Shown here piece after piece: positions 1 to 64,000 of a stretch of 64,000 nt of DNA. The DNA is taken from assembly GCF_006385875.1 (NCBI RefSeq), contig NZ_VFSU01000029.1:1-64000 (forward strand). Reading direction: 5' to 3'. This stretch comes from Sandaracinobacter neustonicus. GTDB taxonomy: Bacteria; Pseudomonadota; Alphaproteobacteria; Sphingomonadales; Sphingomonadaceae. The translations under genes were made by a program, and so were the position numbers. The notes beneath the pieces were generated by a model. The model had not been told where the DNA came from, searched no databases, and saw nothing but the letters and a program-made list of their open reading frames with translations. Within the stretch, counting starts at the first letter, position 1, and every line of letters begins with the position of its first letter.

Positions 1-1
1 C

Positions 2-763
2 TTCTGCGAAACACAGGCGCTCGGCACGCATTTCTTGGTCCGCACCTGTGTCGATCGTCTGGCTGGCGACGGTGGCCATACGATCGCCGACGAAATGAGC
101 GAAACCACCGTGCAAGGCACGCATCGGATCACCATTGGCAAAGACGATCATGCCGACATCGAACTGCGCTATAGGCGCATCCAAGTTTTGCCGCCGATCG
201 GAAAGCAAAAGCGCTATCCTTCACTCAGCCTGACCATCTTGCATGCCCGTGAGAGTGGAACGCCTGAAGGGCGCCCCCCAATCGACTGGCGGCTCATCAC
301 CGATCTGCCGGTAACGACGCCTGACGAAGCCATCGAAAAGCTCGACTGGTATGCTCAGCGTTGGAAGATCGAACTCTTCCACAAGATACTCAAATCTGGC
401 TGCCGAGCCGAAGATGCGCGGCTGCGGACCGCCGAACGCCTCGCCAATCTGATCGCCATATTCTGCATTCTGTCATGGCGCCTGTTTTGGATGACCATGA
501 TCAATCGCGCTGCTCCTGACGCATCGCCTCGGCTGATCCTGACCGATGTCGAAATTACCCTGATCGACCACCTCGCAGCTTCCCGAAGGAATGAACCGCC
601 AGGCAGAACCCTTTCCGACTATCTAACCCAAATCGCCCGGCTCGGAGGCTATCTTGCGCGAGCCCATGATCCGCCGCCTGGCAACATCGTCATCTGGAGA
701 GGATGGTCTCGCCTGATGGACATCAAAATCGGTGCTAACGTCAGCCGCAACATTTGTGGGTAA
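2..763 (+). CDS. IS4-family transposase, C-terminal part (5' end lies outside the window)
   Basis: The reading frame is open from the first complete codon of the window, so this is the C-terminal part of a longer gene. Residues such as QALGTHFLVRTCVDRLAG are typical of the central part of IS4/IS50-like DDE transposases. The family's Y-(2)-R-(3)-E-(6)-K signature is visible as YAQRWKIELFHKILK near 349-393, and its Glu is the third catalytic acidic residue. The first in-frame start (TTG at 35) lies inside a conserved segment and is not the real start. The stop at 761-763 is followed by about 110 bp with no gene, then the convergent ABC-3C operon. I could not define the terminal inverted repeat. 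Confidence 0.85.
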   Translation, partial: FCETQALGTHFLVRTCVDRLAGDGGHTIADEMSETTVQGTHRITIGKDDHADIELRYRRIQVLPPIGKQKRYPSLSLTILHARESGTPEGRPPIDWRLITDLPVTTPDEAIEKLDWYAQRWKIELFHKILKSGCRAEDARLRTAERLANLIAIFCILSWRLFWMTMINRAAPDASPRLILTDVEITLIDHLAASRRNEPPGRTLSDYLTQIARLGGYLARAHDPPPGNIVIWRGWSRLMDIKIGANVSRNICG

Positions 764-873
764 TTGAAAGGCTGGCCGGACGCTTACACTTGTTCCGCGC
801 AACCATCTCAGTAAGCCTAGCGTATATCGTTCCGCTCGACGCGCGGGCCGGGTCTCAACGGGCGCGACAAGGT

Positions 874-2841
874 CTAGTCGGCCTTCGGCGCGGGCTGGAG
901 CCACTCAGGTGGGACCAGCTTCTGGTCGCCCCGCCAGGCCTGCGCCAGGGCGACACCAGAAATCTCTCCCCACACGTCATCGCCCGCATGGTCTAGCACG
1001 ATGGCCTGAAGACGTCCTTTGGCGCGAACGATCTCCGAGCCCAGGGTCTCGAACACCTTGCGGACAGCGGCGATGTCCTGGTCGCGCGTCCGTCCTGTCG
1101 GCTGTTCGATGTCCGTCACTTCAAACCCACTCGGAAAGTAGACCTGACTCGGCTGATCGTAGACCAGCAGGCCGGGGACCGGATGATTGACGTCGTTGAG
1201 GAAAAAGCGCTGCAGGGCGAGGGTCACCGCTAAGTGGTAGGCGAGCCAGTTCGCGCCGCTCCCGATCTCCCAGAGATAGTCTTCCCGGTCGGTCTGCACG
1301 ACCTTGATGGTCAGGTCGGGCACCGAGATCCGGATCGGCGCATCGGGCCATTCGGCGTCGAGGCGGGGAACGATCTCACCAGCGTACTTCTCGACCTGCA
1401 GCAGGGCGTTGGTCATTTTCCGCTGGACGGCGGCTTCGGAGTAGATCGCTTTCTGAGCGTCGAGCTGCTGGCGCAGAAGGACGATCTCATCGGCCAGAGC
1501 GGACCCGTCCTGGGATCGCTCGAAGGACTGGAGCGCCTGTTCCAGGCGTCCGACGAAGCGTTCGATACTGTCCTGGCGGAAGGTGATCGCCCGAACCTGT
1601 TCGGACTTCTGTTCAAGCAGGACGATCTGCTGGCGAATTTCCGCCAGCGCTCCGGTGGCCTTCTCGACCTCTCCGCGCAGTCGTACCCGCTCGCGGTCGA
1701 AAGCGTCGGACATCTCGGGTTTGGTGCGAAGCTGAACGTCGAGGCTGGCCAGAGCCTCGGTCAGCGCATCGAGACGATCACGCCCGCTGTCTCCCAGTGC
1801 CACGAGGAGATCGTCGCTCGAAGCGGCGCGCGTCTTCAACCACCCGGCGATGTCGAGCCTGTCCCGCTGAATGCGGATCGCCGATCCATAGGCCTCGCTG
1901 CTGCTCAAGAGGCGCTGGATTTCGTTGAGGCGCTGACGCTCGTCGGCCAACTGCGCCGCGGCCTTGCTCTCACCCTCTCTGAGCGCCTGCAATTGCGCCA
2001 AGGCTCCGTCGATGGACGCCACCGTGGCGACAGCCCCGCGTGTGTTCGACTGGGAGGCCTTTCGCAGCAGGTCGACGATAACGTTCCAGTCCTCAGGGAT
2101 CGGAGTGTCAGCCGGAAGGAGGCCGTACTCCATGGCAGTGCGGAGCCAGCCCTGTGTTTCCGTCTGCCAGGCGCGGACGGCCGTGCGAGCCGCGTTGAGA
2201 GCGGACTCTTTACGCCGGAGCTCCCGATTGATCCGATCGATCTCCCACCGCGCGGCGAGCATCGGCGGCGTCAGCGCGCCAAGAACATAGGGGAAAATCG
2301 CCTTGAGCTTCTCCCGATGTTCAGTCGTGTCCGCGTTGAAGTAGAGCACCATCGGGTTGGCGACGATGTATTGCGGCTGGAAGGTGAAAGCCATCAGATC
2401 GCGAAAGCTGACGCGTGCGACCTCTGCGTCGGGATTCAGCCCGAGCTGGGAAAGCCCGGCGAGCTTGTCCAAGCGGCGCTTGACGGCGTCTGCCGTGATA
2501 TTCTTGACGGGCGTTTCCTCCGGAACTTCGATCTCGTCGGCCTCCAGCAGGAACATGTCCCCGGTCTGGCGAGCTTCCCCCGGTTCGCGACGGGCGAGGA
2601 GCTTCTGCCCCTCGAGTGTATCGATGACGATGCCGAACCAGGAGCAGGCTTCGCGGATGACGCCGACAGGAATGCTGCATTTCCCGGAAGCGAGGCAGTA
2701 GTCGATGATCGGGATGACGGCGGATTTGCCTGTCTTCGAGGCGCCGCTGATGACATTGACCATGCCGGGCTCGAACTCGACGATCCGCGACGGATGTCCT
2801 GCCTTCGACCACAGGATCAGTTTGAGGATTTGGAAATGCAT
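874..2841 (-). CDS. DUF3732-type ABC ATPase, ATPase component of an ABC three-component (ABC-3C) system
   Basis: A 655-residue ATPase of the SMC/Rad50-like ABC class. The Walker A motif GASKTGKS is at residues 33-40, right after the strand MVNVIS. A long coiled-coil middle with many Glu/Arg/Leu residues follows, then a C-terminal ATPase half ([16 protein letters not shown] resembles a Walker B region). The start is the ATG at 2841, not the upstream in-frame ATG at 2898: it overlaps the stop of the preceding gene as TGATG, and [11 protein letters not shown] is the family's usual beginning. This is the last gene of a three-gene operon. In published comparative work ABC-3C operons are predicted conflict (anti-phage) systems in which the ATPase senses nucleic acid and gates a toxic partner. 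That role is inferred, not shown here. Confidence 0.88.
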
Positions 2842-3329
2842 CAGGCCTCGACCTGCAGGAGAGAAAAGACTTGGTTTGCGGGCAGGCGAGCGAACCATCG
2901 CCCGAGCTTTTCCGCGCTCGCGACATGATACTTGAGCCGTTCTGGCGGCTTCGGGGGGCTGGCCTGGTTGGCGCGCACCAGAGCATTGTCATAGTCCACG
3001 GCGAGCAGGCCCGCGACGATCCCTGAACCGAGCGACTGTAGCGTCAGATTCCGCATGGCGAGGGCGCGCGTGTGAACGGCGAGCAGATGCTCGCGCTCTT
3101 CAGCGAGTTTGGCGACGAACTTGGCTAGCCCTGAGCTTTGATTGGTCGATTTCACGACCCGCATCGTGTGTCCATGCAAAGTGATCGGGAGCACCAGGAA
3201 CAAGGACGTCATCGGAGACACCTCGCCGATCCGCTCGGCCTGATAGGCCTGGCAGAAAGTCCAGATGAGATGGGCTCCAAAGGCGGGGTTTTGGACGAGC
3301 TCGATCGGGGTCAGGGGAACCTCGGTCAT
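2841..3329 (-). CDS. ABC-3C system middle component
   Basis: A 162-residue soluble protein that begins [23 protein letters not shown], which fits the 'three component ABC system middle component' family. Such proteins start with a short N-terminal motif naming the 'NPAFGA' segment and carry a helical body. It overlaps the upstream effector-type gene by ATGA (3326-3329) and the downstream ATPase by TGATG, so the three genes are translationally coupled. Its molecular role is unknown; in the family it is thought to link the ATPase to the third component. Confidence 0.8.
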
Positions 3330-4498
3330 TTGGCATCACCCTTGAACAGGGATGCGTAGGCGGGATGCCACCCGAGCTTCAGACCGTTCGCCAGATCGTT
3401 GAAAGCTCCGGCGATGAAGTGAGACGGCAGGGTTTGGCCATCCAGCGGGAGCTCAACGGCGGAACACCGCCGATAGACCCGGCGTCCTCGTTCGGGCTCG
3501 CTGAGGCTGGAATCAACATCCTCCACCTCGTCGCGAACCAAAGTGTGCTGGCGAACCAGCTGCCCATCCAGTTCGTCGAATGACTCTGCCACGACCAAGC
3601 CCTCGGCAGCCCATTCTACCTTGTCGGACGTCGTGCGGAGATAGTCGCTCACAGCCGTGGTCAGGAGTTCGCTCGAGGCCTCAATCGCCTGAAGCTGTCG
3701 CACGAAGGTCGGCGAAGTGCTGACGACCATCGCCACCAACTCATCGGCGGGGACGGGGCCCTTAGAGATGAGGTAGCCCGCCAGATTGGACTTGCGGGAG
3801 AAGGCCTGAAACTGCCGACGGAAAATCACCGCCTCGAGCGTCTTGGATCCGCCGTCGCGAAGGAGGCGGTCAAGGCGGTCGCGCGCGATGCCAATAGCCG
3901 CGGCAGTCATGTCATCGACGGCCGCCTGAGGCAGGCCAGCGCGAACAAACTGGCGGACGCCCTCAAGCGCGTCAGCCTCCGAGACAAGGCTGAACCGGGT
4001 GATGATGGCGCTGCAGACGTCCGGCCTCGCCTCAAGAAACCTTCGAATCTGAGGCCCGCAGCCGACGTCCGGCTTCTTGGGATCGATCAGCTTGCCGATC
4101 TTCGCCAACACCGTGGCGCAGGCCGCTGCAGTCGTGGCGGCGCTCATTTCGGCAACGAGCGCGCCGGTCTTCGCTGGCGTGATGAACAGCCGGAAATCCG
4201 TCTTGGCAGGATCGATCATCTTGTCGGTGCAGAGCGTCGCCCAGTTGGCGAAGGTCTTCCAGAGGTCCACAGCCTTGTCGGCCGCCGGGTTCCCTGTGAG
4301 AGTGCTCTTGTCCTGCTCGAGAAGAAGCGAGCCGTCCGCGCGATGAACTGCCACGTCATCGAGCCCCTCAAGGGATACGCTGTCGCCATCGGCCGCAGAG
4401 AACAGGTGGAAGCAGGCGCGTAGTTGCTGAAGCGAGAAACCCAAGTACTGCCCGGCGGCAGAGGTTTTCAGCGGCTTCTCGAGTTCAACCAGGCTCAT
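3326..4498 (-). CDS. ABC-3C system third component (ABC-3C C-terminal-domain protein)
   Basis: A 390-residue protein, first gene of the operon. The N-terminal region ([25 protein letters not shown], residues about 43-68) has the look of the restriction-like 'dsDNA/NAD effector' segment seen in ABC-3C proteins: residues such as EGLDDV, LEQDK and a following helical part. The C-terminal third is the conserved ABC-3C region. It ends in an ATGA overlap with the middle component. Upstream (4499-4813) lie about 300 bp that include an IS481 relic, and the promoter must be there. Which biochemical activity it has (nuclease-like or other) cannot be told from inspection. Confidence 0.75.
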
Positions 4499-4640
4499 GT
4501 GTCTTCCCGCGCGACCGCAGAATCGGTCTAAACTTGTACAGTCTAAACATGCTCTCGCCGAACAGCGAGATCGTTGGTTGTAGAGCGTTGGTCGCTGCCC
4601 GGACTAGACTGTCGACGAAGCCCTGCCGTTCGGCGATGGT

Positions 4641-4703
4641 CCGGACTGCGTGCGTGGTCGTGGCGCTCCCGTGACGAACTTGGCCCATAAGGCTTCCTTC
4701 CAT
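4641..4703 (-). pseudogene. Relic of the 5' end of an IS481-family transposase
   Basis: Residues MGQVRHGSATTTHAVR, encoded from about 4688 to 4641, match what I recall as the conserved N-terminus of a widespread IS481-type transposase, which then continues into a helix-turn-helix. Here the similarity stops after 16 residues and the frame runs into unrelated sequence (TIAERQGFVDSL), so only a scar is left. It sits directly upstream of the ABC-3C operon and suggests that mobile elements delivered or trimmed this island. Confidence 0.5.
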
Positions 4704-4813
4704 TCCAACGAAAGGATCGCACCATCAAAACGTGGGACCAAACACCTAGAGGGCGACTTAAGTTACGTTGAACGGGACTTTCGAGACGATCCACGACATC
4801 CTACGACAGGATC

Positions 4814-6574
4814 ATGAACGCAGCCTCGATCGATTCCGCCGTCTCCCTGGCCTTCAGTCTCCACGCTAACAAGGGCGCCTATGCCCTTCTTGTCGGCTCG
4901 GGCGTCTCGCGCTCGGCTGGCATTCCCACGGGCTGGGAAGTCACGCTCGATCTCGTGCGGCAACTGGCGGCGACCGCGGGCGAAGCGGGCGTTTCCGATC
5001 CCGAGGCCTGGTTCAGGGAGACCTATCGCCAAGAACCCGATTATTCCAATCTCCTCGATCAACTGTTCAAGGTCCAGGCCGAGCGGCAGCAATGTCTCAA
5101 ACGCTATTTCGAACCCGACGCCGACGAGCGCGAGCAGGGTCTGAAAGCACCGACGCCGGCCCACCATGCAATCGCGGACCTCGTCGCGCTCGGCTATGTC
5201 CGCGTGATCGTCACCACCAATTTCGATCGGCTGATCGAGCAAGCGCTCGAAACCCGCGGCGTTGTGCCGGTCATCGTGGCCAACGCCGATCAGGTGGCCG
5301 GCATGCTGCCCCTGGTTCATCAGACCTGTTGCGTCATCAAGGTGCATGGCGACTATCTGGACACCCGCATCAAGAACACCGTGCCGGAGCTGGAAACCTA
5401 TTCGCCGGCGATGGACCGGCTTCTCGATCGCGTGTTCGACGAGTTCGGCCTCATTCTCTGCGGCTGGTCGGGGGCCTGGGACCCCGCCTTGCGATCCGCC
5501 ATCACCCGCGCGCCCAGCCGCCGCTTCGCAAGCTATTGGGCCACGCTGGCGCCCCTGTCCGGAACGGCCGAGACTCTGGCGCGGGATCGAATGATCACGC
5601 CCGTGCCCACGACCGGCGCGGATCGCTTCTTCACGGATCTTGCGGACCGGCTGGCGTCGCTGCAGACCCTGGATCGACCCCATCCCCTATCCGTTCAGGC
5701 AGCGGTCGCTACCCTCAAACGCTATATCGCCGAGGACCGCCATCGCATCCGGCTGCATGACCTGGTCATCGACGCCGTCGATGACGCCCGCGTCCGCTGG
5801 TCGAAAAGCGGCGTCTCGCTTGCCGACCCCCAGCCGACGAATGCGTCGATCCCGGAGCGGATGAAGGCCTATGACGCCAGCCTGGAGACGCTGATCGCCC
5901 TCGGCCTGGAACTTGGGCGCTGGGGGCGCCCCGAACATGCGCGCCTCGTCGCGGAAATGCTCGAGCGGCTTTCTCGTCGCGAGCCGGTCAGGGGCTCCAC
6001 CTATAACCTCTGGTCCGCCCTGTGGCCCTATCCGGCCACCGCCGTCTTCTATGCGGTGGGGCTGGGCGCGCTGGAGGCCGACAATTTCGAACTTCTGGGC
6101 GCTGTCGCAGCGGCCCGGCTAACGACCGAGCGCGGCGAGAAGGCGGGTACGGTCGAGCGGTTGGCGCCGGCGGTCCTGGTGAGCGACAAGTCGAACCTGC
6201 GCGCCTTGTTCAACTCGGATCGCTATACGCCTCTCAACGACTGGCTCTCGCAGCTGTTCCGTCCCCTGGTGGCCCCGCACGCGATCGAGAACGACTATTA
6301 CGACAGCTTCGCGCCGCTGTTCGATCGTCTCGAAATCCTTTTCGCCGTCGCCTATCGCGCCTTCGACAAGGGTGACCGGGGATGGGCCCCGCCGGGCTGC
6401 TGGGCCTGGCGTCATGAGAACCAGCAGAAGATCCAGGAGCAGTTGAAGGGCGAGCTCGGCGCATTGGGCCAACAGGCCCCGCTCATGCGCACGGGGTGGT
6501 TCTCATCGACCGAACAGGCCCAGAAGGTGCTCGAAGAAGTCTACGCGTTCGCAGGCCGCCTGAACTTTCATTGA
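4814..6574 (+). CDS. SIR2-family protein, probable NADase-type defence effector
   Basis: A 586-residue protein with a SIR2 fold in the first 260 residues: nucleotide-binding GSGVSRSAG (28-36), TTNFDRL (134-140), KVHGD with the catalytic-type His at 178, and CGWS (216-219). The remaining 320 residues match no domain I recognise; long SIR2 proteins of this shape with C-terminal extensions are common in bacterial defence islands, where several have been shown to deplete NAD+ on phage infection. There is no signal peptide or membrane segment. The gene stands alone, divergent from the ABC-3C operon and followed by a Fic gene. A deacetylase role is less likely because a classical sirtuin zinc-binding Cys4 is not seen. 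Confidence 0.87.
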   Translation: MNAASIDSAVSLAFSLHANKGAYALLVGSGVSRSAGIPTGWEVTLDLVRQLAATAGEAGVSDPEAWFRETYRQEPDYSNLLDQLFKVQAERQQCLKRYFEPDADEREQGLKAPTPAHHAIADLVALGYVRVIVTTNFDRLIEQALETRGVVPVIVANADQVAGMLPLVHQTCCVIKVHGDYLDTRIKNTVPELETYSPAMDRLLDRVFDEFGLILCGWSGAWDPALRSAITRAPSRRFASYWATLAPLSGTAETLARDRMITPVPTTGADRFFTDLADRLASLQTLDRPHPLSVQAAVATLKRYIAEDRHRIRLHDLVIDAVDDARVRWSKSGVSLADPQPTNASIPERMKAYDASLETLIALGLELGRWGRPEHARLVAEMLERLSRREPVRGSTYNLWSALWPYPATAVFYAVGLGALEADNFELLGAVAAARLTTERGEKAGTVERLAPAVLVSDKSNLRALFNSDRYTPLNDWLSQLFRPLVAPHAIENDYYDSFAPLFDRLEILFAVAYRAFDKGDRGWAPPGCWAWRHENQQKIQEQLKGELGALGQQAPLMRTGWFSSTEQAQKVLEEVYAFAGRLNFH

Positions 6575-6886
6575 AAGCGCGTCCGGGAAGGCGTCCGCGT
6601 CCGCGTTCGCGCCCTACGCCAGTCTTCAAATCGTCGCCTGAAAACGATCGGATATTTCAGCACCGGTGAACAGGATGGCCGAGACGATCCGAGGCCGGCT
6701 GAAACGTGCGTATGGCCGATTATGAGAATGTCGCGGACAAAACGCGCTGCTGCGAGAATTCTACGGACATTTGATGAAGCCTCTTGAGGCTTATGAGAAA
6801 AACTCTTACGAGAGAAATATGGACATTTTGATATTTTGTGAGAGTATATTGGACATCTGACGGGTGTCTCACGCGCTTAGGAGACT
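6575..6886 (+). promoter_or_regulatory. Upstream region of the Fic gene with three GGACATYTGA-like repeats and a perfect palindrome
   Basis: About 310 bp without a gene. The last 130 bp are much more A+T-rich than the surroundings. GGACATTTGA occurs at 6765-6774, GGACATTTTGA at 6821-6831 and GGACATCTGA at 6851-6860. A perfect palindrome AAGCCTC-TT-GAGGCTT lies at 6777-6792. These look like operator copies for a regulator, possibly the N-terminal DNA-binding part of the Fic protein itself. No factor can be named. Confidence 0.45.
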
Positions 6887-8470
6887 GTGGTGGCGGATAT
6901 CATCTTCACGCCCTCAGGCGATGAAGCCTTCGACCGGAAGGTCCGACGCGACCACAAGGCTGGCAAGCTCAATCGCATCGCCAGCGGCATCTATGCGGAA
7001 CCCTCCGCCGAGCCGATCGAGGTCCTGGTTCGTCGAAACTGGTTCAAGATCGTCGGCAAGCTGGTGCCCGATGGGGTCGCGACCGACCGGACCGGCATGG
7101 ACGGCAAGCCCTGGCGAGACGCCTCGTCCGGCGACGTCCAGACGGACGCCTTCGTCTTCATGAGCGCGCCGAGAACCCGAGACATCATCAGGGCGCCGGG
7201 GCTCGTGATCAACTTTCGGGAAGGCAAGGGCCCCGTGGAGGGCGATATTCCGTACCTCGGCACATGGCTGGCGGGCCCTATCCGAAAACTGCTCGACAAC
7301 CTCACGCCGTCACGCGCGACCGGAAGCGGCCCCTCGCGCACGACCGGGGCGGCCGCGGTGGAGGCGCAGCTCGACAGCCTCTGCTCCACCCACGGCGAAG
7401 CCCATCTCAACCACATCCGTGACGCCGCCCGCGACCTCGCCCCCCTCATCGACCGCGAAAAGGAGTTCATCGTGCTGAACAACCTGATCGGGGCTCTGTT
7501 GCGGACCCGGGAGGCGACGGTCTCCACGCGCCAGGGACGGGCCCGGGCCGCGGGGGCTCCCCTCGATCCCCATTGCATCGGGCGGCTCGTGAAACTGGTC
7601 GACTATCTCCAGACCCGCGCGCCGGTCAGCATCCTGAACGCCGACACCACGCCGGAGCGCAAGACCGCCGGCGCCTTCATGGAAGCCTATTTCTCCAACT
7701 TCATTGAAGGCACGGAGTTTCCGGTGGGCGAAGCGGTCGAGATCGTCTTCCAGGGAAAGATGCCTGACGCCCGCCCCGAAGACGGGCACGACATTCTCGG
7801 AACCTATCTCCAGCTCGTCGATCTCGGGGACCGATCGGCCGCGGCGGTGGACGCCGACGCCTTCATCGATGAAATCCAGGAGCGCCATCGGCTCCTGATG
7901 GAGGCGCGACCTTCGGTCAGGCCCGGCCTGTTCAAGACCCGGCCCAACAAGGCCGGCGACACCAGTTTCGTCGCTCCCGACCTGGTGGCGGGCACATTGC
8001 GAGAAGGGATGACGATATTCCGATCGATCTCGGACCCGTTCTCGCGAGCCTTGTTCGTCCATTTCCTGTTGTCGGACGTCCACCCCTTCAATGACGGCAA
8101 CGGCCGGCTCAGCCGCATCATGATGACGAAGGAACTAGCGGCGGCAGGCCTCTCCCGGATCGTCGTCCCGACCGTCTATCGCAACGACTACCTAGACGCG
8201 CTGCGGGCCCTGTCGAGACGCGGAGAGCCTTCGATCTTCGTCCGGGCGCTCGAATTCTGCCAGCGCGTGAGCGCGGCCTGCTCCGCCCCCTCCACGGACG
8301 CGGCGATTGAAGCCTGGGCGCGCGCCTACGCCTTCTGCGAGGACGGACGCCACGCCCGCCTCACGATCCCCGATCCCTCGATTCCAATCGAAACGCGAGG
8401 CGGGGTGTCGGCTCCAGTCGACTACTGGACGTCGATTGATCCGAGCGGAAATCAGCCCTTCAGCCTGTGA
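6887..8470 (+). CDS. Fic-domain protein with an AbiEi-like N-terminal segment
   Basis: A 527-residue protein. The Fic catalytic motif HPFNDGNGR is intact at residues 399-407 (His, Phe, the GNGR loop and a following Arg), so it should transfer AMP or another nucleotide to a protein hydroxyl. An inhibitory-helix motif S-x3-E-G is present at 270-275 (SNFIEG), making it a self-inhibited (class II type) Fic. The first 70 residues (HKAGKLNRIASGIYAEP...VATDRTG) resemble the N-terminal winged helix of AbiEi antitoxins. Two adjacent GTG codons (6887 and 6890) are possible starts; the AGGAG at 6879-6883 is 3 nt before the first and 6 nt before the second, favouring the second. Regulatory repeats lie just upstream. 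It completes the SIR2/ABC-3C island. Confidence 0.88.
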   Translation: MVADIIFTPSGDEAFDRKVRRDHKAGKLNRIASGIYAEPSAEPIEVLVRRNWFKIVGKLVPDGVATDRTGMDGKPWRDASSGDVQTDAFVFMSAPRTRDIIRAPGLVINFREGKGPVEGDIPYLGTWLAGPIRKLLDNLTPSRATGSGPSRTTGAAAVEAQLDSLCSTHGEAHLNHIRDAARDLAPLIDREKEFIVLNNLIGALLRTREATVSTRQGRARAAGAPLDPHCIGRLVKLVDYLQTRAPVSILNADTTPERKTAGAFMEAYFSNFIEGTEFPVGEAVEIVFQGKMPDARPEDGHDILGTYLQLVDLGDRSAAAVDADAFIDEIQERHRLLMEARPSVRPGLFKTRPNKAGDTSFVAPDLVAGTLREGMTIFRSISDPFSRALFVHFLLSDVHPFNDGNGRLSRIMMTKELAAAGLSRIVVPTVYRNDYLDALRALSRRGEPSIFVRALEFCQRVSAACSAPSTDAAIEAWARAYAFCEDGRHARLTIPDPSIPIETRGGVSAPVDYWTSIDPSGNQPFSL

Positions 8471-8890
8471 TGCCGCCGACGAAGCCTTGACCGTCAGCGC
8501 GTAGAAATCGTGTTCCGTTCGTTTGGCGCCGATCTATCGGACGGCGCCGATGGTGCATGTCGCGGTGTCACAATCCACCAGCCGTCCGAGACCGTGATCC
8601 GGGACATTCGCCAATCGCCAACAGCATCGTTGGAATCGGCACAGCCAGGCTCCACGCATCAATCTATGCACCATAACCAGTTCGTGTTGCTTTCTCCGGC
8701 CGCTGAAACTCCCGGAAGACGATGATCGGCCCTAAAATTGGAACTGACGCCCGTCCGGCATGAAAAATACGCCTTTTCTGTGAATTTCATTACTCGAGAT
8801 CATGTTGCGTGAAAAATGATCTTCAAACATGAAAAGTGTTCCCAGGCCTCGGGTCGGCGCGAAAACCGAACCCAAGACGCAAGAGACGGC
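8471..8890. other. Gene-free interval
   Basis: About 420 bp between convergent genes. I see no convincing gene. The stretch 8755-8845 is A+T-rich and holds three TGAAAAxT-type repeats (around 8760, 8811 and 8829), but no function can be assigned. Confidence 0.5.
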
Positions 8891-9301
8891 TCAGCGAAGA
8901 ATCTTCGACACGCTCCTCCACGAAACCTCCGACAGATAGGCGTCCATCAGCCGCCTTCCGTCAGATGAGAGCCAAGTCAGTTTTCGGCGGGCGTCGGTTG
9001 GGTCAACCGACCGTTCGACCAGCCCTTCGCTTTCCAGCATCAACAGATGGCGAAGCGCCGTCGATGCCGGCGCAGCAGATCCGATGCATGCCGACGACAC
9101 GGAGGGATGGTGCGGTGATCCGACCCGCACACGTAGGTCCAGCAACATGTCCCAGGCAGGTTCGGCGAACAGAGCGGAATTGAAGAACTTTCCCCTGTGC
9201 CGACGCTCCGCGTAGAGGGCCTGCGCCATCGCACCAAATCCGTCCCGGCCGCTGATGTCGTCGCCGTTGGCGCCGCGGGAATCCGCACGATACCGCAGCA
9301 C
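8891..9301 (-). CDS. MarR-like winged-helix regulator
   Basis: About 136 residues. The segment LYAERRHRGKFFNSALFAEPAWDMLLDL, followed by VSSACIGSAAPASTALRHLLMLESEGLVER and DARRKLTWLSSDGRRLMDAYL, is the typical winged-helix pattern of a MarR-like family common in sphingomonads. Two starts are possible: GTG at 9301, 5 nt after the preceding stop, or ATG at 9229 just before AQALYAERR. I prefer 9301 because it gives the usual 20-odd residues ahead of the helix. It is the last gene of the minus-strand group that begins with the LuxR-type gene at 10746, and so is likely co-transcribed. Target unknown. Confidence 0.65.
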   Translation of the reverse strand: MLRYRADSRGANGDDISGRDGFGAMAQALYAERRHRGKFFNSALFAEPAWDMLLDLRVRVGSPHHPSVSSACIGSAAPASTALRHLLMLESEGLVERSVDPTDARRKLTWLSSDGRRLMDAYLSEVSWRSVSKILR

Positions 9302-9305
9302 GGCA

Positions 9306-9821
9306 TCAGCGGCCTGTACCGACTGAGTCCGGGAACCGCGCGTCACCGGCTGACTGCCCTTCCCTGTAGGACGGCGGGAGTTGACCCCGCCAGGCTGGAT
9401 CGATCCCGTAGCGTCGCAACCGCACCCGGTGGCGCCACGTCGCCACCGCCAGCATGGCCAGCAAGACGTAACTCCACAGCGCGACGGCATTGCCGTAAGC
9501 CCACGGGATGATGAAGTCCGTCCATAGGCCGGCGAGATGCGTCAGTGCGACCACGCCCTGAACAGCCGCTATCCATATCGGCCAGTATCGCGCCGAAAAC
9601 AGGGACATGACGTAGAGCGCCACAAAGGCCGTCAGATCGACTGCGAACATCGCCCATTCGACCTTGCCGAACAGGGCGTCGAACGGAGCCACCACCCATC
9701 GGCTGAGCTGGAAGTTGGCGATGAGTATCACGGTGCCGATGCGCTCCGGCGCTCCGCCTCTCGTCAGGGCGTAGGCGCAGCACACGACCGACAGAGTGCT
9801 GAAGATGATCAGGCGCGACAT
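9306..9821 (-). CDS. Five-TM membrane protein of duplicated module (copy A)
   Basis: A 171-residue protein with about five hydrophobic segments (for example LIIFSTLSVVCCAYAL, WAMFAVDLTAFVALYVMSLF, WIAAVQGVVALTHLAGL, ALWSYVLLAMLAVATW) and no recognised catalytic motif. The motif RGGAPERIGT...W.M.AVD.....V...L and VALTHLA align with the protein at 23345-23761 (WGGRPERIAA...WGVAAVDAALLAVLIMLVL, TVAAHVG), so the two are paralogues. It is third in a minus-strand set after the LuxR-type and small soluble genes, 33 nt after the latter. Function unknown. Confidence 0.7.
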   Translation of the reverse strand: MSRLIIFSTLSVVCCAYALTRGGAPERIGTVILIANFQLSRWVVAPFDALFGKVEWAMFAVDLTAFVALYVMSLFSARYWPIWIAAVQGVVALTHLAGLWTDFIIPWAYGNAVALWSYVLLAMLAVATWRHRVRLRRYGIDPAWRGQLPPSYREGQSAGDARFPDSVGTGR

Positions 9822-9854
9822 CAGGCGATGCGATCATCCTCATGGCGCTTCCAG

Positions 9855-10238
9855 TCAATCGTCCTTGCTTTCAGCCAGTTCGGCTTCGAAGCCCTGCGAG
9901 GCGGCGCTGATGGGCGGGATAGGGACTTTGTCCCCGCCGGCCTGGATTGGAACCCTGAAGCGCTGACGCGTCTGGTCGAGGCTTTGATGTCCGTCCACGG
10001 CGCGGTCCATAGCCTTGGAGATGAGCCTGAGTGAAGAGACGAAATGATGGATCGCATCCTGCCCGACCACTGCCGACACGGCCGCATCTGCGCGAGCGCC
10101 AGGAAGAAAGCCCACCAGCTTCGAACCACTCGCGAGGGCTCGAGCCAAATCGCCTTCGAACGTGTTCAGGTGATCTGCGATCTCTGCAGCGACTTCGTGC
10201 CGGCGATTATGGCTGCGGCGGAGTTGTGCAATGGACAT
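9855..10238 (-). CDS. Small soluble protein of duplicated module (copy A)
   Basis: A 127-residue predicted cytoplasmic protein, mostly helical. It has no family I can name but is clearly related to the protein at 23819-24172: SAVVGQDAIHHFVSSL aligns with SAVLGHDGVAAVARSV, and both end in a short GGDKVPIPP / PERNGIVP tail. The ATG at 10238 has a good ribosome-binding site (AAGGAG about 4 nt before it). It sits 49 nt after the LuxR-type gene and 33 nt before the membrane-protein gene. The His/Asp-rich middle could be ligand binding, but that is only a guess. Confidence 0.65.
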   Translation of the reverse strand: MSIAQLRRSHNRRHEVAAEIADHLNTFEGDLARALASGSKLVGFLPGARADAAVSAVVGQDAIHHFVSSLRLISKAMDRAVDGHQSLDQTRQRFRVPIQAGGDKVPIPPISAASQGFEAELAESKDD

Positions 10239-10287
10239 GACGCTCCTTCCCCGGGGATAGCCCGGAAGCTTGCAGGGGTTCGCCGTG

Positions 10288-10746
10288 TCAGCGGTTGAGC
10301 AGGAGAGCGAAATGAGAGACGGCGGCGATACCGCTGATCAGTACGCCTGCTCCCGCGGCAAGGGCCGCCAGAAGCAGCAGCGGCCAGACGATGCGCCATC
10401 GCAGACTCAAATCATTCCAGGGCCTGCCTTTCACTGAGAACGGCAAGACACTCGTTCTCGCCGCCACGACTTCAGTGTCGCCTTGGTGGCTCGGCAGGAC
10501 GGGATCCGGCCATCCCGAAACTGTGATCCCCACACTTTGGGGGGAGTGGCCTGCCTCATAGGCACGCAGAATCTGCGCGGCCGACAGGCTGTCACCCGCG
10601 TCAAGTTTTCTGCGGGCGGACTTGAGATGGTCGTGCACGGTATGGACGGAGAGGCCCAATGCGCGCGCGATCTCCTTGGCGCGCATAGGGTGCAGCAGCA
10701 ATCGGAGACACTCGCGCTCCCGTTCACTGAGCAAATCGACTCTCAT
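10288..10746 (-). CDS. Tail-anchored LuxR-type HTH protein of duplicated module (copy A)
   Basis: A 152-residue protein with a LuxR-type helix-turn-helix in the first 60 residues (LLSERERECLRLLL, then AKEIARALGLSVHTVHDHLKSARRKL), a variable linker, and one C-terminal membrane helix (RIVWPLLLLAALAAGAGVLISG). No receiver or autoinducer domain is present, so the DNA-binding part should be tethered to the inner face of the membrane by its tail. I chose the ATG at 10746 because the HTH begins straight after it; the frame extends upstream without family features. It is the first gene of module copy A; copy B has the same arrangement at 24254-24919. Confidence 0.75.
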   Translation of the reverse strand: MRVDLLSERERECLRLLLHPMRAKEIARALGLSVHTVHDHLKSARRKLDAGDSLSAAQILRAYEAGHSPQSVGITVSGWPDPVLPSHQGDTEVVAARTSVLPFSVKGRPWNDLSLRWRIVWPLLLLAALAAGAGVLISGIAAVSHFALLLNR

Positions 10747-10936
10747 GGAGAAAGGGTACAAGCCCCGCGCGGGTGGGCAAGTTCTAACGGATTCGGTGGC
10801 TTTCCGGGCAAGCTTGGGACTGGGCGTCCAGTACATGTGCAGGAGCCACAGTCCTTTGTGGAATGAGGGGTCGGACCTGCCCACTCATCATTGGTGCGCG
10901 CGGCACGACCACCGACGATGTCTGGGCTGCTTACGG

Positions 10937-11866
10937 CTATCGGGCGTGAAATTCTCCCGACGCCCCGCCGCCACGTTTACTGCGCCAATCGCTGCGAAAC
11001 CGGGACGGTGCGATCCCCACCACGCGCTTGAAGTGGGTCGACAGGTGGCCATGGCTTGGAAAGCCGAGTCCGTAGGCGATGTCGGAGATCGGGCGGTCTG
11101 TAGTGGCCAGAAAATCCATCGCCCGCTCTAGGCGGCGCCGGATCACGAACTTGATCGGCGGCGCGCCCGTCGTGGTCCTGAAGGACACGTTGAAATGGTT
11201 CGGGCTCAGGCCTGCCACCGCCGCAAGCGCATCCAGCGTGATTTTCTCGGTCAGATGGTCGTCGATGTAATCCAGCACATCAGCGAGTTTTCGAGGCTCC
11301 ATCCGTCCCTTCAGGGGTGTTCCAGGATTGGGCGTCCGGCGGTAGGTTCGGAACAGATGGACGAGAAGCGCGGTGGCGAGTCCTTCGGCCAATAATTGCG
11401 CAGCCTCGCTGTCATCGGCGAGTTCACGCCGAAGCCGCGCGGCAATCGCCTCGACCTCGGCATCCCGTCGCCCGATAACGGTGCCGATGTCCGCGCCTGT
11501 CTTGCCGCCGAAAGACGCGCCGATCTGCTCGACAAAGTCCGAACCGAAGGCGATCACCATTATCCGGGGCTGCCCCGTCCAGCGCTGGTAGAATGGACGA
11601 TCCCCCGGGTTCACATGCACAGCCCCGGTCCGGATCAGAGCCGTCTGCAATCGTCCGGTATCAGGTTCGCGCCATTCCATCTCGAACGGTTCGCCTTCAT
11701 GGACGACTGCGGTGAGCTGCGGAGCCCCGAGACGCCTGCCGGGATTGGGGGTCAGCGCACCCCGAGCGATGTGAATAGCGCCACGGCTCAGCCTGTGCGT
11801 GCGCTCGAACAGGGGCGAGCATCCCTCCGTGGCGAAATCGATCAGCCTGGGCGGATGGCAGGGCAT
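10937..11866 (-). CDS. AraC-family transcriptional regulator
   Basis: A 309-residue regulator with a two-helix-turn-helix AraC domain in the last 110 residues (LADVLDYIDDHLTEKITLDALAAVAGLSPNHFNVSF, then PISDIAYGLGFPSHGHLSTHFKRVVG). The N-terminal 190 residues would be a sensor domain but match no specific subfamily by eye. It stands 190 bp downstream of the start of the LuxR-type gene and is divergent from the fecI-like operon. It could regulate either one; nothing in the sequence shows which. Confidence 0.85.
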   Translation of the reverse strand: MPCHPPRLIDFATEGCSPLFERTHRLSRGAIHIARGALTPNPGRRLGAPQLTAVVHEGEPFEMEWREPDTGRLQTALIRTGAVHVNPGDRPFYQRWTGQPRIMVIAFGSDFVEQIGASFGGKTGADIGTVIGRRDAEVEAIAARLRRELADDSEAAQLLAEGLATALLVHLFRTYRRTPNPGTPLKGRMEPRKLADVLDYIDDHLTEKITLDALAAVAGLSPNHFNVSFRTTTGAPPIKFVIRRRLERAMDFLATTDRPISDIAYGLGFPSHGHLSTHFKRVVGIAPSRFRSDWRSKRGGGASGEFHAR

Positions 11867-12538
11867 CGGGGCGCCCCGTCTAGGTCATCAGGGGCGGGCG
11901 CCGCCCGATCCTGTTCCGACGATCCGGCGCCCGCGACCGGAATTCCCCGTAGCTGCGCGCGGTCTCGCCCCCACGCCGGCATTTTCTGTGGTCCAGAGGC
12001 TTAACCTCGACAACGCCTGAAACGCGCATACGCAAAATCCTTGTCCGTCGACCCCAATATTCTTCCACATGGCGGCACGGCCGCCCTGTCCTTCCGATCG
12101 CTTCGCCTTCCCCTCCAGACCCCGTTTCTCCTGGCGACCGATCAGCGCAAACTGGTGGGAATAGCCGCGTATCGTGAGGTGACTGTATATCCTGTCAGTA
12201 GAGTATTGCCGATATGCGAAGGGATGAATCGTCACCATTTCCGTGACATCTCCTCGCGTTGCGCCGGTCGGATGATGTGGCGCGAGCGTGTCGCCCGCAC
12301 TCATGTCGTATGGAGCTGCACGGCAAGGGCCGCATCCTGTCGACGGAGTTCAGCCGCGCGGGCCCCGCAGCCTCCGATGTCGCCTCGACCCCGGGGTCTG
12401 GCGTTGCGGGCGAACCGGGATACAATCGGCCGCCCTTCACCGAACACGCCGTCAACGAGGCGGGGACGCCACCAGCTTTTTCTCGCCGTGTCCGGGATCA
12501 AGAAGGCCATCATCATCGTCCCTTGGGAGAGGGCTTCC
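11867..12538. other. Divergent intergenic region between the AraC and sigma-factor genes
   Basis: About 670 bp. Frames are open over long distances on both strands because of the high G+C, but their predicted proteins are Arg/Pro/Ala-rich and show no family pattern. It must hold the promoters of the AraC gene and of the FecI-like operon. I found no clear repeat or RNA gene. Confidence 0.45.
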
Positions 12539-13084
12539 ATGACCGGCAGCGCCGAGCCGACAGTTGACGCCATGGCTGCGCTTCTGGACCGCCGGTTCCG
12601 AAAGCCGCTGATGAGCTATTTCCTGCGGCGCGTTCGCAGTCGCGCCGAGGCCGAGGATCTAACGCAGGATGTGTTCGTTCGCCTGCTCGGCGCCGCCGAA
12701 CGCCGGCCGATCGAGGATGTCGAGGCGCTCGTTTTCGTGACCGCCGCGAACCTCCTCAAGGACCGCGGCCGAACGGCCAAGCGGCGCAGCCAGATCGCCA
12801 TCTCGCCGCTGGACGATGCGACGATCGCAAACCTCAGTCGAGAATTTGTGGAGGATCGGACCCCCGAGCGCGTCTTGCTGGGCAGGGAGTCGATCGTCGG
12901 CATGCTCGCCGCCCTCGACGAACTAGGTGAGAGAACTCGGGACATCTACATCCTCTTCCGACTGGAAAGCATGAAGCAGGCCGAGATTGCGGCCCTGTTG
13001 AACATCAGCCGAAGCACGGTGGAGAAGGAAGTCATGAAGGCGACCCTGCACCTGGCGCTGCGGAACGGCCGAGATCGCCAATGA
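12539..13084 (+). CDS. FecI-like ECF sigma factor
   Basis: A 181-residue ECF sigma factor. Region 2 is seen as LLDRRFRKPLMSYFLRRVRSRAEAEDLTQDVFVRLL and region 4 as LDELGERTRDIYILFRLESMKQAEIAALLNISRSTVEKEV. I used the ATG at 12539, because the frame upstream lacks any family sequence and a purine-rich GGGAGAGGG lies before it. It overlaps the FecR-like anti-sigma gene by ATGA. With the downstream STN-TonB receptor it forms a transenvelope surface-signalling unit, which would turn on receptor expression when its ligand binds outside. The receptor is broken, so signalling is probably lost. Confidence 0.9.
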   Translation: MTGSAEPTVDAMAALLDRRFRKPLMSYFLRRVRSRAEAEDLTQDVFVRLLGAAERRPIEDVEALVFVTAANLLKDRGRTAKRRSQIAISPLDDATIANLSREFVEDRTPERVLLGRESIVGMLAALDELGERTRDIYILFRLESMKQAEIAALLNISRSTVEKEVMKATLHLALRNGRDRQ

Positions 13085-14091
13085 CCACTCCGCCCGACAG
13101 ATCGCCGCAGGACATCGTGCGTCTCGCCGAGGCGTCTGCCTGGCGTGTGCGGTTGACAGAAGACGGACTGGAAAGCTGCGACGCTTTCGAAGACTGGCGG
13201 TCCGATCCTGATAACGCGTCTGCCTGGGAACAGGTTGATGCACCCTGGCGACGGATGGGCGAGGAGGCCACCTCACCCGAGTTGATGGCCGCCCGGGTCG
13301 GCGCCCTCCAGCGCGCACGCCAGGCGGGGCGGAAGCGATGGTCGATGCAGCCGCATATCCTGAGGCTCGTTTCGCCTCTTGCGGTGGCGTTTCTGTTGCT
13401 GGGCGTGCTCGGGTGGCGCTGGGTCGCCCTGCAGCCCGACGTCTATCTGACGGGCCCAGGCGAACGCCGCGTTGTGAAGCTGGTGGACGGCTCCATCGTC
13501 TCGCTCGACTCCACCAGCGAGGTCCGGGTTCACTATACCGATAAGGCGCGCCAGTTGACGCTGGTATCGGGCCAGGCACGGTTCGACGTCGCGCACAATG
13601 CGGACCGTCCCTTCACCGTCACGGCGGGCGCACAGACGGTGGTCGCGACGGGCACAGCCTTCAACATCGACAAGCTCGGCGCCGAGGTACTGGTGACCCT
13701 GCTCGAAGGTCGCGTCACCGTGCTGAATCTGCCCGTCGGAGGGACGCCTTCGGCGCGGGTCGCAGGGCCGATGGCTCTCGCGCCCGGACAACAGGTCGTC
13801 ATTCGACAGACTGCGGATCCCGAGGTGAAATCCGTCAGCGCCAGTCGTGCGACGGCGTGGGAGACCGGCCAGCTCATATTCGAGGACGAACCCCTGTCGG
13901 ACGCCGTCGCCCGGGTCGCCCGATATGGCGGCCGACGCCTGTCGGTCGAGGGCAAGGCGGCCGATCTACGGGTTTCTGGCGTGTTCAAGGCGGGTGACAC
14001 CGCCACCTTCATCGATGCGGTGAGCGCCTATCTCCCGGTCGATGCGACCGCCGACACCAGTGGCGCCATCACGCTTCGGAGCCGTTCCTGA
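13081..14091 (+). CDS. FecR-like anti-sigma factor / sigma regulator
   Basis: A 336-residue inner-membrane protein. The N-terminal DUF4880-type segment (EASAWRVRL...DAFEDWRSDPDNASAWEQVD, residues 17-53) binds the sigma factor. A single membrane helix follows near 95-112 (LAVAFLLLGVLGWRWVAL), then the periplasmic FecR domain (LTGPGERRVVKLVDGSIVSLDSTSEVRV ... GQARFDVAHN ... FTVTAGAQTVVATGTAFNI) and a C-terminal STN-like region. It is coupled to the sigma gene by ATGA and followed after 93 nt by the TonB-dependent receptor. Its partner on the outside would be the N-terminal STN domain of that receptor. Confidence 0.9.
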   Translation: MTTPPDRSPQDIVRLAEASAWRVRLTEDGLESCDAFEDWRSDPDNASAWEQVDAPWRRMGEEATSPELMAARVGALQRARQAGRKRWSMQPHILRLVSPLAVAFLLLGVLGWRWVALQPDVYLTGPGERRVVKLVDGSIVSLDSTSEVRVHYTDKARQLTLVSGQARFDVAHNADRPFTVTAGAQTVVATGTAFNIDKLGAEVLVTLLEGRVTVLNLPVGGTPSARVAGPMALAPGQQVVIRQTADPEVKSVSASRATAWETGQLIFEDEPLSDAVARVARYGGRRLSVEGKAADLRVSGVFKAGDTATFIDAVSAYLPVDATADTSGAITLRSRS

Positions 14092-14184
14092 CAGGCGCGT
14101 GAATTTTATTTTGAGGAAGTGCGTCAGTCGGTCGTCTTTCTCACCCGAGCCCGAATACGGGCCAATCAAATCGGGGTCTCTTTC

Positions 14185-16401
14185 ATGTCTGCTGCAAGAA
14201 AATCCGTCGTGTCCGCGCGGCGCGGCCTGCTGTGTTCGTCGGCAATCGCCGTTGGCCTGGCGCTCGGCGTCATGGGGCCGGGCTCGGTCTCAGCTCAGGA
14301 GCGGACCGCGAGCTATGATATCCAGGGCCAGTCGCTCGCGACGGCGCTTCGCGAGTATGGCCGCCTCTCGGGCGTGCAGATCATCTTTTCGGAAGATCTG
14401 GTGCGCGGTCTTCGCGCGCCGGCCCTGCGAGGCGTGTATTCGGCGACGGACGCGCTTGAGCGATTGCTGGCAGGATCAGGCCTGGTCGCCCGCCGCACCT
14501 CCACGGGCGCAGTGATGATCGTAAGGGAGGGAAGTGGCCCCCAGGGAGAGGGGGCAGCCGCAGGGGATAGCGCGGCGGCCCGGGTCGAGGACGTGGTGGT
14601 GACCGGGAGCCGGATCACGGGCGTTCCACCGTCGTCGCCCGTGCACACCGTTACGCGCTCGGACATTGAGCAAGCCGGTTACGGAACCGTGGGTGACGTC
14701 ATTCGGAGCTTGCCCGAAAATTTCAACGGTGGCCAAAATCCCGGCGTCGTATCTGCTCCCTTAACGCTTCATAATAACACCACGAACAGCACGACAGTAA
14801 ATCTGCGTGGGTTGGGCTCGGATGCGACCTTGGCGCTTCTCAACGGTCGACGCCTGCCGCCGGATGGGTATGGTCAATCCGCTGATATCTCCACGATCCC
14901 GCTCGCAGCGATCCAGCGCGTTGAAGTGCTGACCGACGGCTCGTCCGCGATCTACGGCTCAGACGCCATAGCCGGTGTAGCCAACTTCATATTGAAGACC
15001 CGCTACGATGGCGGAGAAGTGAGTGCACGTGTCGGTGGGGCCACGCAGGGCGGTGGACTTGAGCAGGTCTATTCCGCGCTTGTCGGCAAGACGTTCTCGC
15101 GCTGGCACGCCTTGGCATCTGTCGAGTATCTGAATCGCGAAGCGATCTTCGCCCATCAGCGGGACTTCACGGCTACGGCGCCCGGAGATTCAAATCTGGG
15201 AAGGCAGGAAGAACGGACGTCTGCCATGGTATCCGTCGGCGCCGACATCACCAGTCGACTGTCATTCAATCTGGATGCATTATGGGCACATCGCCGCGCG
15301 ACTTACACGGACCATTACCAAGTCGCGCTTCCCGCCTACCCACACCAGATGGATCTTCCAAGCCACTCGATCGCTGGCGGTTTCAAGTTGGCTTTGCCGC
15401 TCGAATGGAACTTGCGCCTAGATGGCGGCGCTTCGTCCACCGACGCCACGGACATAAGCGGCTACTTAGGTATCGAGTTTAATTACCGTAATGAGACGAA
15501 TTTCGTAGAAGGTCTTGCAGAAGGGACTCTGCTCTCCCTTCCCGGCGGTGCCGTCAAAGTCGCGTTCGGAGGCGGACATCGCAACGAGAGGTTCGTCAGT
15601 GGATACACATTCCTCGGCATGTCGAGGCCGCTCGCCGCAGGTTCCCGAAACATAGATTACTTGTTTGCGGAACTTCGAATACCAGTCGTTTCATCTTATG
15701 ATGATTACGGTACGGGTGGAATGGATTTGAGTTTTTCCGGCCGAATTGAAGAGTATAGCGACTTCGGATCCTCCTCCACGCCGAAAGTAGGTTTGAGATA
15801 CGTTCCCATCCGCGGACTGGCCCTAAGAGGAACGTGGGGGGAGTCATTCAAGGCTCCATCGTTCTGGCAACTCTATACCGGACAATCCGCATATCTTGGA
15901 CTTGCGTCTATCTATGGTGGCATGGGTGGAGGAACCGTTATCCAGGCCAGTGGTGGCAATCCCAATCTGCGACCAGAGCGATCCACATCCTGGACTCTGG
16001 GTGCCGAGTACGAGCCTCCGAAAGTCCCGGGCATGAAGATCGGGGCGACCTATTTCAATATTGACTACACAGATAGGGTTATTACGCCGATCTCCACACT
16101 TACAACCGCGCTTACGGATCCTGCCTTCACCGATTTTATCATTCGAAATCCAACTCCGGCTCAACAGGCAGAAATAATTGGGCGCGCGCCAAGTCTAACA
16201 AACGGCACCGGAGCAACCTACGACCCCTCCTCTGTCATAGCTATCGTATTGCGCTATAACGCAAATGCCGCAGCCTATCAGGTAGAGGGCGTGGACCTCT
16301 CGTACCGTCAGACCTTTAATCTCGCCAAAGGAGAACTGTCGGCATTCGCCAATGCAACCTGGATACAGGTCAAGCAGCAGACATTGCCGACGTTGCCCTT
16401 G
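14185..16401 (+). pseudogene. TonB-dependent receptor with STN domain, C-terminus removed by the IS3 element
   Basis: An outer-membrane receptor. It has a signal peptide (residues 1-38, ending SVSAQ-E), an STN signalling domain (ASYDIQGQSLATALREYGRLSGVQIIF...), a plug domain (VEDVVVTGSRI, LRGLGSDATLALLNGRRLPPDG, VEVLTDGSSAIYGSDAIAGVANFI) and the beginning of the beta-barrel. The natural sequence stops at about residue 739 (FANATWIQVKQQTLPT); the last codons up to 16440 are IS3 end sequence. Receptors of this class run to roughly 900-1000 residues, so the last barrel strands are missing and the protein should not insert properly. FecIR-linked receptors of this kind accompany isopeptidase-type lasso-peptide clusters in related bacteria, and a lasso cluster lies just beyond the IS elements. 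Confidence 0.85.
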
Positions 16402-16475
16402 TGTCCGTCGTCAGAACATTTGGCACAACTCGCGGCGTAAGTTAGCGGAGTGCGGACCTCGTCTGGGGGTTGATG

Positions 16476-17456
16476 TTAGGCGGCGAGCTTGCGGTGTTGC
16501 AAGCGCCGATGTTCGATGGTCTGTCGCTTGATCCTTTCACGTTGTTTGATGATGGCTGGCGCCCTGCCGAAGTAGGCGTCGGCGGGCGTCACGTTGTTCA
16601 GGCTCTCGTGATATCGCTGGTGGTTGTAGTGCTCGACGAAGGCCTCGATCTGGGCTTCAAGGTCGCCGGGCAGGAAGTAGTTCTCGAGCAGGATGCGGTT
16701 CTTCAGAGTCTGGTGCCAGCGCTCGATCTTTCCCTGGGTCTGCGGGTGGCACGGTGCGCCGCGAACGTGGCTCATCTTGTTGGCTTCGATGTATTCCGCC
16801 AGTTCGCCGGCGATGTAGCTGGGGCCGTTATCGCTGAGCAGCCTGGGCTTGTGCAGTACCCTGGCGCTGTCACAGCCCGATGCGGCCAATGCCATGTCCA
16901 GCGTGTCGGTGACGTCCTCGGCGCGCATGTTGGTGCACAGCTTCCAGGCGATGATGTAGCGCGAGAAGTCGTCGAGCACGGTCGACAGGTACATCCAGCC
17001 CCAGCCGATGATCTTGAAGTAGGTAAAGTCAGTCTGCCACATCTCGTTCGGCCGGGTGGTCCTGGTGTGGAACTGATCGGCGGCCTTGATCACGACGTAG
17101 GCCGGGCTGGTGATCAGGCCGTGGGCCTTCAGGAGGCGGTAAACCGTGGCTTCCGATACGAAGTAACGCCTTTCGTCGGTAAAGCGCACTGCCAGCTCCC
17201 GTGGGCTCAGCTCGGACTGCTCCAGCGCCAGTTCGATGATCTGATCATGGATGTCAGGCGGGATCCGGTTCCATACGCGGCTCGGCGTGGATGGCCGATC
17301 TTCCAACGCCTCCGGCCCGCCTTCGAGGAAGCGGTCGTACCAGCGGTAGAACGTCCGACGGGCGATGCCGAGCTTGTCGAGCGTTCGCTTGGCAGGCAGG
17401 TGCGACTGCTCGACGATCCGGATGATCTCGAGCTTCTCGGATGCGGGATACCTCAT
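16476..17456 (-). CDS. IS3-family transposase OrfB (DDE integrase domain)
   Basis: An rve-type integrase with the DDE triad in WQTDFTYFK, LSDNGPSY and KIERWHQTLK. An N-terminal HTH-like region (EKLEIIRIVEQSHLPAKRTLDKLGIARRTFYRWYDRF) precedes it. The ATG at 17456 overlaps the orfA stop. The frame is open upstream to 17528, which permits an OrfAB fusion by -1 frameshifting at the A7 run of the coding strand (17485-17491). Confidence 0.92.
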   Translation of the reverse strand: MRYPASEKLEIIRIVEQSHLPAKRTLDKLGIARRTFYRWYDRFLEGGPEALEDRPSTPSRVWNRIPPDIHDQIIELALEQSELSPRELAVRFTDERRYFVSEATVYRLLKAHGLITSPAYVVIKAADQFHTRTTRPNEMWQTDFTYFKIIGWGWMYLSTVLDDFSRYIIAWKLCTNMRAEDVTDTLDMALAASGCDSARVLHKPRLLSDNGPSYIAGELAEYIEANKMSHVRGAPCHPQTQGKIERWHQTLKNRILLENYFLPGDLEAQIEAFVEHYNHQRYHESLNNVTPADAYFGRAPAIIKQRERIKRQTIEHRRLQHRKLAA

Positions 17457-17839
17457 TCGTCGCCTTCCCCATCCGCGATCATGCTTTTTTTCAGCAGACG
17501 GTTCTCGAGCGTCAGGTCGGCAACGCATTCCTTCAGGGCACGGGCCTCACGGCGCAGGTCCTGCACCTCGCCAGTGGTCGCGGCGCGGGCGGTGTCACCC
17601 GCCAGCCGGCGCTTGCCCGCTTCCATGAACTCCTTCGACCAGGTGTAGTACAGGCTCTGGGCGATGCCTTCCTTGCGGCACAGCTCGGCAATGCTGTCCT
17701 CGCCGCGCAGGCCTTCGAGCACGATGCGGATCTTGTCCTCGGCCGAGAAATGCCGGCGGGTCTGCCGCCGGATGTCCTTCACCACCCGCTCAGCAGGGGC
17801 CTTGGCAGGCGATTTTTTCAAGGAGTGCTGGGGCTTCAT
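17453..17839 (-). CDS. IS3-family transposase OrfA (HTH and leucine zipper), with slippery A7 site
   Basis: About 128 residues from the ATG at 17839 (MKPQHSLKK). The HTH_Tnp_1 segment RRHFSAEDKIRIVLEGLRGEDSIAELCRKEGIAQSLYYTWSKEFMEAG is followed by a leucine-zipper-like helix ending in TLENRLLKKSM. A run of seven A residues in the coding strand, at 17485-17491 of the given strand, lies just before the end. This is a standard IS3 programmed -1 frameshift position that joins OrfA to OrfB through LLKK-KHDRGWG. Confidence 0.9.
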   Translation of the reverse strand: MKPQHSLKKSPAKAPAERVVKDIRRQTRRHFSAEDKIRIVLEGLRGEDSIAELCRKEGIAQSLYYTWSKEFMEAGKRRLAGDTARAATTGEVQDLRREARALKECVADLTLENRLLKKSMIADGEGDE

Positions 17840-17924
17840 CTTCGTTCCTTCGTCACTACGACGAAGCCCCAACACTCCTTAATTCACAACCTCAAATCTG
17901 TGCCATAGGTGCTGACGGGGAACA

Positions 17925-18493
17925 AAGGCAAAGCCCCGGGCATGCGCGTCAAAGAGCATCTCCTGGGTCTCGCGCGGATAGGCCCGCACATACGGCGCCC
18001 GCGACCAGCACAACCGCATATGTGCCACCTTCACCCGCATCGGCTTGCCGGCGATCTCCACGTCCTCGTGGCTCCAATCGAACTGATACGCCTCGCCAGG
18101 TCGGAACATCAGCGGGATGAACACCTTGCTCATATCGCCGCTGTTGGTCCGACGTTCGCGCTTCCAGCGCGCCGCATAGCGCCGAACCGCATCGTAGGAG
18201 CCGGTGAAACCCTCGCGCTCCAGAAGGTCATGTATCCGAGTCAGCCGCAGCCGCTCACGCCGCGGCCGTTCCTCGTTCTGCGCCAACAACTCGTCCAGCC
18301 GTTCGCGAAATGGCCCGGTCTGCGGTCGAGGCTGCTCCTTGCGTTCATAGCTGAAATCCGCCTCCGGCGCACGGATCGCTTTGCGCACCGTGTTGCGCGA
18401 CAACCGTAAATCACGCGCGATCTCTTTGATCGGCTTACCGTCCCTGTGCTCCCGGCGTATCTTGGCAATAGTCTCCACAATCAACATCCCCAT
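17925..18493 (-). pseudogene. istA: IS21-family transposase IstA, truncated
   Basis: About 190 residues remain of a protein of roughly 500. HTH (IVETIAKIRREHRDGKPIKEIARDLRLSRNTVRKAIR) and the start of the integrase core (GEAYQFDWSHEDVEIAG, with the first catalytic Asp in the FDWS context) are present, then PRETQEMLFDAHARGFAF. The next residues (VPRQHLWHRF) are IS3 end sequence. The start is taken at the ATG at 18493; another lies at 18487. Without its other catalytic residues and IstB it is inactive. Confidence 0.8.
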
Positions 18494-18597
18494 CCTCGCA
18501 GCCTGGAAGCCCAAGCCGCGACGCCTCAACTCTGGAATGATGGGGGTCAATTTTAGACGCCGATCACCCCGCTAAGGGGTCAATTTTGCACGCCGCT
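17925..18597 (-). mobile_element. Left part of an IS21-family element, cut by the IS3 element
   Basis: One IS21 end and the first part of istA remain. The end carries two copies of a terminal repeat, GGGGTCAATTTTAGACGCCG at 18543-18562 and GGGGTCAATTTTGCACGCCG at 18576-18595, the multiple-repeat end structure of IS21 elements. The rest of istA, all of istB and the other end are missing. The boundary with the lasso cyclase gene lies at about 18597. Confidence 0.75.
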
Positions 18598-19444
18598 TCA
18601 CAAGAATTCTGGCATAGGCGCGCTCGTCCCCGCTAGCCGAATGCGTCGCCATCGTCATGAGTTGCGTCCGACCACTCCATTGCGCCAGACAGGCGGCGAC
18701 GATCGAGGAATCCAGTCCGCCGGAGACACCGACCAGAATACGGTCGAAACAGCTCGCCCAGGCAGCTATGCATCCCTGCACAAGCTCGTAGAGGCGGGTC
18801 TGTCGCTCCTGATCGCTGAGGTGCAGTTCGGGATCGACGAAATCCCAGGGCGACCAGAACGTGATGACCGCTTCCGAGCCATTGCGGATCGACAGGCCGA
18901 ACCCGGGAAGCACTTCCTTGACGCCCGCAAGGGCGGTTTCGCTTGTTCTGAGAGACGCCGTGGCGAGATAGCGGCGGGCGTGCGGCCATTGAATCTCCGG
19001 CGCGACGCCCGCGACCGCGAACAGCAGCGCGACGCTCGAACTGGCGATGAGCGCAGATCCAACCTTGAGATAGTAACATGGCACAGTCCCCGAAGGATCG
19101 CGAAGGATGCGCACAGCGCGCGAGCCCTTCTCCATTGTGAAGGCGACATATCCACCCCAGAAGTCCGTCGCCAGAGAAGCGCCGCCGGACTCCGCGATCC
19201 GGCGCCCTGCGGGCTCGTCGATCGTAGATAGACGTCTGGGCCGGGTTTCCCGGGAAAATAATGCACCGACGAGCATTCCGCTGGACGGGCCGAGATCCAG
19301 CGTGGAGGCTTCCATAGCTGTAAAGAGAGTGAGATCTCCACGACTGTCGGCTTTGAAAGGCCCGGCGACCCATCGCAATCGATCACCAAATCCTCGACGA
19401 AGACCCGCATCGGAGCAGAGCACAGCGAGATAGGTCGTATCCAC
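18597..19444 (-). pseudogene. Lasso-peptide cyclase (asparagine-synthetase-like), C-terminal half lost to IS21 insertion
   Basis: The first ~283 residues of a lasso-peptide macrolactam synthetase. The N-terminal glutaminase-like domain (WGGYVAFTMEKGSRAVRILRDPSGTVPCYYL) is followed by the AMP-forming core with its pyrophosphate loop SGGLDSS at 241-247. Family members have about 550-620 residues; here IS21 sequence enters after RAYARILVK, adding a short artificial tail before a stop at 18572. The regions that bind the precursor's side chain and complete the active site are absent, so ring closure should not occur. The start is a GTG at 19444 that shares its first G with the TAG of the preceding B gene (TAGTG), so B and C are coupled. 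Confidence 0.88.
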
Positions 19445-20106
19445 TAGATCACCAGAATGGAGGTATAGGGCTGCACATCCTCGATCCCGTCATTCAGGAC
19501 TGTTTCGCCCTGCTGCACCCAACAATGGGCCGAGAAGGGGCTGAGTTGGACACCCACCACCAGATCGGCGACATGCCCATGTCGAAGCAGGTCGTCCATG
19601 AAGGCGATGGAGCGGCGCAGGCAGCGATGATCGTTGGGATAGAATTTTGAAGATGATCGGAACGCCGAGGCGCGTTCGTAAACTGCATGTGCGCTCGCGA
19701 ATTTCCCGCTCTCGATCAGTCTTTTCTTTCTGGAGCGAAGATTGTCCAGAATGGCGTCGATCGAGCTCAGGCGAAGTCTGATCGAGGTCCGCGCATGCTG
19801 AAAGAGAGCGGCCGCCAGAAGCCGGTTCGTGTGCTGCCGCTGCGGCGCTTCGGCTGCTGGCTCAGCTGTAGGCTTTGTATAGATGCGGCGATTATGGCCG
19901 CCCGGGCTCGCCACGAGAACACCGCTTCGAACAAGTGAACCAAGACGTTGCTGCTGGCTTGGACTGATATCGTGACCGCGATCCAGATTCCCGAGGACGT
20001 CGTTCACGGAATCCGGAACCAGAAAATACCTGTCTTTCGGAATGTCGAGAAGGACGGACCTGCCGTCCACAAGCGCCGCATGGATTCCGTTGCGAAGCCT
20101 ATACAT
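19444..20106 (-). CDS. Lasso-peptide B protein: RRE (PqqD-like) plus transglutaminase-like leader peptidase
   Basis: A 220-residue fused B1-B2 protein. Residues 1-80 are a PqqD-like recognition domain that should bind the precursor's leader (VDGRSVLLDIPKDRYFLVPDSVNDVLG). Residues 90-220 are the transglutaminase-like cysteine protease with the family's Cys-His-Asp triad at C162 (HRCLRRS), H194 (SAHCWVQ) and D206 (LNDG). It would cleave the leader after the penultimate-Thr motif and hand the core to the cyclase. The gene appears intact and lies 83 nt after the precursor gene, with a strong hairpin in the gap, and is coupled to the truncated cyclase gene. The proteobacterial A-B-C order is as in microcin J25. 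Confidence 0.9.
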   Translation of the reverse strand: MYRLRNGIHAALVDGRSVLLDIPKDRYFLVPDSVNDVLGNLDRGHDISPSQQQRLGSLVRSGVLVASPGGHNRRIYTKPTAEPAAEAPQRQHTNRLLAAALFQHARTSIRLRLSSIDAILDNLRSRKKRLIESGKFASAHAVYERASAFRSSSKFYPNDHRCLRRSIAFMDDLLRHGHVADLVVGVQLSPFSAHCWVQQGETVLNDGIEDVQPYTSILVI

Positions 20107-20146
20107 CGCTTATTGCCTTGATCGTGGGTAGAGGCCGGCTTGAAGG

Positions 20147-20175
20147 CTGGGGCGCATCGAACCGATACGCCCCAG
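20147..20175 (-). promoter_or_regulatory. Strong stem-loop between lasso precursor and B gene
   Basis: In the transcribed strand, CTGGGGCGTATCG and CGATGCGCCCCAG pair over 13 bp with one G-U wobble and a 3-nt loop. There is no T-run after it, so it is more likely to shield or attenuate (raising precursor over enzyme mRNA) than to terminate fully. Stem-loops in this position are common in proteobacterial lasso clusters. Confidence 0.7.
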
Positions 20176-20189
20176 ACCCGCAGGCGCGT

Positions 20190-20327
20190 TCAGTCGTCGG
20201 AAAGGCCGAGTTCAGGACGACGACCATTATCAATGTCAGCGCCGGGGAACTCAGTGTCCCCCTTGGTCTGGTCGGTGAAAGCGCCCAGGTCGATCAGGTC
20301 GTCTTCGAAATGCTCACGCGTGTTCAT
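20190..20327 (-). CDS. Lasso-peptide precursor (A), 45 residues
   Basis: A 45-residue precursor. The leader has 22 residues and contains the typical DDLIDLGAFTDQTK end, with Thr at the penultimate position (T21-K22) before the cut. The core begins with Gly (G23) and runs 23 residues, starting GDTEFPGADIDNG and ending in PELGLSDD. Core position 9 is Asp, giving a Gly1-Asp9 nine-residue macrolactam ring; Glu4 would be too close. The two Arg at core 14-15 or the bulky residues Leu18/Leu20 are possible plugs. The ribosome-binding site GGGAG lies 7 nt before the ATG. The family is known; I do not recognise this core sequence. The cyclase is broken, so the mature peptide is probably not made here. 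Confidence 0.88.
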   Translation of the reverse strand: MNTREHFEDDLIDLGAFTDQTKGDTEFPGADIDNGRRPELGLSDD

Positions 20328-20715
20328 TGTACGTCTCCCTCATCAGGCAATCGCCATGACCAGTTCATGGCGTGAGGAAAGTATGACTCGCATGTGAGTA
20401 GAGGTAAAATTCGCGCCACGTTCATCATTGGCCCGAATCCTGTTGGAATCCGGGCAGTATTTTTTGAGGCCAACTTTCATCACGGGCAGTTGATTGTTTG
20501 TGATTATTGATGATCTGCGATGATGTATTGATAGAATGGGCAATGGCAACGGCGCGACTCTCGTCACGTTGCTTGAGCCTTTGCGGTCCGGTGGACCGCC
20601 TGGATGGCGGAGCGGGCGCGCATAGCTGATCCATACCGCCTCATGATGTGAGAGCAGAATACCACTCTAGGGCGGCTTCGACTTTACGAATCTTCCGGTG
20701 CGGCGATTTCGGCCA
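20328..20715. promoter_or_regulatory. Upstream region of the lasso cluster
   Basis: About 390 bp with no gene; the promoter of the minus-strand lasso operon must be here. An A+T-rich stretch at 20480-20545 holds several TTGAT/TGATGAT repeats. A hairpin GCCCG...CGGGC at 20431-20455 is followed by a T-run to 20465 and resembles a terminator for plus-strand transcription, although no plus-strand gene precedes it. It may protect the cluster from antisense reading. Confidence 0.45.
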
Positions 20716-21360
20716 TCAAATGACCTGACCTTGCCCGGGCCCGGGGGCAGGACCGCGTGCGCGCAGCCGGGCCAGATCCGCGACGGCCAGCAGCCGGCGA
20801 TCGCGGTGGCGGATCAGCAGGGGAATGAGGCGTTCGGGATCCGATGCCATATCGACCAGTCCGGCCAGCTCCTCTTCGCCGTCTTCGAACAGATGACCCT
20901 CAAGACATCGGACCGCCCTGAGCCGGTCGTTGGCATGGGCCATCGCAACCTCGCACTCGTCGATTTCCGGCAGTGACGCCAGCCGCTCGAAAAACGCCTC
21001 GGTCCGATGCACCAGCCCTGGACCGTCCGCTGTCGGGAAATGGGTTACCTCCGGCTCCGGACCGATCAGCGGCGCCGCGTTGCGGACGGCGAGAATGGCC
21101 AGCGCACAGGCCCAGCGATAGCTGGCCCTGAGATGCGCCTCGTCAGCCGGCGGCGCATGAAAGCCTTCGGTTCGGCTGCCCGCCACCAGCCCCTCGGCCG
21201 CCAGGCGGCGCAGGGCGTTGTAGACTGTCGTCTCGCTGGCGTCCGCGTCCGCCGCCAGCTGCCCCGGATTCAGTCGCTGGCCGGGCCGACAGGCGCAACT
21301 CGTCACCTGCGCCTTGATCAGCCGATAGACCTGTCCGCCGATGGTGTCCTGCTCGTACAT
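20716..21360 (-). CDS. GntR-family transcriptional regulator
   Basis: About 214 residues. The N-terminal winged helix is GQVYRLIKAQVTSCACRPGQRLNPGQLAADADASETTVYNALRRLAAEGLVAGSRTEGF, and a helical FCD-like effector domain follows. The ATG at 21360 is preferred over the one at 21369. GntR-type regulators occur next to isopeptidase-type lasso clusters in sphingomonads, which fits its position upstream of the precursor on the same strand. It could equally regulate the ABC transporter gene 180 bp upstream. Confidence 0.8.
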   Translation of the reverse strand: MYEQDTIGGQVYRLIKAQVTSCACRPGQRLNPGQLAADADASETTVYNALRRLAAEGLVAGSRTEGFHAPPADEAHLRASYRWACALAILAVRNAAPLIGPEPEVTHFPTADGPGLVHRTEAFFERLASLPEIDECEVAMAHANDRLRAVRCLEGHLFEDGEEELAGLVDMASDPERLIPLLIRHRDRRLLAVADLARLRARGPAPGPGQGQVI

Positions 21361-21539
21361 GGCCCGCACTCCGGGCCGGCAAGATACGCCGCCGGCCCCG
21401 TGATCGACCCTGAAACCTCAGTCCACACGCCGGCATCCTCCTGTCGGCTCGGTCCTCATTCTAGCGATAGGGGCTGGTCCCGGCTTTACCGATCCTCCGA
21501 TGCGGCGCCGTTCGACCCGGTACTTCGCGCCCCCACCGG

Positions 21540-23264
21540 TCAGGCCGCCGCGTCCCCACCGCAAAAGGCTCGATAGGCCGCGTCTATCTCAAGCAGCGCC
21601 GCATGCCGGCCGGCCGTCAGACGGCCGTCGCGCATGAAGATGACCTGATCGGCGCTGCGCGCCAGCTCGAGACGATGGGTGACCAGAACGAGCGTCGTGA
21701 CGCCCGCATGCCGCGCCCGGAGCGCGCCGATCGCGCGGGCCTCGGCTGGCGCGTCGAGGGACGATGTGGTCTCATCCAAGATGATCGCCGACGCCCGCAC
21801 CCCCATCAGCCGCGCCAGTTCCAGCTTCTGCACCTGGCCGCCCGATAGCCGTTCGCCCTGTTCGCCGACCGCCAGTCCGAAATCCACCGGCCGGCCGTCC
21901 TCATAGAAGCACCAATCCTCCAGCAAGGCCCTGAGCGCCGCTTCGTCGTGACGCGTTGGCGGATAGAGGGCGTTGTCGCCTAGGCTGCGGTTGAACAGGC
22001 CAATGAACTGCGGAACGTAGAGGACGCGCGCATAGCGCTCCGCCTCGTCGATGGCCTCCATCTCCACCCCGTCCACCCGCACGCGCCCCTCGCTCGGCGA
22101 CAGCAGGCCGGCGATCATCCGGGCCAGCGTCGACTTGCCTGCGCCGTTGGGCCCGGCCACGACCACGAACGATCCCGGCGCGATCTCGGCATGGACATCG
22201 CGAAGCACCCATTGGCTGCCGTAGCGAAATCCGGCCCCGTCGATCGTGATCGCGGCGGCCGTCGTCGGGATCGTCGCAGGGGAGGACCGGCTCTCGCGCC
22301 CGACCAGGGCGAGCACATCGCCGATATTCGCGATCGCCACCCCGGACTGCCGCAGGATGAAGCCGAGGCCGCCGAGCGGAAGGGCCAGCCGGAACGCATA
22401 GGCCTGCAGCAGCACGAAATCGCCGACCGAGATCGCGCCATGCGCCGCGTCCAGGCCGGCGAGTCCCAGAAGAAGGAAAAGGCCCACGCCCGCCACCAGA
22501 TACTGCGCGCCCGCCGTATGGACGAGCAGCCAGGCCAGCCGCTCGGCCGAGGCCTGTCGCGCCCGGCCCTCGTGCGCGACGAGGCGGATCTCGCCTTCGA
22601 CATTGCCGTTGAACACCACCCGGCGCGCATTGCGCAACACGTCGCCGAGCGCCTGAGACACCGAAGCCGCCGCCCGGTTCGTCGCCTCCGCCTGCGCCTG
22701 GAACCGGCGGGCGCTCAGCCGTGTCGCCCCGTAGTAGCCGACCAGCACCACGATCATCAGCACCACATAGGGCGGCGGAGCCAGGGTCGCGATCACCGCC
22801 AGCGACACAGCGATCTGGATCAGGAGCGGCGCCACCCGTCCCATCAGCCCGTCCACGACAAGCTGGAGACTGAAGGGCAGCCGCTCGAGCATGCCCAGCA
22901 GCCGCCCGCTGTCCGCCTCCCGTTCACGCGCGATCTTCGGCAGATGTCCCGTCAGCGCGCCCTCGATCAGGCGCCGGGCGAGACCGTTGATGATCCTGGT
23001 GGTGAAGACATATTTCCAGGCCGCGGTCAGGTTGGTACCCGACCAGACGAGTACGAAGGCCGCGACCAGCAGCAGGAATGGGAAAGGTGAAACCTGGCCC
23101 GCCGACAGGCTGTCGACCACCAGCTTCAGCAGATAGGGTCCGAGAACACCCAGTCCGATGCCCAGCACCTCGATCATCGTGCTCGCCGCCACATCCGCGC
23201 GCAGCCCGAGCGTGCGATCGGCCATGAGCCGCAGCAGCGAGCGGAAGACGGCGAAGGTCGGCAT
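21540..23264 (-). CDS. ABC exporter, fused membrane and ATPase domains
   Basis: A 574-residue half-transporter. About six hydrophobic segments in the first 310 residues form the membrane domain (for example FPFLLLVAAFVLVWSG, VVLMIVVLVGYYGA). The ATPase has Walker A GPNGAGKST, signature LSGGQVQKLELARLM, and Walker B SAIILDETTSSLD. It should work as a homodimer exporting a peptide, lipid or drug. As an McjD-like exporter it could serve the lasso peptide, but its position beyond the GntR gene and after module copy B does not prove it. There is no peptidase domain. Confidence 0.85.
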   Translation of the reverse strand: MPTFAVFRSLLRLMADRTLGLRADVAASTMIEVLGIGLGVLGPYLLKLVVDSLSAGQVSPFPFLLLVAAFVLVWSGTNLTAAWKYVFTTRIINGLARRLIEGALTGHLPKIAREREADSGRLLGMLERLPFSLQLVVDGLMGRVAPLLIQIAVSLAVIATLAPPPYVVLMIVVLVGYYGATRLSARRFQAQAEATNRAAASVSQALGDVLRNARRVVFNGNVEGEIRLVAHEGRARQASAERLAWLLVHTAGAQYLVAGVGLFLLLGLAGLDAAHGAISVGDFVLLQAYAFRLALPLGGLGFILRQSGVAIANIGDVLALVGRESRSSPATIPTTAAAITIDGAGFRYGSQWVLRDVHAEIAPGSFVVVAGPNGAGKSTLARMIAGLLSPSEGRVRVDGVEMEAIDEAERYARVLYVPQFIGLFNRSLGDNALYPPTRHDEAALRALLEDWCFYEDGRPVDFGLAVGEQGERLSGGQVQKLELARLMGVRASAIILDETTSSLDAPAEARAIGALRARHAGVTTLVLVTHRLELARSADQVIFMRDGRLTAGRHAALLEIDAAYRAFCGGDAAA

Positions 23265-23344
23265 GAGGGCTCCTCGCCCGGCAGACTAGCCCTCCCTGAT
23301 TGCGGCGGCTTCACGGATATTCCGGTCGCACCGCAAGGTCTGGC

Positions 23345-23761
23345 TCAGCCGGCCGTCCGCGCCCTGGTCTCCACGAGACTGAACGCGAGGGCGCCGAGAA
23401 AGATGAAATAGAGAATCCAGAGCGACACGACATAGCCCCGCGCCAGCAGGTCTTCGTCCAGCATCATGCCGACATGCGCCGCCACCGTGACCAGTTCGAC
23501 ACCGGCCGCGACGATCAGCCAGATCCGGTCATGGCGTAGCACCAGCATGATCAGAACCGCCAGAAGGGCCGCATCGACTGCGGCCACGCCCCACATCGGC
23601 CACCGCTCGCCGCCGAGCGCCTGCGCCAGCGGCGAGACCAGAAAGGCCGTGAGCGACGCGAGCGCGGCGATGCGCTCGGGACGCCCGCCCCAGAGAAGCA
23701 CCGCTGACGTCACCAACAAGGTGAGGATCGCGCCCGCGATCTGCATAGGCGTCTGTAACAT
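23345..23761 (-). CDS. Five-TM membrane protein of duplicated module (copy B)
   Basis: A 138-residue protein with about five membrane segments (IAGAILTLLVTSAVLLW, ALASLTAFLVSPLAQAL, AAVDAALLAVLIMLVL, IWLIVAAGVELVTVAAHVG, YVVSLWILYFIFLGALAFSLV). GGRPERIAA and the AVD and AHVG positions match the copy A protein at 9306-9821. It follows the small soluble gene by 57 nt and precedes the ABC exporter gene by 80 nt on the same strand, so the exporter may be in the same transcript. Function unknown. Confidence 0.7.
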   Translation of the reverse strand: MLQTPMQIAGAILTLLVTSAVLLWGGRPERIAALASLTAFLVSPLAQALGGERWPMWGVAAVDAALLAVLIMLVLRHDRIWLIVAAGVELVTVAAHVGMMLDEDLLARGYVVSLWILYFIFLGALAFSLVETRARTAG

Positions 23762-23818
23762 CGCCTCGGTCCCCCATACGAGGGAGAAGGACGCTACTCA
23801 TGGGTGCTGCTGTCAAGC

Positions 23819-24172
23819 TTAGGCGACGATGCGGGGCGCCGGGACTTCCGCAGTCGGGACGATCCCGTTGCGCTCCGGTTTGCTGACTCCCGTGCCGTGC
23901 AGCGTTGCCGGACGTACGCCGATCTCCGGGGCGGCTGCCGCGAGGGCCGCGTGCGCCGCCATCAGATGGGTTCGCGTCTGTCCGAGTGTGTCGACCGATC
24001 GCGCGACAGCCGCCACCCCATCGTGGCCCAACACGGCTGAGAAATCATGGTCGCGCCGTAGCGACGAGGTCAGCGCGATAAACAGGGCGGCCTTCTCGAG
24101 CGCCATGTCGACGGCGCCTTCCGCCTCGAACAGGGCGTCGGCGATGGACTGGGCGATGTCGCGTCTTTGCAT
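23819..24172 (-). CDS. Small soluble protein of duplicated module (copy B)
   Basis: A 117-residue helical protein (RDIAQSIADALFEAEGAVDMALEKAALFIAL ... SAVLGHDGVAAVARSVDTLGQTR) related to the copy A protein at 9855-10238. No known family by eye. It lies 81 nt after the LuxR-type gene. The conserved features are an N-terminal helix with IAxxIADxL, the V(V/L)G(H/Q)D motif in the middle, and the Pro-ended tail. Confidence 0.65.
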   Translation of the reverse strand: MQRRDIAQSIADALFEAEGAVDMALEKAALFIALTSSLRRDHDFSAVLGHDGVAAVARSVDTLGQTRTHLMAAHAALAAAAPEIGVRPATLHGTGVSKPERNGIVPTAEVPAPRIVA

Positions 24173-24253
24173 GGGTTCGCAATCCCGCGCACGCGCGGGC
24201 TCCTATATTGAAATGGTGAAATCGAAATGTCGCACCGGCGGAGCCGGCGAGGA

Positions 24254-24919
24254 TCAGTAGGGCGCGAGCCGGTCGTCGAAGATCTGCGCCAGATGGCCGA
24301 TCTGGATCGCACTGGAGAGGATGCCGACCGTCACGACACCGATGGCAACGGCCGCCGCCATCACGAGCATCAGTCGCAGGAACGGCGACCGAACGTTCGG
24401 CTTAACGGGCTCCGTGGCGGTCGATCGCTCGCGGGCGTCAGAACGAAAGCGATGCAGATAATCTCTCGAATCAGATCGAGCGGCGAGAGATGCGGACTGA
24501 GCAGACGCGTCATCGTCAGCAGATGCTGCACCGTCTCCTTTTCCTCCCGCGTGATCGACAGGTCGTCGTACGCCGCTTCCAGATCGCCCCAGGTGACCGT
24601 CGGGATCGGGATCGCCGAATGGGGCATGGGCTCCTCCTTTCTCCCCGCCATCGGCCGACGAAACGGGATCGAAGGATAGGGGTATCGGCTGACCCTGATA
24701 CGCAATGGGTAGGCCGCTCGCGCGCATGTACCGGACCAGCATCAGCGCGGCGTCGCGCCGGGACACGGCCTGTAGCTTGCGCACCGCATTCGCGAAATGC
24801 TTGTCGACCGTCGCCTTGCGGACGCCGAGATCGCGCGCGATCTCCTTCGACTGGCGGAGTTGGGCAGCCCCGATCAGGCACTCGCGCTCGCGCGCCGTCA
24901 GCTTTGCGAAGCGATCCAT
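24254..24919 (-). CDS. Tail-anchored LuxR-type HTH protein of duplicated module (copy B)
   Basis: A 221-residue protein. The LuxR-type HTH occupies the first 65 residues (LTARERECLIGAAQLRQSKEIARDLGVRKATVDKHFANAVRKL). The C-terminus has one membrane helix (LRLMLVMAAAVAIGVVTVGILSSAI), as in copy A. The middle (residues about 97-185) is unusually Gly/Asp/Ser/Arg-rich and coincides exactly with a well-formed open frame in another phase (24370-24627). Either the two genes overlap, or two opposite frameshifts have disturbed one gene. It overlaps the XRE gene upstream by 22 nt. Confidence 0.7.
   Translation of the reverse strand: MDRFAKLTARERECLIGAAQLRQSKEIARDLGVRKATVDKHFANAVRKLQAVSRRDAALMLVRYMRASGLPIAYQGQPIPLSFDPVSSADGGEKGGAHAPFGDPDPDGHLGRSGSGVRRPVDHAGGKGDGAASADDDASAQSASLAARSDSRDYLHRFRSDARERSTATEPVKPNVRSPFLRLMLVMAAAVAIGVVTVGILSSAIQIGHLAQIFDDRLAPY
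24370..24627 (-). CDS. Possible overlapping gene within the LuxR-type gene
   Basis: 85 residues beginning MPHSAIPIPTVTWGDLEAAYDD, with helices such as EEKETVQHLLTMTRLLSP and PLDLIREIICIAFVL. A near-perfect ribosome-binding site (AAAGGAGGAG) ends 4 nt before its ATG. Its amino-acid composition looks like a real protein, while the LuxR frame across the same DNA is low-complexity. It either encodes a nested protein or marks the true frame between two indels. I do not recognise a family. Confidence 0.5.
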   Translation of the reverse strand: MPHSAIPIPTVTWGDLEAAYDDLSITREEKETVQHLLTMTRLLSPHLSPLDLIREIICIAFVLTPASDRPPRSPLSRTFGRRSCD

Positions 24920-25296
24920 GCGTCAGCCTTCGCGGGTTCCGCGTCGTCCGCCTCGAGAGCGAGGGTCTCGATCAGCCGCAGCAGTTGGCCGCGCAGCGGC
25001 TCGGAGGGAATGCGGCTCCACGCCTCAACCAGCCGGGTGGTCTCGTCGCGCGGCGCGGCGGCGGGCTGCGTGTCTCGAAGCCCGAGAAGGCTCGGAACAC
25101 TGACGCCGAGCACGCGGGAGATGACATACAGCCGCCACGCCAGAAGCCGCGAACTCCCGTTCTCATACTTCTGGACCTGCTGGAACGAGATGTTGAGGTG
25201 CTGGCCGAACGCCTTCTGGCTCATGCCGAGCTCGCGGCGTCTCCGCCGTATGCGCGCTCCGACTTCGCGGTCAAACGCCCCAGTATCCTCCGCCAT
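24898..25296 (-). CDS. XRE-family HTH regulator
   Basis: A 132-residue protein (ATG 25296). The Cro/C1-type HTH is at residues 14-65 (IRRRRRELGMSQKAFGQHLNISFQQVQKYENGSSRLLAWRLYVISRVLGVSVPSLLG), followed by a helical tail. It begins module copy B and overlaps the LuxR-type gene, so it was probably recruited as a local regulator; copy A lacks it. It is divergent from the DUF2285 gene, with about 300 bp between them. Confidence 0.85.
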   Translation of the reverse strand: MAEDTGAFDREVGARIRRRRRELGMSQKAFGQHLNISFQQVQKYENGSSRLLAWRLYVISRVLGVSVPSLLGLRDTQPAAAPRDETTRLVEAWSRIPSEPLRGQLLRLIETLALEADDAEPAKADAWIASQS

Positions 25297-25602
25297 ATCG
25301 TCCCACTCCGTAGCCCCCCGCACGGGGCCTTGATTAGGTCATGACGGACGCCCGCTTCGCAAGCCTTCGGCGGCGATCGACCGGGCGTGGTGCTCTCACG
25401 TCTGTACATGGCGCAGCGAGCTGAGCGCCGGCCAGACCGAAAGAACTCGGTATTATCGTAGTTAATACAGGAAGATGATGGAAACACCGGAAGAACGGAG
25501 AAGAGCCGGGGTGGAATCTTCCCTATCGTCGCCGGTCGGACAGGAGTGGATCGGCCCTCCTGCGCCGATCCGGCGATGAGCCGCGCGGGGAAAGGACGCG
25601 CA
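25297..25602. other. Divergent intergenic region
   Basis: About 300 bp between the XRE and DUF2285 genes. I see no gene. An A+T-richer part near 25450-25475 (TATTATCGTAGTTAATACAGG) is a likely promoter area. Confidence 0.4.
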
Positions 25603-26404
25603 ATGCATGGGCAGGAGGACACCGCTGACTGGCGCCGCCGCGAAGCCTATGACCGGCTTCTGCCGCTGGACCCGTCCGGTTGGGCCTGGGAATCCGCTTC
25701 GCGGAACGCCCAGGCCCGCTTGATGCTCCGGCCGTTCCGTCGCGGCCGCCTGCTGCGCCGCTCGCCCCCCATTCGATTGCTGGCGTCGGAGGAAGGAGAC
25801 GAGCCGGCCGCATGGGGCTGGCTCTGTCGGCGCGGCGGACGACATCGCGGCGACACAGGCCGTCTTCTGGCGGTCGCGCTACGACACGGCCGTGCTCGCC
25901 GTGCATGCGGAACCCTGCATGCCGGAGGACGCCGACGGCATCGACCTGCTTCGTCTGCCATGCGCCGCCGTCCTTCGAGGCGCGCGCGATGGACGTGAGG
26001 AACTGCTCCTGTTCGATGGGGGTCGTTGTGTCCGCATCGAGGTCACCGCCGGAACCCTGCTGGCCGGACCGGTGCGCCTGCTCTACACTCTGGCGGGCTT
26101 CTCCGAACTCGAACCGAAGCTCCTCACCCTGCGCCGCCTGCTCGCCCTGCGCCGCCTCGGCCGACTGCCGGCCACCCTTTATCCACCCGAACGCCGCGCC
26201 CGTCGGTGGGCCATGGCCTTCCAGGCCTATGACGGCGCCCGCGCCGGGGCGACACACCGCGAGATCGCCATTGCCCTGTTCGGGGCCAAACGCGTCGAGA
26301 CCGACTGGGCCGCCGGCGAGGACATGCGGATGCGTGTCCACCGCCTGATCCGTACAGCTGAACGTCTGGTCGAGGGCGGCTATCTTCGGTTGCTGCGCGA
26401 ATAG
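25603..26404 (+). pseudogene. DUF2285-domain protein, frameshifted
   Basis: The N-terminal part, in one frame from the ATG at 25603, reads DWRRREAYDRLLPLDPSGWAWE, the usual start of DUF6499/DUF2285 proteins of plasmids and integrative elements. The C-terminal DUF2285 domain (ADDIAATQAVFWRSRYDTAVLAV ... LLTLRRLLALRRLGRLPATLYPPERRARRWAMAFQAYDGARAGATHREIAIALFG) is in the next frame and runs to the stop at 26404. The change of frame lies around 25815-25835. Each half looks natural, so a single-base indel has split one gene. Function of the family is not established; it is usually near mobile-element replication or transfer genes. Confidence 0.75.
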
Positions 26405-26735
26405 GCTGCGGTCGGGCAGAAGCGATTCCTGTGGTCTCTCATCCCGGTGCTCGGTGTCGAGCCTGATAACGCCATGCTTGGGCGTTTGCCGCCTTGAAGG
26501 CGCTGTCGGCTCGAGTGACGATTTCAAGATGCTGTGCTCCCGCGATGGACGGGATGCGACTTTCAGACGCCTCAAAACCCTCGCGTTGGGGGCTGCAATG
26601 GCAAGGTCGGCATACACCGGGCACTATATGGAGCAGAATGCCCAATGCTTTCATTAATCTAACCCACATGCAAAACGTCTTCCTATTTGGGATATCACGT
26701 GATATTCGAATTCTCGCGCGATAGGTGTCGTCGCA
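26405..26735. promoter_or_regulatory. Upstream region of the oleate hydratase operon with a perfect 14-bp palindrome
   Basis: About 330 bp with no convincing gene. The perfect palindrome ATATCACGTGATAT at 26692-26705, 31 nt before the TetR gene's ATG, is a good candidate for the operator of that TetR protein. Confidence 0.6.
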
Positions 26736-27374
26736 ATGATCGGATGGACCAGCCATATGTCGTCGAAGCGAAAGGATACGCAACGCCAGACCAGGGATCG
26801 GTTGGTCGCGGCCGCGCACGCCTCTATCGTCGAAGAGGGGGTCGCCGCCATGTCGATCCGCAATATCTGCACCGCCGCCGGACATACCCAGGGCGCCTTC
26901 TATTCCAACTTCGCGAGCAAGGACGATCTGCTGGTCGAGATCCTGCAGAGCCATATCCAGGACGAGGTCACCCTGCTTCGCGATCTGGTCGCGCATTGCG
27001 CCGGCGACGATATCGAAACCACGCTGCAGGTGCTCGCTGCCCGGCTCGCAAAGCTCGCCGAAGAGGCGCAATGGTCGCTGCTCTCGATCGAATTGCAACT
27101 TCATGCCCGCCGGGAGCCGGCCTTCGCGGCGCGACACTATGAAGGAAAGGCGGCCTGCCATCAGGTGTTCGCCGGTCTGGTCAGCGATCTGGCGGAGCGT
27201 TTCGGACTCCGGCCGATACTACCGCCCTTGCAGACCGGGATCGGCCTTTACGCCCTGTGGATGGGCCTTGCCGTCCAAGGCGAGGTCGAAGGCGCCGTCC
27301 CGCGCGACCGGATGCTCGTGGGCTTCTTCCGCGCCTTGATGGGGCTGGGCGTCCCTGGGACGGAGAGGGCCTGA
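26736..27374 (+). CDS. TetR-family regulator of the fatty-acid operon
   Basis: A 212-residue repressor. The HTH is in RLVAAAHASIVEEGVAAMSIRNICTAAGHTQGAFYSNFASKDDLL, with a helical ligand-binding domain after it. The ATG at 26736 or the one at 26757 (MSSKRK) may be used. It is the first gene of a unit with thioesterase, dehydrogenase and oleate hydratase genes on the same strand (2-nt gap to the next), and a palindrome upstream suggests autoregulation. The inducer is plausibly a fatty acid or acyl-CoA. Confidence 0.85.
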   Translation: MIGWTSHMSSKRKDTQRQTRDRLVAAAHASIVEEGVAAMSIRNICTAAGHTQGAFYSNFASKDDLLVEILQSHIQDEVTLLRDLVAHCAGDDIETTLQVLAARLAKLAEEAQWSLLSIELQLHARREPAFAARHYEGKAACHQVFAGLVSDLAERFGLRPILPPLQTGIGLYALWMGLAVQGEVEGAVPRDRMLVGFFRALMGLGVPGTERA

Positions 27375-27376
27375 CG

Positions 27377-27871
27377 ATGGAGCCTCGGACCGTGTCGCGG
27401 CGGATCGGGTGCGGGGCCTCCGGATTGCCGCTGTACGGCGAAATCGATGCGCTGCGGCGCTTCCGCACGACCTTCCGCGCGAGGGCGGACGACATCGATG
27501 AACTCGATCACGTCAACAACGCGGTCTGGGTCGACTGGGCCCAGGAGGCGTCGATGGCCCATTGGTTCGCCGCCGCGCGAGGCTGTGACCGGGACCGGTA
27601 CGTGGCGATGGTCCTCAAGCATGAGATCGAATACCGCGGCAATATCCGGGTCGGTGAAGACGTGACCGCGCTGACCTGGGTCGAGGGGCCGCCGCGCGGC
27701 GCTCGCTATACCCGATGCGTCGAATTCGTCCATGCCGACGGGCGTCGTCTCGTCATCGCAATTTCCCAATGGGCGCTGATCGACCGGTCAAGCGGCAGAC
27801 CCGTCCGAGTGCCCTTCGAGGTGGCGGCTCCATTTCTTCGTGACGATTCCATGCGGGAGGTGGTGGAATGA
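27377..27871 (+). CDS. Acyl-CoA thioesterase (4HBT hotdog fold)
   Basis: A 164-residue hotdog protein. The 4HBT signature ADDIDELDHVNNAVWVDWAQEA contains the Asp/Asn-x-Asn pattern of YbgC/FadM-type thioesterases, followed by the second strand region VAMVLKHEIEYRGNIRVGEDV. It should release free acids from acyl-CoA. I chose the ATG at 27377, which follows the TetR stop directly; the frame extends upstream into the TetR gene. It overlaps the dehydrogenase gene by ATGA. Confidence 0.85.
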   Translation: MEPRTVSRRIGCGASGLPLYGEIDALRRFRTTFRARADDIDELDHVNNAVWVDWAQEASMAHWFAAARGCDRDRYVAMVLKHEIEYRGNIRVGEDVTALTWVEGPPRGARYTRCVEFVHADGRRLVIAISQWALIDRSSGRPVRVPFEVAAPFLRDDSMREVVE

Positions 27872-28731
27872 CCGATATTCGAAAAGTGACGGTCCTCGGG
27901 ACCGGCGTGCTGGGGAGCCAGATCGCCTTCCAGACCGCCTATAGCGGCTTTGACGTCACCGCTTATGACATCAGCGAAGACGCCCTCGATCAGGCGGGCG
28001 CGCGGTTCGCCGCCCTCGTCCAAACCTATGAAGGGGAGGTGCCCGGGGCGACCGGCGGCAAGGCGACCGAAGCCCTGAAGCGCATCACCCTGTCTGCCGA
28101 TCTCGGGACGGCGGTCGCGGATGCGGATCTGGTGATCGAGGCGGTTCCCGAGGTTCTCTCGATCAAGCGGGCGCTCTACGAAAAGCTGACGGGGCTCGCG
28201 CCGGACAGGACGATCTTCGCCACAAATTCCTCGACCCTGCTGCCGAGCGACCTGAAGGCCTTCACCGGCCGACCGGACCGTTTTCTGGCGCTGCACTTCG
28301 CCAACAGCATATGGAAGTTCAACACCGCCGAGGTGATGGGCACGGATGACACCGATCCGACCGTGTTCGATGCCCTCGTCGCCTTCGCATCGGCCATCGG
28401 CATGGTCCCTGTCCCGGTCCGCAAGGAAAAGGCCGGCTATGTCCTCAACTCCCTTCTGGTCCCGTTCCTGAACGCGGCGGCCGGGCTTGCGGCGGGCGGC
28501 TATGCCGAGCCGGAAGATGTCGACAAGGTCTGGCGCATCGCCACCGGCGCGCCGATGGGGCCGTTCCAGATCTACGACATCATCGGCCTGACCACGCCCT
28601 ACAACATCCTGTCGCACGGCGACGACAACGCCAGGGCGATCGCCGCCTGGCTGAAGGAAAACTATATCGACAAGGGCAAGCTGGGCGTCGCGTCCGGCGA
28701 AGGCTTCTACGTCTACAAGCCCGCCTCCTGA
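27868..28731 (+). CDS. 3-hydroxyacyl-CoA dehydrogenase
   Basis: A 287-residue NAD-dependent dehydrogenase. The Rossmann motif GTGVLGSQIA is at residues 11-20. The catalytic-type segments FATNSSTLLPS and LHFANSIWKFN (His), and the C-terminal domain with NSLLVPFLNAA, follow the usual order. It oxidises 3-hydroxyacyl-CoA to 3-ketoacyl-CoA, or a related hydroxy acid. It lies between the thioesterase (ATGA overlap) and oleate hydratase genes (44-nt gap), suggesting the operon processes hydroxylated fatty acids. Confidence 0.88.
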   Translation: MTDIRKVTVLGTGVLGSQIAFQTAYSGFDVTAYDISEDALDQAGARFAALVQTYEGEVPGATGGKATEALKRITLSADLGTAVADADLVIEAVPEVLSIKRALYEKLTGLAPDRTIFATNSSTLLPSDLKAFTGRPDRFLALHFANSIWKFNTAEVMGTDDTDPTVFDALVAFASAIGMVPVPVRKEKAGYVLNSLLVPFLNAAAGLAAGGYAEPEDVDKVWRIATGAPMGPFQIYDIIGLTTPYNILSHGDDNARAIAAWLKENYIDKGKLGVASGEGFYVYKPAS

Positions 28732-28775
28732 TCTCCCCTCCTGACCTCCCCCTAGCGAATCCAAAGGAGTCCGCC

Positions 28776-30542
28776 ATGCACTACAGCAGTGGAAATTACG
28801 AAGCCTTCGTTCGCCCCCGCAAACCCGAGGGCGCCGAGAACAAGACGGCCTGGTTCGTCGGTTCGGGTCTGGCCGGGCTGGCCGGCGCGGCCTTCCTGAT
28901 CCGCGACGGCGGAGTGCCCGGCGACCGCATCACCATCCTGGAGGAACTGGCGATCCCCGGTGGCGCCCTCGACGGGCTGGACGTTCCGGAAAAGGGCTTC
29001 GTCATCCGCGGCGGACGCGAGATGGAAGAGCATTTCGAATGTCTGTGGGATCTCTATCGCTCGATCCCCTCGCTGGAGATCGAGGACGCCAGCGTGCTCG
29101 ACGAATTCTATCGCCTCAACAAGGACGACCCCAATATCTCGCTCCAGCGGGTGACCCAGAACCAGGGTCAGGACGTGCCGGACAAGGCCCTTCTGACGCT
29201 CAACGACCGGGCGCAGAAGGACCTCATCTCCATCTTTCTGGCCACACGCGAGGAGATGGAGAACAAGCGGATCAACGAGGTCTTCAGCGAGGACTTCCTC
29301 AAAAGCAATTTCTGGCTCTACTGGCGCACCATGTTCGCCTTCGAGGAATGGCATTCCGCGCTGGAGATGAAGCTCTATCTCCACCGCTTTATCCATCACG
29401 TCGGCAATCTCGCCGACTTCTCCTCGCTCAAGTTCAACCGCTACAACCAGTATGAATCCATGGTCCTGCCGCTGGTGAAGTGGCTGACGGATCACGGCGT
29501 CAAGTTCCGCTACGGCGTCGAGGTCACCGACGTCGATTTCGACCTCCAGGCCGGCCGCAAACAGGCGACGCGAATCCATTGGACGGAGAAGGGCGTCGAA
29601 GGCGGCGTCGATCTCGGCCCCGACGACCTGGTCTTCATCACCATCGGATCCCTCACCGAAAACTCGGACAATGGCGACCATCGAACCCCGGCGAAGCTGA
29701 GGGACGGCCCGGCGCCGGCCTGGGATCTCTGGCGCAACATCGCGGCGAAGGATCCCGCCTTCGGACGCCCCGACGTTTTCGGCGCCCACATCCCTGAGAC
29801 CAAATGGGCCTCCGCCTCGATCACCACGCTCGACGCTCGCATCCCGGCCTACGTCGAGAAGATCACCAAGCGGAATCCGTTCACCGGCAAGATCGTCTCC
29901 GCCGGCATCGTCACCGTGAAGGACTCCAGCTGGCTGCTCAGCTGGACGGTCCATCGCCAGCCGCATTTCAAGAAGCAGCCCAAGGGCCAGATGATCGCCT
30001 GGTTCTATGCCCTCTTCGTGGACAGGCCGGGCGACTTCATCAAGAAGCCCATGCAGGACTGCACCGGCGAAGAGATCACCCAGGAATGGCTCTACCATCT
30101 CGGCGTCCCCGTCGAGGACATTCCCGAACTTGCAGCGACCGGCGCGAGCACCGTGCCCACCATGATGCCCTATATCACCGCCTTCTTCATGCCGCGCCAG
30201 GCCGGCGATCGGCCGGACGTCGTTCCCGAGGGCGCCGTCAACTTCGCCTTCATCGGCCAGTTCGCGGAATCGAAGCAGCGCGACTGCATCTTCACGACAG
30301 AATATTCGGTTCGCACGCCGATGGAGGCGGTCTACACCCTGTTGAACGTCGAGCGCGGCGTGCCGGAGGTGTTCAACTCCACCTATGACATCCGCACCCT
30401 GCTGGCGGCGATCGGACCACTCAGGGACGGCAAGGGGATCGACATTCCAGGTCCGGCCTTCGTGCGCAATCTGCTCATGAAGAAGCTCGAGGGCACCGAG
30501 ATCGCGAAACTGCTCGAGGAATTCGACCTGATCGAGGACTGA
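28776..30542 (+). CDS. ohyA: Oleate hydratase (myosin-cross-reactive antigen family)
   Basis: A 588-residue FAD protein. The nucleotide-binding motif GSGLAGLAGAAFL is at 29-41 and the family signature RGGREMEEHFECLWDL at 78-93. Later hallmark segments include FNRYNQYESMVLPLVKWL, VFITIGSLTENS and FIGQFAE. It adds water to the cis-9 double bond of oleate to give 10-hydroxystearate. Full length, with the ribosome-binding site AAAGGAG before the ATG. It is the last gene of the TetR-thioesterase-dehydrogenase set. The role could be detoxifying unsaturated acids or using them. Confidence 0.95.
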   Translation: MHYSSGNYEAFVRPRKPEGAENKTAWFVGSGLAGLAGAAFLIRDGGVPGDRITILEELAIPGGALDGLDVPEKGFVIRGGREMEEHFECLWDLYRSIPSLEIEDASVLDEFYRLNKDDPNISLQRVTQNQGQDVPDKALLTLNDRAQKDLISIFLATREEMENKRINEVFSEDFLKSNFWLYWRTMFAFEEWHSALEMKLYLHRFIHHVGNLADFSSLKFNRYNQYESMVLPLVKWLTDHGVKFRYGVEVTDVDFDLQAGRKQATRIHWTEKGVEGGVDLGPDDLVFITIGSLTENSDNGDHRTPAKLRDGPAPAWDLWRNIAAKDPAFGRPDVFGAHIPETKWASASITTLDARIPAYVEKITKRNPFTGKIVSAGIVTVKDSSWLLSWTVHRQPHFKKQPKGQMIAWFYALFVDRPGDFIKKPMQDCTGEEITQEWLYHLGVPVEDIPELAATGASTVPTMMPYITAFFMPRQAGDRPDVVPEGAVNFAFIGQFAESKQRDCIFTTEYSVRTPMEAVYTLLNVERGVPEVFNSTYDIRTLLAAIGPLRDGKGIDIPGPAFVRNLLMKKLEGTEIAKLLEEFDLIED

Positions 30543-30862
30543 CGACGATCGCTTTCCCCGCCTTCTCACATATGTCTACCTTCATCCGGCTTTGGGACGA
30601 AGGTCGTGTGGGAGGGCGGGGGGCTAGATTCTTTCAGGGCCGAGTTCGGTTTCAGCCGGCTTTGCCAAGGAGGCAGTCTACGACTGCAGCCATTGAGGGC
30701 GCCGGGAGCTGTGCATGGGGAAGGTCGAGCCGGATTTTGGCGGCGAGGCTGCGAGGGTGGATCAGTCCGCGCTCGCAGCGAGACGGATCGACAAATGGCG
30801 CGGCTAGTCCCGGTTCGTCGCCATCATGGTGCTGCAGTCGGTCAACAGGGGAGGGATGGGGC
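30543..30862. other. Gene-free interval
   Basis: About 320 bp. Open frames here have Gly/Arg-rich translations with no family pattern. It contains the ribosome-binding region of the next gene (GGGAGGGATGGGGC) but no repeat that I can define. Confidence 0.4.
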
Positions 30863-31561
30863 ATGTCTGAAATGCTTGCGGTGGTCGCCGCCGAACTGGC
30901 GCGAGGCGGCGTTTTGCGGGTCGCGATTAATCTGGGCAATCCCGTGCTCGCCCAGCAGCGGCCCGACGGCGTTCGTACCGGCCTATCGGTCCGACTGGCC
31001 GAGGAGGTCGCCAGGAGGTTGGGGGTCGCCTTGGTTCTGACGTCCTTCAAGACCGCCAATGACGCCGTTGAGGCCCTCGCCGGCGAAGAGGTCGATATGG
31101 GCTTTCTGGCGATCGATCCGCAGCGCGCCGAGCGGATCGCCTACACCGCGCCTTATATTTTCATCGAAGGCGCTTATCTCGTGCGGTCGGACAGTCCGTT
31201 TCACGATACGAGCGACGTAGACAAGCCAGGCATTCGGATCGCGACAGGCTTGCGGACGGCCTACGATCTTTTCCTGACCCGCACGATCCGCGCTGCCGAG
31301 ATCGTTCGAGGGCCGACTTCGGCGGCGGCTATCGATCTCTTCCTGAATGGCGACGCCGATGTGGCTGCCGGCGTTCGCCAGCCCCTGACAACGGTCGCAC
31401 AGCAGCACTCCGATCTGCGTGTGCTGCCTGATAGTTTCCAGACCATCGCCCAGGCCGTCGCCGTTCGGAAGGACCGGCAGAGGAGTCTCATCTATCTTTC
31501 CTGCCTGGTCGACGCGCTTCTGGCGGAGGGTTTCATCGAAAACGCGCAAACGCACGCCTGA
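30863..31561 (+). CDS. Solute-binding (SBP_bac_3-like) domain protein without a signal peptide
   Basis: A 232-residue type 2 periplasmic-binding fold: GVLRVAINLGNP..., TGLSVRLAEEVARRLGVALVLTSFKTANDAVEALAGEEVDMGFLAIDPQRAERIAYTAPYIFIEGAYLVR, then LFLNGDADVAAGVRQPL. This is the amino-acid-binding pattern seen in polar amino acid transport. The N-terminus (MSEMLAVVAAELARGG) has no signal peptide, so the protein may be cytoplasmic, or the start may be wrong. No transporter permease or ATPase gene lies beside it. Confidence 0.75.
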   Translation: MSEMLAVVAAELARGGVLRVAINLGNPVLAQQRPDGVRTGLSVRLAEEVARRLGVALVLTSFKTANDAVEALAGEEVDMGFLAIDPQRAERIAYTAPYIFIEGAYLVRSDSPFHDTSDVDKPGIRIATGLRTAYDLFLTRTIRAAEIVRGPTSAAAIDLFLNGDADVAAGVRQPLTTVAQQHSDLRVLPDSFQTIAQAVAVRKDRQRSLIYLSCLVDALLAEGFIENAQTHA

Positions 31562-31676
31562 AGGTCATGGTAGCCGCCTTTGCCATCGGCGTGGGCAAGG
31601 CCGCGCCTCTGAACCGGCTTTCCTTGACACGGCAAAAGCCGTCGTCGCGCGCATGCCGGCCATGGTTTACGCTGGG

Positions 31677-32330
31677 TCACGTCTGCGACGGTGATCCGTC
31701 CCGGTCTCGTCGGATGACGTCTCCGGCATCCGCCAGCATGAGATCCACGAGAAAGTCCAGAAGCTCTCCGCTCGCGACCTTTCCGGGCTCAAGCAGGCCC
31801 TGGAACATGCTTCCCTCGTGGACAGCCAGGATCAGGCGCGCAATGCACGGGAGGTCCCGGGCAGCGATGCGGGCATCCTCGCGAAGGATGTCGGCGAGCG
31901 CGCCCTCGATGATGGCGAGGATCCGTCCTTGCCGTTCGGCATAGTGGCTCGCCATGGCAGGATGGCGTAGGGCATAGAGGCCGAACTCGGCCTGGAGCAG
32001 ATACCAGTCCCGATCGAACGGATAGCTGGCGATAAAGGCCTTGAGGAAATTGTCGGCCGTCGAGCCGGGCATGGACAGGGCGCAAGCGGTCGCCTCCTCC
32101 AGCCTCGACTGCAAGCGCTCGATCACCCGGTCATAGAGGGCGAAGAACAATTCGTCCTTGGATCGGAAGCTGGAATTATAGGCCCCCCGGCTCAGACCGA
32201 CGCGCTCGCAAATATCTTCCTGGGTGGCGCCATGGAAGCCACGTTCGGCGAAGGCCTCGAGAGCGCCATCCAGGATGCGCTCCCGGGTCTGCGCCCGGGT
32301 CGGGCGCGTTCGTGCCGGGCGGCGGCTCAC
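31677..32330 (-). CDS. TetR-family repressor of the divergent efflux operon
   Basis: About 217 residues from GTG 32330 (SRRPARTRPTRAQTRERILDGALEAFAERGFHGATQEDICERVGLSRGAYNSSFRSKDELF). The C-terminal half is a ligand-binding domain. The frame continues upstream to 32420, but past the efflux promoter. A run of nine C residues lies just upstream in the coding strand (32339-32347); with one more C an ATG there would come into frame. Divergent from the TolC-HlyD-permease operon, which it probably represses. Confidence 0.8.
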   Translation of the reverse strand: MSRRPARTRPTRAQTRERILDGALEAFAERGFHGATQEDICERVGLSRGAYNSSFRSKDELFFALYDRVIERLQSRLEEATACALSMPGSTADNFLKAFIASYPFDRDWYLLQAEFGLYALRHPAMASHYAERQGRILAIIEGALADILREDARIAARDLPCIARLILAVHEGSMFQGLLEPGKVASGELLDFLVDLMLADAGDVIRRDRDGSPSQT

Positions 32331-32354
32331 GGGATCACGGGGGGGGGCATTTCG

Positions 32355-32387
32355 ATACAAATATGTATTGAGTTGGTTGGATGTCAA
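32355..32387 (-). promoter_or_regulatory. Divergent promoter/operator of the TetR and efflux genes
   Basis: An inverted repeat ATACA-AATA-TGTAT lies at 32355-32368. On the minus strand a consensus -35 element TTGACA (given strand TGTCAA, 32382-32387) stands about 17 nt from an ATATTT-like -10 that overlaps the repeat. This is the expected layout for a self-repressing TetR gene whose operator also controls the efflux genes. Confidence 0.6.
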
Positions 32388-32418
32388 CGTTACCGTGCGG
32401 GAGCAGGAGACGTTCTTC

Positions 32419-33789
32419 ATGACCTTGCGATGTTCGATGCTGGTTGCCGCGCTGGCGACTGCGGTCTGTCAGGGCGCGCAGGCGCAAACGATCGACAGGC
32501 TTCCTCTCGATTATCGAAGCGCCCAGGCGAGGCTGCTCGAGCGGTCGGACGCGATCCGGGGCGCCGACGCCGATGTGCGCAGCAAGGAGGCCCAGGAGGC
32601 CTCGACAAGCACGTTGCGGCGTCCGACCGTCGAGTTCGAAGGACAGATGATCCGCTATCAGAAAACCCTCTATCTGCCGCTCGGCCCGCTGGCGGACGTG
32701 GCCCAGGATTATGCCATCTATGATCCCCTGCGCTTCGAGATCGAGCGCACGAGCACCCGGCCGATCGTGACGGCGACGCTGCCGCTCTATTCCGGCGGCC
32801 AGATACCCGCCGTGCAGGCGGGCGCGGCGGGGCAACTGGAACAGTCGCGCGCCGAACGCCAGATCGTCATCGACAACGGTCTGTTGCAGATGACCCAGCT
32901 CTATTTCGGCCAGCAGCTGCTCGAGCGCGTGCGCGATGTTCGCCGTGATGCGCTTGCGGGATTGGACCGGCATGTCGCGGACGCCCTCAAGCTCGAACAG
33001 GAAGGGTTCATAAGCCGGGCCCAACGCCTCCAGGCGCAGGTGGCGCGCGACGACGCCGCGCGCGAGCTCGAGAAGGCCGAGGCCGATCTCGCGAGCGCGC
33101 GGGTGGCGCTTGCCGGCGCGCTGCGGGCGCCGTCCGGCGTCGATCCCGTCTCCCCGATCTTCGTGATCCGTCAGCCGCTCCGCTCGCTCGACACCTATGT
33201 GGACACGGCGCTCCGCGCCCATCCCCAACTGGACCGGCTTGCGGCGCTGGAAGACCAGGCCGAAGCGGGGGTGGCCGTTCAGCGGGCGAAGCTCCGGCCG
33301 ACGGTCTATGGATTCGCCCAGTATAATTTCGATCGGCGCGACACGCTGTTGACCGATCCGGACTGGTCGGTGGGCGTGGGGCTGCGCTACACCCTCTTCT
33401 CCGGTGTGGACCGCTCGCAAGCGGTGCAGGCCGCGCGGGAAACCGTGACGCAAGCCAATGCGGGCCTGCGCGAAGCCCGCACCCAGATCGAAATCGGCGT
33501 CACGCGGTCCTGGAACGAGGCGGAAGCCGCGCGACGGCGATTCGAGCTGACCGACACGGCGATCACTGCGGCTCAGGAAAATTTGCGGGTCCAGACCCTC
33601 GGCTATCAGGAGCAGCAGACGACCTCGCTCGACGTGATCGATGCGCAACTCGGTCTCGCGCGTTCCCGGATCCAGCGCGCCCAGGCGGGGTACGACTTCG
33701 TCATCGCTTTGGCGCAACTCCTGCACGTCAGCGGGCAGATCGCCACATTGCCGGGCTATATCGACCAGGGTGAAAGGGTCGCGCCATGA
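32419..33789 (+). CDS. TolC-family outer-membrane efflux protein
   Basis: About 456 residues. The signal peptide is MLVAALATAVCQGAQAQ near the start. Two repeats of long helices (SRAERQIVIDNGLLQMTQLYFGQQLLERVRDVRRDALAGLDRHVADALKLEQEGFISRAQRLQAQVARDDA; YEEQ...TSLDVIDAQLGLARSRIQRAQ) make an OEP-type trimeric channel. The ATG at 32419 has AGGAG 9 nt before it. It overlaps the HlyD gene by ATGA, so all four efflux genes are coupled. Confidence 0.9.
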   Translation: MTLRCSMLVAALATAVCQGAQAQTIDRLPLDYRSAQARLLERSDAIRGADADVRSKEAQEASTSTLRRPTVEFEGQMIRYQKTLYLPLGPLADVAQDYAIYDPLRFEIERTSTRPIVTATLPLYSGGQIPAVQAGAAGQLEQSRAERQIVIDNGLLQMTQLYFGQQLLERVRDVRRDALAGLDRHVADALKLEQEGFISRAQRLQAQVARDDAARELEKAEADLASARVALAGALRAPSGVDPVSPIFVIRQPLRSLDTYVDTALRAHPQLDRLAALEDQAEAGVAVQRAKLRPTVYGFAQYNFDRRDTLLTDPDWSVGVGLRYTLFSGVDRSQAVQAARETVTQANAGLREARTQIEIGVTRSWNEAEAARRRFELTDTAITAAQENLRVQTLGYQEQQTTSLDVIDAQLGLARSRIQRAQAGYDFVIALAQLLHVSGQIATLPGYIDQGERVAP

Positions 33790-34823
33790 CCGCCACATCG
33801 GAAAACCAGGCCGTTCCGGAAAAGACGATTTCGCCTGTTCCGACCGGGCGGAAGCGCAAGCTGCTGCTGCTCATAGCCTTGCTGATCGTGGTCATTCTCG
33901 GCGTAGGTCTCTGGCTGGCCTACCGTCCGGTTCCCGATCAGCTTCAGGGCATGGTCGAGGCCCGCGAGCTGCGGATCACGAGCAAGGTCTCGGCACGGAT
34001 CACTGCCTTTCATGTCGAGGAAGGGCAACCGGTGAAGACGGGACAACTGCTTTATACGCTCGACAGTCCCGAGGTCGAAGCCCGCTCCGAACAAGCCGGC
34101 GGCGCGCTCGCCGCCGCGCAGGCGAATGCGGACAAGGCCGATGAAGGCGCACGGCCGGAGGATATCCGGGCTGCCGAGGCCCAGTGGCGACGCGCGCAGG
34201 CGGCGGCGGATCTTGCCCAGACCACCTATCAGCGCACCGAGCGCCTCTTTGAACAGGGTGTGCTCGCGGGGCAGAAACGTGACGAGAGCCGCGCCAACGC
34301 CCTGGCCTCCAATGAAGCGGCCCGAGCGGCGCGCGCGCAATATGACCTGGCGCTGGCCGGCGCTCGCCGACAGGATCGGCAGGCAGCGAGCGGACAGGTT
34401 CGCCAGGCGCGCGGCGCCCTTGCCGAAGTCGAGGCGGCCGAGAAGGAAACCCGGGTGCTCGCGCCGTCGGGCGGCGAGATCGGCCGCAGGCTGGCGCAGC
34501 CGGGCGAACTCGTGCCGCAGGGCTTTCCCGTCTTCGTCCTGACCGACGTCGATCATCCCTGGGTGACGCTCACCCTGCGAGAGGATCAGTTCAGCGCGAT
34601 CCGCCGGGGACGGGTCCTGAGGGGCCGCATACCCGCGCTCGGTGATCGTAGCGCGCAGTTTCGTGTCTTCTATATCGCGCCGGCCGGCGATTTCGCGACA
34701 TGGCGCGCGACCCGCCAATCGAGCGGCTTCGACGTGAAGAGCTTCGACGTACGCCTGTCGCCCGTATCGCGGGTCGACGGGATGCGGCCCGGCATGACGG
34801 TCCTGTTCGACTGGCCACAATGA
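33786..34823 (+). CDS. HlyD-family membrane-fusion (periplasmic adaptor) protein
   Basis: A 345-residue adaptor. One N-terminal membrane helix (KLLLLIALLIVVILGVGLWLA), a biotinyl-lipoyl-like half (ARITAFHVEEGQPVKTGQLLYTLDSPEVEA), a coiled-coil hairpin (residues 100-205), the second lipoyl half (LAPSGGEIGRRLAQPGELVPQGFPVFVLTDV) and a beta-barrel. It joins the TolC channel to the inner-membrane permeases. Coupled on both sides by ATGA overlaps. Confidence 0.92.
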   Translation: MTATSENQAVPEKTISPVPTGRKRKLLLLIALLIVVILGVGLWLAYRPVPDQLQGMVEARELRITSKVSARITAFHVEEGQPVKTGQLLYTLDSPEVEARSEQAGGALAAAQANADKADEGARPEDIRAAEAQWRRAQAAADLAQTTYQRTERLFEQGVLAGQKRDESRANALASNEAARAARAQYDLALAGARRQDRQAASGQVRQARGALAEVEAAEKETRVLAPSGGEIGRRLAQPGELVPQGFPVFVLTDVDHPWVTLTLREDQFSAIRRGRVLRGRIPALGDRSAQFRVFYIAPAGDFATWRATRQSSGFDVKSFDVRLSPVSRVDGMRPGMTVLFDWPQ

Positions 34824-35983
34824 TCCGGGCCTTCGTCGACAGCGCCCTGCGCGAAACCGCCTTCCTGCGCGGCAGCGTCTGGGATCTGGCGCTGGTCACC
34901 TGGCTGCCCCTGCTGTTGCTGGCGATCGTCGCGGTCCAGCTGTCGGCAGGCGTCATGCGAGACCTGCCGATCGTCGTGGTCGACGAGGACGGCGGCGGCG
35001 TCGCCCGCGACCTCATCCGCAAGCTGGAGGCGTCACCCGGGCTCAAGGTGGCGGCGCGGCCGGCCGATATGGCACAGGCCGAGCATCTGGTCCGCGCGAA
35101 CGCCGCCTATGCCGTGGTCCTGATCCCGCGTGATCTCGAGCGCACCGTGCTGCGCGGCGAGACCGGCAAGATCCTCCTCTTCTACAATGCGAGCTATTCC
35201 ACGCCCTCGGGTTCGGTGTTGCGCGAAGTCGGCGCCGTGGTCCAGGCCCAGGCAAAGGCCCTGGCCGGGGAGCAAAGCGCCGCGATCGCCGGTCCCGCGC
35301 GTGTGCGGCCGCCGCCGGTGAGCGTGCAGAGCCGGATCCTCTACAACCCGCAGGCCAGTTACGAACTGCAACTCGTCGCCCTGATCCATCCCGCACTCCT
35401 GCACCTGCTGTTCATGATCGCGGTCGTGAGCGCGCTCGGTCGCGAGCTGCGGGACGGGACCATCGGAGCATGGCTTGCAGGTTCTCGAGGCGAGGCGGTC
35501 GCCGCGATCGCCGGCAAGATCGCGCCCTATATCCTCATCTTCCTGCTCTGGGGGGCCCTTGCGACCGGCTATCTCGCGGCCTTCCGGGGCTGGCCCGTGC
35601 AAGGGAGCGTGGCGATGCTGATGGGGGGCTATCTCGCCCTCTATCTCGCCTATGCGGGCATGGCCTTGTTCATCGTCGGGGCCACCCTGTCCATGGGGCA
35701 GGCGCTGTCGATGACCGCGCTCTATGCGGGAGCTTCCTTCGCGTTCGCGGGCGCCATTTTTCCGATAGAGTCGGCCTCCGCCTTCGCCCGGCTATGGAGT
35801 GTGCTGCTTCCCTATACGCACTTCGCGCGGCTGGTCGTGGAGCAATGGATGATCGGCACGCCCGTCGCGGCATCGGCCAGACCGATCCTCATCATGCTCG
35901 TTTTCCTTGTCGTGGGCATGGTCGCGGGCCTGCCGCGATACCTGTCGGCACGCTTCAGTCCCGACGCTTGGGGCCGCCGATGA
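34820..35983 (+). CDS. ABC-2-type permease, first
   Basis: A 387-residue ABC-2 permease of the YhhJ/DrrB-like kind. One N-terminal membrane helix (ALVTWLPLLLLAIVAVQL), a large periplasmic loop (VVVDEDGGGVARDLIRKLEASPGLKVAAR...) and five C-terminal helices (for example IHPALLHLLFMIAVVSALG, PYILIFLLWGALATGYLAAF). The start overlaps the adaptor stop by ATGA. There is no ATP-binding domain and no ATPase gene in the operon. Confidence 0.88.
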   Translation: MIRAFVDSALRETAFLRGSVWDLALVTWLPLLLLAIVAVQLSAGVMRDLPIVVVDEDGGGVARDLIRKLEASPGLKVAARPADMAQAEHLVRANAAYAVVLIPRDLERTVLRGETGKILLFYNASYSTPSGSVLREVGAVVQAQAKALAGEQSAAIAGPARVRPPPVSVQSRILYNPQASYELQLVALIHPALLHLLFMIAVVSALGRELRDGTIGAWLAGSRGEAVAAIAGKIAPYILIFLLWGALATGYLAAFRGWPVQGSVAMLMGGYLALYLAYAGMALFIVGATLSMGQALSMTALYAGASFAFAGAIFPIESASAFARLWSVLLPYTHFARLVVEQWMIGTPVAASARPILIMLVFLVVGMVAGLPRYLSARFSPDAWGRR

Positions 35984-37155
35984 TCGGGCGCGCCTTCCTT
36001 GCCACCTTCCGCGCCATTCTCGCCGACCGTTCCGCCTTCATGCTGATCGTCGTGTCGACGATCCTCTATTCCTTCTTCTATCCTTCAGCCTATTCCGGCG
36101 AGGTCGCTGTCCGCATTCCCGTCGCCGTGGTCGACCTCGACAACAGCGGTGCCAGCCGGTCCCTGATCCGCAGAATTTCGGCGCTTCAGCAAGCAGAGCT
36201 TGCAGCCCGGCTGCCCTCGCCCCAGGATGCGGAGCACTGGTTACAGACGACAGGCGCTGGCGCCGTCATAGTCATTCCACAGGGTTTTGAGCGGAATATC
36301 CTGACCGGCGCACAAGGCACTGTCGCGCTCTATGGCAATGGCGCCTATCTGCTCAGGAGCAGCACCGCACTCTCCGGCGCCGGACTTGCAATCACCGTCA
36401 TTGCAGCGGAGGCGGCAATCGATCAGGCGATGATGCAGGGCGCACCCGTCGGGCCCGCCCTATCGCTCGTTCCCCGCCCGCTTTTCAACACTCGCGAGGG
36501 CTATGGTAGCACTGTCTTTCCCGGCGTCGGCTTCCTCATCATTCACCAGACACTGCTGATGGGCCTGACGATGCTCGCCGCCACCCTGCGCGAGACACTG
36601 GGACGCTTTCGTCTGCCCTCGCGCACCCTTGTCGGAATTGCTCTAGCGTTCTTCGTGATTGGCTGGGCCGACGTTGCTTATTATGCGGGGTTTGTGTTCT
36701 GGTTTCAGGACTATCCTCGCGGCGGCGCTTCTCCCGGAGCCCTGATCGTGGGCGGCAGCCTGTTCGTGGCTGCAACGGTAGCCGCGGCGCTCGCGCTGGC
36801 CAGCTTCTTCCGGACGCGGGAACGGCCCCTGCAGTTGTGGATGGGCACGTCGCTCGTCATCTTCTTCCTGGCGGGTCTTTCCTGGCCGGCGGAAGCGACG
36901 CCGGCCTGGCTGGCGATCCTCGCCCGCCTCTTGCCTACGACCGCCGGCATCCATCTAATGGTCGGTCTCAATCAAATGGGCGCCAGCCTTGGCGAACAGA
37001 TCCGGGAGGTGCTAAACCTCACCTTCCTCATCCTTGGCTATGGTGCCTTGGCATGGTGGCGCTTTACCCGCGGCCCGGTGCCGTTACTTGAAACTGACTC
37101 AAGCGCGACAGTCCCGCCATCACCAAACCCGGCGGCCGATCAGCGCAGCAAATAA
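35980..37155 (+). CDS. ABC-2-type permease, second
   Basis: A 391-residue paralogue of the preceding permease: N-terminal helix (AFMLIVVSTILYSFFY), periplasmic loop (VAVVDLDNSGASRSLIRRISALQQ), and helices such as TLVGIALAFFVIGWADVAYYAGF and LFVAATVAAALALASF. Starts by ATGA overlap (35980-35983). The two permeases probably form a heterodimer. An ATPase must be supplied from elsewhere, or the pair works in a way I cannot see. Confidence 0.88.
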   Translation: MIGRAFLATFRAILADRSAFMLIVVSTILYSFFYPSAYSGEVAVRIPVAVVDLDNSGASRSLIRRISALQQAELAARLPSPQDAEHWLQTTGAGAVIVIPQGFERNILTGAQGTVALYGNGAYLLRSSTALSGAGLAITVIAAEAAIDQAMMQGAPVGPALSLVPRPLFNTREGYGSTVFPGVGFLIIHQTLLMGLTMLAATLRETLGRFRLPSRTLVGIALAFFVIGWADVAYYAGFVFWFQDYPRGGASPGALIVGGSLFVAATVAAALALASFFRTRERPLQLWMGTSLVIFFLAGLSWPAEATPAWLAILARLLPTTAGIHLMVGLNQMGASLGEQIREVLNLTFLILGYGALAWWRFTRGPVPLLETDSSATVPPSPNPAADQRSK

Positions 37156-37452
37156 ACGCTGGCCTCACAACACCCTCATCGGCGCAGAGATCGCCCCCAT
37201 GCCTCGTCGCCTCGATTGTCGTAGCGGGCCGGCCAAGCGAGTCTTCCTTGGAGCAGTTTCCGACGGACGATTGCTCGTCGCGCCCTCCGCTGAAGCCTGC
37301 TAATCTGGGCGCTCCGCCGTTCGGGCGAGCGATGAGACTTTTATGGAGATCTAATAATTTATTACTGTCGATTGTCGAGGGCGATTAACTCCACTGCTCA
37401 GTATAAGCGGGCGAAATGAAGCGGTTATCTCCCGTCCTGGAAAGCAAACCTT

Positions 37453-38559
37453 ATGCATCGAGAGCCAGATGATTTGACCTTGGGCGTCGCGGAGGAGCCA
37501 AGTCTCAACCTGAGCGGCGGATTCGCGTTAGATCCGTCGGACCGGAGCGCGATGCGCGCACGTGTCGACGCCTTTGACTGGAGTTCGACGCCTCTTGGAC
37601 CGCGCGAGGCGTGGCCCGCCGAACTGAAGATCATCGTCCGGCAGATTCTCGATTCCCACTTCCCCAAGGCCATCGTGTGGGGACCGGAACTCATCACCAT
37701 CCACAATGATGCCTTTCTGCCGATCCTCGGCGGGAAGCCCGAGGCGCTGGGCAGACCGTTTTCCGAAGTCTGGGCGGAAGTCTGGGATGAGATCGGTCCG
37801 ATCGTGGACAAGGCCTATGCAGGTGAATCGACCTACATTGAGGACTTTCCGCTCAGCATCGACCGCTCAGGCGTGAAGGAAGATGTCTGGTTCACCTTCT
37901 GCTACAGCCCGCTGCGTCGCGCCGACGGCAGCGTCGCCGGCATGCTCGACACCGTGATCGAGACGACGGGCAAGGTACGCGCCCAGGCCGACCTCGCGCT
38001 CGCGAACCAGGAGCTGGCGCATCGTCTCGGCAATACCCTGGCCCTGGTGCAGGCGATCGCCTCCCAGACCCTGCAGGGCCTTGCGGACGAGGATGCGCTG
38101 GCCTCATTCGGCCAGCGACTCGGCGCGTTGGGCAAGGCGCATGATGTCCTCGTTCGCCAGAGCTGGTCGGCGGTATCCTTCCTGCAGGTGGTCCGGAGCG
38201 CCGTAGAACCTCACGACCACGGCGATCAGATTCGGGTCGAGGGACCGGATTTGAAGATCGGATCACGTGCCGCTGTTTCGCTCGCCCTGCTTTTGCATGA
38301 ACTCGCGACAAACGCCGTCAAATATGGCGCCCTGTCGGTATCGGGCGGAACCGTCGGCATCTCTTGGGCCGTTGAGCCCGACGAGCTGGCGCTCCATTGG
38401 CGGGAGAGTGGGGGTCCTCCCGTCGAAAAGCCCAGACGGATCGGATTCGGCACGCGATTGATCAAGATGGGCCTGAGCGGCGGCACAGTAGAGCGACGCT
38501 TTGAACCGGATGGATTCAAGCTGGACATGACCGTTTCCATCGCCTCACTCGCGAGCTGA
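37453..38559 (+). CDS. HWE-family sensor histidine kinase with PAS-like domain
   Basis: A 368-residue cytoplasmic kinase. The first 170 residues are a PAS-type sensor (WSSTPLGPREAWPAELKIIVRQILDSHFPKAIVWGPELITIHNDAFLPIL). The phospho-acceptor His is H190 in ELAHRLGNTLALVQAIA. The N-box HELATNAVKYGALS starts at 282, and the HWE marker W-x-E is at 316-318 (HWRESGGP). No membrane segment and no response-regulator gene alongside. A short A+T palindrome TAATAA-T-TTATTA lies at 37353-37365 in the 297-bp gap upstream. Family members often mediate light, stress or general stress (PhyR) signalling. Confidence 0.9.
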   Translation: MHREPDDLTLGVAEEPSLNLSGGFALDPSDRSAMRARVDAFDWSSTPLGPREAWPAELKIIVRQILDSHFPKAIVWGPELITIHNDAFLPILGGKPEALGRPFSEVWAEVWDEIGPIVDKAYAGESTYIEDFPLSIDRSGVKEDVWFTFCYSPLRRADGSVAGMLDTVIETTGKVRAQADLALANQELAHRLGNTLALVQAIASQTLQGLADEDALASFGQRLGALGKAHDVLVRQSWSAVSFLQVVRSAVEPHDHGDQIRVEGPDLKIGSRAAVSLALLLHELATNAVKYGALSVSGGTVGISWAVEPDELALHWRESGGPPVEKPRRIGFGTRLIKMGLSGGTVERRFEPDGFKLDMTVSIASLAS

Positions 38560-38592
38560 CGGCACAAATCGAGAGGCTGCTGGGAGGCCCGC

Positions 38593-38667
38593 ATGTTGGC
38601 CGCTTCAACCACGCTGGACGACCTGTGCGCCGGGCGGCTCGAAGGCGCGGCGGTGCTCATCCCCTGA
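38593..38667 (+). pseudogene. Possible relic of a leucine-rich-repeat kinase gene start
   Basis: A 24-codon reading frame, MLAASTTLDDLCAGRLEGAA then VLIP and a stop. The L-xx-L-x-AG-x-L-x-GA spacing is like the start of LRR-containing protein kinases I recall, but the similarity is short and may be chance. The surrounding 240 bp hold nothing else I can support. Confidence 0.2.
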
Positions 38668-38802
38668 GCGGTCGCCCGGACCGAACGCGTCGTCCGCGCG
38701 TCGGCCTCGATCGCTGCCGGGGGGCCAGGCCGTCATGAGGCGTCAACGATCGCTCGCGCCACGACCGGCAGAATGAGAGGGGCGCGCGTGGTGCGACTGG
38801 GG

Positions 38803-39516
38803 TCAGTCCGCTGGAGGGGGCGGCTGAATCGCCTGCGCGTCTGTGATGGGGGCGTCACCTTGCTTCGGGGCTGTCGGCTTCGACTGCCTGTAGGATCGGA
38901 CGCGCTCCTGCTCCTCAGGGTCCGCCATGGCTGTGGCGATTTCCCCGGCTCGCCGCCAGCGCGCGCGCCACCCCCATCCTTCAACGCCCTCCGGTGCGTC
39001 CTCGAACACCCACTTCTCAACCGGGCTATGACCGAGGATGACGGGATAGGCGGCGGTCGGAACCTGCTTCTGACTGTCGATGAAGGTCTCGTGGAACACA
39101 GACTGCACCCTCTTGCCGACTACCTCCTCATCCGCATCGTCCATCAGCTTGATGAACATGGCGGTGAAGAGCGCGGCGATGGCGCCGAAGAAGGTCCTGG
39201 TCATCTCCTTGTCGAGCGCGGGCATGCCGATGGCGTCGGGATCGAAGACGGCGTTCATGTGGACGATGATGGCGATCGCAGCCGCGGCCGCGATTCCGGG
39301 GCAGAGCGTCCAGACCGTAAAGGCGGCAATCGCCCAGCGGGGGCGTTGGGGGAGACAGCGCTTCGCAACCTGCGCTGCCGCCCAGCCCAGGCCCCAGATC
39401 GCCGCCGCGATGCCGGCTGCACACGGCCATCCGACGGCCCTGATCGCCAACGCCAGCGCCACTCCCATGATGGCGATGAGGAAGGCCGGCAGCGCCAGGA
39501 TCAGCCGGCCGGACAT
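38803..39516 (-). CDS. Hypothetical membrane protein with a Pro-rich tail
   Basis: A 237-residue protein. Three membrane segments in the first 100 residues (LILALPAFLIAIMGVALALAI, AAGIAAAIWGLGWAAAQVA, PGIAAAAAIAIIVHM) are followed by a possible fourth (FFGAIAALFTAMFIKLM) and a soluble tail rich in Glu/Arg that ends QAIQPPPPAD. The ATG (39516) overlaps the upstream gene's stop as TGATG. I do not recognise the family. Confidence 0.6.
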   Translation of the reverse strand: MSGRLILALPAFLIAIMGVALALAIRAVGWPCAAGIAAAIWGLGWAAAQVAKRCLPQRPRWAIAAFTVWTLCPGIAAAAAIAIIVHMNAVFDPDAIGMPALDKEMTRTFFGAIAALFTAMFIKLMDDADEEVVGKRVQSVFHETFIDSQKQVPTAAYPVILGHSPVEKWVFEDAPEGVEGWGWRARWRRAGEIATAMADPEEQERVRSYRQSKPTAPKQGDAPITDAQAIQPPPPAD

Positions 39517-39821
39517 CAGAGCTTGGTCCGATGGGGCGGCGCATGCTCGCAGGTGAGAATGACGTCTCCGCTCGGCTCGCGGATTCGATACATGCGCTTG
39601 TAGGGCGCCTCCATTCGACACTGGTCCTGTCCGGCCAAGGTCGCCGCCACGCGCAAGGCCGCAGCCGCCTGGAACAGAAGCGAGGTCGGTAATTCGTCGG
39701 CACGCGCAAACGGACTCGCCTGCGCCTCGAGCGCTTCGGCCAGTCGGATGAAAGGCCTCTCCGTATCCTCATTGAGGATGGCGACAGGGAGTTGTTGCGG
39801 TTCGTCAACGGGGGTGGTCAT
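39516..39821 (-). CDS. Hypothetical protein
   Basis: A 101-residue soluble protein starting MTTPVDEPQQLPVAILNEDTERPFIRLAEALEAQ, with a C-terminal part (YKRMYRIREPSGDVILTCEH). It is translationally coupled to the membrane-protein gene after it (TGATG), and lies 17 nt after the nuclease-like gene's stop. Family unknown. Confidence 0.55.
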   Translation of the reverse strand: MTTPVDEPQQLPVAILNEDTERPFIRLAEALEAQASPFARADELPTSLLFQAAAALRVAATLAGQDQCRMEAPYKRMYRIREPSGDVILTCEHAPPHRTKL

Positions 39822-39838
39822 GCGAAAGCTCCCGAATG

Positions 39839-40987
39839 TCAGGCCTCGGTCGTGATCGTCTGCAGATAGTCGTCGGCGAAATCCGTCTCGATCTCGATCC
39901 ACAAGGGCGAGTGATCCGACATCTGCCAGGTCCGCCATTTGCGATAGAGCGCCTCGGGCGTCTTCGCCTTGTACTTGGGGTCCGTCTCGGGATCGCTCTT
40001 GGGGGCCAGCGACGAATAGATAGCGCGATCCTCGTCGGTGTCGCGGAAGACCTCGGCGAACATGTCCACCATCCCGCCGGTCACCACGCGGAACCGCGGA
40101 TCCTTCACCCGGACCGCGATCTGATCGTAGAAATGGTCCTTGTCCTTCCGGACTTTGGCGCCGTCGATAGGCGCGGGGACCTCGAAGCCGTTGGACTTCA
40201 ACGCCGCCATGGTCTTGTGCTCCGGGCTGACCACGTTGAAGTCGCCGAGCAGGATGTAATTCTCCGCCTGGGCTTTTCCGGCGCCCTCAGCCTTGGCCTC
40301 TCGGTCCTGCCGCTTGGCGAAGAACTCCACCAGGCGTTCGATCTCGGCGATGCGGCGCTTCAGCTGTTCGCCGGAATCCCGACCGTAGTAGATGTGCACC
40401 GTGCACAGGCTGAACCGGAACCAGCCCGCCTGAAAGGCCACCAGGAAGGGCGTTCGCGCGAACTGCTGCCTGGCCTCCGTGACGATGGGCTGTGCATCCG
40501 GCTGATCGCTCGGCGGCTTCACCGTCTTGGGCGAGACCACAAGCTGCCCCTCGGGCAGGACCACCTCCCCGGCGATCTTGCGGAACCAGACCTTGTCCCG
40601 GCGATAGAGGAAGGCCATGCGTTCCTCGTTGCCGCCCGAACCCTCCGTCGCATCGGTGACGATATAGTCCCAGTCCCGTCCCAGGATCCGCACGAGCGTT
40701 TCCAGCGCGCTCAGATCCCGGTTGACCTCCTGCAGCGCCACCAGATCGAAACAGGCGACGATCTCGGCCAGATAGTAGAAACTCTCCGGCAGGCGCGGCC
40801 CGAAACCGAATTTGTTGGAATCGAAATCGCGGATGTTCCAGGTCGCCAGCAGCAGACTGCTCTTGCTGTTGCGCTTCCTCAGCGGCGCCAGGCTCTTGCG
40901 CATCGCGATCAGACGTTCGGCGCACCGCTTCCCGGCCGCCTTGTCGCGCCTGAAGGTCGCGCGCAGACCCGCATAGTTGTTGGACAT
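39839..40987 (-). CDS. Endonuclease/exonuclease/phosphatase (EEP) superfamily protein
   Basis: A 382-residue EEP fold. The metal and catalytic motifs are in order: LLATWNIRDF (Asn), LVALQEVNRDL (Glu), LLGDFNVVSP (Asp-x-Asn), and TWQMSDHSPLWIEI (Asp-His) at the end. It should hydrolyse phosphodiesters in DNA, RNA or lipids. The ATG at 40987 is chosen because upstream codons have no family sequence. It is followed by two small genes on the same strand. Target unknown. Confidence 0.85.
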   Translation of the reverse strand: MSNNYAGLRATFRRDKAAGKRCAERLIAMRKSLAPLRKRNSKSSLLLATWNIRDFDSNKFGFGPRLPESFYYLAEIVACFDLVALQEVNRDLSALETLVRILGRDWDYIVTDATEGSGGNEERMAFLYRRDKVWFRKIAGEVVLPEGQLVVSPKTVKPPSDQPDAQPIVTEARQQFARTPFLVAFQAGWFRFSLCTVHIYYGRDSGEQLKRRIAEIERLVEFFAKRQDREAKAEGAGKAQAENYILLGDFNVVSPEHKTMAALKSNGFEVPAPIDGAKVRKDKDHFYDQIAVRVKDPRFRVVTGGMVDMFAEVFRDTDEDRAIYSSLAPKSDPETDPKYKAKTPEALYRKWRTWQMSDHSPLWIEIETDFADDYLQTITTEA

Positions 40988-41117
40988 GGCTTGCCCCCCG
41001 TTTCCACAACTGAGAAGAGCATAGCACAGCGAACGGGACGCGGCATATAACAATGCTCCGCAAGCTCCGGGACGCTTGGGAAATCCGGTCGGCCGACACG
41101 TTGCGCCCTGTGACCAT

Positions 41118-42341
41118 CTACCCGTCCGCCGGAACGCCGTCGTCGTCGCCGGCGGCCTGATGCGTGACGCTTACCAACTTCAGCAGATGTTCGGGGCGCA
41201 CCGCCACACCCTCATCGATGCACTGCCTGTTCTCGCAGAACAGGACGAAGGCGCGGTCCGACGGATTTCGCGAACTGCGATAGATGATCCCGTCCAGCGC
41301 ATGGCCCTCGGCGGTGCGGAAGACACGTCGAAAATACTCGGTGACGATCTGCGTCGGCACATATTCGATATGCTCGCGACCATCGCGGGCGATCGGCTTG
41401 GCGATGTCGCGGGCGAAGGCGCGAAGGAAGCGCAGCGTATGGATCAGCTTGCGGCCGGCGGGCTCGAACACGCTCGGGACCTCGGGCAGTTCGGCCAGGT
41501 CGAGCACCCTGAGCGCCCGGACCGGCCTGAAACTCCCGATCGACAGGACCTGACCCGCATGCGCTTGCGGGTCAAAGGTCTCCGCCGTGGCGGTCGCCGC
41601 ATCGAACGCGCCATAGAACATCGGGATACCCGCCGGACTCATCCGGTTGGACTGGGTTGCGAACTCGGCCGGCGGCGCGCCGATCGCCGCCGCCCCACCA
41701 TGTCCGACGCCGTCAATGCGGATCCGGATCAGTTCGGTCTCGGGCTCGAGGCTTTTGACAAGTCCATGGCCGCCCAGCTCGTACCTGATCATCTTGGCGA
41801 TCTGGCTCAGCATCTCGGCCGGGGTCAGTTCATCGTCGTCGCGAGGTTCCCGTTTCAGGAAGAAGTATCGCGTATCGTTCTTGGTGAACGCCTTGAATCT
41901 GTCCCAGCCCCACACGAGCCGCTGACTGTCGCTGCCGCGATAGAACTCCCGCTCGACCCAGCCATCCGTGTCGATGGAATCGGCAAGCGCATCGATGACA
42001 ACGGCGTTCTCGCTGATTCCGTAGTCGCCGAGGACCTCCCATGTGTCGGTCACCGGCGCCTGGTAGCCGCCTTCGGCCGAGACATACATGATGCCCTCGC
42101 TGTCGGGATGGTTCCAGTCGAACGAGATTCCGGCCAGCACCACCCCCACGAAATCGTCAAAGCTGGCGGCGACCGCTTCATGGGATTCAGTTCCGCAGAA
42201 CGAACAGCTGTGCGCCGTCAGGTTGGCCCCAATCCATTCGGCGAGCACAGGCTCCGACACGCATCCGGCGCAGATATCGCCGTCCGCGTCGCTATAGCCG
42301 CGTTCCCATTGTTCCAGCATCCACGCCTTCGCCCTGCCCAT
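41118..42341 (-). CDS. RES-domain protein with HEPN/RES N-terminal region
   Basis: A 407-residue protein. The N-terminal HEPN/RES-associated domain has a Cys motif (CAGC near 25 and CSFC near 46) that may bind zinc. The C-terminal RES domain has the signature RMSPAGIPMFYGAFDAATATAETF followed by conserved FLRAFARDI and YVPTQIVTEYFRR, with the R-Y-E set expected of RES toxins, which consume NAD+. Whether this two-domain form is a toxin is not proven. No Xre-type antitoxin gene is beside it, so it is not a standard RES-Xre pair. Confidence 0.82.
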   Translation of the reverse strand: MGRAKAWMLEQWERGYSDADGDICAGCVSEPVLAEWIGANLTAHSCSFCGTESHEAVAASFDDFVGVVLAGISFDWNHPDSEGIMYVSAEGGYQAPVTDTWEVLGDYGISENAVVIDALADSIDTDGWVEREFYRGSDSQRLVWGWDRFKAFTKNDTRYFFLKREPRDDDELTPAEMLSQIAKMIRYELGGHGLVKSLEPETELIRIRIDGVGHGGAAAIGAPPAEFATQSNRMSPAGIPMFYGAFDAATATAETFDPQAHAGQVLSIGSFRPVRALRVLDLAELPEVPSVFEPAGRKLIHTLRFLRAFARDIAKPIARDGREHIEYVPTQIVTEYFRRVFRTAEGHALDGIIYRSSRNPSDRAFVLFCENRQCIDEGVAVRPEHLLKLVSVTHQAAGDDDGVPADG

Positions 42342-42823
42342 TCGGTCCTCGCTTCCGCCTTGTCATGAACAGGCCCGCGCTAGCATGTCTTTGCGCCAGG
42401 CAGCACACCCCGCCGACGAGGGCGACGAAGCTGACTATCGTCGTGAGCCGCGGACGGTTCGGCGGCTTCCGATCGAAATCAGGAGGGGAAAGCCTTCCCC
42501 TGAGCTGGAGCCCGCGTGGGCTCCAGCTACCCCTTCGAGCGGGGGCGCTTTGCCCCCCGCAACGCCCCCCTTTTGCGGTCATCGCGCTGCCGCGCGATGG
42601 CGTTTCCTGTGGGCCTCCCCGGGGCGCGGGTTGTGGCCGGCGCGCCCTTCTGGACGCGCCCCGGCATGCGCCAAGCCGGCCCGTGGCCGGCTCCTCCACT
42701 GACGTTCCAGCCCCTTCGGGGTGACCCCTGCCTTCTGGGGCGCGTCCGGACGGTCGCAGTCGCCGCCCACCCCCCGCTTCCGGGGAAGGCCATGTGGCTT
42801 TTGGGCGGGGAAGGAGGACAGGC
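42342..42823. repeat. Cluster of GC-rich hairpins upstream of ardC
   Basis: About 480 bp without a gene. Perfect or near-perfect stems: GGGGAA-AGCC-TTCCCC (42485-42500), AGCTGGAGCCC-GCGT-GGGCTCCAGCT (42503-42528) and GGGGGC-GCTTT-GCCCCC (42541-42557), then CCGCAA...TTGCGG. They mark the border between the cargo and the plasmid/ICE backbone and may be leader or attachment structures. The ardC ribosome-binding site AAGGAGG is at 42811-42817. Confidence 0.6.
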
Positions 42824-43828
42824 ATGCGTTCAAACCCCAGCCGTCGCGCCCGTGGAAAGGGCAGAGAGGGGGTTTCGGCTCCCGCCGAACCCCGTGCCAA
42901 CCTCTATGACGAGGTGACGGCAAGCATCATCGCCGAGCTTGAGGCGGGCCGTTTCCCCTGGGTTCAGCCGTGGGGACGCGCAGGCGCGGCCGGACCCGGC
43001 CTCCCGAGAAACGCCCTCACCGGACGGCGCTATTCAGGCGTCAACATCCTCATGCTCTGGGGCGCGGTCATCGCGCGCGGCTATCCCTCGCAGGGCTGGC
43101 TGACGTTCAAACAGGCGCTGGCGGCAGGCGGGTGCGTCAGGAAGGGCGAGCGCGGGACCACCGTCGTCTATGCCGACCGCTTCACCCCCGATGCCGAGAA
43201 GGCGCGCGCCCGCGAGACCGGCGAGGACGCCCGCGTCGTCCCCTTCCTCAAACGCTTCACCGTCTTCAACCTTGCCCAATGCGAAGGACTGGACGGCCTC
43301 ACCCCCGAACCCGCGCAGCTTCCCGAACGCGAGATCGTCCCCGCCGCCGAACGGCTGATCGCCGCGACCGGCGCGGACTTCCGCATCGGGGGCGAGAAGG
43401 CCTTCTATGTCCCGTCCGCCGACTTCATTCAGGTTCCGCCGCAGCTCGCGTTCCGGGACCAGATCAACTACTATCGCACCTGTTTTCACGAACTGACCCA
43501 CTGGACCGGCCACCCCTCAAGGCTGGCGCGCGACCTGTCCGGCCGCATGGGCTCCCACCCCTACGCACGGGAAGAACTGGTCGCGGAAATGGGTTCGGCC
43601 TTCGTCTGCGCGGCCAAGAGCGTCATCCCCACCGTCCGCCACGCCGACTATCTCGCCGCATGGCTTGAAGTCCTTCGCGAGGACAACCGCGCCATCTTCC
43701 GCGCCGCCAGTCAGGCCAGCAAGGCCGCCGACTTCCTGCTGGCCTTCGACGGCCCGCCCGAGAACGAAGCCGTCCCGGCCGCCGCGCCCCTCGCTTCCCA
43801 ACCCAGCCACGAAAGGATCGCGGCATGA
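42824..43828 (+). CDS. ardC: ArdC-type anti-restriction protein (zincin)
   Basis: A 334-residue protein. The N-terminal ssDNA-binding ArdC domain (LYDEVTASIIAELEAGRFPWVQPW; GVNILMLWGAVIARGYPSQGWLTFKQA) is followed by a metallopeptidase-like domain with HELTH at 222-226 (HExxH, Glu as catalytic base). Proteins of this family guard incoming plasmid DNA from host restriction. The ATG at 42824 has an excellent ribosome-binding site 6 nt upstream. It overlaps the DUF2958 gene by ATGA. Confidence 0.9.
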   Translation: MRSNPSRRARGKGREGVSAPAEPRANLYDEVTASIIAELEAGRFPWVQPWGRAGAAGPGLPRNALTGRRYSGVNILMLWGAVIARGYPSQGWLTFKQALAAGGCVRKGERGTTVVYADRFTPDAEKARARETGEDARVVPFLKRFTVFNLAQCEGLDGLTPEPAQLPEREIVPAAERLIAATGADFRIGGEKAFYVPSADFIQVPPQLAFRDQINYYRTCFHELTHWTGHPSRLARDLSGRMGSHPYAREELVAEMGSAFVCAAKSVIPTVRHADYLAAWLEVLREDNRAIFRAASQASKAADFLLAFDGPPENEAVPAAAPLASQPSHERIAA

Positions 43829-44223
43829 GGCTGCTGAGCCCCGACCTGCGGGCGCGCCTCCTCGCCAACGGCGAGGCAGGCCATGCCGCCCGGCGCGACG
43901 GCCGTCGCGAGCCCGACCCGTCTCCCGTCGTGAAGTTCTTCAATCCCGTCGGCGCGGCCACGTGGCTGGCGACCGAACTGGACCCGGACGGCGACACCCT
44001 GTTCGGCCTCGCCGACCTCGGCTTCGGCTGTCCCGAACTCGGATCGTTCAGCCTGTCCGAACTGGCGTCGGTCCGGCTGCCGTTCGGCCTCGGGATCGAG
44101 CGCGACCTGTATTTTGAAGGGCGGCTGCCGATCTCGATCTATGCCGAGACGGCCCGCCGCACCGGCTCGATCATGCAGGCCATCGGCCTGCTGCACAGCC
44201 TCCCGCACGGCCCTGCGTCATGA
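43825..44223 (+). CDS. DUF2958-domain protein
   Basis: A 132-residue protein with the DUF2958 pattern: VVKFFNPVGAATWLATELDPDGDTLFGLADLGFGCPELGSFSLSEL and LGIERDLYFEGRLPISIYAE. The family is found in conjugative plasmids and ICEs next to ardC-like and ParB-like genes, as here. Function unknown. Its ATG is within the ATGA overlap with ardC. Confidence 0.88.
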   Translation: MRLLSPDLRARLLANGEAGHAARRDGRREPDPSPVVKFFNPVGAATWLATELDPDGDTLFGLADLGFGCPELGSFSLSELASVRLPFGLGIERDLYFEGRLPISIYAETARRTGSIMQAIGLLHSLPHGPAS

Positions 44224-44371
44224 CTGTCCCGACCATCGATCCCGAGATTCCGACCGCCGATCCCGGCGGCGGATGAGCGCGCGGCTCTTTCCGCGCAAAC
44301 CCGGCCCCGCCCGACGTCTCTTGCCGGATCAGGCGGACGGGGCCGGTCCACTCCCAAAGGAGCAGACCATC

Positions 44372-46207
44372 ATGCAACTCGCAAACATCGACATTGGCAA
44401 GCTCAGCATCTCCAAGCTGAACATGCGCCACGACAGGAAGCCCCCGGACGTGTCCGACATCCTGCCGTCCGTGCGCGAACGGGGCGTCCTCACGCCCCTT
44501 CTCGTGCGTCCCTCCGGCGAGGGCGAGACCTTCGAGATCGTCGCCGGACGCCGCCGCTACTTCGCCGTCCGCGCCATCCTCGAGGACGGCGGGGAGATCG
44601 AGCCGCTGCCCTGCGCCATCATGGAGCCGGGCGACGACGCGGCGGCGCTGGAAGCCTCGCTGATCGAGAACCTCGCCCGTCTCGATCCCGACGAGGTCAG
44701 CCGGTGGGAGACCTTCACCCGCCTGATCCGCCGCGAGGGCCGCACGGTCGAGGACGTGGCGCGGACCTTCGGGCTGACCGAAGCCTATGTCCACAAGGTG
44801 ATGGCGCTCGGCAACCTCCTGCCGCGTATCCGCGCCCTCTACGCTCAGGGCGACATCGACGTCGCCACCGTCCGCAGCCTGACGCTCGCCACCAAGTTGC
44901 AGCAGAAAGACTGGCTGGCGATGGTGGACGACCCCGAGCAGCGGGCTCCCACCGGCGAGCGGTTGAAGGCGTGGCTGTTCGGCGGCCAGTCGATCTCGAC
45001 CGCCGTGGCCCTGTTCGACCTTGCCGCCTATCCCGGCCAGATCGTCGTCAACCTGTTCGGGGAGGACGGCTATTTCGCCGACCCGGACCAGTTCTGGACC
45101 GCGCAGAACGAGGCCGTCGCCACCCGCCGCGACGCGCTTCTGGACGCCGGATGGGGCGAGGTCGAGGTGCTTGCGACCGGCGAGCGCTTCCGCTCATGGG
45201 ACCATGAGGCGACCCCCAAGGACAAGGGCGGCCGGGTCTATGTCACGGTCGCCGCCAATGGCGAGGTGACGGTCAACGAGGGCTGGCTTCCCGCCAAGGA
45301 GGCCCGGCGCGCCCGCGCCGCCGCCGCCCGCGCCGAGGCCGGGGAGACCGCCAAGGCGGTCAAGCCGGAAACCACCAGCGCCTTGCAGCAGTATATCGAC
45401 CTGCATCGCCACGCCGCCGCCCGGTCGGTCCTTGCCGACCATCCCGGCATCGCCTTCCGGCTGATGGTCGCCCACGCCATCATCGGCTCGACGCTGTGGA
45501 AGGTGGAGGCCGAAAGCCAGCGCGCGAAGTCCGATCCCGTGACCGAGAGCGTCGCGGGCGGCGAGGCCAACAGCCGGTTCGACGCCCGCCGCCGCGCCGT
45601 CCTCGCCCTGCTGGGCCGCCCGCGCGACGATACGGAAGTGATTGTCGGCCGCTACAGCGGCGAAACCGCCATCGTGGAGCTGTTCGCCCGGCTGGTGAGC
45701 CTCGACGACGCCGAGGTCATGGCGGTCGCCGCCGTCGTCATGGGTGAAAGCCTCGCGGCGGGCGGGGCCGTGGTCGAGGCCGTAGGCGGCTACCTGAAGC
45801 CCGACATGGCCGCGATGTGGCAGCCCGACGACGCCTTCTTCGGCCTGATCCGCGACCGTCAGGTGGCGAACGCCCTCCTCAGGGACGTGGGCGGGAAGCC
45901 TGTGGCCAATGGCAATGTCGCCGCCAAGGTCAGGACGCAGATCGGCATCGCGCGCGACTTCCTCGCTGGCGCCAACAACCGCGAGAAGGTCGAGGGCTGG
46001 ACGCCGAAGTGGCTGGCCTTTCCCCCTGGCCGCTACACCGGCCGCGACTTCTCCTCGCTGGCCCTGTGGGAGGCGGTCGCCAGAAAGGTCAGGCGACTTC
46101 CCGCGCCGGGCCCGGCTCCCGCCGCCGAGGCCGAGCCCGCGCCCCCGGTCGAGGTCGAGGCGCAAGCGCCCCGGCCGCAGGCCGAGCCCGTGGCCATCGC
46201 AGCATGA
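44372..46207 (+). CDS. ParB-like nuclease-domain protein of plasmid/ICE type
   Basis: A 611-residue protein. The N-terminal ParB/sulfiredoxin-like domain (LSISKLNMRHDRKPPDVSDILPSVRERGVLTPLLVRPS...FEIVAGRRRYFAVR) and central HTH (RTVEDVARTFGLTEAYVHKVMALGNLLP) are followed by a 400-residue extension that ends in a Pro/Ala/Glu-rich tail. The ATG at 44372 has AAAGGAG 9 nt upstream. No parA gene lies next to it. In this module type these long ParB-like proteins are conserved but their role (partition, regulation or nuclease) is unsettled. Confidence 0.87.
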   Translation: MQLANIDIGKLSISKLNMRHDRKPPDVSDILPSVRERGVLTPLLVRPSGEGETFEIVAGRRRYFAVRAILEDGGEIEPLPCAIMEPGDDAAALEASLIENLARLDPDEVSRWETFTRLIRREGRTVEDVARTFGLTEAYVHKVMALGNLLPRIRALYAQGDIDVATVRSLTLATKLQQKDWLAMVDDPEQRAPTGERLKAWLFGGQSISTAVALFDLAAYPGQIVVNLFGEDGYFADPDQFWTAQNEAVATRRDALLDAGWGEVEVLATGERFRSWDHEATPKDKGGRVYVTVAANGEVTVNEGWLPAKEARRARAAAARAEAGETAKAVKPETTSALQQYIDLHRHAAARSVLADHPGIAFRLMVAHAIIGSTLWKVEAESQRAKSDPVTESVAGGEANSRFDARRRAVLALLGRPRDDTEVIVGRYSGETAIVELFARLVSLDDAEVMAVAAVVMGESLAAGGAVVEAVGGYLKPDMAAMWQPDDAFFGLIRDRQVANALLRDVGGKPVANGNVAAKVRTQIGIARDFLAGANNREKVEGWTPKWLAFPPGRYTGRDFSSLALWEAVARKVRRLPAPGPAPAAEAEPAPPVEVEAQAPRPQAEPVAIAA

Positions 46208-46211
46208 TCCG

Positions 46212-46298
46212 GACGGGCGGCGGTGACGCCGCCCGTCTTCTCCCCCGGGAAAAATCGCGCCGCCCGCATCCCTGACGGGATCGCGGGCGGCGCGATTT
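46212..46298. terminator. Two strong hairpins after the ParB-like gene
   Basis: The first, GACGGGCGGCG-GTGA-CGCCGCCCGTC (46212-46237), starts 5 nt after the stop and is followed by TTCTCCCCC. The second is a stem of 16 bp (AAATCGCGCCGCCCGC, 46252-46267, with its complement at 46283-46298) extended by ATCCC/GGGAT with one bulge, for 21 bp in all. On the minus strand it is followed by TTTTTC, so it can stop transcription in that direction too. Confidence 0.75.
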
Positions 46299-46361
46299 CA
46301 TCATGCGAGCGGCTTGGGAGGTCGCTGGCCAGCCAGATTGCCATGCGGTGCGAAGGCATTC

Positions 46362-47219
46362 ATGACAGCGGGTATGGAACTGATCCGGATCGATGGCGAT
46401 CCCTGCCGCTTCGCCGTTCGCCTGCCCGACCTGGATCAGCCGATCCGGCGGATTTTTCCCCTTGAACGGCTGATCGAAGCCATCTCGTCAAAGCAGATGG
46501 GGTTGGTCGCGCCGCAACTCTGGGAAGACCCGCGAGAAGACCCGAGCGCCCTGTGCATGCTCGACGGAACCCTGCATGTCGCGGGAAAGGGACAGCGGCC
46601 GCTGTCGGCCTACCTCGCTCCCGCATGGGCGCAGTGCTGGTCGTTGAACCCCGGATCGGACACCCTGCTCAGGGCCTATTCGCGCGTGAGGCTGGATCCC
46701 GAAAGTCGCCGCAACATCCAAGCGGACGATGAAGGCGTGACCGTGACGACCACCGTCCGACGCCTGCTGTCGGCGGCGGAAACGTGGCATGCCGATGGCG
46801 CGAACAGCCATGTCGTGATGGGTCAGGTCGAGTATCTCGGCGACGGGGACATCTGGCAGCGCATCGTGAACGCCTGCAATGGACAACATGGACCCCGCTT
46901 CTTCTGCACCGTTCAGGGTCGCGCTGACTCTCTCCTGTGGAAGCGGAAATATTTCGCGCACGAGCAGGAGGTGCGGCTTCTCCAGATCGACCGCGCATGG
47001 CGGCGCGAAGAACCCGCACCCCGCATCAGGCAGGTTCGGATCGATCCGGACACGCTCTTCACTTCGATCAGCTTCGATCCCAGACTTCAGCCGTTCGAAG
47101 TCACCGAACGGGAGGCGGCAATCCGCCGGGCGGGCTACACGGGCGCGATCACGCGCGACCCCAGCTACCAGAAAATCCTTGGGCAACTCGTCATGCTGCG
47201 TGACTGGCCGGACCCCTGA
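46362..47219 (+). CDS. Hypothetical protein, possibly DUF2971-like
   Basis: A 285-residue soluble protein. The spacing YLAPAWAQCWSLNP...LLRAYS, and later WKRKYFAHEQEVRLLQID, recalls DUF2971 proteins (sequence around 'CWS', then a Lys-rich segment and E-x-E-x-R), but the match is only by eye. The ATG at 46362 or the one at 46374 (MELIRIDGDPCRF) may be used. It stands alone between the ParB-like and MucR genes. Confidence 0.6.
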   Translation: MTAGMELIRIDGDPCRFAVRLPDLDQPIRRIFPLERLIEAISSKQMGLVAPQLWEDPREDPSALCMLDGTLHVAGKGQRPLSAYLAPAWAQCWSLNPGSDTLLRAYSRVRLDPESRRNIQADDEGVTVTTTVRRLLSAAETWHADGANSHVVMGQVEYLGDGDIWQRIVNACNGQHGPRFFCTVQGRADSLLWKRKYFAHEQEVRLLQIDRAWRREEPAPRIRQVRIDPDTLFTSISFDPRLQPFEVTEREAAIRRAGYTGAITRDPSYQKILGQLVMLRDWPDP

Positions 47220-47310
47220 GGGAGAGCGCTGACGTCGTGACCGCAGCCTTGATGCATCCAGAGATTGCTTTAGCGTGGCCGCAGCCTGCCTTGTGTTGCA
47301 AAGAGAGTTT

Positions 47311-47820
47311 ATGTCCGATCTCGACAAACCCGACACCACGACCGACCTCACCGCGCTGACTGCCGATCTGGTCTCCGCCTTCGTCTCCCACAACAAGGTC
47401 GGTACGGCCGAACTCCCCGGCCTGATCGCCGCGGTCCATGGGGCTCTCGCCGGCTTGGGCGCGGCGACCGATACGGAGACAGTCGAAGCCTTCCACCCTG
47501 CCGTCACGGCGCGAAAGTCGCTCGCCGATCCCGACCATATCGTCTCCATGATCGATGGAAAGCCCTACAGCAGCCTGAAGCGGCATCTGGCCGCGCATGG
47601 CCTGACCCCGGATGAGTACCGCGCCCGTTATGGCCTGCCGTCCTCCTATCCGATGGTTGCGCCGGGCTATTCCGCGCGGCGCAGCGAACTGGCCAAGACC
47701 ATCGGGCTCGGTCGCAAACCAAAGGGCGAAATCCCCGTCGCCGCGTCGGCGGCGAAGCCCGCCAAGTCCGCCAAGCCTGCGCGCAAGCCGCGAACGCCCA
47801 AGGCGGCCCCGGCAGCCTGA
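47311..47820 (+). CDS. MucR/Ros-family regulator lacking zinc-binding cysteines
   Basis: A 169-residue regulator. The Ros/MucR DNA-binding core is clear: FHPAVTARKSLADPDHIVSMIDGKPYSSLKRHLAAHGLTPDEYRARYGLPSSYPMVAPGYSARRSELAKTIGLG. The positions of the two zinc Cys of the Ros finger are Ser and Asp here (VSMIDG), although the helix with LKRHLAAHG is kept. Zinc-free Ros homologues are known in rhizobia, so it may still bind DNA. The tail is Ala/Lys/Pro-rich. A stem GGACCCGC/GCGGGTCC (47832-47855) follows the stop. Confidence 0.9.
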   Translation: MSDLDKPDTTTDLTALTADLVSAFVSHNKVGTAELPGLIAAVHGALAGLGAATDTETVEAFHPAVTARKSLADPDHIVSMIDGKPYSSLKRHLAAHGLTPDEYRARYGLPSSYPMVAPGYSARRSELAKTIGLGRKPKGEIPVAASAAKPAKSAKPARKPRTPKAAPAA

Positions 47821-48281
47821 ACCTGCGCCCCGGACCCGCTTGCACCGGCGGGTCCAGCCAGTGTTGCGCTCGGCCGGTCAGTCCCTCGGTCCAGCGTCAG
47901 GGCGAACAGGCGCGCAGTTGAGGTGCCGGCCGGAAACAGGTCGAAATCCGGCGAACCTGCCTCGCATCCGTCCGTTGCTGAAAGGTGGGAGTGAACGCCA
48001 CCGAGCACTCGGTCGGGTCCGCTCGCATGCGCACGAGGCACGTCCCCGGGTATCGACGGCCTGAACCTATGGGCGGCCCGGCCGATCCGAAACCATCGCT
48101 CCCGGGCTTTTTCCCCGCCGCGCAGGCGCGGCTCCTCGCGGCCGCTGCGCTCAAAAAAACCCTTCGCTCCGGTCCTGCGCTGACGCTTCGGCCCTTCCGG
48201 GTTCGGTCGGCCGGTCGCGCCCATGACGGTCGGCCTGTCGCCGGGGATCGGCCCCGACGCACACGCGAAAGGAACCACGCC
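47821..48281. other. Interval between the MucR and DUF736 genes
   Basis: About 460 bp with no gene I can support. A stem GGACCCGC-(8 nt)-GCGGGTCC at 47832-47855 lies 11 nt after the mucR stop and may act as a terminator, though without a T-run. Further GC-rich stems occur near 48110-48200, as before ardC. Confidence 0.45.
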
Positions 48282-48608
48282 ATGGCCGCCATCGGCTACG
48301 TCACCCACACTCCGGAATCGGACTCCTACAAGGGTCAGCTCCGCACCCTCTCGATCCGCACCGATATCGAGATCGTCCCCAACCGCTCCAAATCCGCGCC
48401 CAACCAGCCCGACTATCGGGTTCTGTCAGGCCCGGTCGAACTCGGCGCGGGCTGGATCCGGACCGGCGAGCAATCGGGTAAAGACTATGTGTCCCTGGCC
48501 ATCGCCGCCCCGGAGTTCGGTCCGCGCCGCCTCTACGTCAACCTGGGCCGCGCCGCCGGACAGGACGACGGGGACGTGTTCGCCCTGATCTGGAATCCGG
48601 CCGACTGA
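48282..48608 (+). CDS. DUF736-domain protein
   Basis: A 108-residue protein that begins MAAIGYVTHTPESDSYKGQLRTLSIRTDIEIVPN and includes DYRVLSGPVELGAGWIRTGEQSGKDYVSLAIAAPEFGPRRLYVNLGRAAGQDDGDVFALIWNP. This is DUF736, found in conjugative plasmids of alphaproteobacteria and always near traF and relaxase genes. Function unknown. It ends in front of a strong terminator. Confidence 0.9.
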   Translation: MAAIGYVTHTPESDSYKGQLRTLSIRTDIEIVPNRSKSAPNQPDYRVLSGPVELGAGWIRTGEQSGKDYVSLAIAAPEFGPRRLYVNLGRAAGQDDGDVFALIWNPAD

Positions 48609-48620
48609 ACCATCGGCCTC

Positions 48621-48652
48621 GCCCCCGCGCCGCGCGACGCGGGGGCTTTTTT
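48621..48652 (+). terminator. Rho-independent terminator after the DUF736 gene
   Basis: GCCCCCGCG (48621-48629) pairs with CGCGGGGGC (48638-48646), loop of 8 nt, followed at once by six T (48647-48652). Confidence 0.9.
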
Positions 48653-48787
48653 CCTCGTCATATCTTCGCGCGACCGCGTCCGAACGAAAGCCGGGGGGAG
48701 CCGCTTTCGTGCTCCCGCGCGCGGCGCGCGATGCGCTCTGGATCATATCGCCCGCACTGCTGGCGGGCGCGACCAGAGGACGCCGAC

Positions 48788-49024
48788 ATGGATGACGACG
48801 CCGCCAGCCGCGCCCAGCGCGCGAAGAAAGGCAGCCCCTTTCTCAACACCGCCCAGGCCGCCTTCTATGTCGGCCTGCACAGGAACACCCTGGAGCAGAT
48901 GCGCGGCCGGGGCGAAGGCCCGCGCTTTCGCCGCCACGGCCGTTTCGTCCGCTATCACATCGATGATCTCGACGACTGGTCGGTGCACAACGCCGGGGCG
49001 GGCGAACGGAACTCCGATGCCTGA
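48788..49024 (+). CDS. AlpA/excisionase-like helix-turn-helix protein
   Basis: A 78-residue protein whose core FLNTAQAAFYVGLHRNTLEQMRGRGEGPRFRRHGRFVRYHIDDLDDW is a MerR/excisionase-type winged HTH. It is typical of the gene before traF in this type of transfer module, where it may act as a local regulator. It overlaps the traF start by 8 nt, so the two are co-translated. Confidence 0.87.
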   Translation: MDDDAASRAQRAKKGSPFLNTAQAAFYVGLHRNTLEQMRGRGEGPRFRRHGRFVRYHIDDLDDWSVHNAGAGERNSDA

Positions 49025-49589
49025 GCGCCCTGTCCCGCCCCTGGTCCGCTGGCAGCCGCCGGGTCCGCGCCGCCACGTGCGGACGAGACGCTGGCTCGTG
49101 GCCATCGCCGCTGGCCTTGCCCTGACGGGCTTCGCCGCCGCGCTCGAACTTGTAGTCCGCCCCGTCCCGCGCCTCATCTGGAATCCGTCCGCCAGCGCGC
49201 CCGTCGGCCTGTGGCGCATAACGCCCGGCGAACCGGTCAGGGTCGGCGACATGGTGCTCGCCGAGACGCCGGAACGCGTCCGCCGGCTCGCTGCGGAGCG
49301 CGGTTACCTGCCCCTCAACGTGCCGCTGCTGAAACGTGTCGCCGCCTCGACAGGCGACCTCGTCTGCGCCGCCGGGCCAGACATGACCGTCAACGGCCGC
49401 ACACTCGCCCTGCGCCTGTCGCATGACCGTGGAGGCCGTCCGCTGCCTTGGTGGAGGGGGTGCCGCGCGCTCGCAGAGGGCGAAGTCCTGTTGCTCATGG
49501 ACGCGCCGGAGTCGTTCGACGGGCGCTATTTCGGGCCGGTCCCGGCGTCCTCCATCATCGGGCGGGCGTGGCCGATATGGACAAGATAA
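49017..49589 (+). CDS. traF: S26-family signal peptidase of conjugation (TraF-like)
   Basis: A 190-residue inner-membrane protease. A membrane helix lies at 25-45 (RWLVAIAAGLALTGFAAALEL). The catalytic Ser is in NPSASAPVGLW (S58 or S60) and the Lys is K106 in VPLLKRVAA. TraF peptidases of RP4-like systems process and cyclise the pilus subunit. It overlaps the transglycosylase gene by 13 nt. Confidence 0.9.
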   Translation: MPERPVPPLVRWQPPGPRRHVRTRRWLVAIAAGLALTGFAAALELVVRPVPRLIWNPSASAPVGLWRITPGEPVRVGDMVLAETPERVRRLAAERGYLPLNVPLLKRVAASTGDLVCAAGPDMTVNGRTLALRLSHDRGGRPLPWWRGCRALAEGEVLLLMDAPESFDGRYFGPVPASSIIGRAWPIWTR

Positions 49590-50218
49590 GCGCACTCATT
49601 GCCCTCGCGCTCACAGTCGGTATCTCGCTTCCGGGCGCGGCGCAGTCCGACCCGCCTGTCGCCCCCGCCGTCGAACATTGGCGCCCCCTGATCACCGAGG
49701 CGTCGCGCCGGTTCAGCGTGCCCGAAGCCTGGATCGCCGCCGTGATGCAGGCCGAGAGCGGTGGTCGCACCGTCCTGAACGGGCGGCCGATCACCAGTCG
49801 CGCAGGCGCGATGGGACTGATGCAGGTCATGCCCGCGACCTACGCCGAATTGCGTAGCGCGCACGGGCTCGGGCCTGATCCGCACGCCCCCCGCGACAAT
49901 ATCCTCGCGGGCACGGCCTATCTGAAGGCGATGCACGAACGCTTCGGCTATCCGGGCCTGTTCGCCGCCTACAACGCCGGTCCGGCGCGCTACGCCGAGC
50001 ATCTCGCGACCGGACGCCCGCTTCCGGCCGAGACCCGCGCCTACATCGCCCAGCTCGCCCGAACACCCGCCGAGCCGTCGATGCCACCGGCGATCCTCTC
50101 GGGGACTGCCCTGTTCTTTCCGCTGGATGTCCGGTCCCCGTCATCGGACCGCACACCAGACGCGCCCGAGGCGAGCCGCCTGTTCGTCGTCCGGCGCGTT
50201 CCCGAGGGGAATCCATAG
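49577..50218 (+). CDS. Lytic transglycosylase of the transfer system
   Basis: A 213-residue periplasmic protein. Signal peptide (MDKISALIALALTVGISLPGAAQ), then the SLT domain with catalytic Glu at about residue 60 (MQAESGGRTV), GLMQVMPATYAEL and YNAGPARYAEHL. It opens peptidoglycan for the transfer apparatus. Start within traF. Confidence 0.9.
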   Translation: MDKISALIALALTVGISLPGAAQSDPPVAPAVEHWRPLITEASRRFSVPEAWIAAVMQAESGGRTVLNGRPITSRAGAMGLMQVMPATYAELRSAHGLGPDPHAPRDNILAGTAYLKAMHERFGYPGLFAAYNAGPARYAEHLATGRPLPAETRAYIAQLARTPAEPSMPPAILSGTALFFPLDVRSPSSDRTPDAPEASRLFVVRRVPEGNP

Positions 50219-50529
50219 CGCCTCCGGTGGTGACGTGATCCTGCCCCGGAGTGCGGGCTGAAACCACAGGCTCCACCTTCCACGGCCAGTGGTGGGAGGC
50301 TCTGTCTGCTCGGACTTGGCCAAGTGTCCGGGGCGGACCAGGCCGCGTCAAGGACGACGGGGCCCCACCATTTTTCCGGCGAATGAAACGTGTGCGACCC
50401 ACATCCGACATCGCGCCGCGCCGGAAAAATCGTTTCCCCCGCCGCCGCCACGCGGTCGCTCCGCGATCCCTGACCCGACCTGGTCCGTCCCGGAAGGCGA
50501 CGTCGTCACTCGCAAGAAAGGAGACGACG
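50219..50529. repeat. Intergenic region with a 12-bp perfect inverted repeat
   Basis: About 310 bp. ATTTTTCCGGCG at 50370-50381 and its exact complement CGCCGGAAAAAT at 50419-50430 are separated by 37 nt. The role is unknown; it could be an operator, an origin-related structure or a terminator pair. The ribosome-binding site of the next small gene (AAAGGAG) is at 50518-50524. Confidence 0.65.
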
Positions 50530-50688
50530 ATGACGCTCTATCAGCACATTCAGGAATTGCGGGCCGAGCTTTGGAACTGCAACGATGCGGAGGAAATCCG
50601 CCAGATCGAGGCCGAACTGAAGATAGCGGAGATGCAGCAGGCGGCGCTCGACGAGACGTTCAGTGCGTGGCTGGAGGACCCCGGCTGA
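50530..50688 (+). CDS. Small hypothetical protein (52 residues)
   Basis: A 52-residue acidic helical protein, MTLYQHIQELRAELWNCNDAEE followed by IRQIEAELKIAEMQQAALDETF. The AAAGGAG Shine-Dalgarno 5 nt upstream and the natural composition support a real gene. It is probably a coiled coil; family unknown. Confidence 0.65.
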   Translation: MTLYQHIQELRAELWNCNDAEEIRQIEAELKIAEMQQAALDETFSAWLEDPG

Positions 50689-50793
50689 GCGCGGACGCAT
50701 CACCTTGGAAGCGGTTTCTCCTCGCATCTCTTCACGATGTCCTTGCCTCGATCTATCCTCCTTCTGCCACCGGGAAATGCTTGGCGCAGACGC

Positions 50794-51006
50794 ATGGACA
50801 TGACCGAAACTCTAAGAAATGCTGCATTGGAGGCCGAGGCATGGCGTGTCCGCCTGTCCGTCACCTCCATCACCAACGAGACGCTGATGGCTTTCTTTCG
50901 GTGGCGCGACGAACCCGTGAACGGCGAAGCCTATGATGCGGCGGAACGAGCCGGACGTATGCGGGCAGCGGCGGTCGAGAGGGCGGAGAAGCGCTGGAAG
51001 CCCTGA
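50794..51006 (+). CDS. Small protein resembling the N-terminal segment of FecR proteins
   Basis: About 70 residues from ATG 50794 or ATG 50800. The motif ALEAEAWRVRLSVTSITNETLMAFFRWRDEPVNGEAYDAAERAGR is like the DUF4880 sigma-binding segment of FecR (compare EASAWRVRL...DWRSDPDNASAWEQ in the FecR gene of this window), but no membrane or periplasmic part follows. It may be a free-standing version or an unrelated look-alike. Confidence 0.5.
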   Translation: MDMTETLRNAALEAEAWRVRLSVTSITNETLMAFFRWRDEPVNGEAYDAAERAGRMRAAAVERAEKRWKP

Positions 51007-51245
51007 GGGTCAGGCAGGGTTCGCGTAAGGCAAGATTGAAGCTCGGTCCCGCAGACGAGACCAACTCTTTGTCTGCACATCGTTTTTTCGGGAGACAGGT
51101 CGGGCCTGTTCTCCAATCCACGAGACAGGCAGGCCCCAAGTCATTGATGAGATTGGTCCCGCTGCGAGACTCATTGATCCCGGGCGGCGGTCGCGCCAAC
51201 TCTTGCCGCGAGGGCCTGATCCGGGGCCATGGCGGAGTCGCTGGC
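51007..51245. other. Possible oriT region before the relaxase gene
   Basis: About 240 bp with repeats: GAGACAGG at 51092 and 51122, TCATTGAT at 51141 and 51171 (both 30 nt apart), and GGTCCCGC near 51041 and 51155, each followed by a GAGAC-like block. The inverted pair GGGAGACAGG/CCTGTTCTCC (51090-51114) is also present. This clustering just upstream of a relaxase gene fits an oriT, but no nic site can be proven by eye. Confidence 0.45.
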
Positions 51246-53216
51246 ATGATCGGCGAAGATGATTTTGAACCTCGTCTCGGCCGTCTGCGATCACGGGGTG
51301 GCAGGGTCGGGCACAGCTACCTCCAGCGCGTCCTGCACGCCCAGGCGCGGGCGGGCGGCGGCAAGCCCGTCGGTAAGGGTTTCAATGGCAGTCGCATCGG
51401 CCGGGGCGCGATCGCCGCGCGGATGCTGGGAAGCCGGGATCGCTTCGCCACCCAGCGCCAGCGCCGTGTGATCGTGAAGTCGCGGCTGATCCTGCTGAAC
51501 AGGCCCAAGAGCCTCGACGCCGCACGTGCGCATCTGCGCTACATCCAGCGCGACGGGGTCACGCGGGAGGGCGAGCCAGGCAGGCTCTACGGCGCCGGAC
51601 GGGACAAGATCGATGGCCGCGATTTCCTCGACCGGCAGGCTGGGGACCGCCACCAGTTCCGCTTCATCGTCTCGCCCGAGGACGGCTCCGAGTATGAAGA
51701 CCTGAAACCCCTGACCCGCCGGCTGATGGCGCAGATGGAGCTGGACCTGGGCACGAAGCTGGATTGGGTCGCGGTCGACCATTTCAACACGGGGCATCCC
51801 CACACCCATATCGTCGTGCGCGGCAAGACCGATCAGGGCCGGGACCTGGTGATCGCGCCGGAGTATCTGACCTCGGGTCTGCGCGAACGCGCCGCCGAGT
51901 TGGTGTCGATCGACCTCGGGCCCCGCACCGACGTCCAGATCAAGGACCGGCTTCAGCGCGAGGTCGAGCAGGAGCGACTGACCGGCATCGATCGTCGTCT
52001 GCTGCGCGACATGGACGTCGACCGTATCGTCACCGCTGCCGATCCCGATCCGTTCCAGCAAACGCTGCGCGCCGGCCGGCTGAAGAAACTCGCCGACCTC
52101 GGCCTGGCCGAAGCGCGCGGAGCCGGCCGGTGGACCCTGGCCGGCGGCCTCGACGACACCCTGCGCCGGATGGGCGAGCGCGGCGACATCATCCGCACCC
52201 TGCAGCGCGCCTTCAGCGCCAACAGTCTGGAGCGCGCGCCGGGCGACATCGCCATCGCCGATCCCGCGACCATGACGCCGATCGTCGGCAAGATCGTCGA
52301 GCGCGGGTTATCCGACGAGATGAACGATCGCCACTACCTGATCGTCGACGCCACCGACGGGCGGGTCCACTACGTCGATATCGGCCGGGGCGCCGCCACC
52401 GACGTGATCCCCATCGGCGCGGTGGTGCGCGTCGCGCCGACGCAGACCCAGGCGCGCGTCGTCGATCGCACCATAGCCGCGATCGCCGAGGCGAACGGCG
52501 GGCGATACAGCATCGATCGGCATCTGAGGCATGATCCGTCGGCGACCGAAGCGTTCGCCGAGATGCATGTCCGGCGACTGGAAGCGATCCGGAAACTGAC
52601 CCAGGACGTCGAGCGCGAGCCGGACGGGACCTGGACCATCGCCCCCGATCACATCGAGCGCGCCGCCGCTTTCGAGGCGCAGCGGGCCAGGGCCACGCCG
52701 GTGATCGTCGACACCTTGTCCTCCGTTCCACTCGATCGGCAGGCCGGTCATGACGGCGCGACCTGGCTGGATCGCGAGCTGGTCTCCGCGCAGCCGGAGC
52801 CGCTGCGCGCCGTTGGGTTCGGAGCCGAGGTGGCGGCGGCCAAGGTGCTGCGCCAACGCTGGCTGGTCGAGCAGGAACTGGCCGACGAAGAACAGGGTCG
52901 TGTGGCTTATCGCGCCAACCTGCTGACCCGCTTGCGCCAGCGCGAACTCAGCCGCGTCGCCGGCAAGCTCTCCGATGAGCTGGGACTGAGCTATGTCGAG
53001 AGCAAGTCCGGCGACCGCGTGGAAGGCATCTATCGGCGGCCGGTGGACCTCGCCTCGGACCGTTACGCGCTGGTCGAGAAGTCCCGCGAGTTCACCCTGG
53101 TCCCGTGGCGGCCGGTGCTGGAGCGGCATCTGGACCAGTCAGTGTCCGGCGTGATGAAGGGCGACGGGATCAACTGGACGATCGGGCGGGGGCGGAGCGG
53201 GCCGTCGGTGTCGTGA
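51246..53216 (+). CDS. Relaxase/mobilisation nuclease (DUF3363, VirD2-like)
   Basis: A 656-residue relaxase. Motif I Tyr is probably in AHLRYIQRDGV (about residue 99). Motif III is DHFNTGHPHTHIVVRG with the His triad at 184, 186 and 188, which binds the metal. The rest is the long DUF3363 part with an alternating Arg/Glu composition. It nicks oriT and stays bound to the transferred strand. The ATG at 51246 is favoured; the frame is open further upstream without family sequence. The TraG coupling gene is 8 kb away behind inserted cargo. Confidence 0.9.
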   Translation: MIGEDDFEPRLGRLRSRGGRVGHSYLQRVLHAQARAGGGKPVGKGFNGSRIGRGAIAARMLGSRDRFATQRQRRVIVKSRLILLNRPKSLDAARAHLRYIQRDGVTREGEPGRLYGAGRDKIDGRDFLDRQAGDRHQFRFIVSPEDGSEYEDLKPLTRRLMAQMELDLGTKLDWVAVDHFNTGHPHTHIVVRGKTDQGRDLVIAPEYLTSGLRERAAELVSIDLGPRTDVQIKDRLQREVEQERLTGIDRRLLRDMDVDRIVTAADPDPFQQTLRAGRLKKLADLGLAEARGAGRWTLAGGLDDTLRRMGERGDIIRTLQRAFSANSLERAPGDIAIADPATMTPIVGKIVERGLSDEMNDRHYLIVDATDGRVHYVDIGRGAATDVIPIGAVVRVAPTQTQARVVDRTIAAIAEANGGRYSIDRHLRHDPSATEAFAEMHVRRLEAIRKLTQDVEREPDGTWTIAPDHIERAAAFEAQRARATPVIVDTLSSVPLDRQAGHDGATWLDRELVSAQPEPLRAVGFGAEVAAAKVLRQRWLVEQELADEEQGRVAYRANLLTRLRQRELSRVAGKLSDELGLSYVESKSGDRVEGIYRRPVDLASDRYALVEKSREFTLVPWRPVLERHLDQSVSGVMKGDGINWTIGRGRSGPSVS

Positions 53217-53241
53217 CACAGGGGGGGTAGACTTGCGATGT

Positions 53242-53259
53242 TATACAAAATCTTGTATA
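53242..53259. promoter_or_regulatory. Palindromic operator of the higBA pair
   Basis: TATACAA-AATC-TTGTATA is a perfect 7-bp inverted repeat 10 nt before the GTG of the toxin gene, just where a HigA antitoxin would bind to repress its own operon. Confidence 0.75.
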
Positions 53260-53269
53260 GGCATTTCCG

Positions 53270-53610
53270 GTGAACGGCCCCATCAAGCCTGTCGAGTTTC
53301 GGGGCGGCGCGCTTGCCGATCTTCGCGCCTTTCCCGAAGAGGCGCGCCGGGAAGCGGGCTTCCAGCTCGATCAGGTGCAGAACGGTCGCGATCCGGACGA
53401 CTGGAAGCCGATGACGACCATTGGCCCTGGTGTTCGTGAGATCAGGATAAGGGAGGCGAGCGGCGCCTTCCGGGTCATCTATGTGGCGAAGTTCGCCGAC
53501 GCCGTGTTCGTCCTGCATTGCTTCCGAAGAAGACGCAGAAGACGGGCCGGGAAGACATCGCGCTGGCGACCCGCCGGTACAGGGATCTGGTGCAGGAGTT
53601 GAGGCCATGA
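53270..53610 (+). pseudogene. higB: HigB/RelE-type toxin with a single-base frameshift
   Basis: The first 85 residues are a RelE/HigB-type toxin (IKPVEFRGGALADLRAFPEEARREAGFQLDQVQNG...GVREIRIREASGAFRVIYVAKFADAVFVLHCF). The expected next residues QKKTQKTGREDIALATRRYRDLVQELRP are encoded in the frame one base off: TTCCGAAGAAG replaces the TTCCAGAAGAAG needed, so one A is missing at about 53524. As it stands the frame reads an Arg-rich tail and stops at 53602. The true frame would end at 53610 in an ATGA overlap with the antitoxin. The toxin is probably inactive unless the frame is restored. Confidence 0.8.
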
Positions 53611-53888
53611 CCAATGAACGGTTCCCCAGCGTGTGGGACGCGATCTCGGAGACCCCTGCGGAGGCCGAGAACATGAAGCTGCGCTCCAGCCTCATGCGGG
53701 CGCTGAAAGATCATATCGAGCATGAAAAGCTGAGCCAGTCACAGGCGGCAAAGCTTTTGGGCGTCACCCAGCCGCGCGTCTCCGACCTCATCCGCGGCAA
53801 GATCGATCTGTTCAGCCTCGACACCCTGGTCAACATGCTCGCCGCCGCCGGCCTGCACGTGGAGGTTCAGGTCGCAAGGGCGGCATGA
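53607..53888 (+). CDS. higA: HigA-type XRE antitoxin
   Basis: A 93-residue antitoxin. The HTH is HEKLSQSQAAKLLGVTQPRVSDLIRGKIDLFSLDTLVNMLAAAG (residues about 40-82), with the tail VEVQVARAA. It starts within the toxin gene by an ATGA overlap and appears intact. It should bind the palindrome at 53242-53259. Confidence 0.88.
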   Translation: MTNERFPSVWDAISETPAEAENMKLRSSLMRALKDHIEHEKLSQSQAAKLLGVTQPRVSDLIRGKIDLFSLDTLVNMLAAAGLHVEVQVARAA

Positions 53889-53943
53889 CGGCCGGTTGCA
53901 CCGTGCCGGCGAGCGATGATTTCACGCGGACGGGAGTGAGGCG

Positions 53944-55257
53944 ATGAAGGGCGATTTCTCGCGCGACAGCTTCGATCCGCACATGGCCTATCAGCGTATC
54001 CTGCACCAACAGGGCCGCTTGACGCTCGACGCCGAGTTCAACGAGCAGACGGCCGTCCTGCTTCATCTGCTGCGTACCACGACCTGCGACCTGATCGGCC
54101 CGTACGGGGGGCCCGTGGACGACGCGGGGTTCGAAATCCGCCTCACCCAGGATGGAACGCTCGTTATCGGCGCGGGCCGCTACTATGTCGGCGGTCTGCT
54201 GGTGCAGAACGATCAACCGGCACCCTATCAGGTGCAGCCCTTCTATCGCCCGATGCCGGATGACGTTCCGCTGGCGTCAGGGGGCGATGCACCGTCGCGC
54301 GTGACGCTGCTCTATCTTGAGGTGTTTGAACGGGTCGTCACGTCCCTCATTGATCCGGCGATCGCCGACCCGGCGCTTGACGGCATTGAAACGGCGCTCC
54401 GCGGGCAGGTCGTGTGGCAGGTTCGCGCCATCGAGACCGCTTTCGTCATGGACGAGGTGCTCGAAGATCCTGACGCCGCGTCCCGACAGGCCATGGTGAT
54501 CCTGACCGCGTTGGACGATCGGCCTTCGGCCATGGCCGCGAGGGCCGCCCCTTCGGACGGGTTCGGCGACGGCATCACTGCGGGTTACACCGGGATGGAG
54601 AACGGCCTGTTCCGCATCGAGGTGCATCGCGGCGGCGTGGCGGGAGAGGCGCAGTTCAAATGGTCCCGCACCAACGCGGGCGTCGTCGCGCCGTGGCTTG
54701 GCCTCGATGGAGACCACCTCGTCATCGCCGACGCTGGCCGTCTGGAAGGTCGGCGTGTCATCGAACTGACCACCGCCGACAGGGAGTTGGATGGACGCGA
54801 AGGCGAACTGATCGAGATCGCACCCGCCGGCCAGAACCGATTTACAGTAGCGGCCGGCGACATCTCGGCCGTCCGCGCCCTTTGGGACTCGGGTCTGGAC
54901 AGGCCCTTCGCCCGGTCGTGGGACCGGGTGTCGGCCGGGCGTGGCGATGCGCCCGGCCTGACAGACATCGAGGAAGGAACGCCGGACCGCTGGCTCTGGC
55001 TCGACCTCGCTGACGGAATCCAGATCGCATTCTCGCCAGGCGGCGTCTACCGGGTCGGAGACTATTGGCAGATACCCGTCAGGAGCGGCTTGGGCGCGGT
55101 CCTCTGGCCAGGCGTACTCGGCGCTCAGGGCCGTTGGATTCCGGACGCCCTTGCACCGGTCGGCGTCCGGCGCTGGCGCGCGCCGCTTGCCTTGCATGGC
55201 CTCAGCGCCGGGCAGCCAATCCTGCAGGATTGCCGCCGGCTCTTTCCCCCTCGCTGA
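53944..55257 (+). CDS. DUF6519-domain protein
   Basis: A 437-residue protein. The start MKGDFSRDSFDPHMAYQRILHQQGRLTLDAEFNEQTAVLLHLLRTTTCDLIGPYGGP is the DUF6519 pattern, in which the protein typically opens with MKGDFSRDT and GR(V/L)xLDADWNEQ. Beta-rich segments follow. The family appears in other genomes near phage-tail-like injection or structural genes, but no such gene is seen here. There is no signal peptide. What it does in a transfer module is unknown. Confidence 0.78.
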   Translation: MKGDFSRDSFDPHMAYQRILHQQGRLTLDAEFNEQTAVLLHLLRTTTCDLIGPYGGPVDDAGFEIRLTQDGTLVIGAGRYYVGGLLVQNDQPAPYQVQPFYRPMPDDVPLASGGDAPSRVTLLYLEVFERVVTSLIDPAIADPALDGIETALRGQVVWQVRAIETAFVMDEVLEDPDAASRQAMVILTALDDRPSAMAARAAPSDGFGDGITAGYTGMENGLFRIEVHRGGVAGEAQFKWSRTNAGVVAPWLGLDGDHLVIADAGRLEGRRVIELTTADRELDGREGELIEIAPAGQNRFTVAAGDISAVRALWDSGLDRPFARSWDRVSAGRGDAPGLTDIEEGTPDRWLWLDLADGIQIAFSPGGVYRVGDYWQIPVRSGLGAVLWPGVLGAQGRWIPDALAPVGVRRWRAPLALHGLSAGQPILQDCRRLFPPR

Positions 55258-55538
55258 GACGAACCACCAACCGCTCCGGAGCAGGCCATCACGACCCGAT
55301 CATGGTTCCTGCGGCCAGCCCGGCAAACCAACGATCGGTTCATAGCGATCTCTTCAGGCAGTCGCTTGACGTTGCGGCCGCTGCGCTCTTTCAAATTCGG
55401 CGCTTTGAAATCCGTAAAGCCGGGTTTCGATCCAGCGTTCGGACCGCGCGGCGGGACCGACGCGCGGGCGATCGACGGCGTGACCAACGCGATTATGACT
55501 GCGGGACTCGATTGGATCGTGCAGTTCATGTCCGCCTG
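55258..55538. other. Interval before the end of dnaE2
   Basis: About 280 bp. A plus-strand frame from 55366 runs on into the dnaE2 gene and has a plausible stretch (GGTDARAIDGVTNAIMTAGLDWIVQFM) but no recognised family, and it would overlap dnaE2 by 270 nt. I do not call it a gene. Confidence 0.4.
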
Positions 55539-58500
55539 CTACCGGAAATCCCGCGTCCTGACGCGGACCGATGGCGTGGTCGGCGACGCCGCTCGGACCT
55601 CGCGCGGATCGGGCCCGCTCGATCCATGGCGCGCGCCATCGCCGCGTCCGGCGGGCAAGGGGAACGGCCGGTCACGCCGCCCTACGCTGGCCAGCTCCGC
55701 CGACAGGTCGGTCAGGCGATGCGCGACCAGATGCACCACCTCGCCCTCGCGCTGGATGCGGCCGTGGACGGCGATCATGCTGCTGGACATCACCACGCGG
55801 CGGTAGGTCTCGAACACCTTGGTCCACACCACGAGATTGGCGATGCCGGTTTCATCCTCCAGGGTGATGAACATGACGCCGTTGGCCGAGCCGGGCCGTT
55901 GGCGCACCAGCACCAGCCCGGCGGCCTCCAACCAGCGGCCGTCCTTCGCCGCCATCGCCTCGCCACAGGACACCATCTTTCGCCGGGCCAGATCCCCGCG
56001 CAGGAAGGATACCGGATGGCTGCGCAGCGACAGGCCGACATGGCCATAGTCCTCGACGACCTCGCGCCCCGACGTCATGGGCCGCAGCGCCACCGGGGCC
56101 TCAGCGATCTCGGGCACGGCCGCGCCTTCGTGCGCTGCGGCGGCGGCGAACAGCGGCAGGGGCTCGTCCCGCAGCGCCTTGATCGCCCACAGGGCGTCGC
56201 GCCGCGCCAGCGCCAGGGCGGGACCGAAGGCGTCGGCCTCCGCCAGCGCGACCAGGGCGGCCGTGGGAATGGCGGCGCGGCGCCATAGATCATCGACAGA
56301 CGCGAACGGCTCCTCGGCCCGCGCGGCGACCAGCGCCGCGCCATGGGCGTTGGCGAGGCTCTTGACCATGCGCAGGCCGAGCCGGACCGCAAACCGGCCT
56401 CGCCCGTCGGGTTCCAGCGTGCAGTCCCAGCGCGAGGCGTTGACGCAGACCGGGCGCACCTCGACGCCGTGGTCGCGGGCGTCGCGCACGATCTGCGCGG
56501 GCGCGTAGAAGCCCATCGGTTGGCTGTTGAGCAGCGCCGCGCAGAACACATCGGGGTGCCAGCATTTGAGCCAGGACGAGGCGTAGGCGACCAGGGCGAA
56601 GGACGCCGCGTGGCTTTCGGGGAAGCCGTAGGAGCCGAAGCCTTCGAGCTGGGAGAAGGTCCGGTCGGCGTACTCGGCGGTGTAGCCGCGCGCGATCATG
56701 CCGCCCACCAGCTTGTCCTTGAACGCCGAGACCCCGCCCGTGAACTTGAAGGTCGCCATCGACTTCCTGAGCTGGTCGGCCTCGTCGGCGGTGAAGCCGG
56801 CGCAGACCATGGCCACGCGCATCGCCTGTTCCTGGAACAGCGGCACGCCCAGCGTCTTGCCCAGCACCTGTTCCAGTTCCGGGGTCGGATAGTCGACCGG
56901 CTCCAGCCCTTCGCGGCGGCGCAGATAGGGATGGACCATGTCGCCCTGGATCGGCCCCGGCCGCACGATCGCCACCTGCACCACGAGGTCGTAGAAGGTC
57001 CGGGGCTTGAGGCGCGGCAGCATCGACATCTGCGCGCGGCTCTCGATCTGGAAGGTGCCGAGCGTGTCCGCATTCCGGATCATCGCATAGGTGCGCGGGT
57101 CTTCCGGCGGGATGGAGGCGAGGTCGAGCGCGACCCCCTTGTGTTCGGCGAGCAGGTCGAGGCCGCGCTTCATGCAGGTCAGCATCCCCAGCGCCAGCAC
57201 GTCGACCTTCATGAACTTCAGCGCATCGATGTCGTCCTTGTCCCACTCGATCACCTGGCGGTCGGCCATGGCCGCCGGCTCGATCGGCACGAGGTCGTCG
57301 AGCCGGTCGTTCGTCAAGACGAAGCCGCCCGGATGCTGCGACAGATGGCGCGGCGCGCCCATGAGCTGGCGCGCGAGGTCGATGGCGAGCCGGAGACGGC
57401 GGTCGTCGAGATTGAGGTTCAGCCCCTCGACATGCTTGTCCTCGACGCCATCCTCCGACCAGCCCCATATCTGGCTCGACAGGGTGCGGATCAGGTCCTC
57501 GGTCAGGCCCAGCGCCTTGCCAACGTCGCGCAGCGCGCCCTTGGTGCGGTAGCGGATCACGGTCGAGCACAGCGCCGCATGGGTGCGGCCGTAGTGGTCG
57601 AACACCCACTGCATGACGATCTCACGCCGCTCGTGCTCGAAATCCACATCGATGTCGGGCGGCTCGCGCCGCGCCTCGGAGACGAAGCGCTCGAACAGCA
57701 GGTCGTTGCGGCCCGGATCGATTGAAGTGATGCCCAAGACATAGCAGACCGCCGAGTTGGCGGCCGAGCCGCGCCCCTGGCACAGGATGTCCTGCGAGCG
57801 GGCGAACCGGACGATCGAATTCACCGTCAGGAAGTAAGGGGCGTAGTCGAGCTTGCCGATCAGCCGCAACTCATGCCGGAGCGTGGCCTGAACCTCCTCG
57901 GGTACACCCTCGGGATAGCGTTCCGCCGCGCTTTCCCAGGTCAGCTTCTCCAGCGTCTCCTGTGGCGTCAATGCCGGGTCGGCGCGCTCCTCGGGATATT
58001 GATAGGCCAGCTCGTCGAGCGAGAAGCGGCAGCGCTCCACGATCTCGCGCGTTCGGGCGAGCGCCTCGGGATAGCGGCCGAACAGCCGGTGCACCTCTTC
58101 GGGCGGCTTCAGATAGCGGTCGGCGTGGCGCTCGCGCCGGTCGCCCAGCTCGTCGATGGTGACGCCATGGCGGATACAGGTGACGACGTCCTGAAGGATG
58201 CGCCGGCCGGGCTCGTGGAACAGCACGTCGTTGGTGACGAGGGTCGCCACGCGCATGCGCGCGGCGAGGTTCGACAGTTCGAACAGCCGCATCTGGTCGT
58301 TCGGCCGCCGACGCAGGGTCAGCGCCAGATAGGCGCGGTCGCCGAAATCATCGCGCAGGCGCCGCAGCCGGAATTCGCAATCGCCGTCGGCTTCGTCGGG
58401 GACGAGGACCGCGATCACCCCTTCGCTCCACGCCACAAGATCGGACCAGTCGAGCCGGCAGCCGCCCTTGCCGGCGCGGCCCTTGCCCAGCGATAGCAGC

Positions 58501-58778
58501 CGGCACAGCCGCGAATAGGCCGGACGGTCGGTCGGATAGACGAGGACGGCCGTTCCGTCGGCGAGATCGAGGCGGCAGCCGACGACGAGGCGCACGCCGG
58601 TTGTCTTCGCCGCTTCATGCGCCCGCACGATCCCGGCGAGGCTGTTGCGGTCGACCACGGCCAGCGCCTCGATCCCGAGCATGGCGGCCTGGGCGAACAG
58701 TTCCTCGCAACTGCTCGCCCCGCGCAGGAACGAGAAGTGCGACGTCACCTGAAGTTCGGCGTAGCGGGCGGCGGTCAT
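55539..58778 (-). CDS. dnaE2: Error-prone DNA polymerase DnaE2
   Basis: A 1079-residue C-family polymerase. The N-terminal PHP domain starts [32 protein letters not shown]. The catalytic acidic residues are in [50 protein letters not shown] and the C-terminal OB-fold ([18 protein letters not shown]) follow, ending in RTRDFR. The ATG at 58778 overlaps the imuB stop by ATGA. With ImuA and ImuB it forms the SOS mutasome that copies past lesions at low fidelity. The catalytic residues are intact, so it should be active. Confidence 0.95.
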
Positions 58779-60295
58779 GCAAACAATCCATGGAGAAACC
58801 AGCGATGCGATCCGGTGGCGGGGTCCTCGCCGTCGCCGGCGCGGTAGATCCAGAACCGCTCGCCGGCGTCGTCCTCGACCACGAAATAGTCCCGCACCGC
58901 CTCCAGCTCGGCGTCGCGCCGCCACCATTCGCCGAACACCCGCTCCGGCCCGTCGGCGCGCGCCACCCGCCGCCGGACGCCGCGCCAGGTGAAGGCGACC
59001 GGCGGATGGTCGGGCAGCAGCGCCACCGTCTGGATCATCTCGGGCGAGGTCAGCAGCCGCGACGGTCGCGGCCAGCGCCCGGTCCAGTCCGTCCCGCAGG
59101 CCGGGGCGAGCGGCGCCAGTCGGCCGACCGCCCGTTCCGGCACGTCGCTTTGCAGCGGGGTCGCCCGATAGAGGCCGTGCGCGCCGACGCGGTTGGCGAG
59201 CAGGTCGACCAGGCCCGATAGGTCCGGCGTCGCCGGATCGATCAGGGATACGGTCTGCCCCGGCCCCATCGGCGCGACGATCGGGGCGGCCAGGGTCAGC
59301 ATGTCGATCCCGAAGCCGGGCTCGATGGTCTCGATCTTGTCGCACAGCAGCCGGGTCAGCCGCCGGACATCGCGGGAGGGCCGTGCGAGGCCGACGCGCA
59401 CGGCCTGGACGTGGTTGTCGACGCGGGCGCAGATCAGGTCCAGCCGGCGCGCGCCCGTTCCTTTCGTCTCCAGCGCCTCGCAAAGGCGCACGACCAGCTT
59501 GCCGATATAGCGGGCGATCGTCTCCGGCGCGGCGATCGGCTCGGCGAAGGCGCGCCGGACCTCGATCATCTCGGGCGGGCGCACCGGATTGATCGGCTCC
59601 GACATCCGCCCGGTCGCCTGATCGAGCCGGCGATCCAGTTCCGGCCCGAACCGCAGGATGAGCGGCGCCCGGGGTTTGGCGAGCAGGTCGCCGATCCGTT
59701 CGAACCCCAGCGTACCGAGCGTCGTCGTCAGCGCGGCCGGCAGCCGCAGGGCGACCAGCGGCAGCGCCGCCGCCTCTCGCGCGCTCTCGCCGGGCGACGA
59801 GACATGGATCGGGCAGGCGACGTGGCGGGCGAGCGCATGGGCCGCGCCCCAGCTATCGGCGATGGCCGCGCGGGCGCTGACGCCGGCCTCGGCCAGACGC
59901 TCGACCATGCCGGCCAGCATCGCCGCATCGCCGCCGTGCAGATGGTCCGCCCCCGTCGTGTCCATGACCAGTCCGTCGGGCGGATCGGCGGCGACGATCG
60001 GCGCGTAGCGGCGCAGCATCCAGACCGCGAGCCGTTCCAGGGCGTCGCGGTCGCCTTCGGGCTGGGCGTCGTTCAGGACGAGGCCCGGCACAAGGACCTG
60101 CGCCTGGGTCGCGGTCATGCCCACCCGTATTCCGGCCGCGCAGGCGGCATGATCCGCCGCCAGCACGGCGCGCCGCCGTCCGTCGTGGCCGACCAGAACC
60201 AACGGCGCATCAGGCGGCGGCGCCGCGTCCCCATCCGCGCGCCGAACCCGATCGGTCGGCCAGGTCGGCAGGTAGAGCGAGACGACCCTGCTCAT
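58775..60295 (-). CDS. imuB: ImuB, Y-family polymerase-like mutasome subunit
   Basis: A 506-residue inactive Y-family paralogue. It starts [19 protein letters not shown] and contains palm and little-finger-like parts ([16 protein letters not shown]...[44 protein letters not shown] at the end). ImuB links DnaE2 to the sliding clamp. It overlaps imuA by 86 nt and dnaE2 by 4 nt, so the three genes are one operon. Confidence 0.92.
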
Positions 60296-60968
60296 CGCAG
60301 GCCTCCAAGTCCCAATCGGCGCATTCGCCGGCTCGCGCGCGGATCAGTTCGACCAGCCAGCGCGGTCGGCCGACGCCGGGGACCGGCAGGGGCGCGGACG
60401 GCAAGGCGCTCACCCGCCAGCGCGTCACCGCCGCCGAGGGCTGGCCGAAATCCGCCGCCTCCGCCGCGCGACGCCAGCGACGAATCAGCAGGCAGGGCGT
60501 GCCCGACGTTTCGGCGGCGAGTTGCAGCCGGCGCGAGGCGACCATCGACAGGCGCGCCACCTCGCCGACCACGGCGGCCAGGCCACCGTGGCGCAGGCCC
60601 TCCTCGATGGTCGCGAGCACGGCGGCTTCGTCGCCGGTCTCGACATAGATGACCCGATCCGGATGAAGCCCGGCCTGCGACAGGGCGGGCGCGAACAGGT
60701 CGCGACGCGTCAGACACCAGAGCACCGGGCCGTCGAGCCGAGCGGCGATACCGGCCACAAAGAGCGCCGCCGCCGCGCCATGGACGGCGCCGTTCCCGCC
60801 GCCCGCCATCTCGTGGAGCGCGCCAAGCGCCAGCCCGCCGCCGGGCAAGCGGCGGTCGACGGCTTCGACTCCGAACGGCACGACGCCGCACGCACGACGG
60901 TCGCTCGATTCAAGACGAGCGATGCGGTCGCGAAGCGCGGAGATGGTGGGATTGGATGGGATAGCCAT
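60210..60968 (-). CDS. imuA: ImuA, RecA-like mutasome subunit
   Basis: A 252-residue RecA/SulA-like protein. RLESSDRRACGVVPFGVEAVDRRLPGGGLALGALHEM at 18-54 is the family's start, and the C-terminal part is basic and Gly-rich. It overlaps imuB by 86 nt. A LexA box lies 30 nt before its ATG, so SOS induction controls the whole cassette. Confidence 0.9.
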   Translation of the reverse strand: MAIPSNPTISALRDRIARLESSDRRACGVVPFGVEAVDRRLPGGGLALGALHEMAGGGNGAVHGAAAALFVAGIAARLDGPVLWCLTRRDLFAPALSQAGLHPDRVIYVETGDEAAVLATIEEGLRHGGLAAVVGEVARLSMVASRRLQLAAETSGTPCLLIRRWRRAAEAADFGQPSAAVTRWRVSALPSAPLPVPGVGRPRWLVELIRARAGECADWDLEACDEQGRLALPADLADRSGSARGWGRGAAA

Positions 60969-60997
60969 ACGCTACAGAAGGACGAAGAGAGCCACAT

Positions 60998-61012
60998 GTT
61001 CCCTTTTTGTTC
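60998..61012 (-). promoter_or_regulatory. LexA (SOS) box of the imuA-imuB-dnaE2 operon
   Basis: GTTC-CCTTTTT-GTTC, an exact fit to the alphaproteobacterial GTTC-N7-GTTC LexA site, 30 nt upstream of the imuA ATG. Confidence 0.88.
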
Positions 61013-61407
61013 CGCTTTCGATGGCGAAGAGTCAAGCGCGGCCATGTCGAGCGGGCGGATCGGCTTCTTGAGCCAGCCGGCCTAACCGCAAAGCGGGGCG
61101 CGAATTACAGGACATCCAACCAAGGCGGTTCCGCTCGCATAGACATCGGCGCTCGACCAAACGGTCAGTCCGGACCCGAGCCAGCGACAGTCATTCCCAT
61201 CCAGGCTGGCGCCGCCTGATCGTGGACGTCGGTGACGCGGCGAAGGCCGGTCGACATGTTCTTTGCGTCGCTGAAGCGTTTGCATGCCTTGAAATGTGGT
61301 GGACAGGGGCGTGGACCGGCGCAATCCACATAACGGTCGGCCCGTACTTCTCCGATCTTTGACCAACCCGCACGGCATCTCGCCGCGCCGGAGTCGGGAC
61401 AAGACGT
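61013..61407. other. Divergent intergenic region between imuA and traG
   Basis: About 390 bp. No gene is supported. It must carry the promoter of traG. It has no strong A+T block and no repeat that I can define. Confidence 0.4.
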
Positions 61408-63438
61408 GTGACCCCCACCAAACTGCTCATCGGCCAGATTCTCGTCTGCTTCGGCATGGTGATCCTCGGCATCTGGGCCGCGACCCAATGGGTGGCCGCC
61501 ATGCTGGGCTATCAATCCCAGCTCGGCGCGCCCTGGCTCATCGCTTTCGACATGCCGGTCTATCGGCCGTGGGCGCTGTTCGGCTGGTGGTATCATTACG
61601 AGGCCTATGCGCCGGAGGTGTTCGACAAGGCCGGGATTCTGGCCGGCGGATCGGGCTTTCTGGCCTGCGGCGCGGCTGTCGCCGGCTCGCTGTGGCGCGC
61701 CCGGCAGAACCGCAACATCACCACCTACGGCTCCTCGCGCTGGGCGACGCGCCGCGAGATCGGCGAAGCCGGTCTGTTCAGGGACGCCGGGGTCTTCCTT
61801 GGGCGCAAGGGCGGCGACTATCTGCGCCATGACGGCCCCGAGCATGTCATGGCCTTCGCGCCGACCCGGTCGGGCAAGGGCGTCGGCCTGGTCGTGCCGA
61901 CCCTGCTGTCATGGGCGGGTTCGGCCGTCATCCATGACATCAAGGGCGAGAACTGGACCCTCACCGCCGGCTGGCGCGCGCGCTTCTCGCATTGCCTGCT
62001 GTTCAACCCGACCGACGCGCGCTCGGCCCGCTACAATCCCCTGCTGGAGGTCCGTAAAGGCCCCGACGAGGTCCGCGACGTCCAGAACATCGCCGACATA
62101 TTGGTCGACCCCGAAGGGGCGCTGGAGCGTCGTTCGCACTGGGAGAAGACCAGCCACTCCCTGCTCGTCGGCGCGATCCTGCATGTCCTCTATGCGGAGG
62201 AAGAGAAGACGTTGGCTCGCGTCGCCACCTTCCTGTCCGATCCGCAGCGCAGCTTCGCCCACACCCTGCGCCGGATGATGGCCACCAACCATCTGGGCAC
62301 GAAGGAGAGGCCTCAGGTCCATCCCGTCGTCGCCTCGGCCGCGCGCGAGGTGCTGAACAAGTCCGAGAACGAGCGTTCGGGCGTGCTGTCCACCGCCATG
62401 TCGTTCCTCGGCCTCTACCGCGATCCGACCGTCGCGATCACCACGGCCGCCTGCGACTGGCGCATCTCCGATCTCGTCGACGCCCCAGCGCCGGTCTCGC
62501 TCTATCTGGTCATCCCGCCGTCCGACATCTCGCGCACCAAGCCGCTGGTCCGCCTGGTGCTGAACCAGATCGGCCGCCGCCTTACCGAACGGCTCGAAGG
62601 CGACCCGAAGAAGAGCCGCAAGCACCAGTTGCTGATGATGCTCGACGAGTTCCCGGCGCTGGGACGCCTGGACTTCTTCGAGACCGCGCTCGCCTTCATG
62701 GCCGGCTACGGCATCCGCGCCTATCTGATCGCCCAGAGCCTCAATCAAATCTCCAAGGCCTACGGCGAGAACAACGCCATCCTCGACAACTGCCATGTCA
62801 GGATCGCCTTCTCCTCCAACGACGAGCGCACGGCCAAGCGGATTTCGGACGCGCTCGGCACCGCCACCGAACTGCGCGCCCAGCGTAACTATGCCGGCCA
62901 CCGGCTCGCCCCCTGGCTTTCCCACGTCATGGTCAGCCGCCAAGAGACCGCTCGCCCGCTGCTGACCCCCGGCGAGGTGATGCAGCTTCCGCCCGCCGAC
63001 GAACTGGTGATGGTCTCGGGACTCGCGCCGATCAAGGCGAAGAAGCTGCGCTACTACGAGGATCGGAATTTCACGGCTCGCGTGACGGCGCCGCCGATGC
63101 TGTCCGATGGCGTCTATATCGACCGGCCGGCGACCCGGCCCGATGATTGGGGCGACCAGGTGCGCGAACCCCATGCGGGTCTCGCTGCAATGGCCGAGGA
63201 CGAGACCGCCGCCGGGCTGGAAGATGAAGGCGGCGTCCAGCAGCAGCGCCATCCCGGCCTTGCCGAAGAGGAGGCCGCCATCCGCGCGACCGCACCGGAG
63301 CCGGTATCGGCCGCACCCGGTGACGACGATAGTGATCCAGCGCTCGACCGCCGTGCCATGAGCGCGCTCAGCAATGTCGCGCACGCTCACGCCATGAACG
63401 AGGGCGCAGGTCGCGACGACCTGCTGCCGAGCTTTTGA
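61408..63438 (+). CDS. traG: Conjugative coupling protein TraG/VirD4
   Basis: A 676-residue coupling ATPase. Two N-terminal membrane helices (LIGQILVCFGMVILGIWAA; AGILAGGSGFLACGAAVAGSLW) precede Walker A APTRSGKGVG (151-160) and Walker B HQLLMMLDEFPALG. It hands relaxase-bound DNA to the type IV secretion channel. The start is GTG at 61408 (VTPTK). It is followed 11 nt later by the CopG and TrbB genes, the order of trb-type systems. Confidence 0.93.
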   Translation: MTPTKLLIGQILVCFGMVILGIWAATQWVAAMLGYQSQLGAPWLIAFDMPVYRPWALFGWWYHYEAYAPEVFDKAGILAGGSGFLACGAAVAGSLWRARQNRNITTYGSSRWATRREIGEAGLFRDAGVFLGRKGGDYLRHDGPEHVMAFAPTRSGKGVGLVVPTLLSWAGSAVIHDIKGENWTLTAGWRARFSHCLLFNPTDARSARYNPLLEVRKGPDEVRDVQNIADILVDPEGALERRSHWEKTSHSLLVGAILHVLYAEEEKTLARVATFLSDPQRSFAHTLRRMMATNHLGTKERPQVHPVVASAAREVLNKSENERSGVLSTAMSFLGLYRDPTVAITTAACDWRISDLVDAPAPVSLYLVIPPSDISRTKPLVRLVLNQIGRRLTERLEGDPKKSRKHQLLMMLDEFPALGRLDFFETALAFMAGYGIRAYLIAQSLNQISKAYGENNAILDNCHVRIAFSSNDERTAKRISDALGTATELRAQRNYAGHRLAPWLSHVMVSRQETARPLLTPGEVMQLPPADELVMVSGLAPIKAKKLRYYEDRNFTARVTAPPMLSDGVYIDRPATRPDDWGDQVREPHAGLAAMAEDETAAGLEDEGGVQQQRHPGLAEEEAAIRATAPEPVSAAPGDDDSDPALDRRAMSALSNVAHAHAMNEGAGRDDLLPSF

Positions 63439-63449
63439 GGGGCTCCGCG

Positions 63450-63860
63450 ATGCGCAACCGCGACAAGGTCCGCTACCAGCTCTTCCTCGAACCCCGGCTT
63501 GCCGACAGGCTTGAAGAACTCGCCGCCAGGCCGGGCGTGGCCCGCTCGGACATATTGGTGGAGGCCCTGGATGCATGGCTGACCCGCCAGGGCGGTCATG
63601 ACCTCGACGAGCGTTTCGGCGTCCGCCTCGACCGGATGAGCCGCTCGCTCGGAAGAGCCGAGCGCGACATTCAGGTGCTGCTCGAAAGCCTGTCCCTGTT
63701 CGTCCACTACCAGTTCTGCCTCAATGCGCAGATTCCGGAACCCGACGCAGCGGCGCGCGCCGTAGGTCGCGACCGCTTCCAGAAATTCATCGACCAGATC
63801 GGCCGGCGCATGGCCGCTGGAGCCGACAGCGACGCGTCCATTGCGGAGGCTGCCGCATGA
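63450..63860 (+). CDS. CopG/ribbon-helix-helix protein upstream of trbB
   Basis: A 136-residue protein. The RHH motif is VRYQLFLEPRLADRLEELAARPGVARSDILVEALDAWLTRQGG, followed by a helical extension. In trb operons such a gene lies between traG and trbB and may repress the operon. ATG 63450 preferred. Overlaps trbB by ATGA. Confidence 0.88.
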   Translation: MRNRDKVRYQLFLEPRLADRLEELAARPGVARSDILVEALDAWLTRQGGHDLDERFGVRLDRMSRSLGRAERDIQVLLESLSLFVHYQFCLNAQIPEPDAAARAVGRDRFQKFIDQIGRRMAAGADSDASIAEAAA

Positions 63861-64000
63861 CACAGGTCGGCACCGTCACCTTCGGGCGCCGGCGCGCCAT
63901 GCTGCGCACGGCCATGGGCCCCGCGATCGCCGAAGCGATGGCCGATCCGGTGGTGATAGAGATCATGGTCAACCCCGATGGGGTGCTCCGGCTCGACCGT
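63857..64000 (+). CDS. trbB: TrbB, conjugal transfer ATPase (start only)
   Basis: The first 48 residues run to the window end: MTQVGTVTFGRRRAMLRTAM...GPAIAEAMADPVVIEIMVNPDGVLRLDR. This is the N-terminus of TrbB, the VirB11-type secretion ATPase. The rest and the remaining trb genes lie outside the window. Confidence 0.88.
   Translation, partial: MTQVGTVTFGRRRAMLRTAMGPAIAEAMADPVVIEIMVNPDGVLRLDR

Follow-up and report, generated by a model that had tools for sequence, protein, structure and literature searches.

The window analyzed here, meaning the whole stretch of 64,000 nucleotides from contig NZ_VFSU01000029.1 of Sandaracinobacter neustonicus, contains two sets of lasso-peptide-related genes that face each other across two adjoining insertion sequences (ISs) (Table 1). 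On the minus strand, a GntR-family regulator gene is followed by the genes for a lasso precursor (A), a B protein, and the N-terminal part of a cyclase (C), and an ABC exporter gene lies behind the regulator gene in the same direction. On the plus strand, the genes for a FecI-type sigma factor, a FecR-type anti-sigma factor, and a TonB-dependent receptor approach from the other side; the true start of the FecI gene is probably inside the annotated ORF. An earlier reading of this DNA, made from the sequence alone (hereafter the sequence-only reading), had described the precursor, B protein, and cyclase in this order on the minus strand, with the cyclase gene coupled to the B gene. Matches to the Subterisin, benenodin, lasso_biosyn_B2, and Asn_synthase profiles bear this order out, and the coupling takes the form of a one-base overlap.

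Table 1. Features of the lasso-related region of the window, with the precursor of the second system on contig C17.
Feature	Position	Strand	Evidence or remark
FecI-type sigma factor	12041-13084	+	Sigma70_r2 and r4_2; tblastn match to lasso-linked FecI
FecR-type anti-sigma factor	13081-14091	+	PF04773, E=9.4e-22
TonB-dependent receptor, 761 codons retained	14119-16401	+	Pfam Plug, TonB_dep_Rec_b-barrel, STN
Complete IS3 element	16402-17924	-	NF033516 transpos_IS3; ends as in other genomic copies
IS3 orfB	16476-17528	-	Frame overlapping orfA
IS3 orfA	17453-17875	-	Frame overlapping orfB
IS21 (ISSsp4-like) stub	17925-18602	-	Similarity to plasmid elements; terminus with repeats and istA start; istB and the remainder of istA missing
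Cyclase C, N-terminal 281 residues	18603-19444	-	Asn_synthase match; native part ends ...AYARIL
B protein, 220 aa	19444-20106	-	lasso_biosyn_B2 NF033537, E=3.7e-21 (above cut-off); Transglut_core3, E=7.1e-19
Lasso precursor A, 45 aa	20190-20327	-	Pfam Subterisin, E=1.9e-13; NCBIfam benenodin, E=1.1e-9 (both above cut-off)
GntR-family regulator	20716-21369	-	PF00392, E=1e-8
ABC exporter, 574 aa, possible lasso D protein	21540-23264	-	ABC_tran
C17 precursor	21293-21406 of C17		Predicted core GVGEFPTDEIRGNPLSGLSDD

The precursor is predicted to consist of a 22-aa leader with Thr at position -2 and the core GDTEFPGADIDNGRRPELGLSDD, in which the ring would be closed between Gly1 and Asp9. The Thr and Gly were invariant across an alignment of 10 precursors, and the window precursor thus combines the features of the subterisin/benenodin family, namely the profile match, Thr at -2, Gly1, and an Asp or Glu at ring position 7-9 (here the predicted Asp9). 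The N-terminal part of the B protein is, we assume, the leader-binding part and the remainder the B2 leader peptidase. In an alignment of seven B proteins, Cys162 and His194 were invariant and the Asp (206) was present in six, so the Cys-His-Asp triad that had been read from the letters accompanies the B2 peptidase profile. A search of solved structures returned no close match for either the precursor or the B protein.

The cyclase gene is only half present. Its ORF (18572-19444, minus strand, 290 aa) shares its last native codon with the IS21 and then continues into that element as far as 18572; the cut, which the sequence-only reading had placed at about residue 283, is indeed there, with codon 281 as the exact point. 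The Asn_synthase profile was matched at positions 20-68 of 354 only, so that the synthetase domain is gone beyond its first ~50 positions, and the 281 native residues compare with the ~580-600 aa of a full-length, Asn-synthase-like lasso cyclase. In a family search with the fragment, the matches at E<=1e-24 stopped at residues 279-286, although the open frames of the matched proteins were mostly longer than 570 aa. Profile models, for which the earlier reading had called as a check on lasso homology, matched the B protein and the N-terminal part of the cyclase alike, and this N-terminal half is homologous to lasso-linked cyclases. Solved structures gave only weak matches of the beta-lactam-synthetase-like type. 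The fragment as the remnant of an ordinary asparagine synthetase was ruled out by the adjoining B2 protein and precursor and by its matches to cyclases adjacent to B genes. Among the 32 loci returned as best matches (the weak L007 excluded), a B protein lay beside the cyclase in all 32, one of them (L012) being matched partly, and in 27 an unbroken cyclase match reached residue 581 of 590 or beyond. The other five were the window, L013 (cut by a contig end), L018 (two pieces), and L033 and L035, which stop early. The cyclases of L018, L033, and L035 appear split or cut short at places other than contig ends, and decay of such lasso clusters may be common.

The IS21 homology ends precisely where the cyclase begins. 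Most of the listed matches to sphingomonad plasmid elements started at 17925-17928 and ended at 18602, the last base ahead of the cyclase sequence, and three ran 1-4 bases further (to 18606 at most). The element end consists of TGT and two CGGCGT..AAAATTGACCCC repeats. Among the matches listed, the stub was ~90% identical to ISSsp4-like plasmid elements in four records, including plasmids of Sphingobium sp. TKS and Sphingomonas sp. MM-1, and 75-81% identical in most others, with ~80% identity to one element annotated as belonging to the ISSsp4 family. Two whole relatives examined in Sphingobium sp. TKS have both istA and istB, whereas the remaining 678 bp here hold one end and the N-terminal part of istA, with no istB. 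The matches listed, for which 40 of 102 candidates were scored, include no further copy of the IS21 in the genome, and a candidate surviving IstB, the sole match to the IstB profile in the assembly (contig C21, above cut-off), proved to be DnaA.

The adjoining IS3, in contrast to the stub, is complete, with overlapping frames and TGT ends. It abuts the IS21 stub on one side and the receptor gene on the other, and no target duplication was found when both flanks were read, which the deletion proposed below would explain. The genome contains 15 other strong IS3 matches, all at contig ends and 90-94% identical to the window copy, and one further match that is a 102-bp piece; the other copies were 97.7-100% identical among themselves in the pairs listed. 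The sequence-only reading had attributed the damage to an insertion of IS21 in the cyclase. The IS21 end does lie at the cut, but the element is a mere stub, and the break also involves a complete IS3 and a truncated TonB receptor. Measured against the receptor of Sandaracinobacteroides hominis, the C-terminal ~120-126 residues are gone beyond the IS3 boundary.

To see what a window cluster of this kind normally contains, other loci were compared. In a tblastn search of the window proteins against 11 fetched loci, one of which was the strain's own C17 locus, B and C were found in all 11, the receptor in nine, FecI in eight, FecR in seven, and GntR in four, whereas the window ABC protein was found in none. 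The GntR protein of the window was 30-37% identical to those beside B in these four loci. The layout, in which GntR precedes the precursor and a FecI-FecR-TonB receptor module faces these genes, is that of isopeptidase-type clusters, in the window with a truncated receptor. The gap between receptor and cyclase was then measured after L055 (a split locus) and L067 (a contig end) had been dropped and three annotated plasmid records added, giving 12 rows, 11 of them distinct (L066 being the same as L096). A homologue of the isopeptidase lay between receptor and cyclase in all 12 rows; its identity to the query was 26-28% in three (L057, L064, and L097) and 44-100% in the others. By annotation or profile, the intervening protein is an Atxe2 lasso isopeptidase in L056, L060, L096, and L110 and belongs to the prolyl oligopeptidase family in L097. 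The points nearest the two breaks of the window are 3382-3500 bp apart in 10 rows, 4620 bp in L060, and 6173 bp in L059, these values being approximate because the points are the ends of BLAST matches. No Atxe2-family isopeptidase lies between cyclase and receptor in the window. Because the isopeptidase is absent here and its homologue is present in every comparison row, we classify the window as the remnant of an isopeptidase-type cluster, and from these homologues and the break-point distances it most likely lost ~3.4 kb of ancestral sequence, in the place of which the IS3 and the IS21 stub now stand. Missing are the C-terminal half of the cyclase, the isopeptidase, and the C-terminus of the receptor.

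An example from the closest known systems is the cluster on the Sphingomonas paeninsulae plasmid NZ_CP032828.1, which belongs to the isopeptidase type (benenodin, subterisin, sphingocin) and, like the window, has GntR, a benenodin-family precursor, B2, cyclase, and a facing TonB receptor, FecR, and sigma factor. Unlike the window, it has an Atxe2 isopeptidase in between, whereas in the window IS3 and IS21 replace the lost parts and an ABC exporter gene lies upstream. A similar layout, together with the phenotype of a B-gene mutant, is given for the sphingocin cluster in the portion of the report consulted (PMC11006600). The sequence-only reading had noted that an intact close relative would supply the ancestral cluster, but no intact version of the window cluster was found in the genus, the family sample, the genome contigs, or the plasmid records. 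Cyclase matches occurred in two of the five other genomes of the genus (35% and 23% identical), the best other cyclases among 397 sampled genomes of the family were 42-44% identical, and the 24 plasmid records that matched were all below 60%; a scan of genome contigs with the fragment confirmed no relative. Literature searches found no papers on lasso peptides in Sandaracinobacteroides and, in the titles and abstract openings of the matches listed, no case of a lasso cluster broken by insertion sequences.

Taken together, the region is very probably a dead remnant of an isopeptidase-type (subterisin/benenodin-like) lasso cluster, broken by IS21 and an IS3-associated deletion. To judge from the relatives, the ancestral layout would have had the sigma/anti-sigma and receptor genes on one strand, the regulator, precursor, B, and cyclase genes converging on them, and the isopeptidase gene between. 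IS21 would have inserted in cyclase codon 281, where its end is visible, and a later IS3-associated deletion would have taken the rest of IS21, the C-terminal half of the cyclase, the isopeptidase, and the C-terminus of the receptor. The losses themselves are seen as absences; the order, IS21 before IS3, and the mechanism are what we infer from the arrangement. The truncated cyclase, without most of its synthetase domain, should not close the ring, and the truncated receptor is not expected to build a complete barrel. Expression of the precursor and B protein may persist, but the window locus would be expected to make no lasso peptide. The earlier suggestion of leader cleavage without ring closure fits insofar as ring closure appears to be lost, but it is too small a picture, the isopeptidase and the receptor C-terminus being missing too.

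For the deletion step there is a variant to which we give, tentatively, a fair but less than even chance: the receptor gene and the IS21 would each have carried an IS3 copy, and these two would have recombined, whereas the other route is a deletion to one side of a lone IS3. Such an event would leave one IS3 with unlike flanks, as seen here, and IS3 copies are many in this genome, but the divergent IS3 type would have to have been present twice, and the matches show it only once.

The damage had also been called probably recent, with which our results are compatible, although the test is a weak one. Among the positions that were the same in at least 90% of the other proteins, none of 29 was altered in the cyclase fragment, whereas four of 23 were altered in the B protein, the second-highest value among 31 proteins (L012 was left out for B and L036 for C on coverage grounds). 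The unchanged cyclase remnant fits a recent event and would also fit continued use, and the B result speaks slightly against recent loss; the overall fit with a recent loss is weak.

The genome, a 3.65-Mb draft in 34 contigs that is given as 99.42% complete, contains another lasso system, which lies on contig C17. A profile built from nine cyclase C-terminal halves, used for the genome search that the sequence-only reading had proposed, matched only C17:22970-23881 in the assembly, that is, the half belonging to the C17 cyclase itself; extra partial PF00733 matches on C10 and C26 were QueC and MnmA, so the missing half was rejected as lying elsewhere in the assembly. The same reading had allowed for an intact cyclase elsewhere, and the C17 protein is one: it is full-length (586 aa), 33% identical to that of the window and 86% identical to that of S. 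hominis SZY PN-1. C17 also has a B protein, GntR, a receptor, FecR, and FecI, and carries the sole isopeptidase in the genome above the Atxe2-family cut-off (45881-47779), which covers the whole profile and whose last residues are unlike those of the S. hominis protein. The distance from cyclase to isopeptidase on C17 is ~22 kb and includes genes for a heavy-metal P-type ATPase, a multicopper oxidase, and an AcrB-type pump, versus 1.2 kb in S. hominis (L060), where genes for an Xre-type antitoxin and a RES-domain toxin (L060:7617-8695) lie between the two. The C17 receptor is readable in two frames, which may reflect a break in this gene as well or a sequencing error. The precursor, B protein, cyclase, and isopeptidase of C17 are apparently complete, and this system is probably the working one, able to make its own peptide. 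An acyl-homoserine-lactone synthase-like gene lies upstream of the C17 cluster (L055:6018-6659), and the S. paeninsulae cluster has a LuxR-type regulator and an acyl-homoserine-lactone synthase upstream; quorum control of these lasso clusters is possible.

With both the window precursor and B protein intact and a whole cyclase in the same genome, the half-cluster might still function in part, either by yielding a cleaved linear core or by having its ring closed in trans by the C17 cyclase, and the two predicted cores both end in GLSDD and have EFP in common. We consider this unlikely, however, as the two cyclases are 33% identical, the precursors differ in their predicted ring residues and share 49% identity, the window locus has lost its isopeptidase and a full receptor, and isopeptidases are reported to be narrow in their choice of substrate in the part of a 2022 review consulted here (PMC9266682). 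An artefact, in which IS elements led to a false join of two loci and an intact cyclase remains in an unassembled stretch, is conceivable in a 34-contig draft that IS3 did break at all 15 other strong matches, but highly improbable, since the window IS3 is distinguishable from those copies by its lower identity to them, neither the missing half of the cyclase nor IstB nor another Atxe2-family isopeptidase of this kind beyond that of C17 occurs elsewhere in the nearly complete assembly, and the listed matches hold no other copy of the IS21. The dead remnant of an isopeptidase-type cluster remains the preferred reading. For the most part, this is ordinary gene loss by insertion elements in a lasso family that was already known, but in a strain with one dead and one apparently working system, the dead one amounts to a natural loss-of-function case. 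The role of this class of peptides is called enigmatic in the consulted text of the same review (PMC9266682).

The ABC exporter is a further difference between the window and these clusters, and it is possibly a lasso D protein that would export the peptide. As far as the consulted sections of the review go, isopeptidase-type clusters are without ABC transporters, the rubrinodin cluster being the one reported exception (PMC9266682), to which the window can be likened by this published description. McjD was absent from the best 60 of 239 solved-structure matches for the ABC protein. In the family search, which scored ~3 candidates per genome out of 30-90, one other of the 397 genomes (G148) had a relative at E<=1e-60 (48% identical). 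No lasso gene lay beside it within the 19.5 kb fetched, and a lasso locus is 25-34 kb away, with 14.5 kb between them unread; the relative adjoins two small genes that resemble a toxin-antitoxin pair by eye and have no Pfam match. Among 72,556 plasmid records, the sole relative at E<=1e-35 was on pASDW145_2 of Asticcacaulis sp. DW145 (52.6% identical), where the ABC gene lies between two complete isopeptidase-type lasso clusters facing away from it (L110:1-21095). There it sits between two FecI genes, whereas that of the window is behind GntR. The two DW145 clusters were 43% and 41% identical to the window in the receptors, 41% and 39% in FecR, and 40% and 40% in FecI, and the window receptor was 35-39% identical to 12 other receptors. 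In the receptor tree, the window and the two DW145 receptors were split from the rest at 100/100, the DW145 pair being the only rows from outside the family and, with L058, flagged for odd letter make-up. The cyclases of DW145 were 35-36% identical to that of the window, and the tree of cyclase N-terminal halves, contrary to the receptor tree, was unresolved and did not join the two. In two precursor-like frames of DW145, core position 9 is Asp and F-D comes next, comparable with Asp9 followed by I-D in the window (a D-x-D pattern); the second DW145 cluster has two precursor-like frames.

Because the strong plasmid relative of the ABC gene lies between lasso clusters and the receptors group together, there is close to an even chance, though not quite one, that the ancestor of the window cluster was a mixed ABC-plus-isopeptidase cluster, as in rubrinodin, forming a separate subclass with the DW145 plasmid locus, marked by related receptors, sigma/anti-sigma pairs, and exporters and by a Gly1-Asp9 ring with the D-x-D pattern. 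If so, the reported exclusion of ABC transporters from isopeptidase-type clusters would be a matter of sampling, and an export route for these peptides would be at hand; the window exporter and its DW145 counterpart point to little-noticed isopeptidase-type clusters with an ABC transporter.

Elsewhere in the window, a defence-like run at 874-8470 comprises a DUF3732 protein, an ABC-3C CTD7 protein, a SIR2-like protein, and a Fic protein. Positions 55600-60950 are similar to an error-prone DNA polymerase/polymerase Y/ImuA cassette, which is followed by a gene for a TraG/VirD4-type coupling protein (61408-63438); because of this succession, the contig may be a plasmid or an integrative element.
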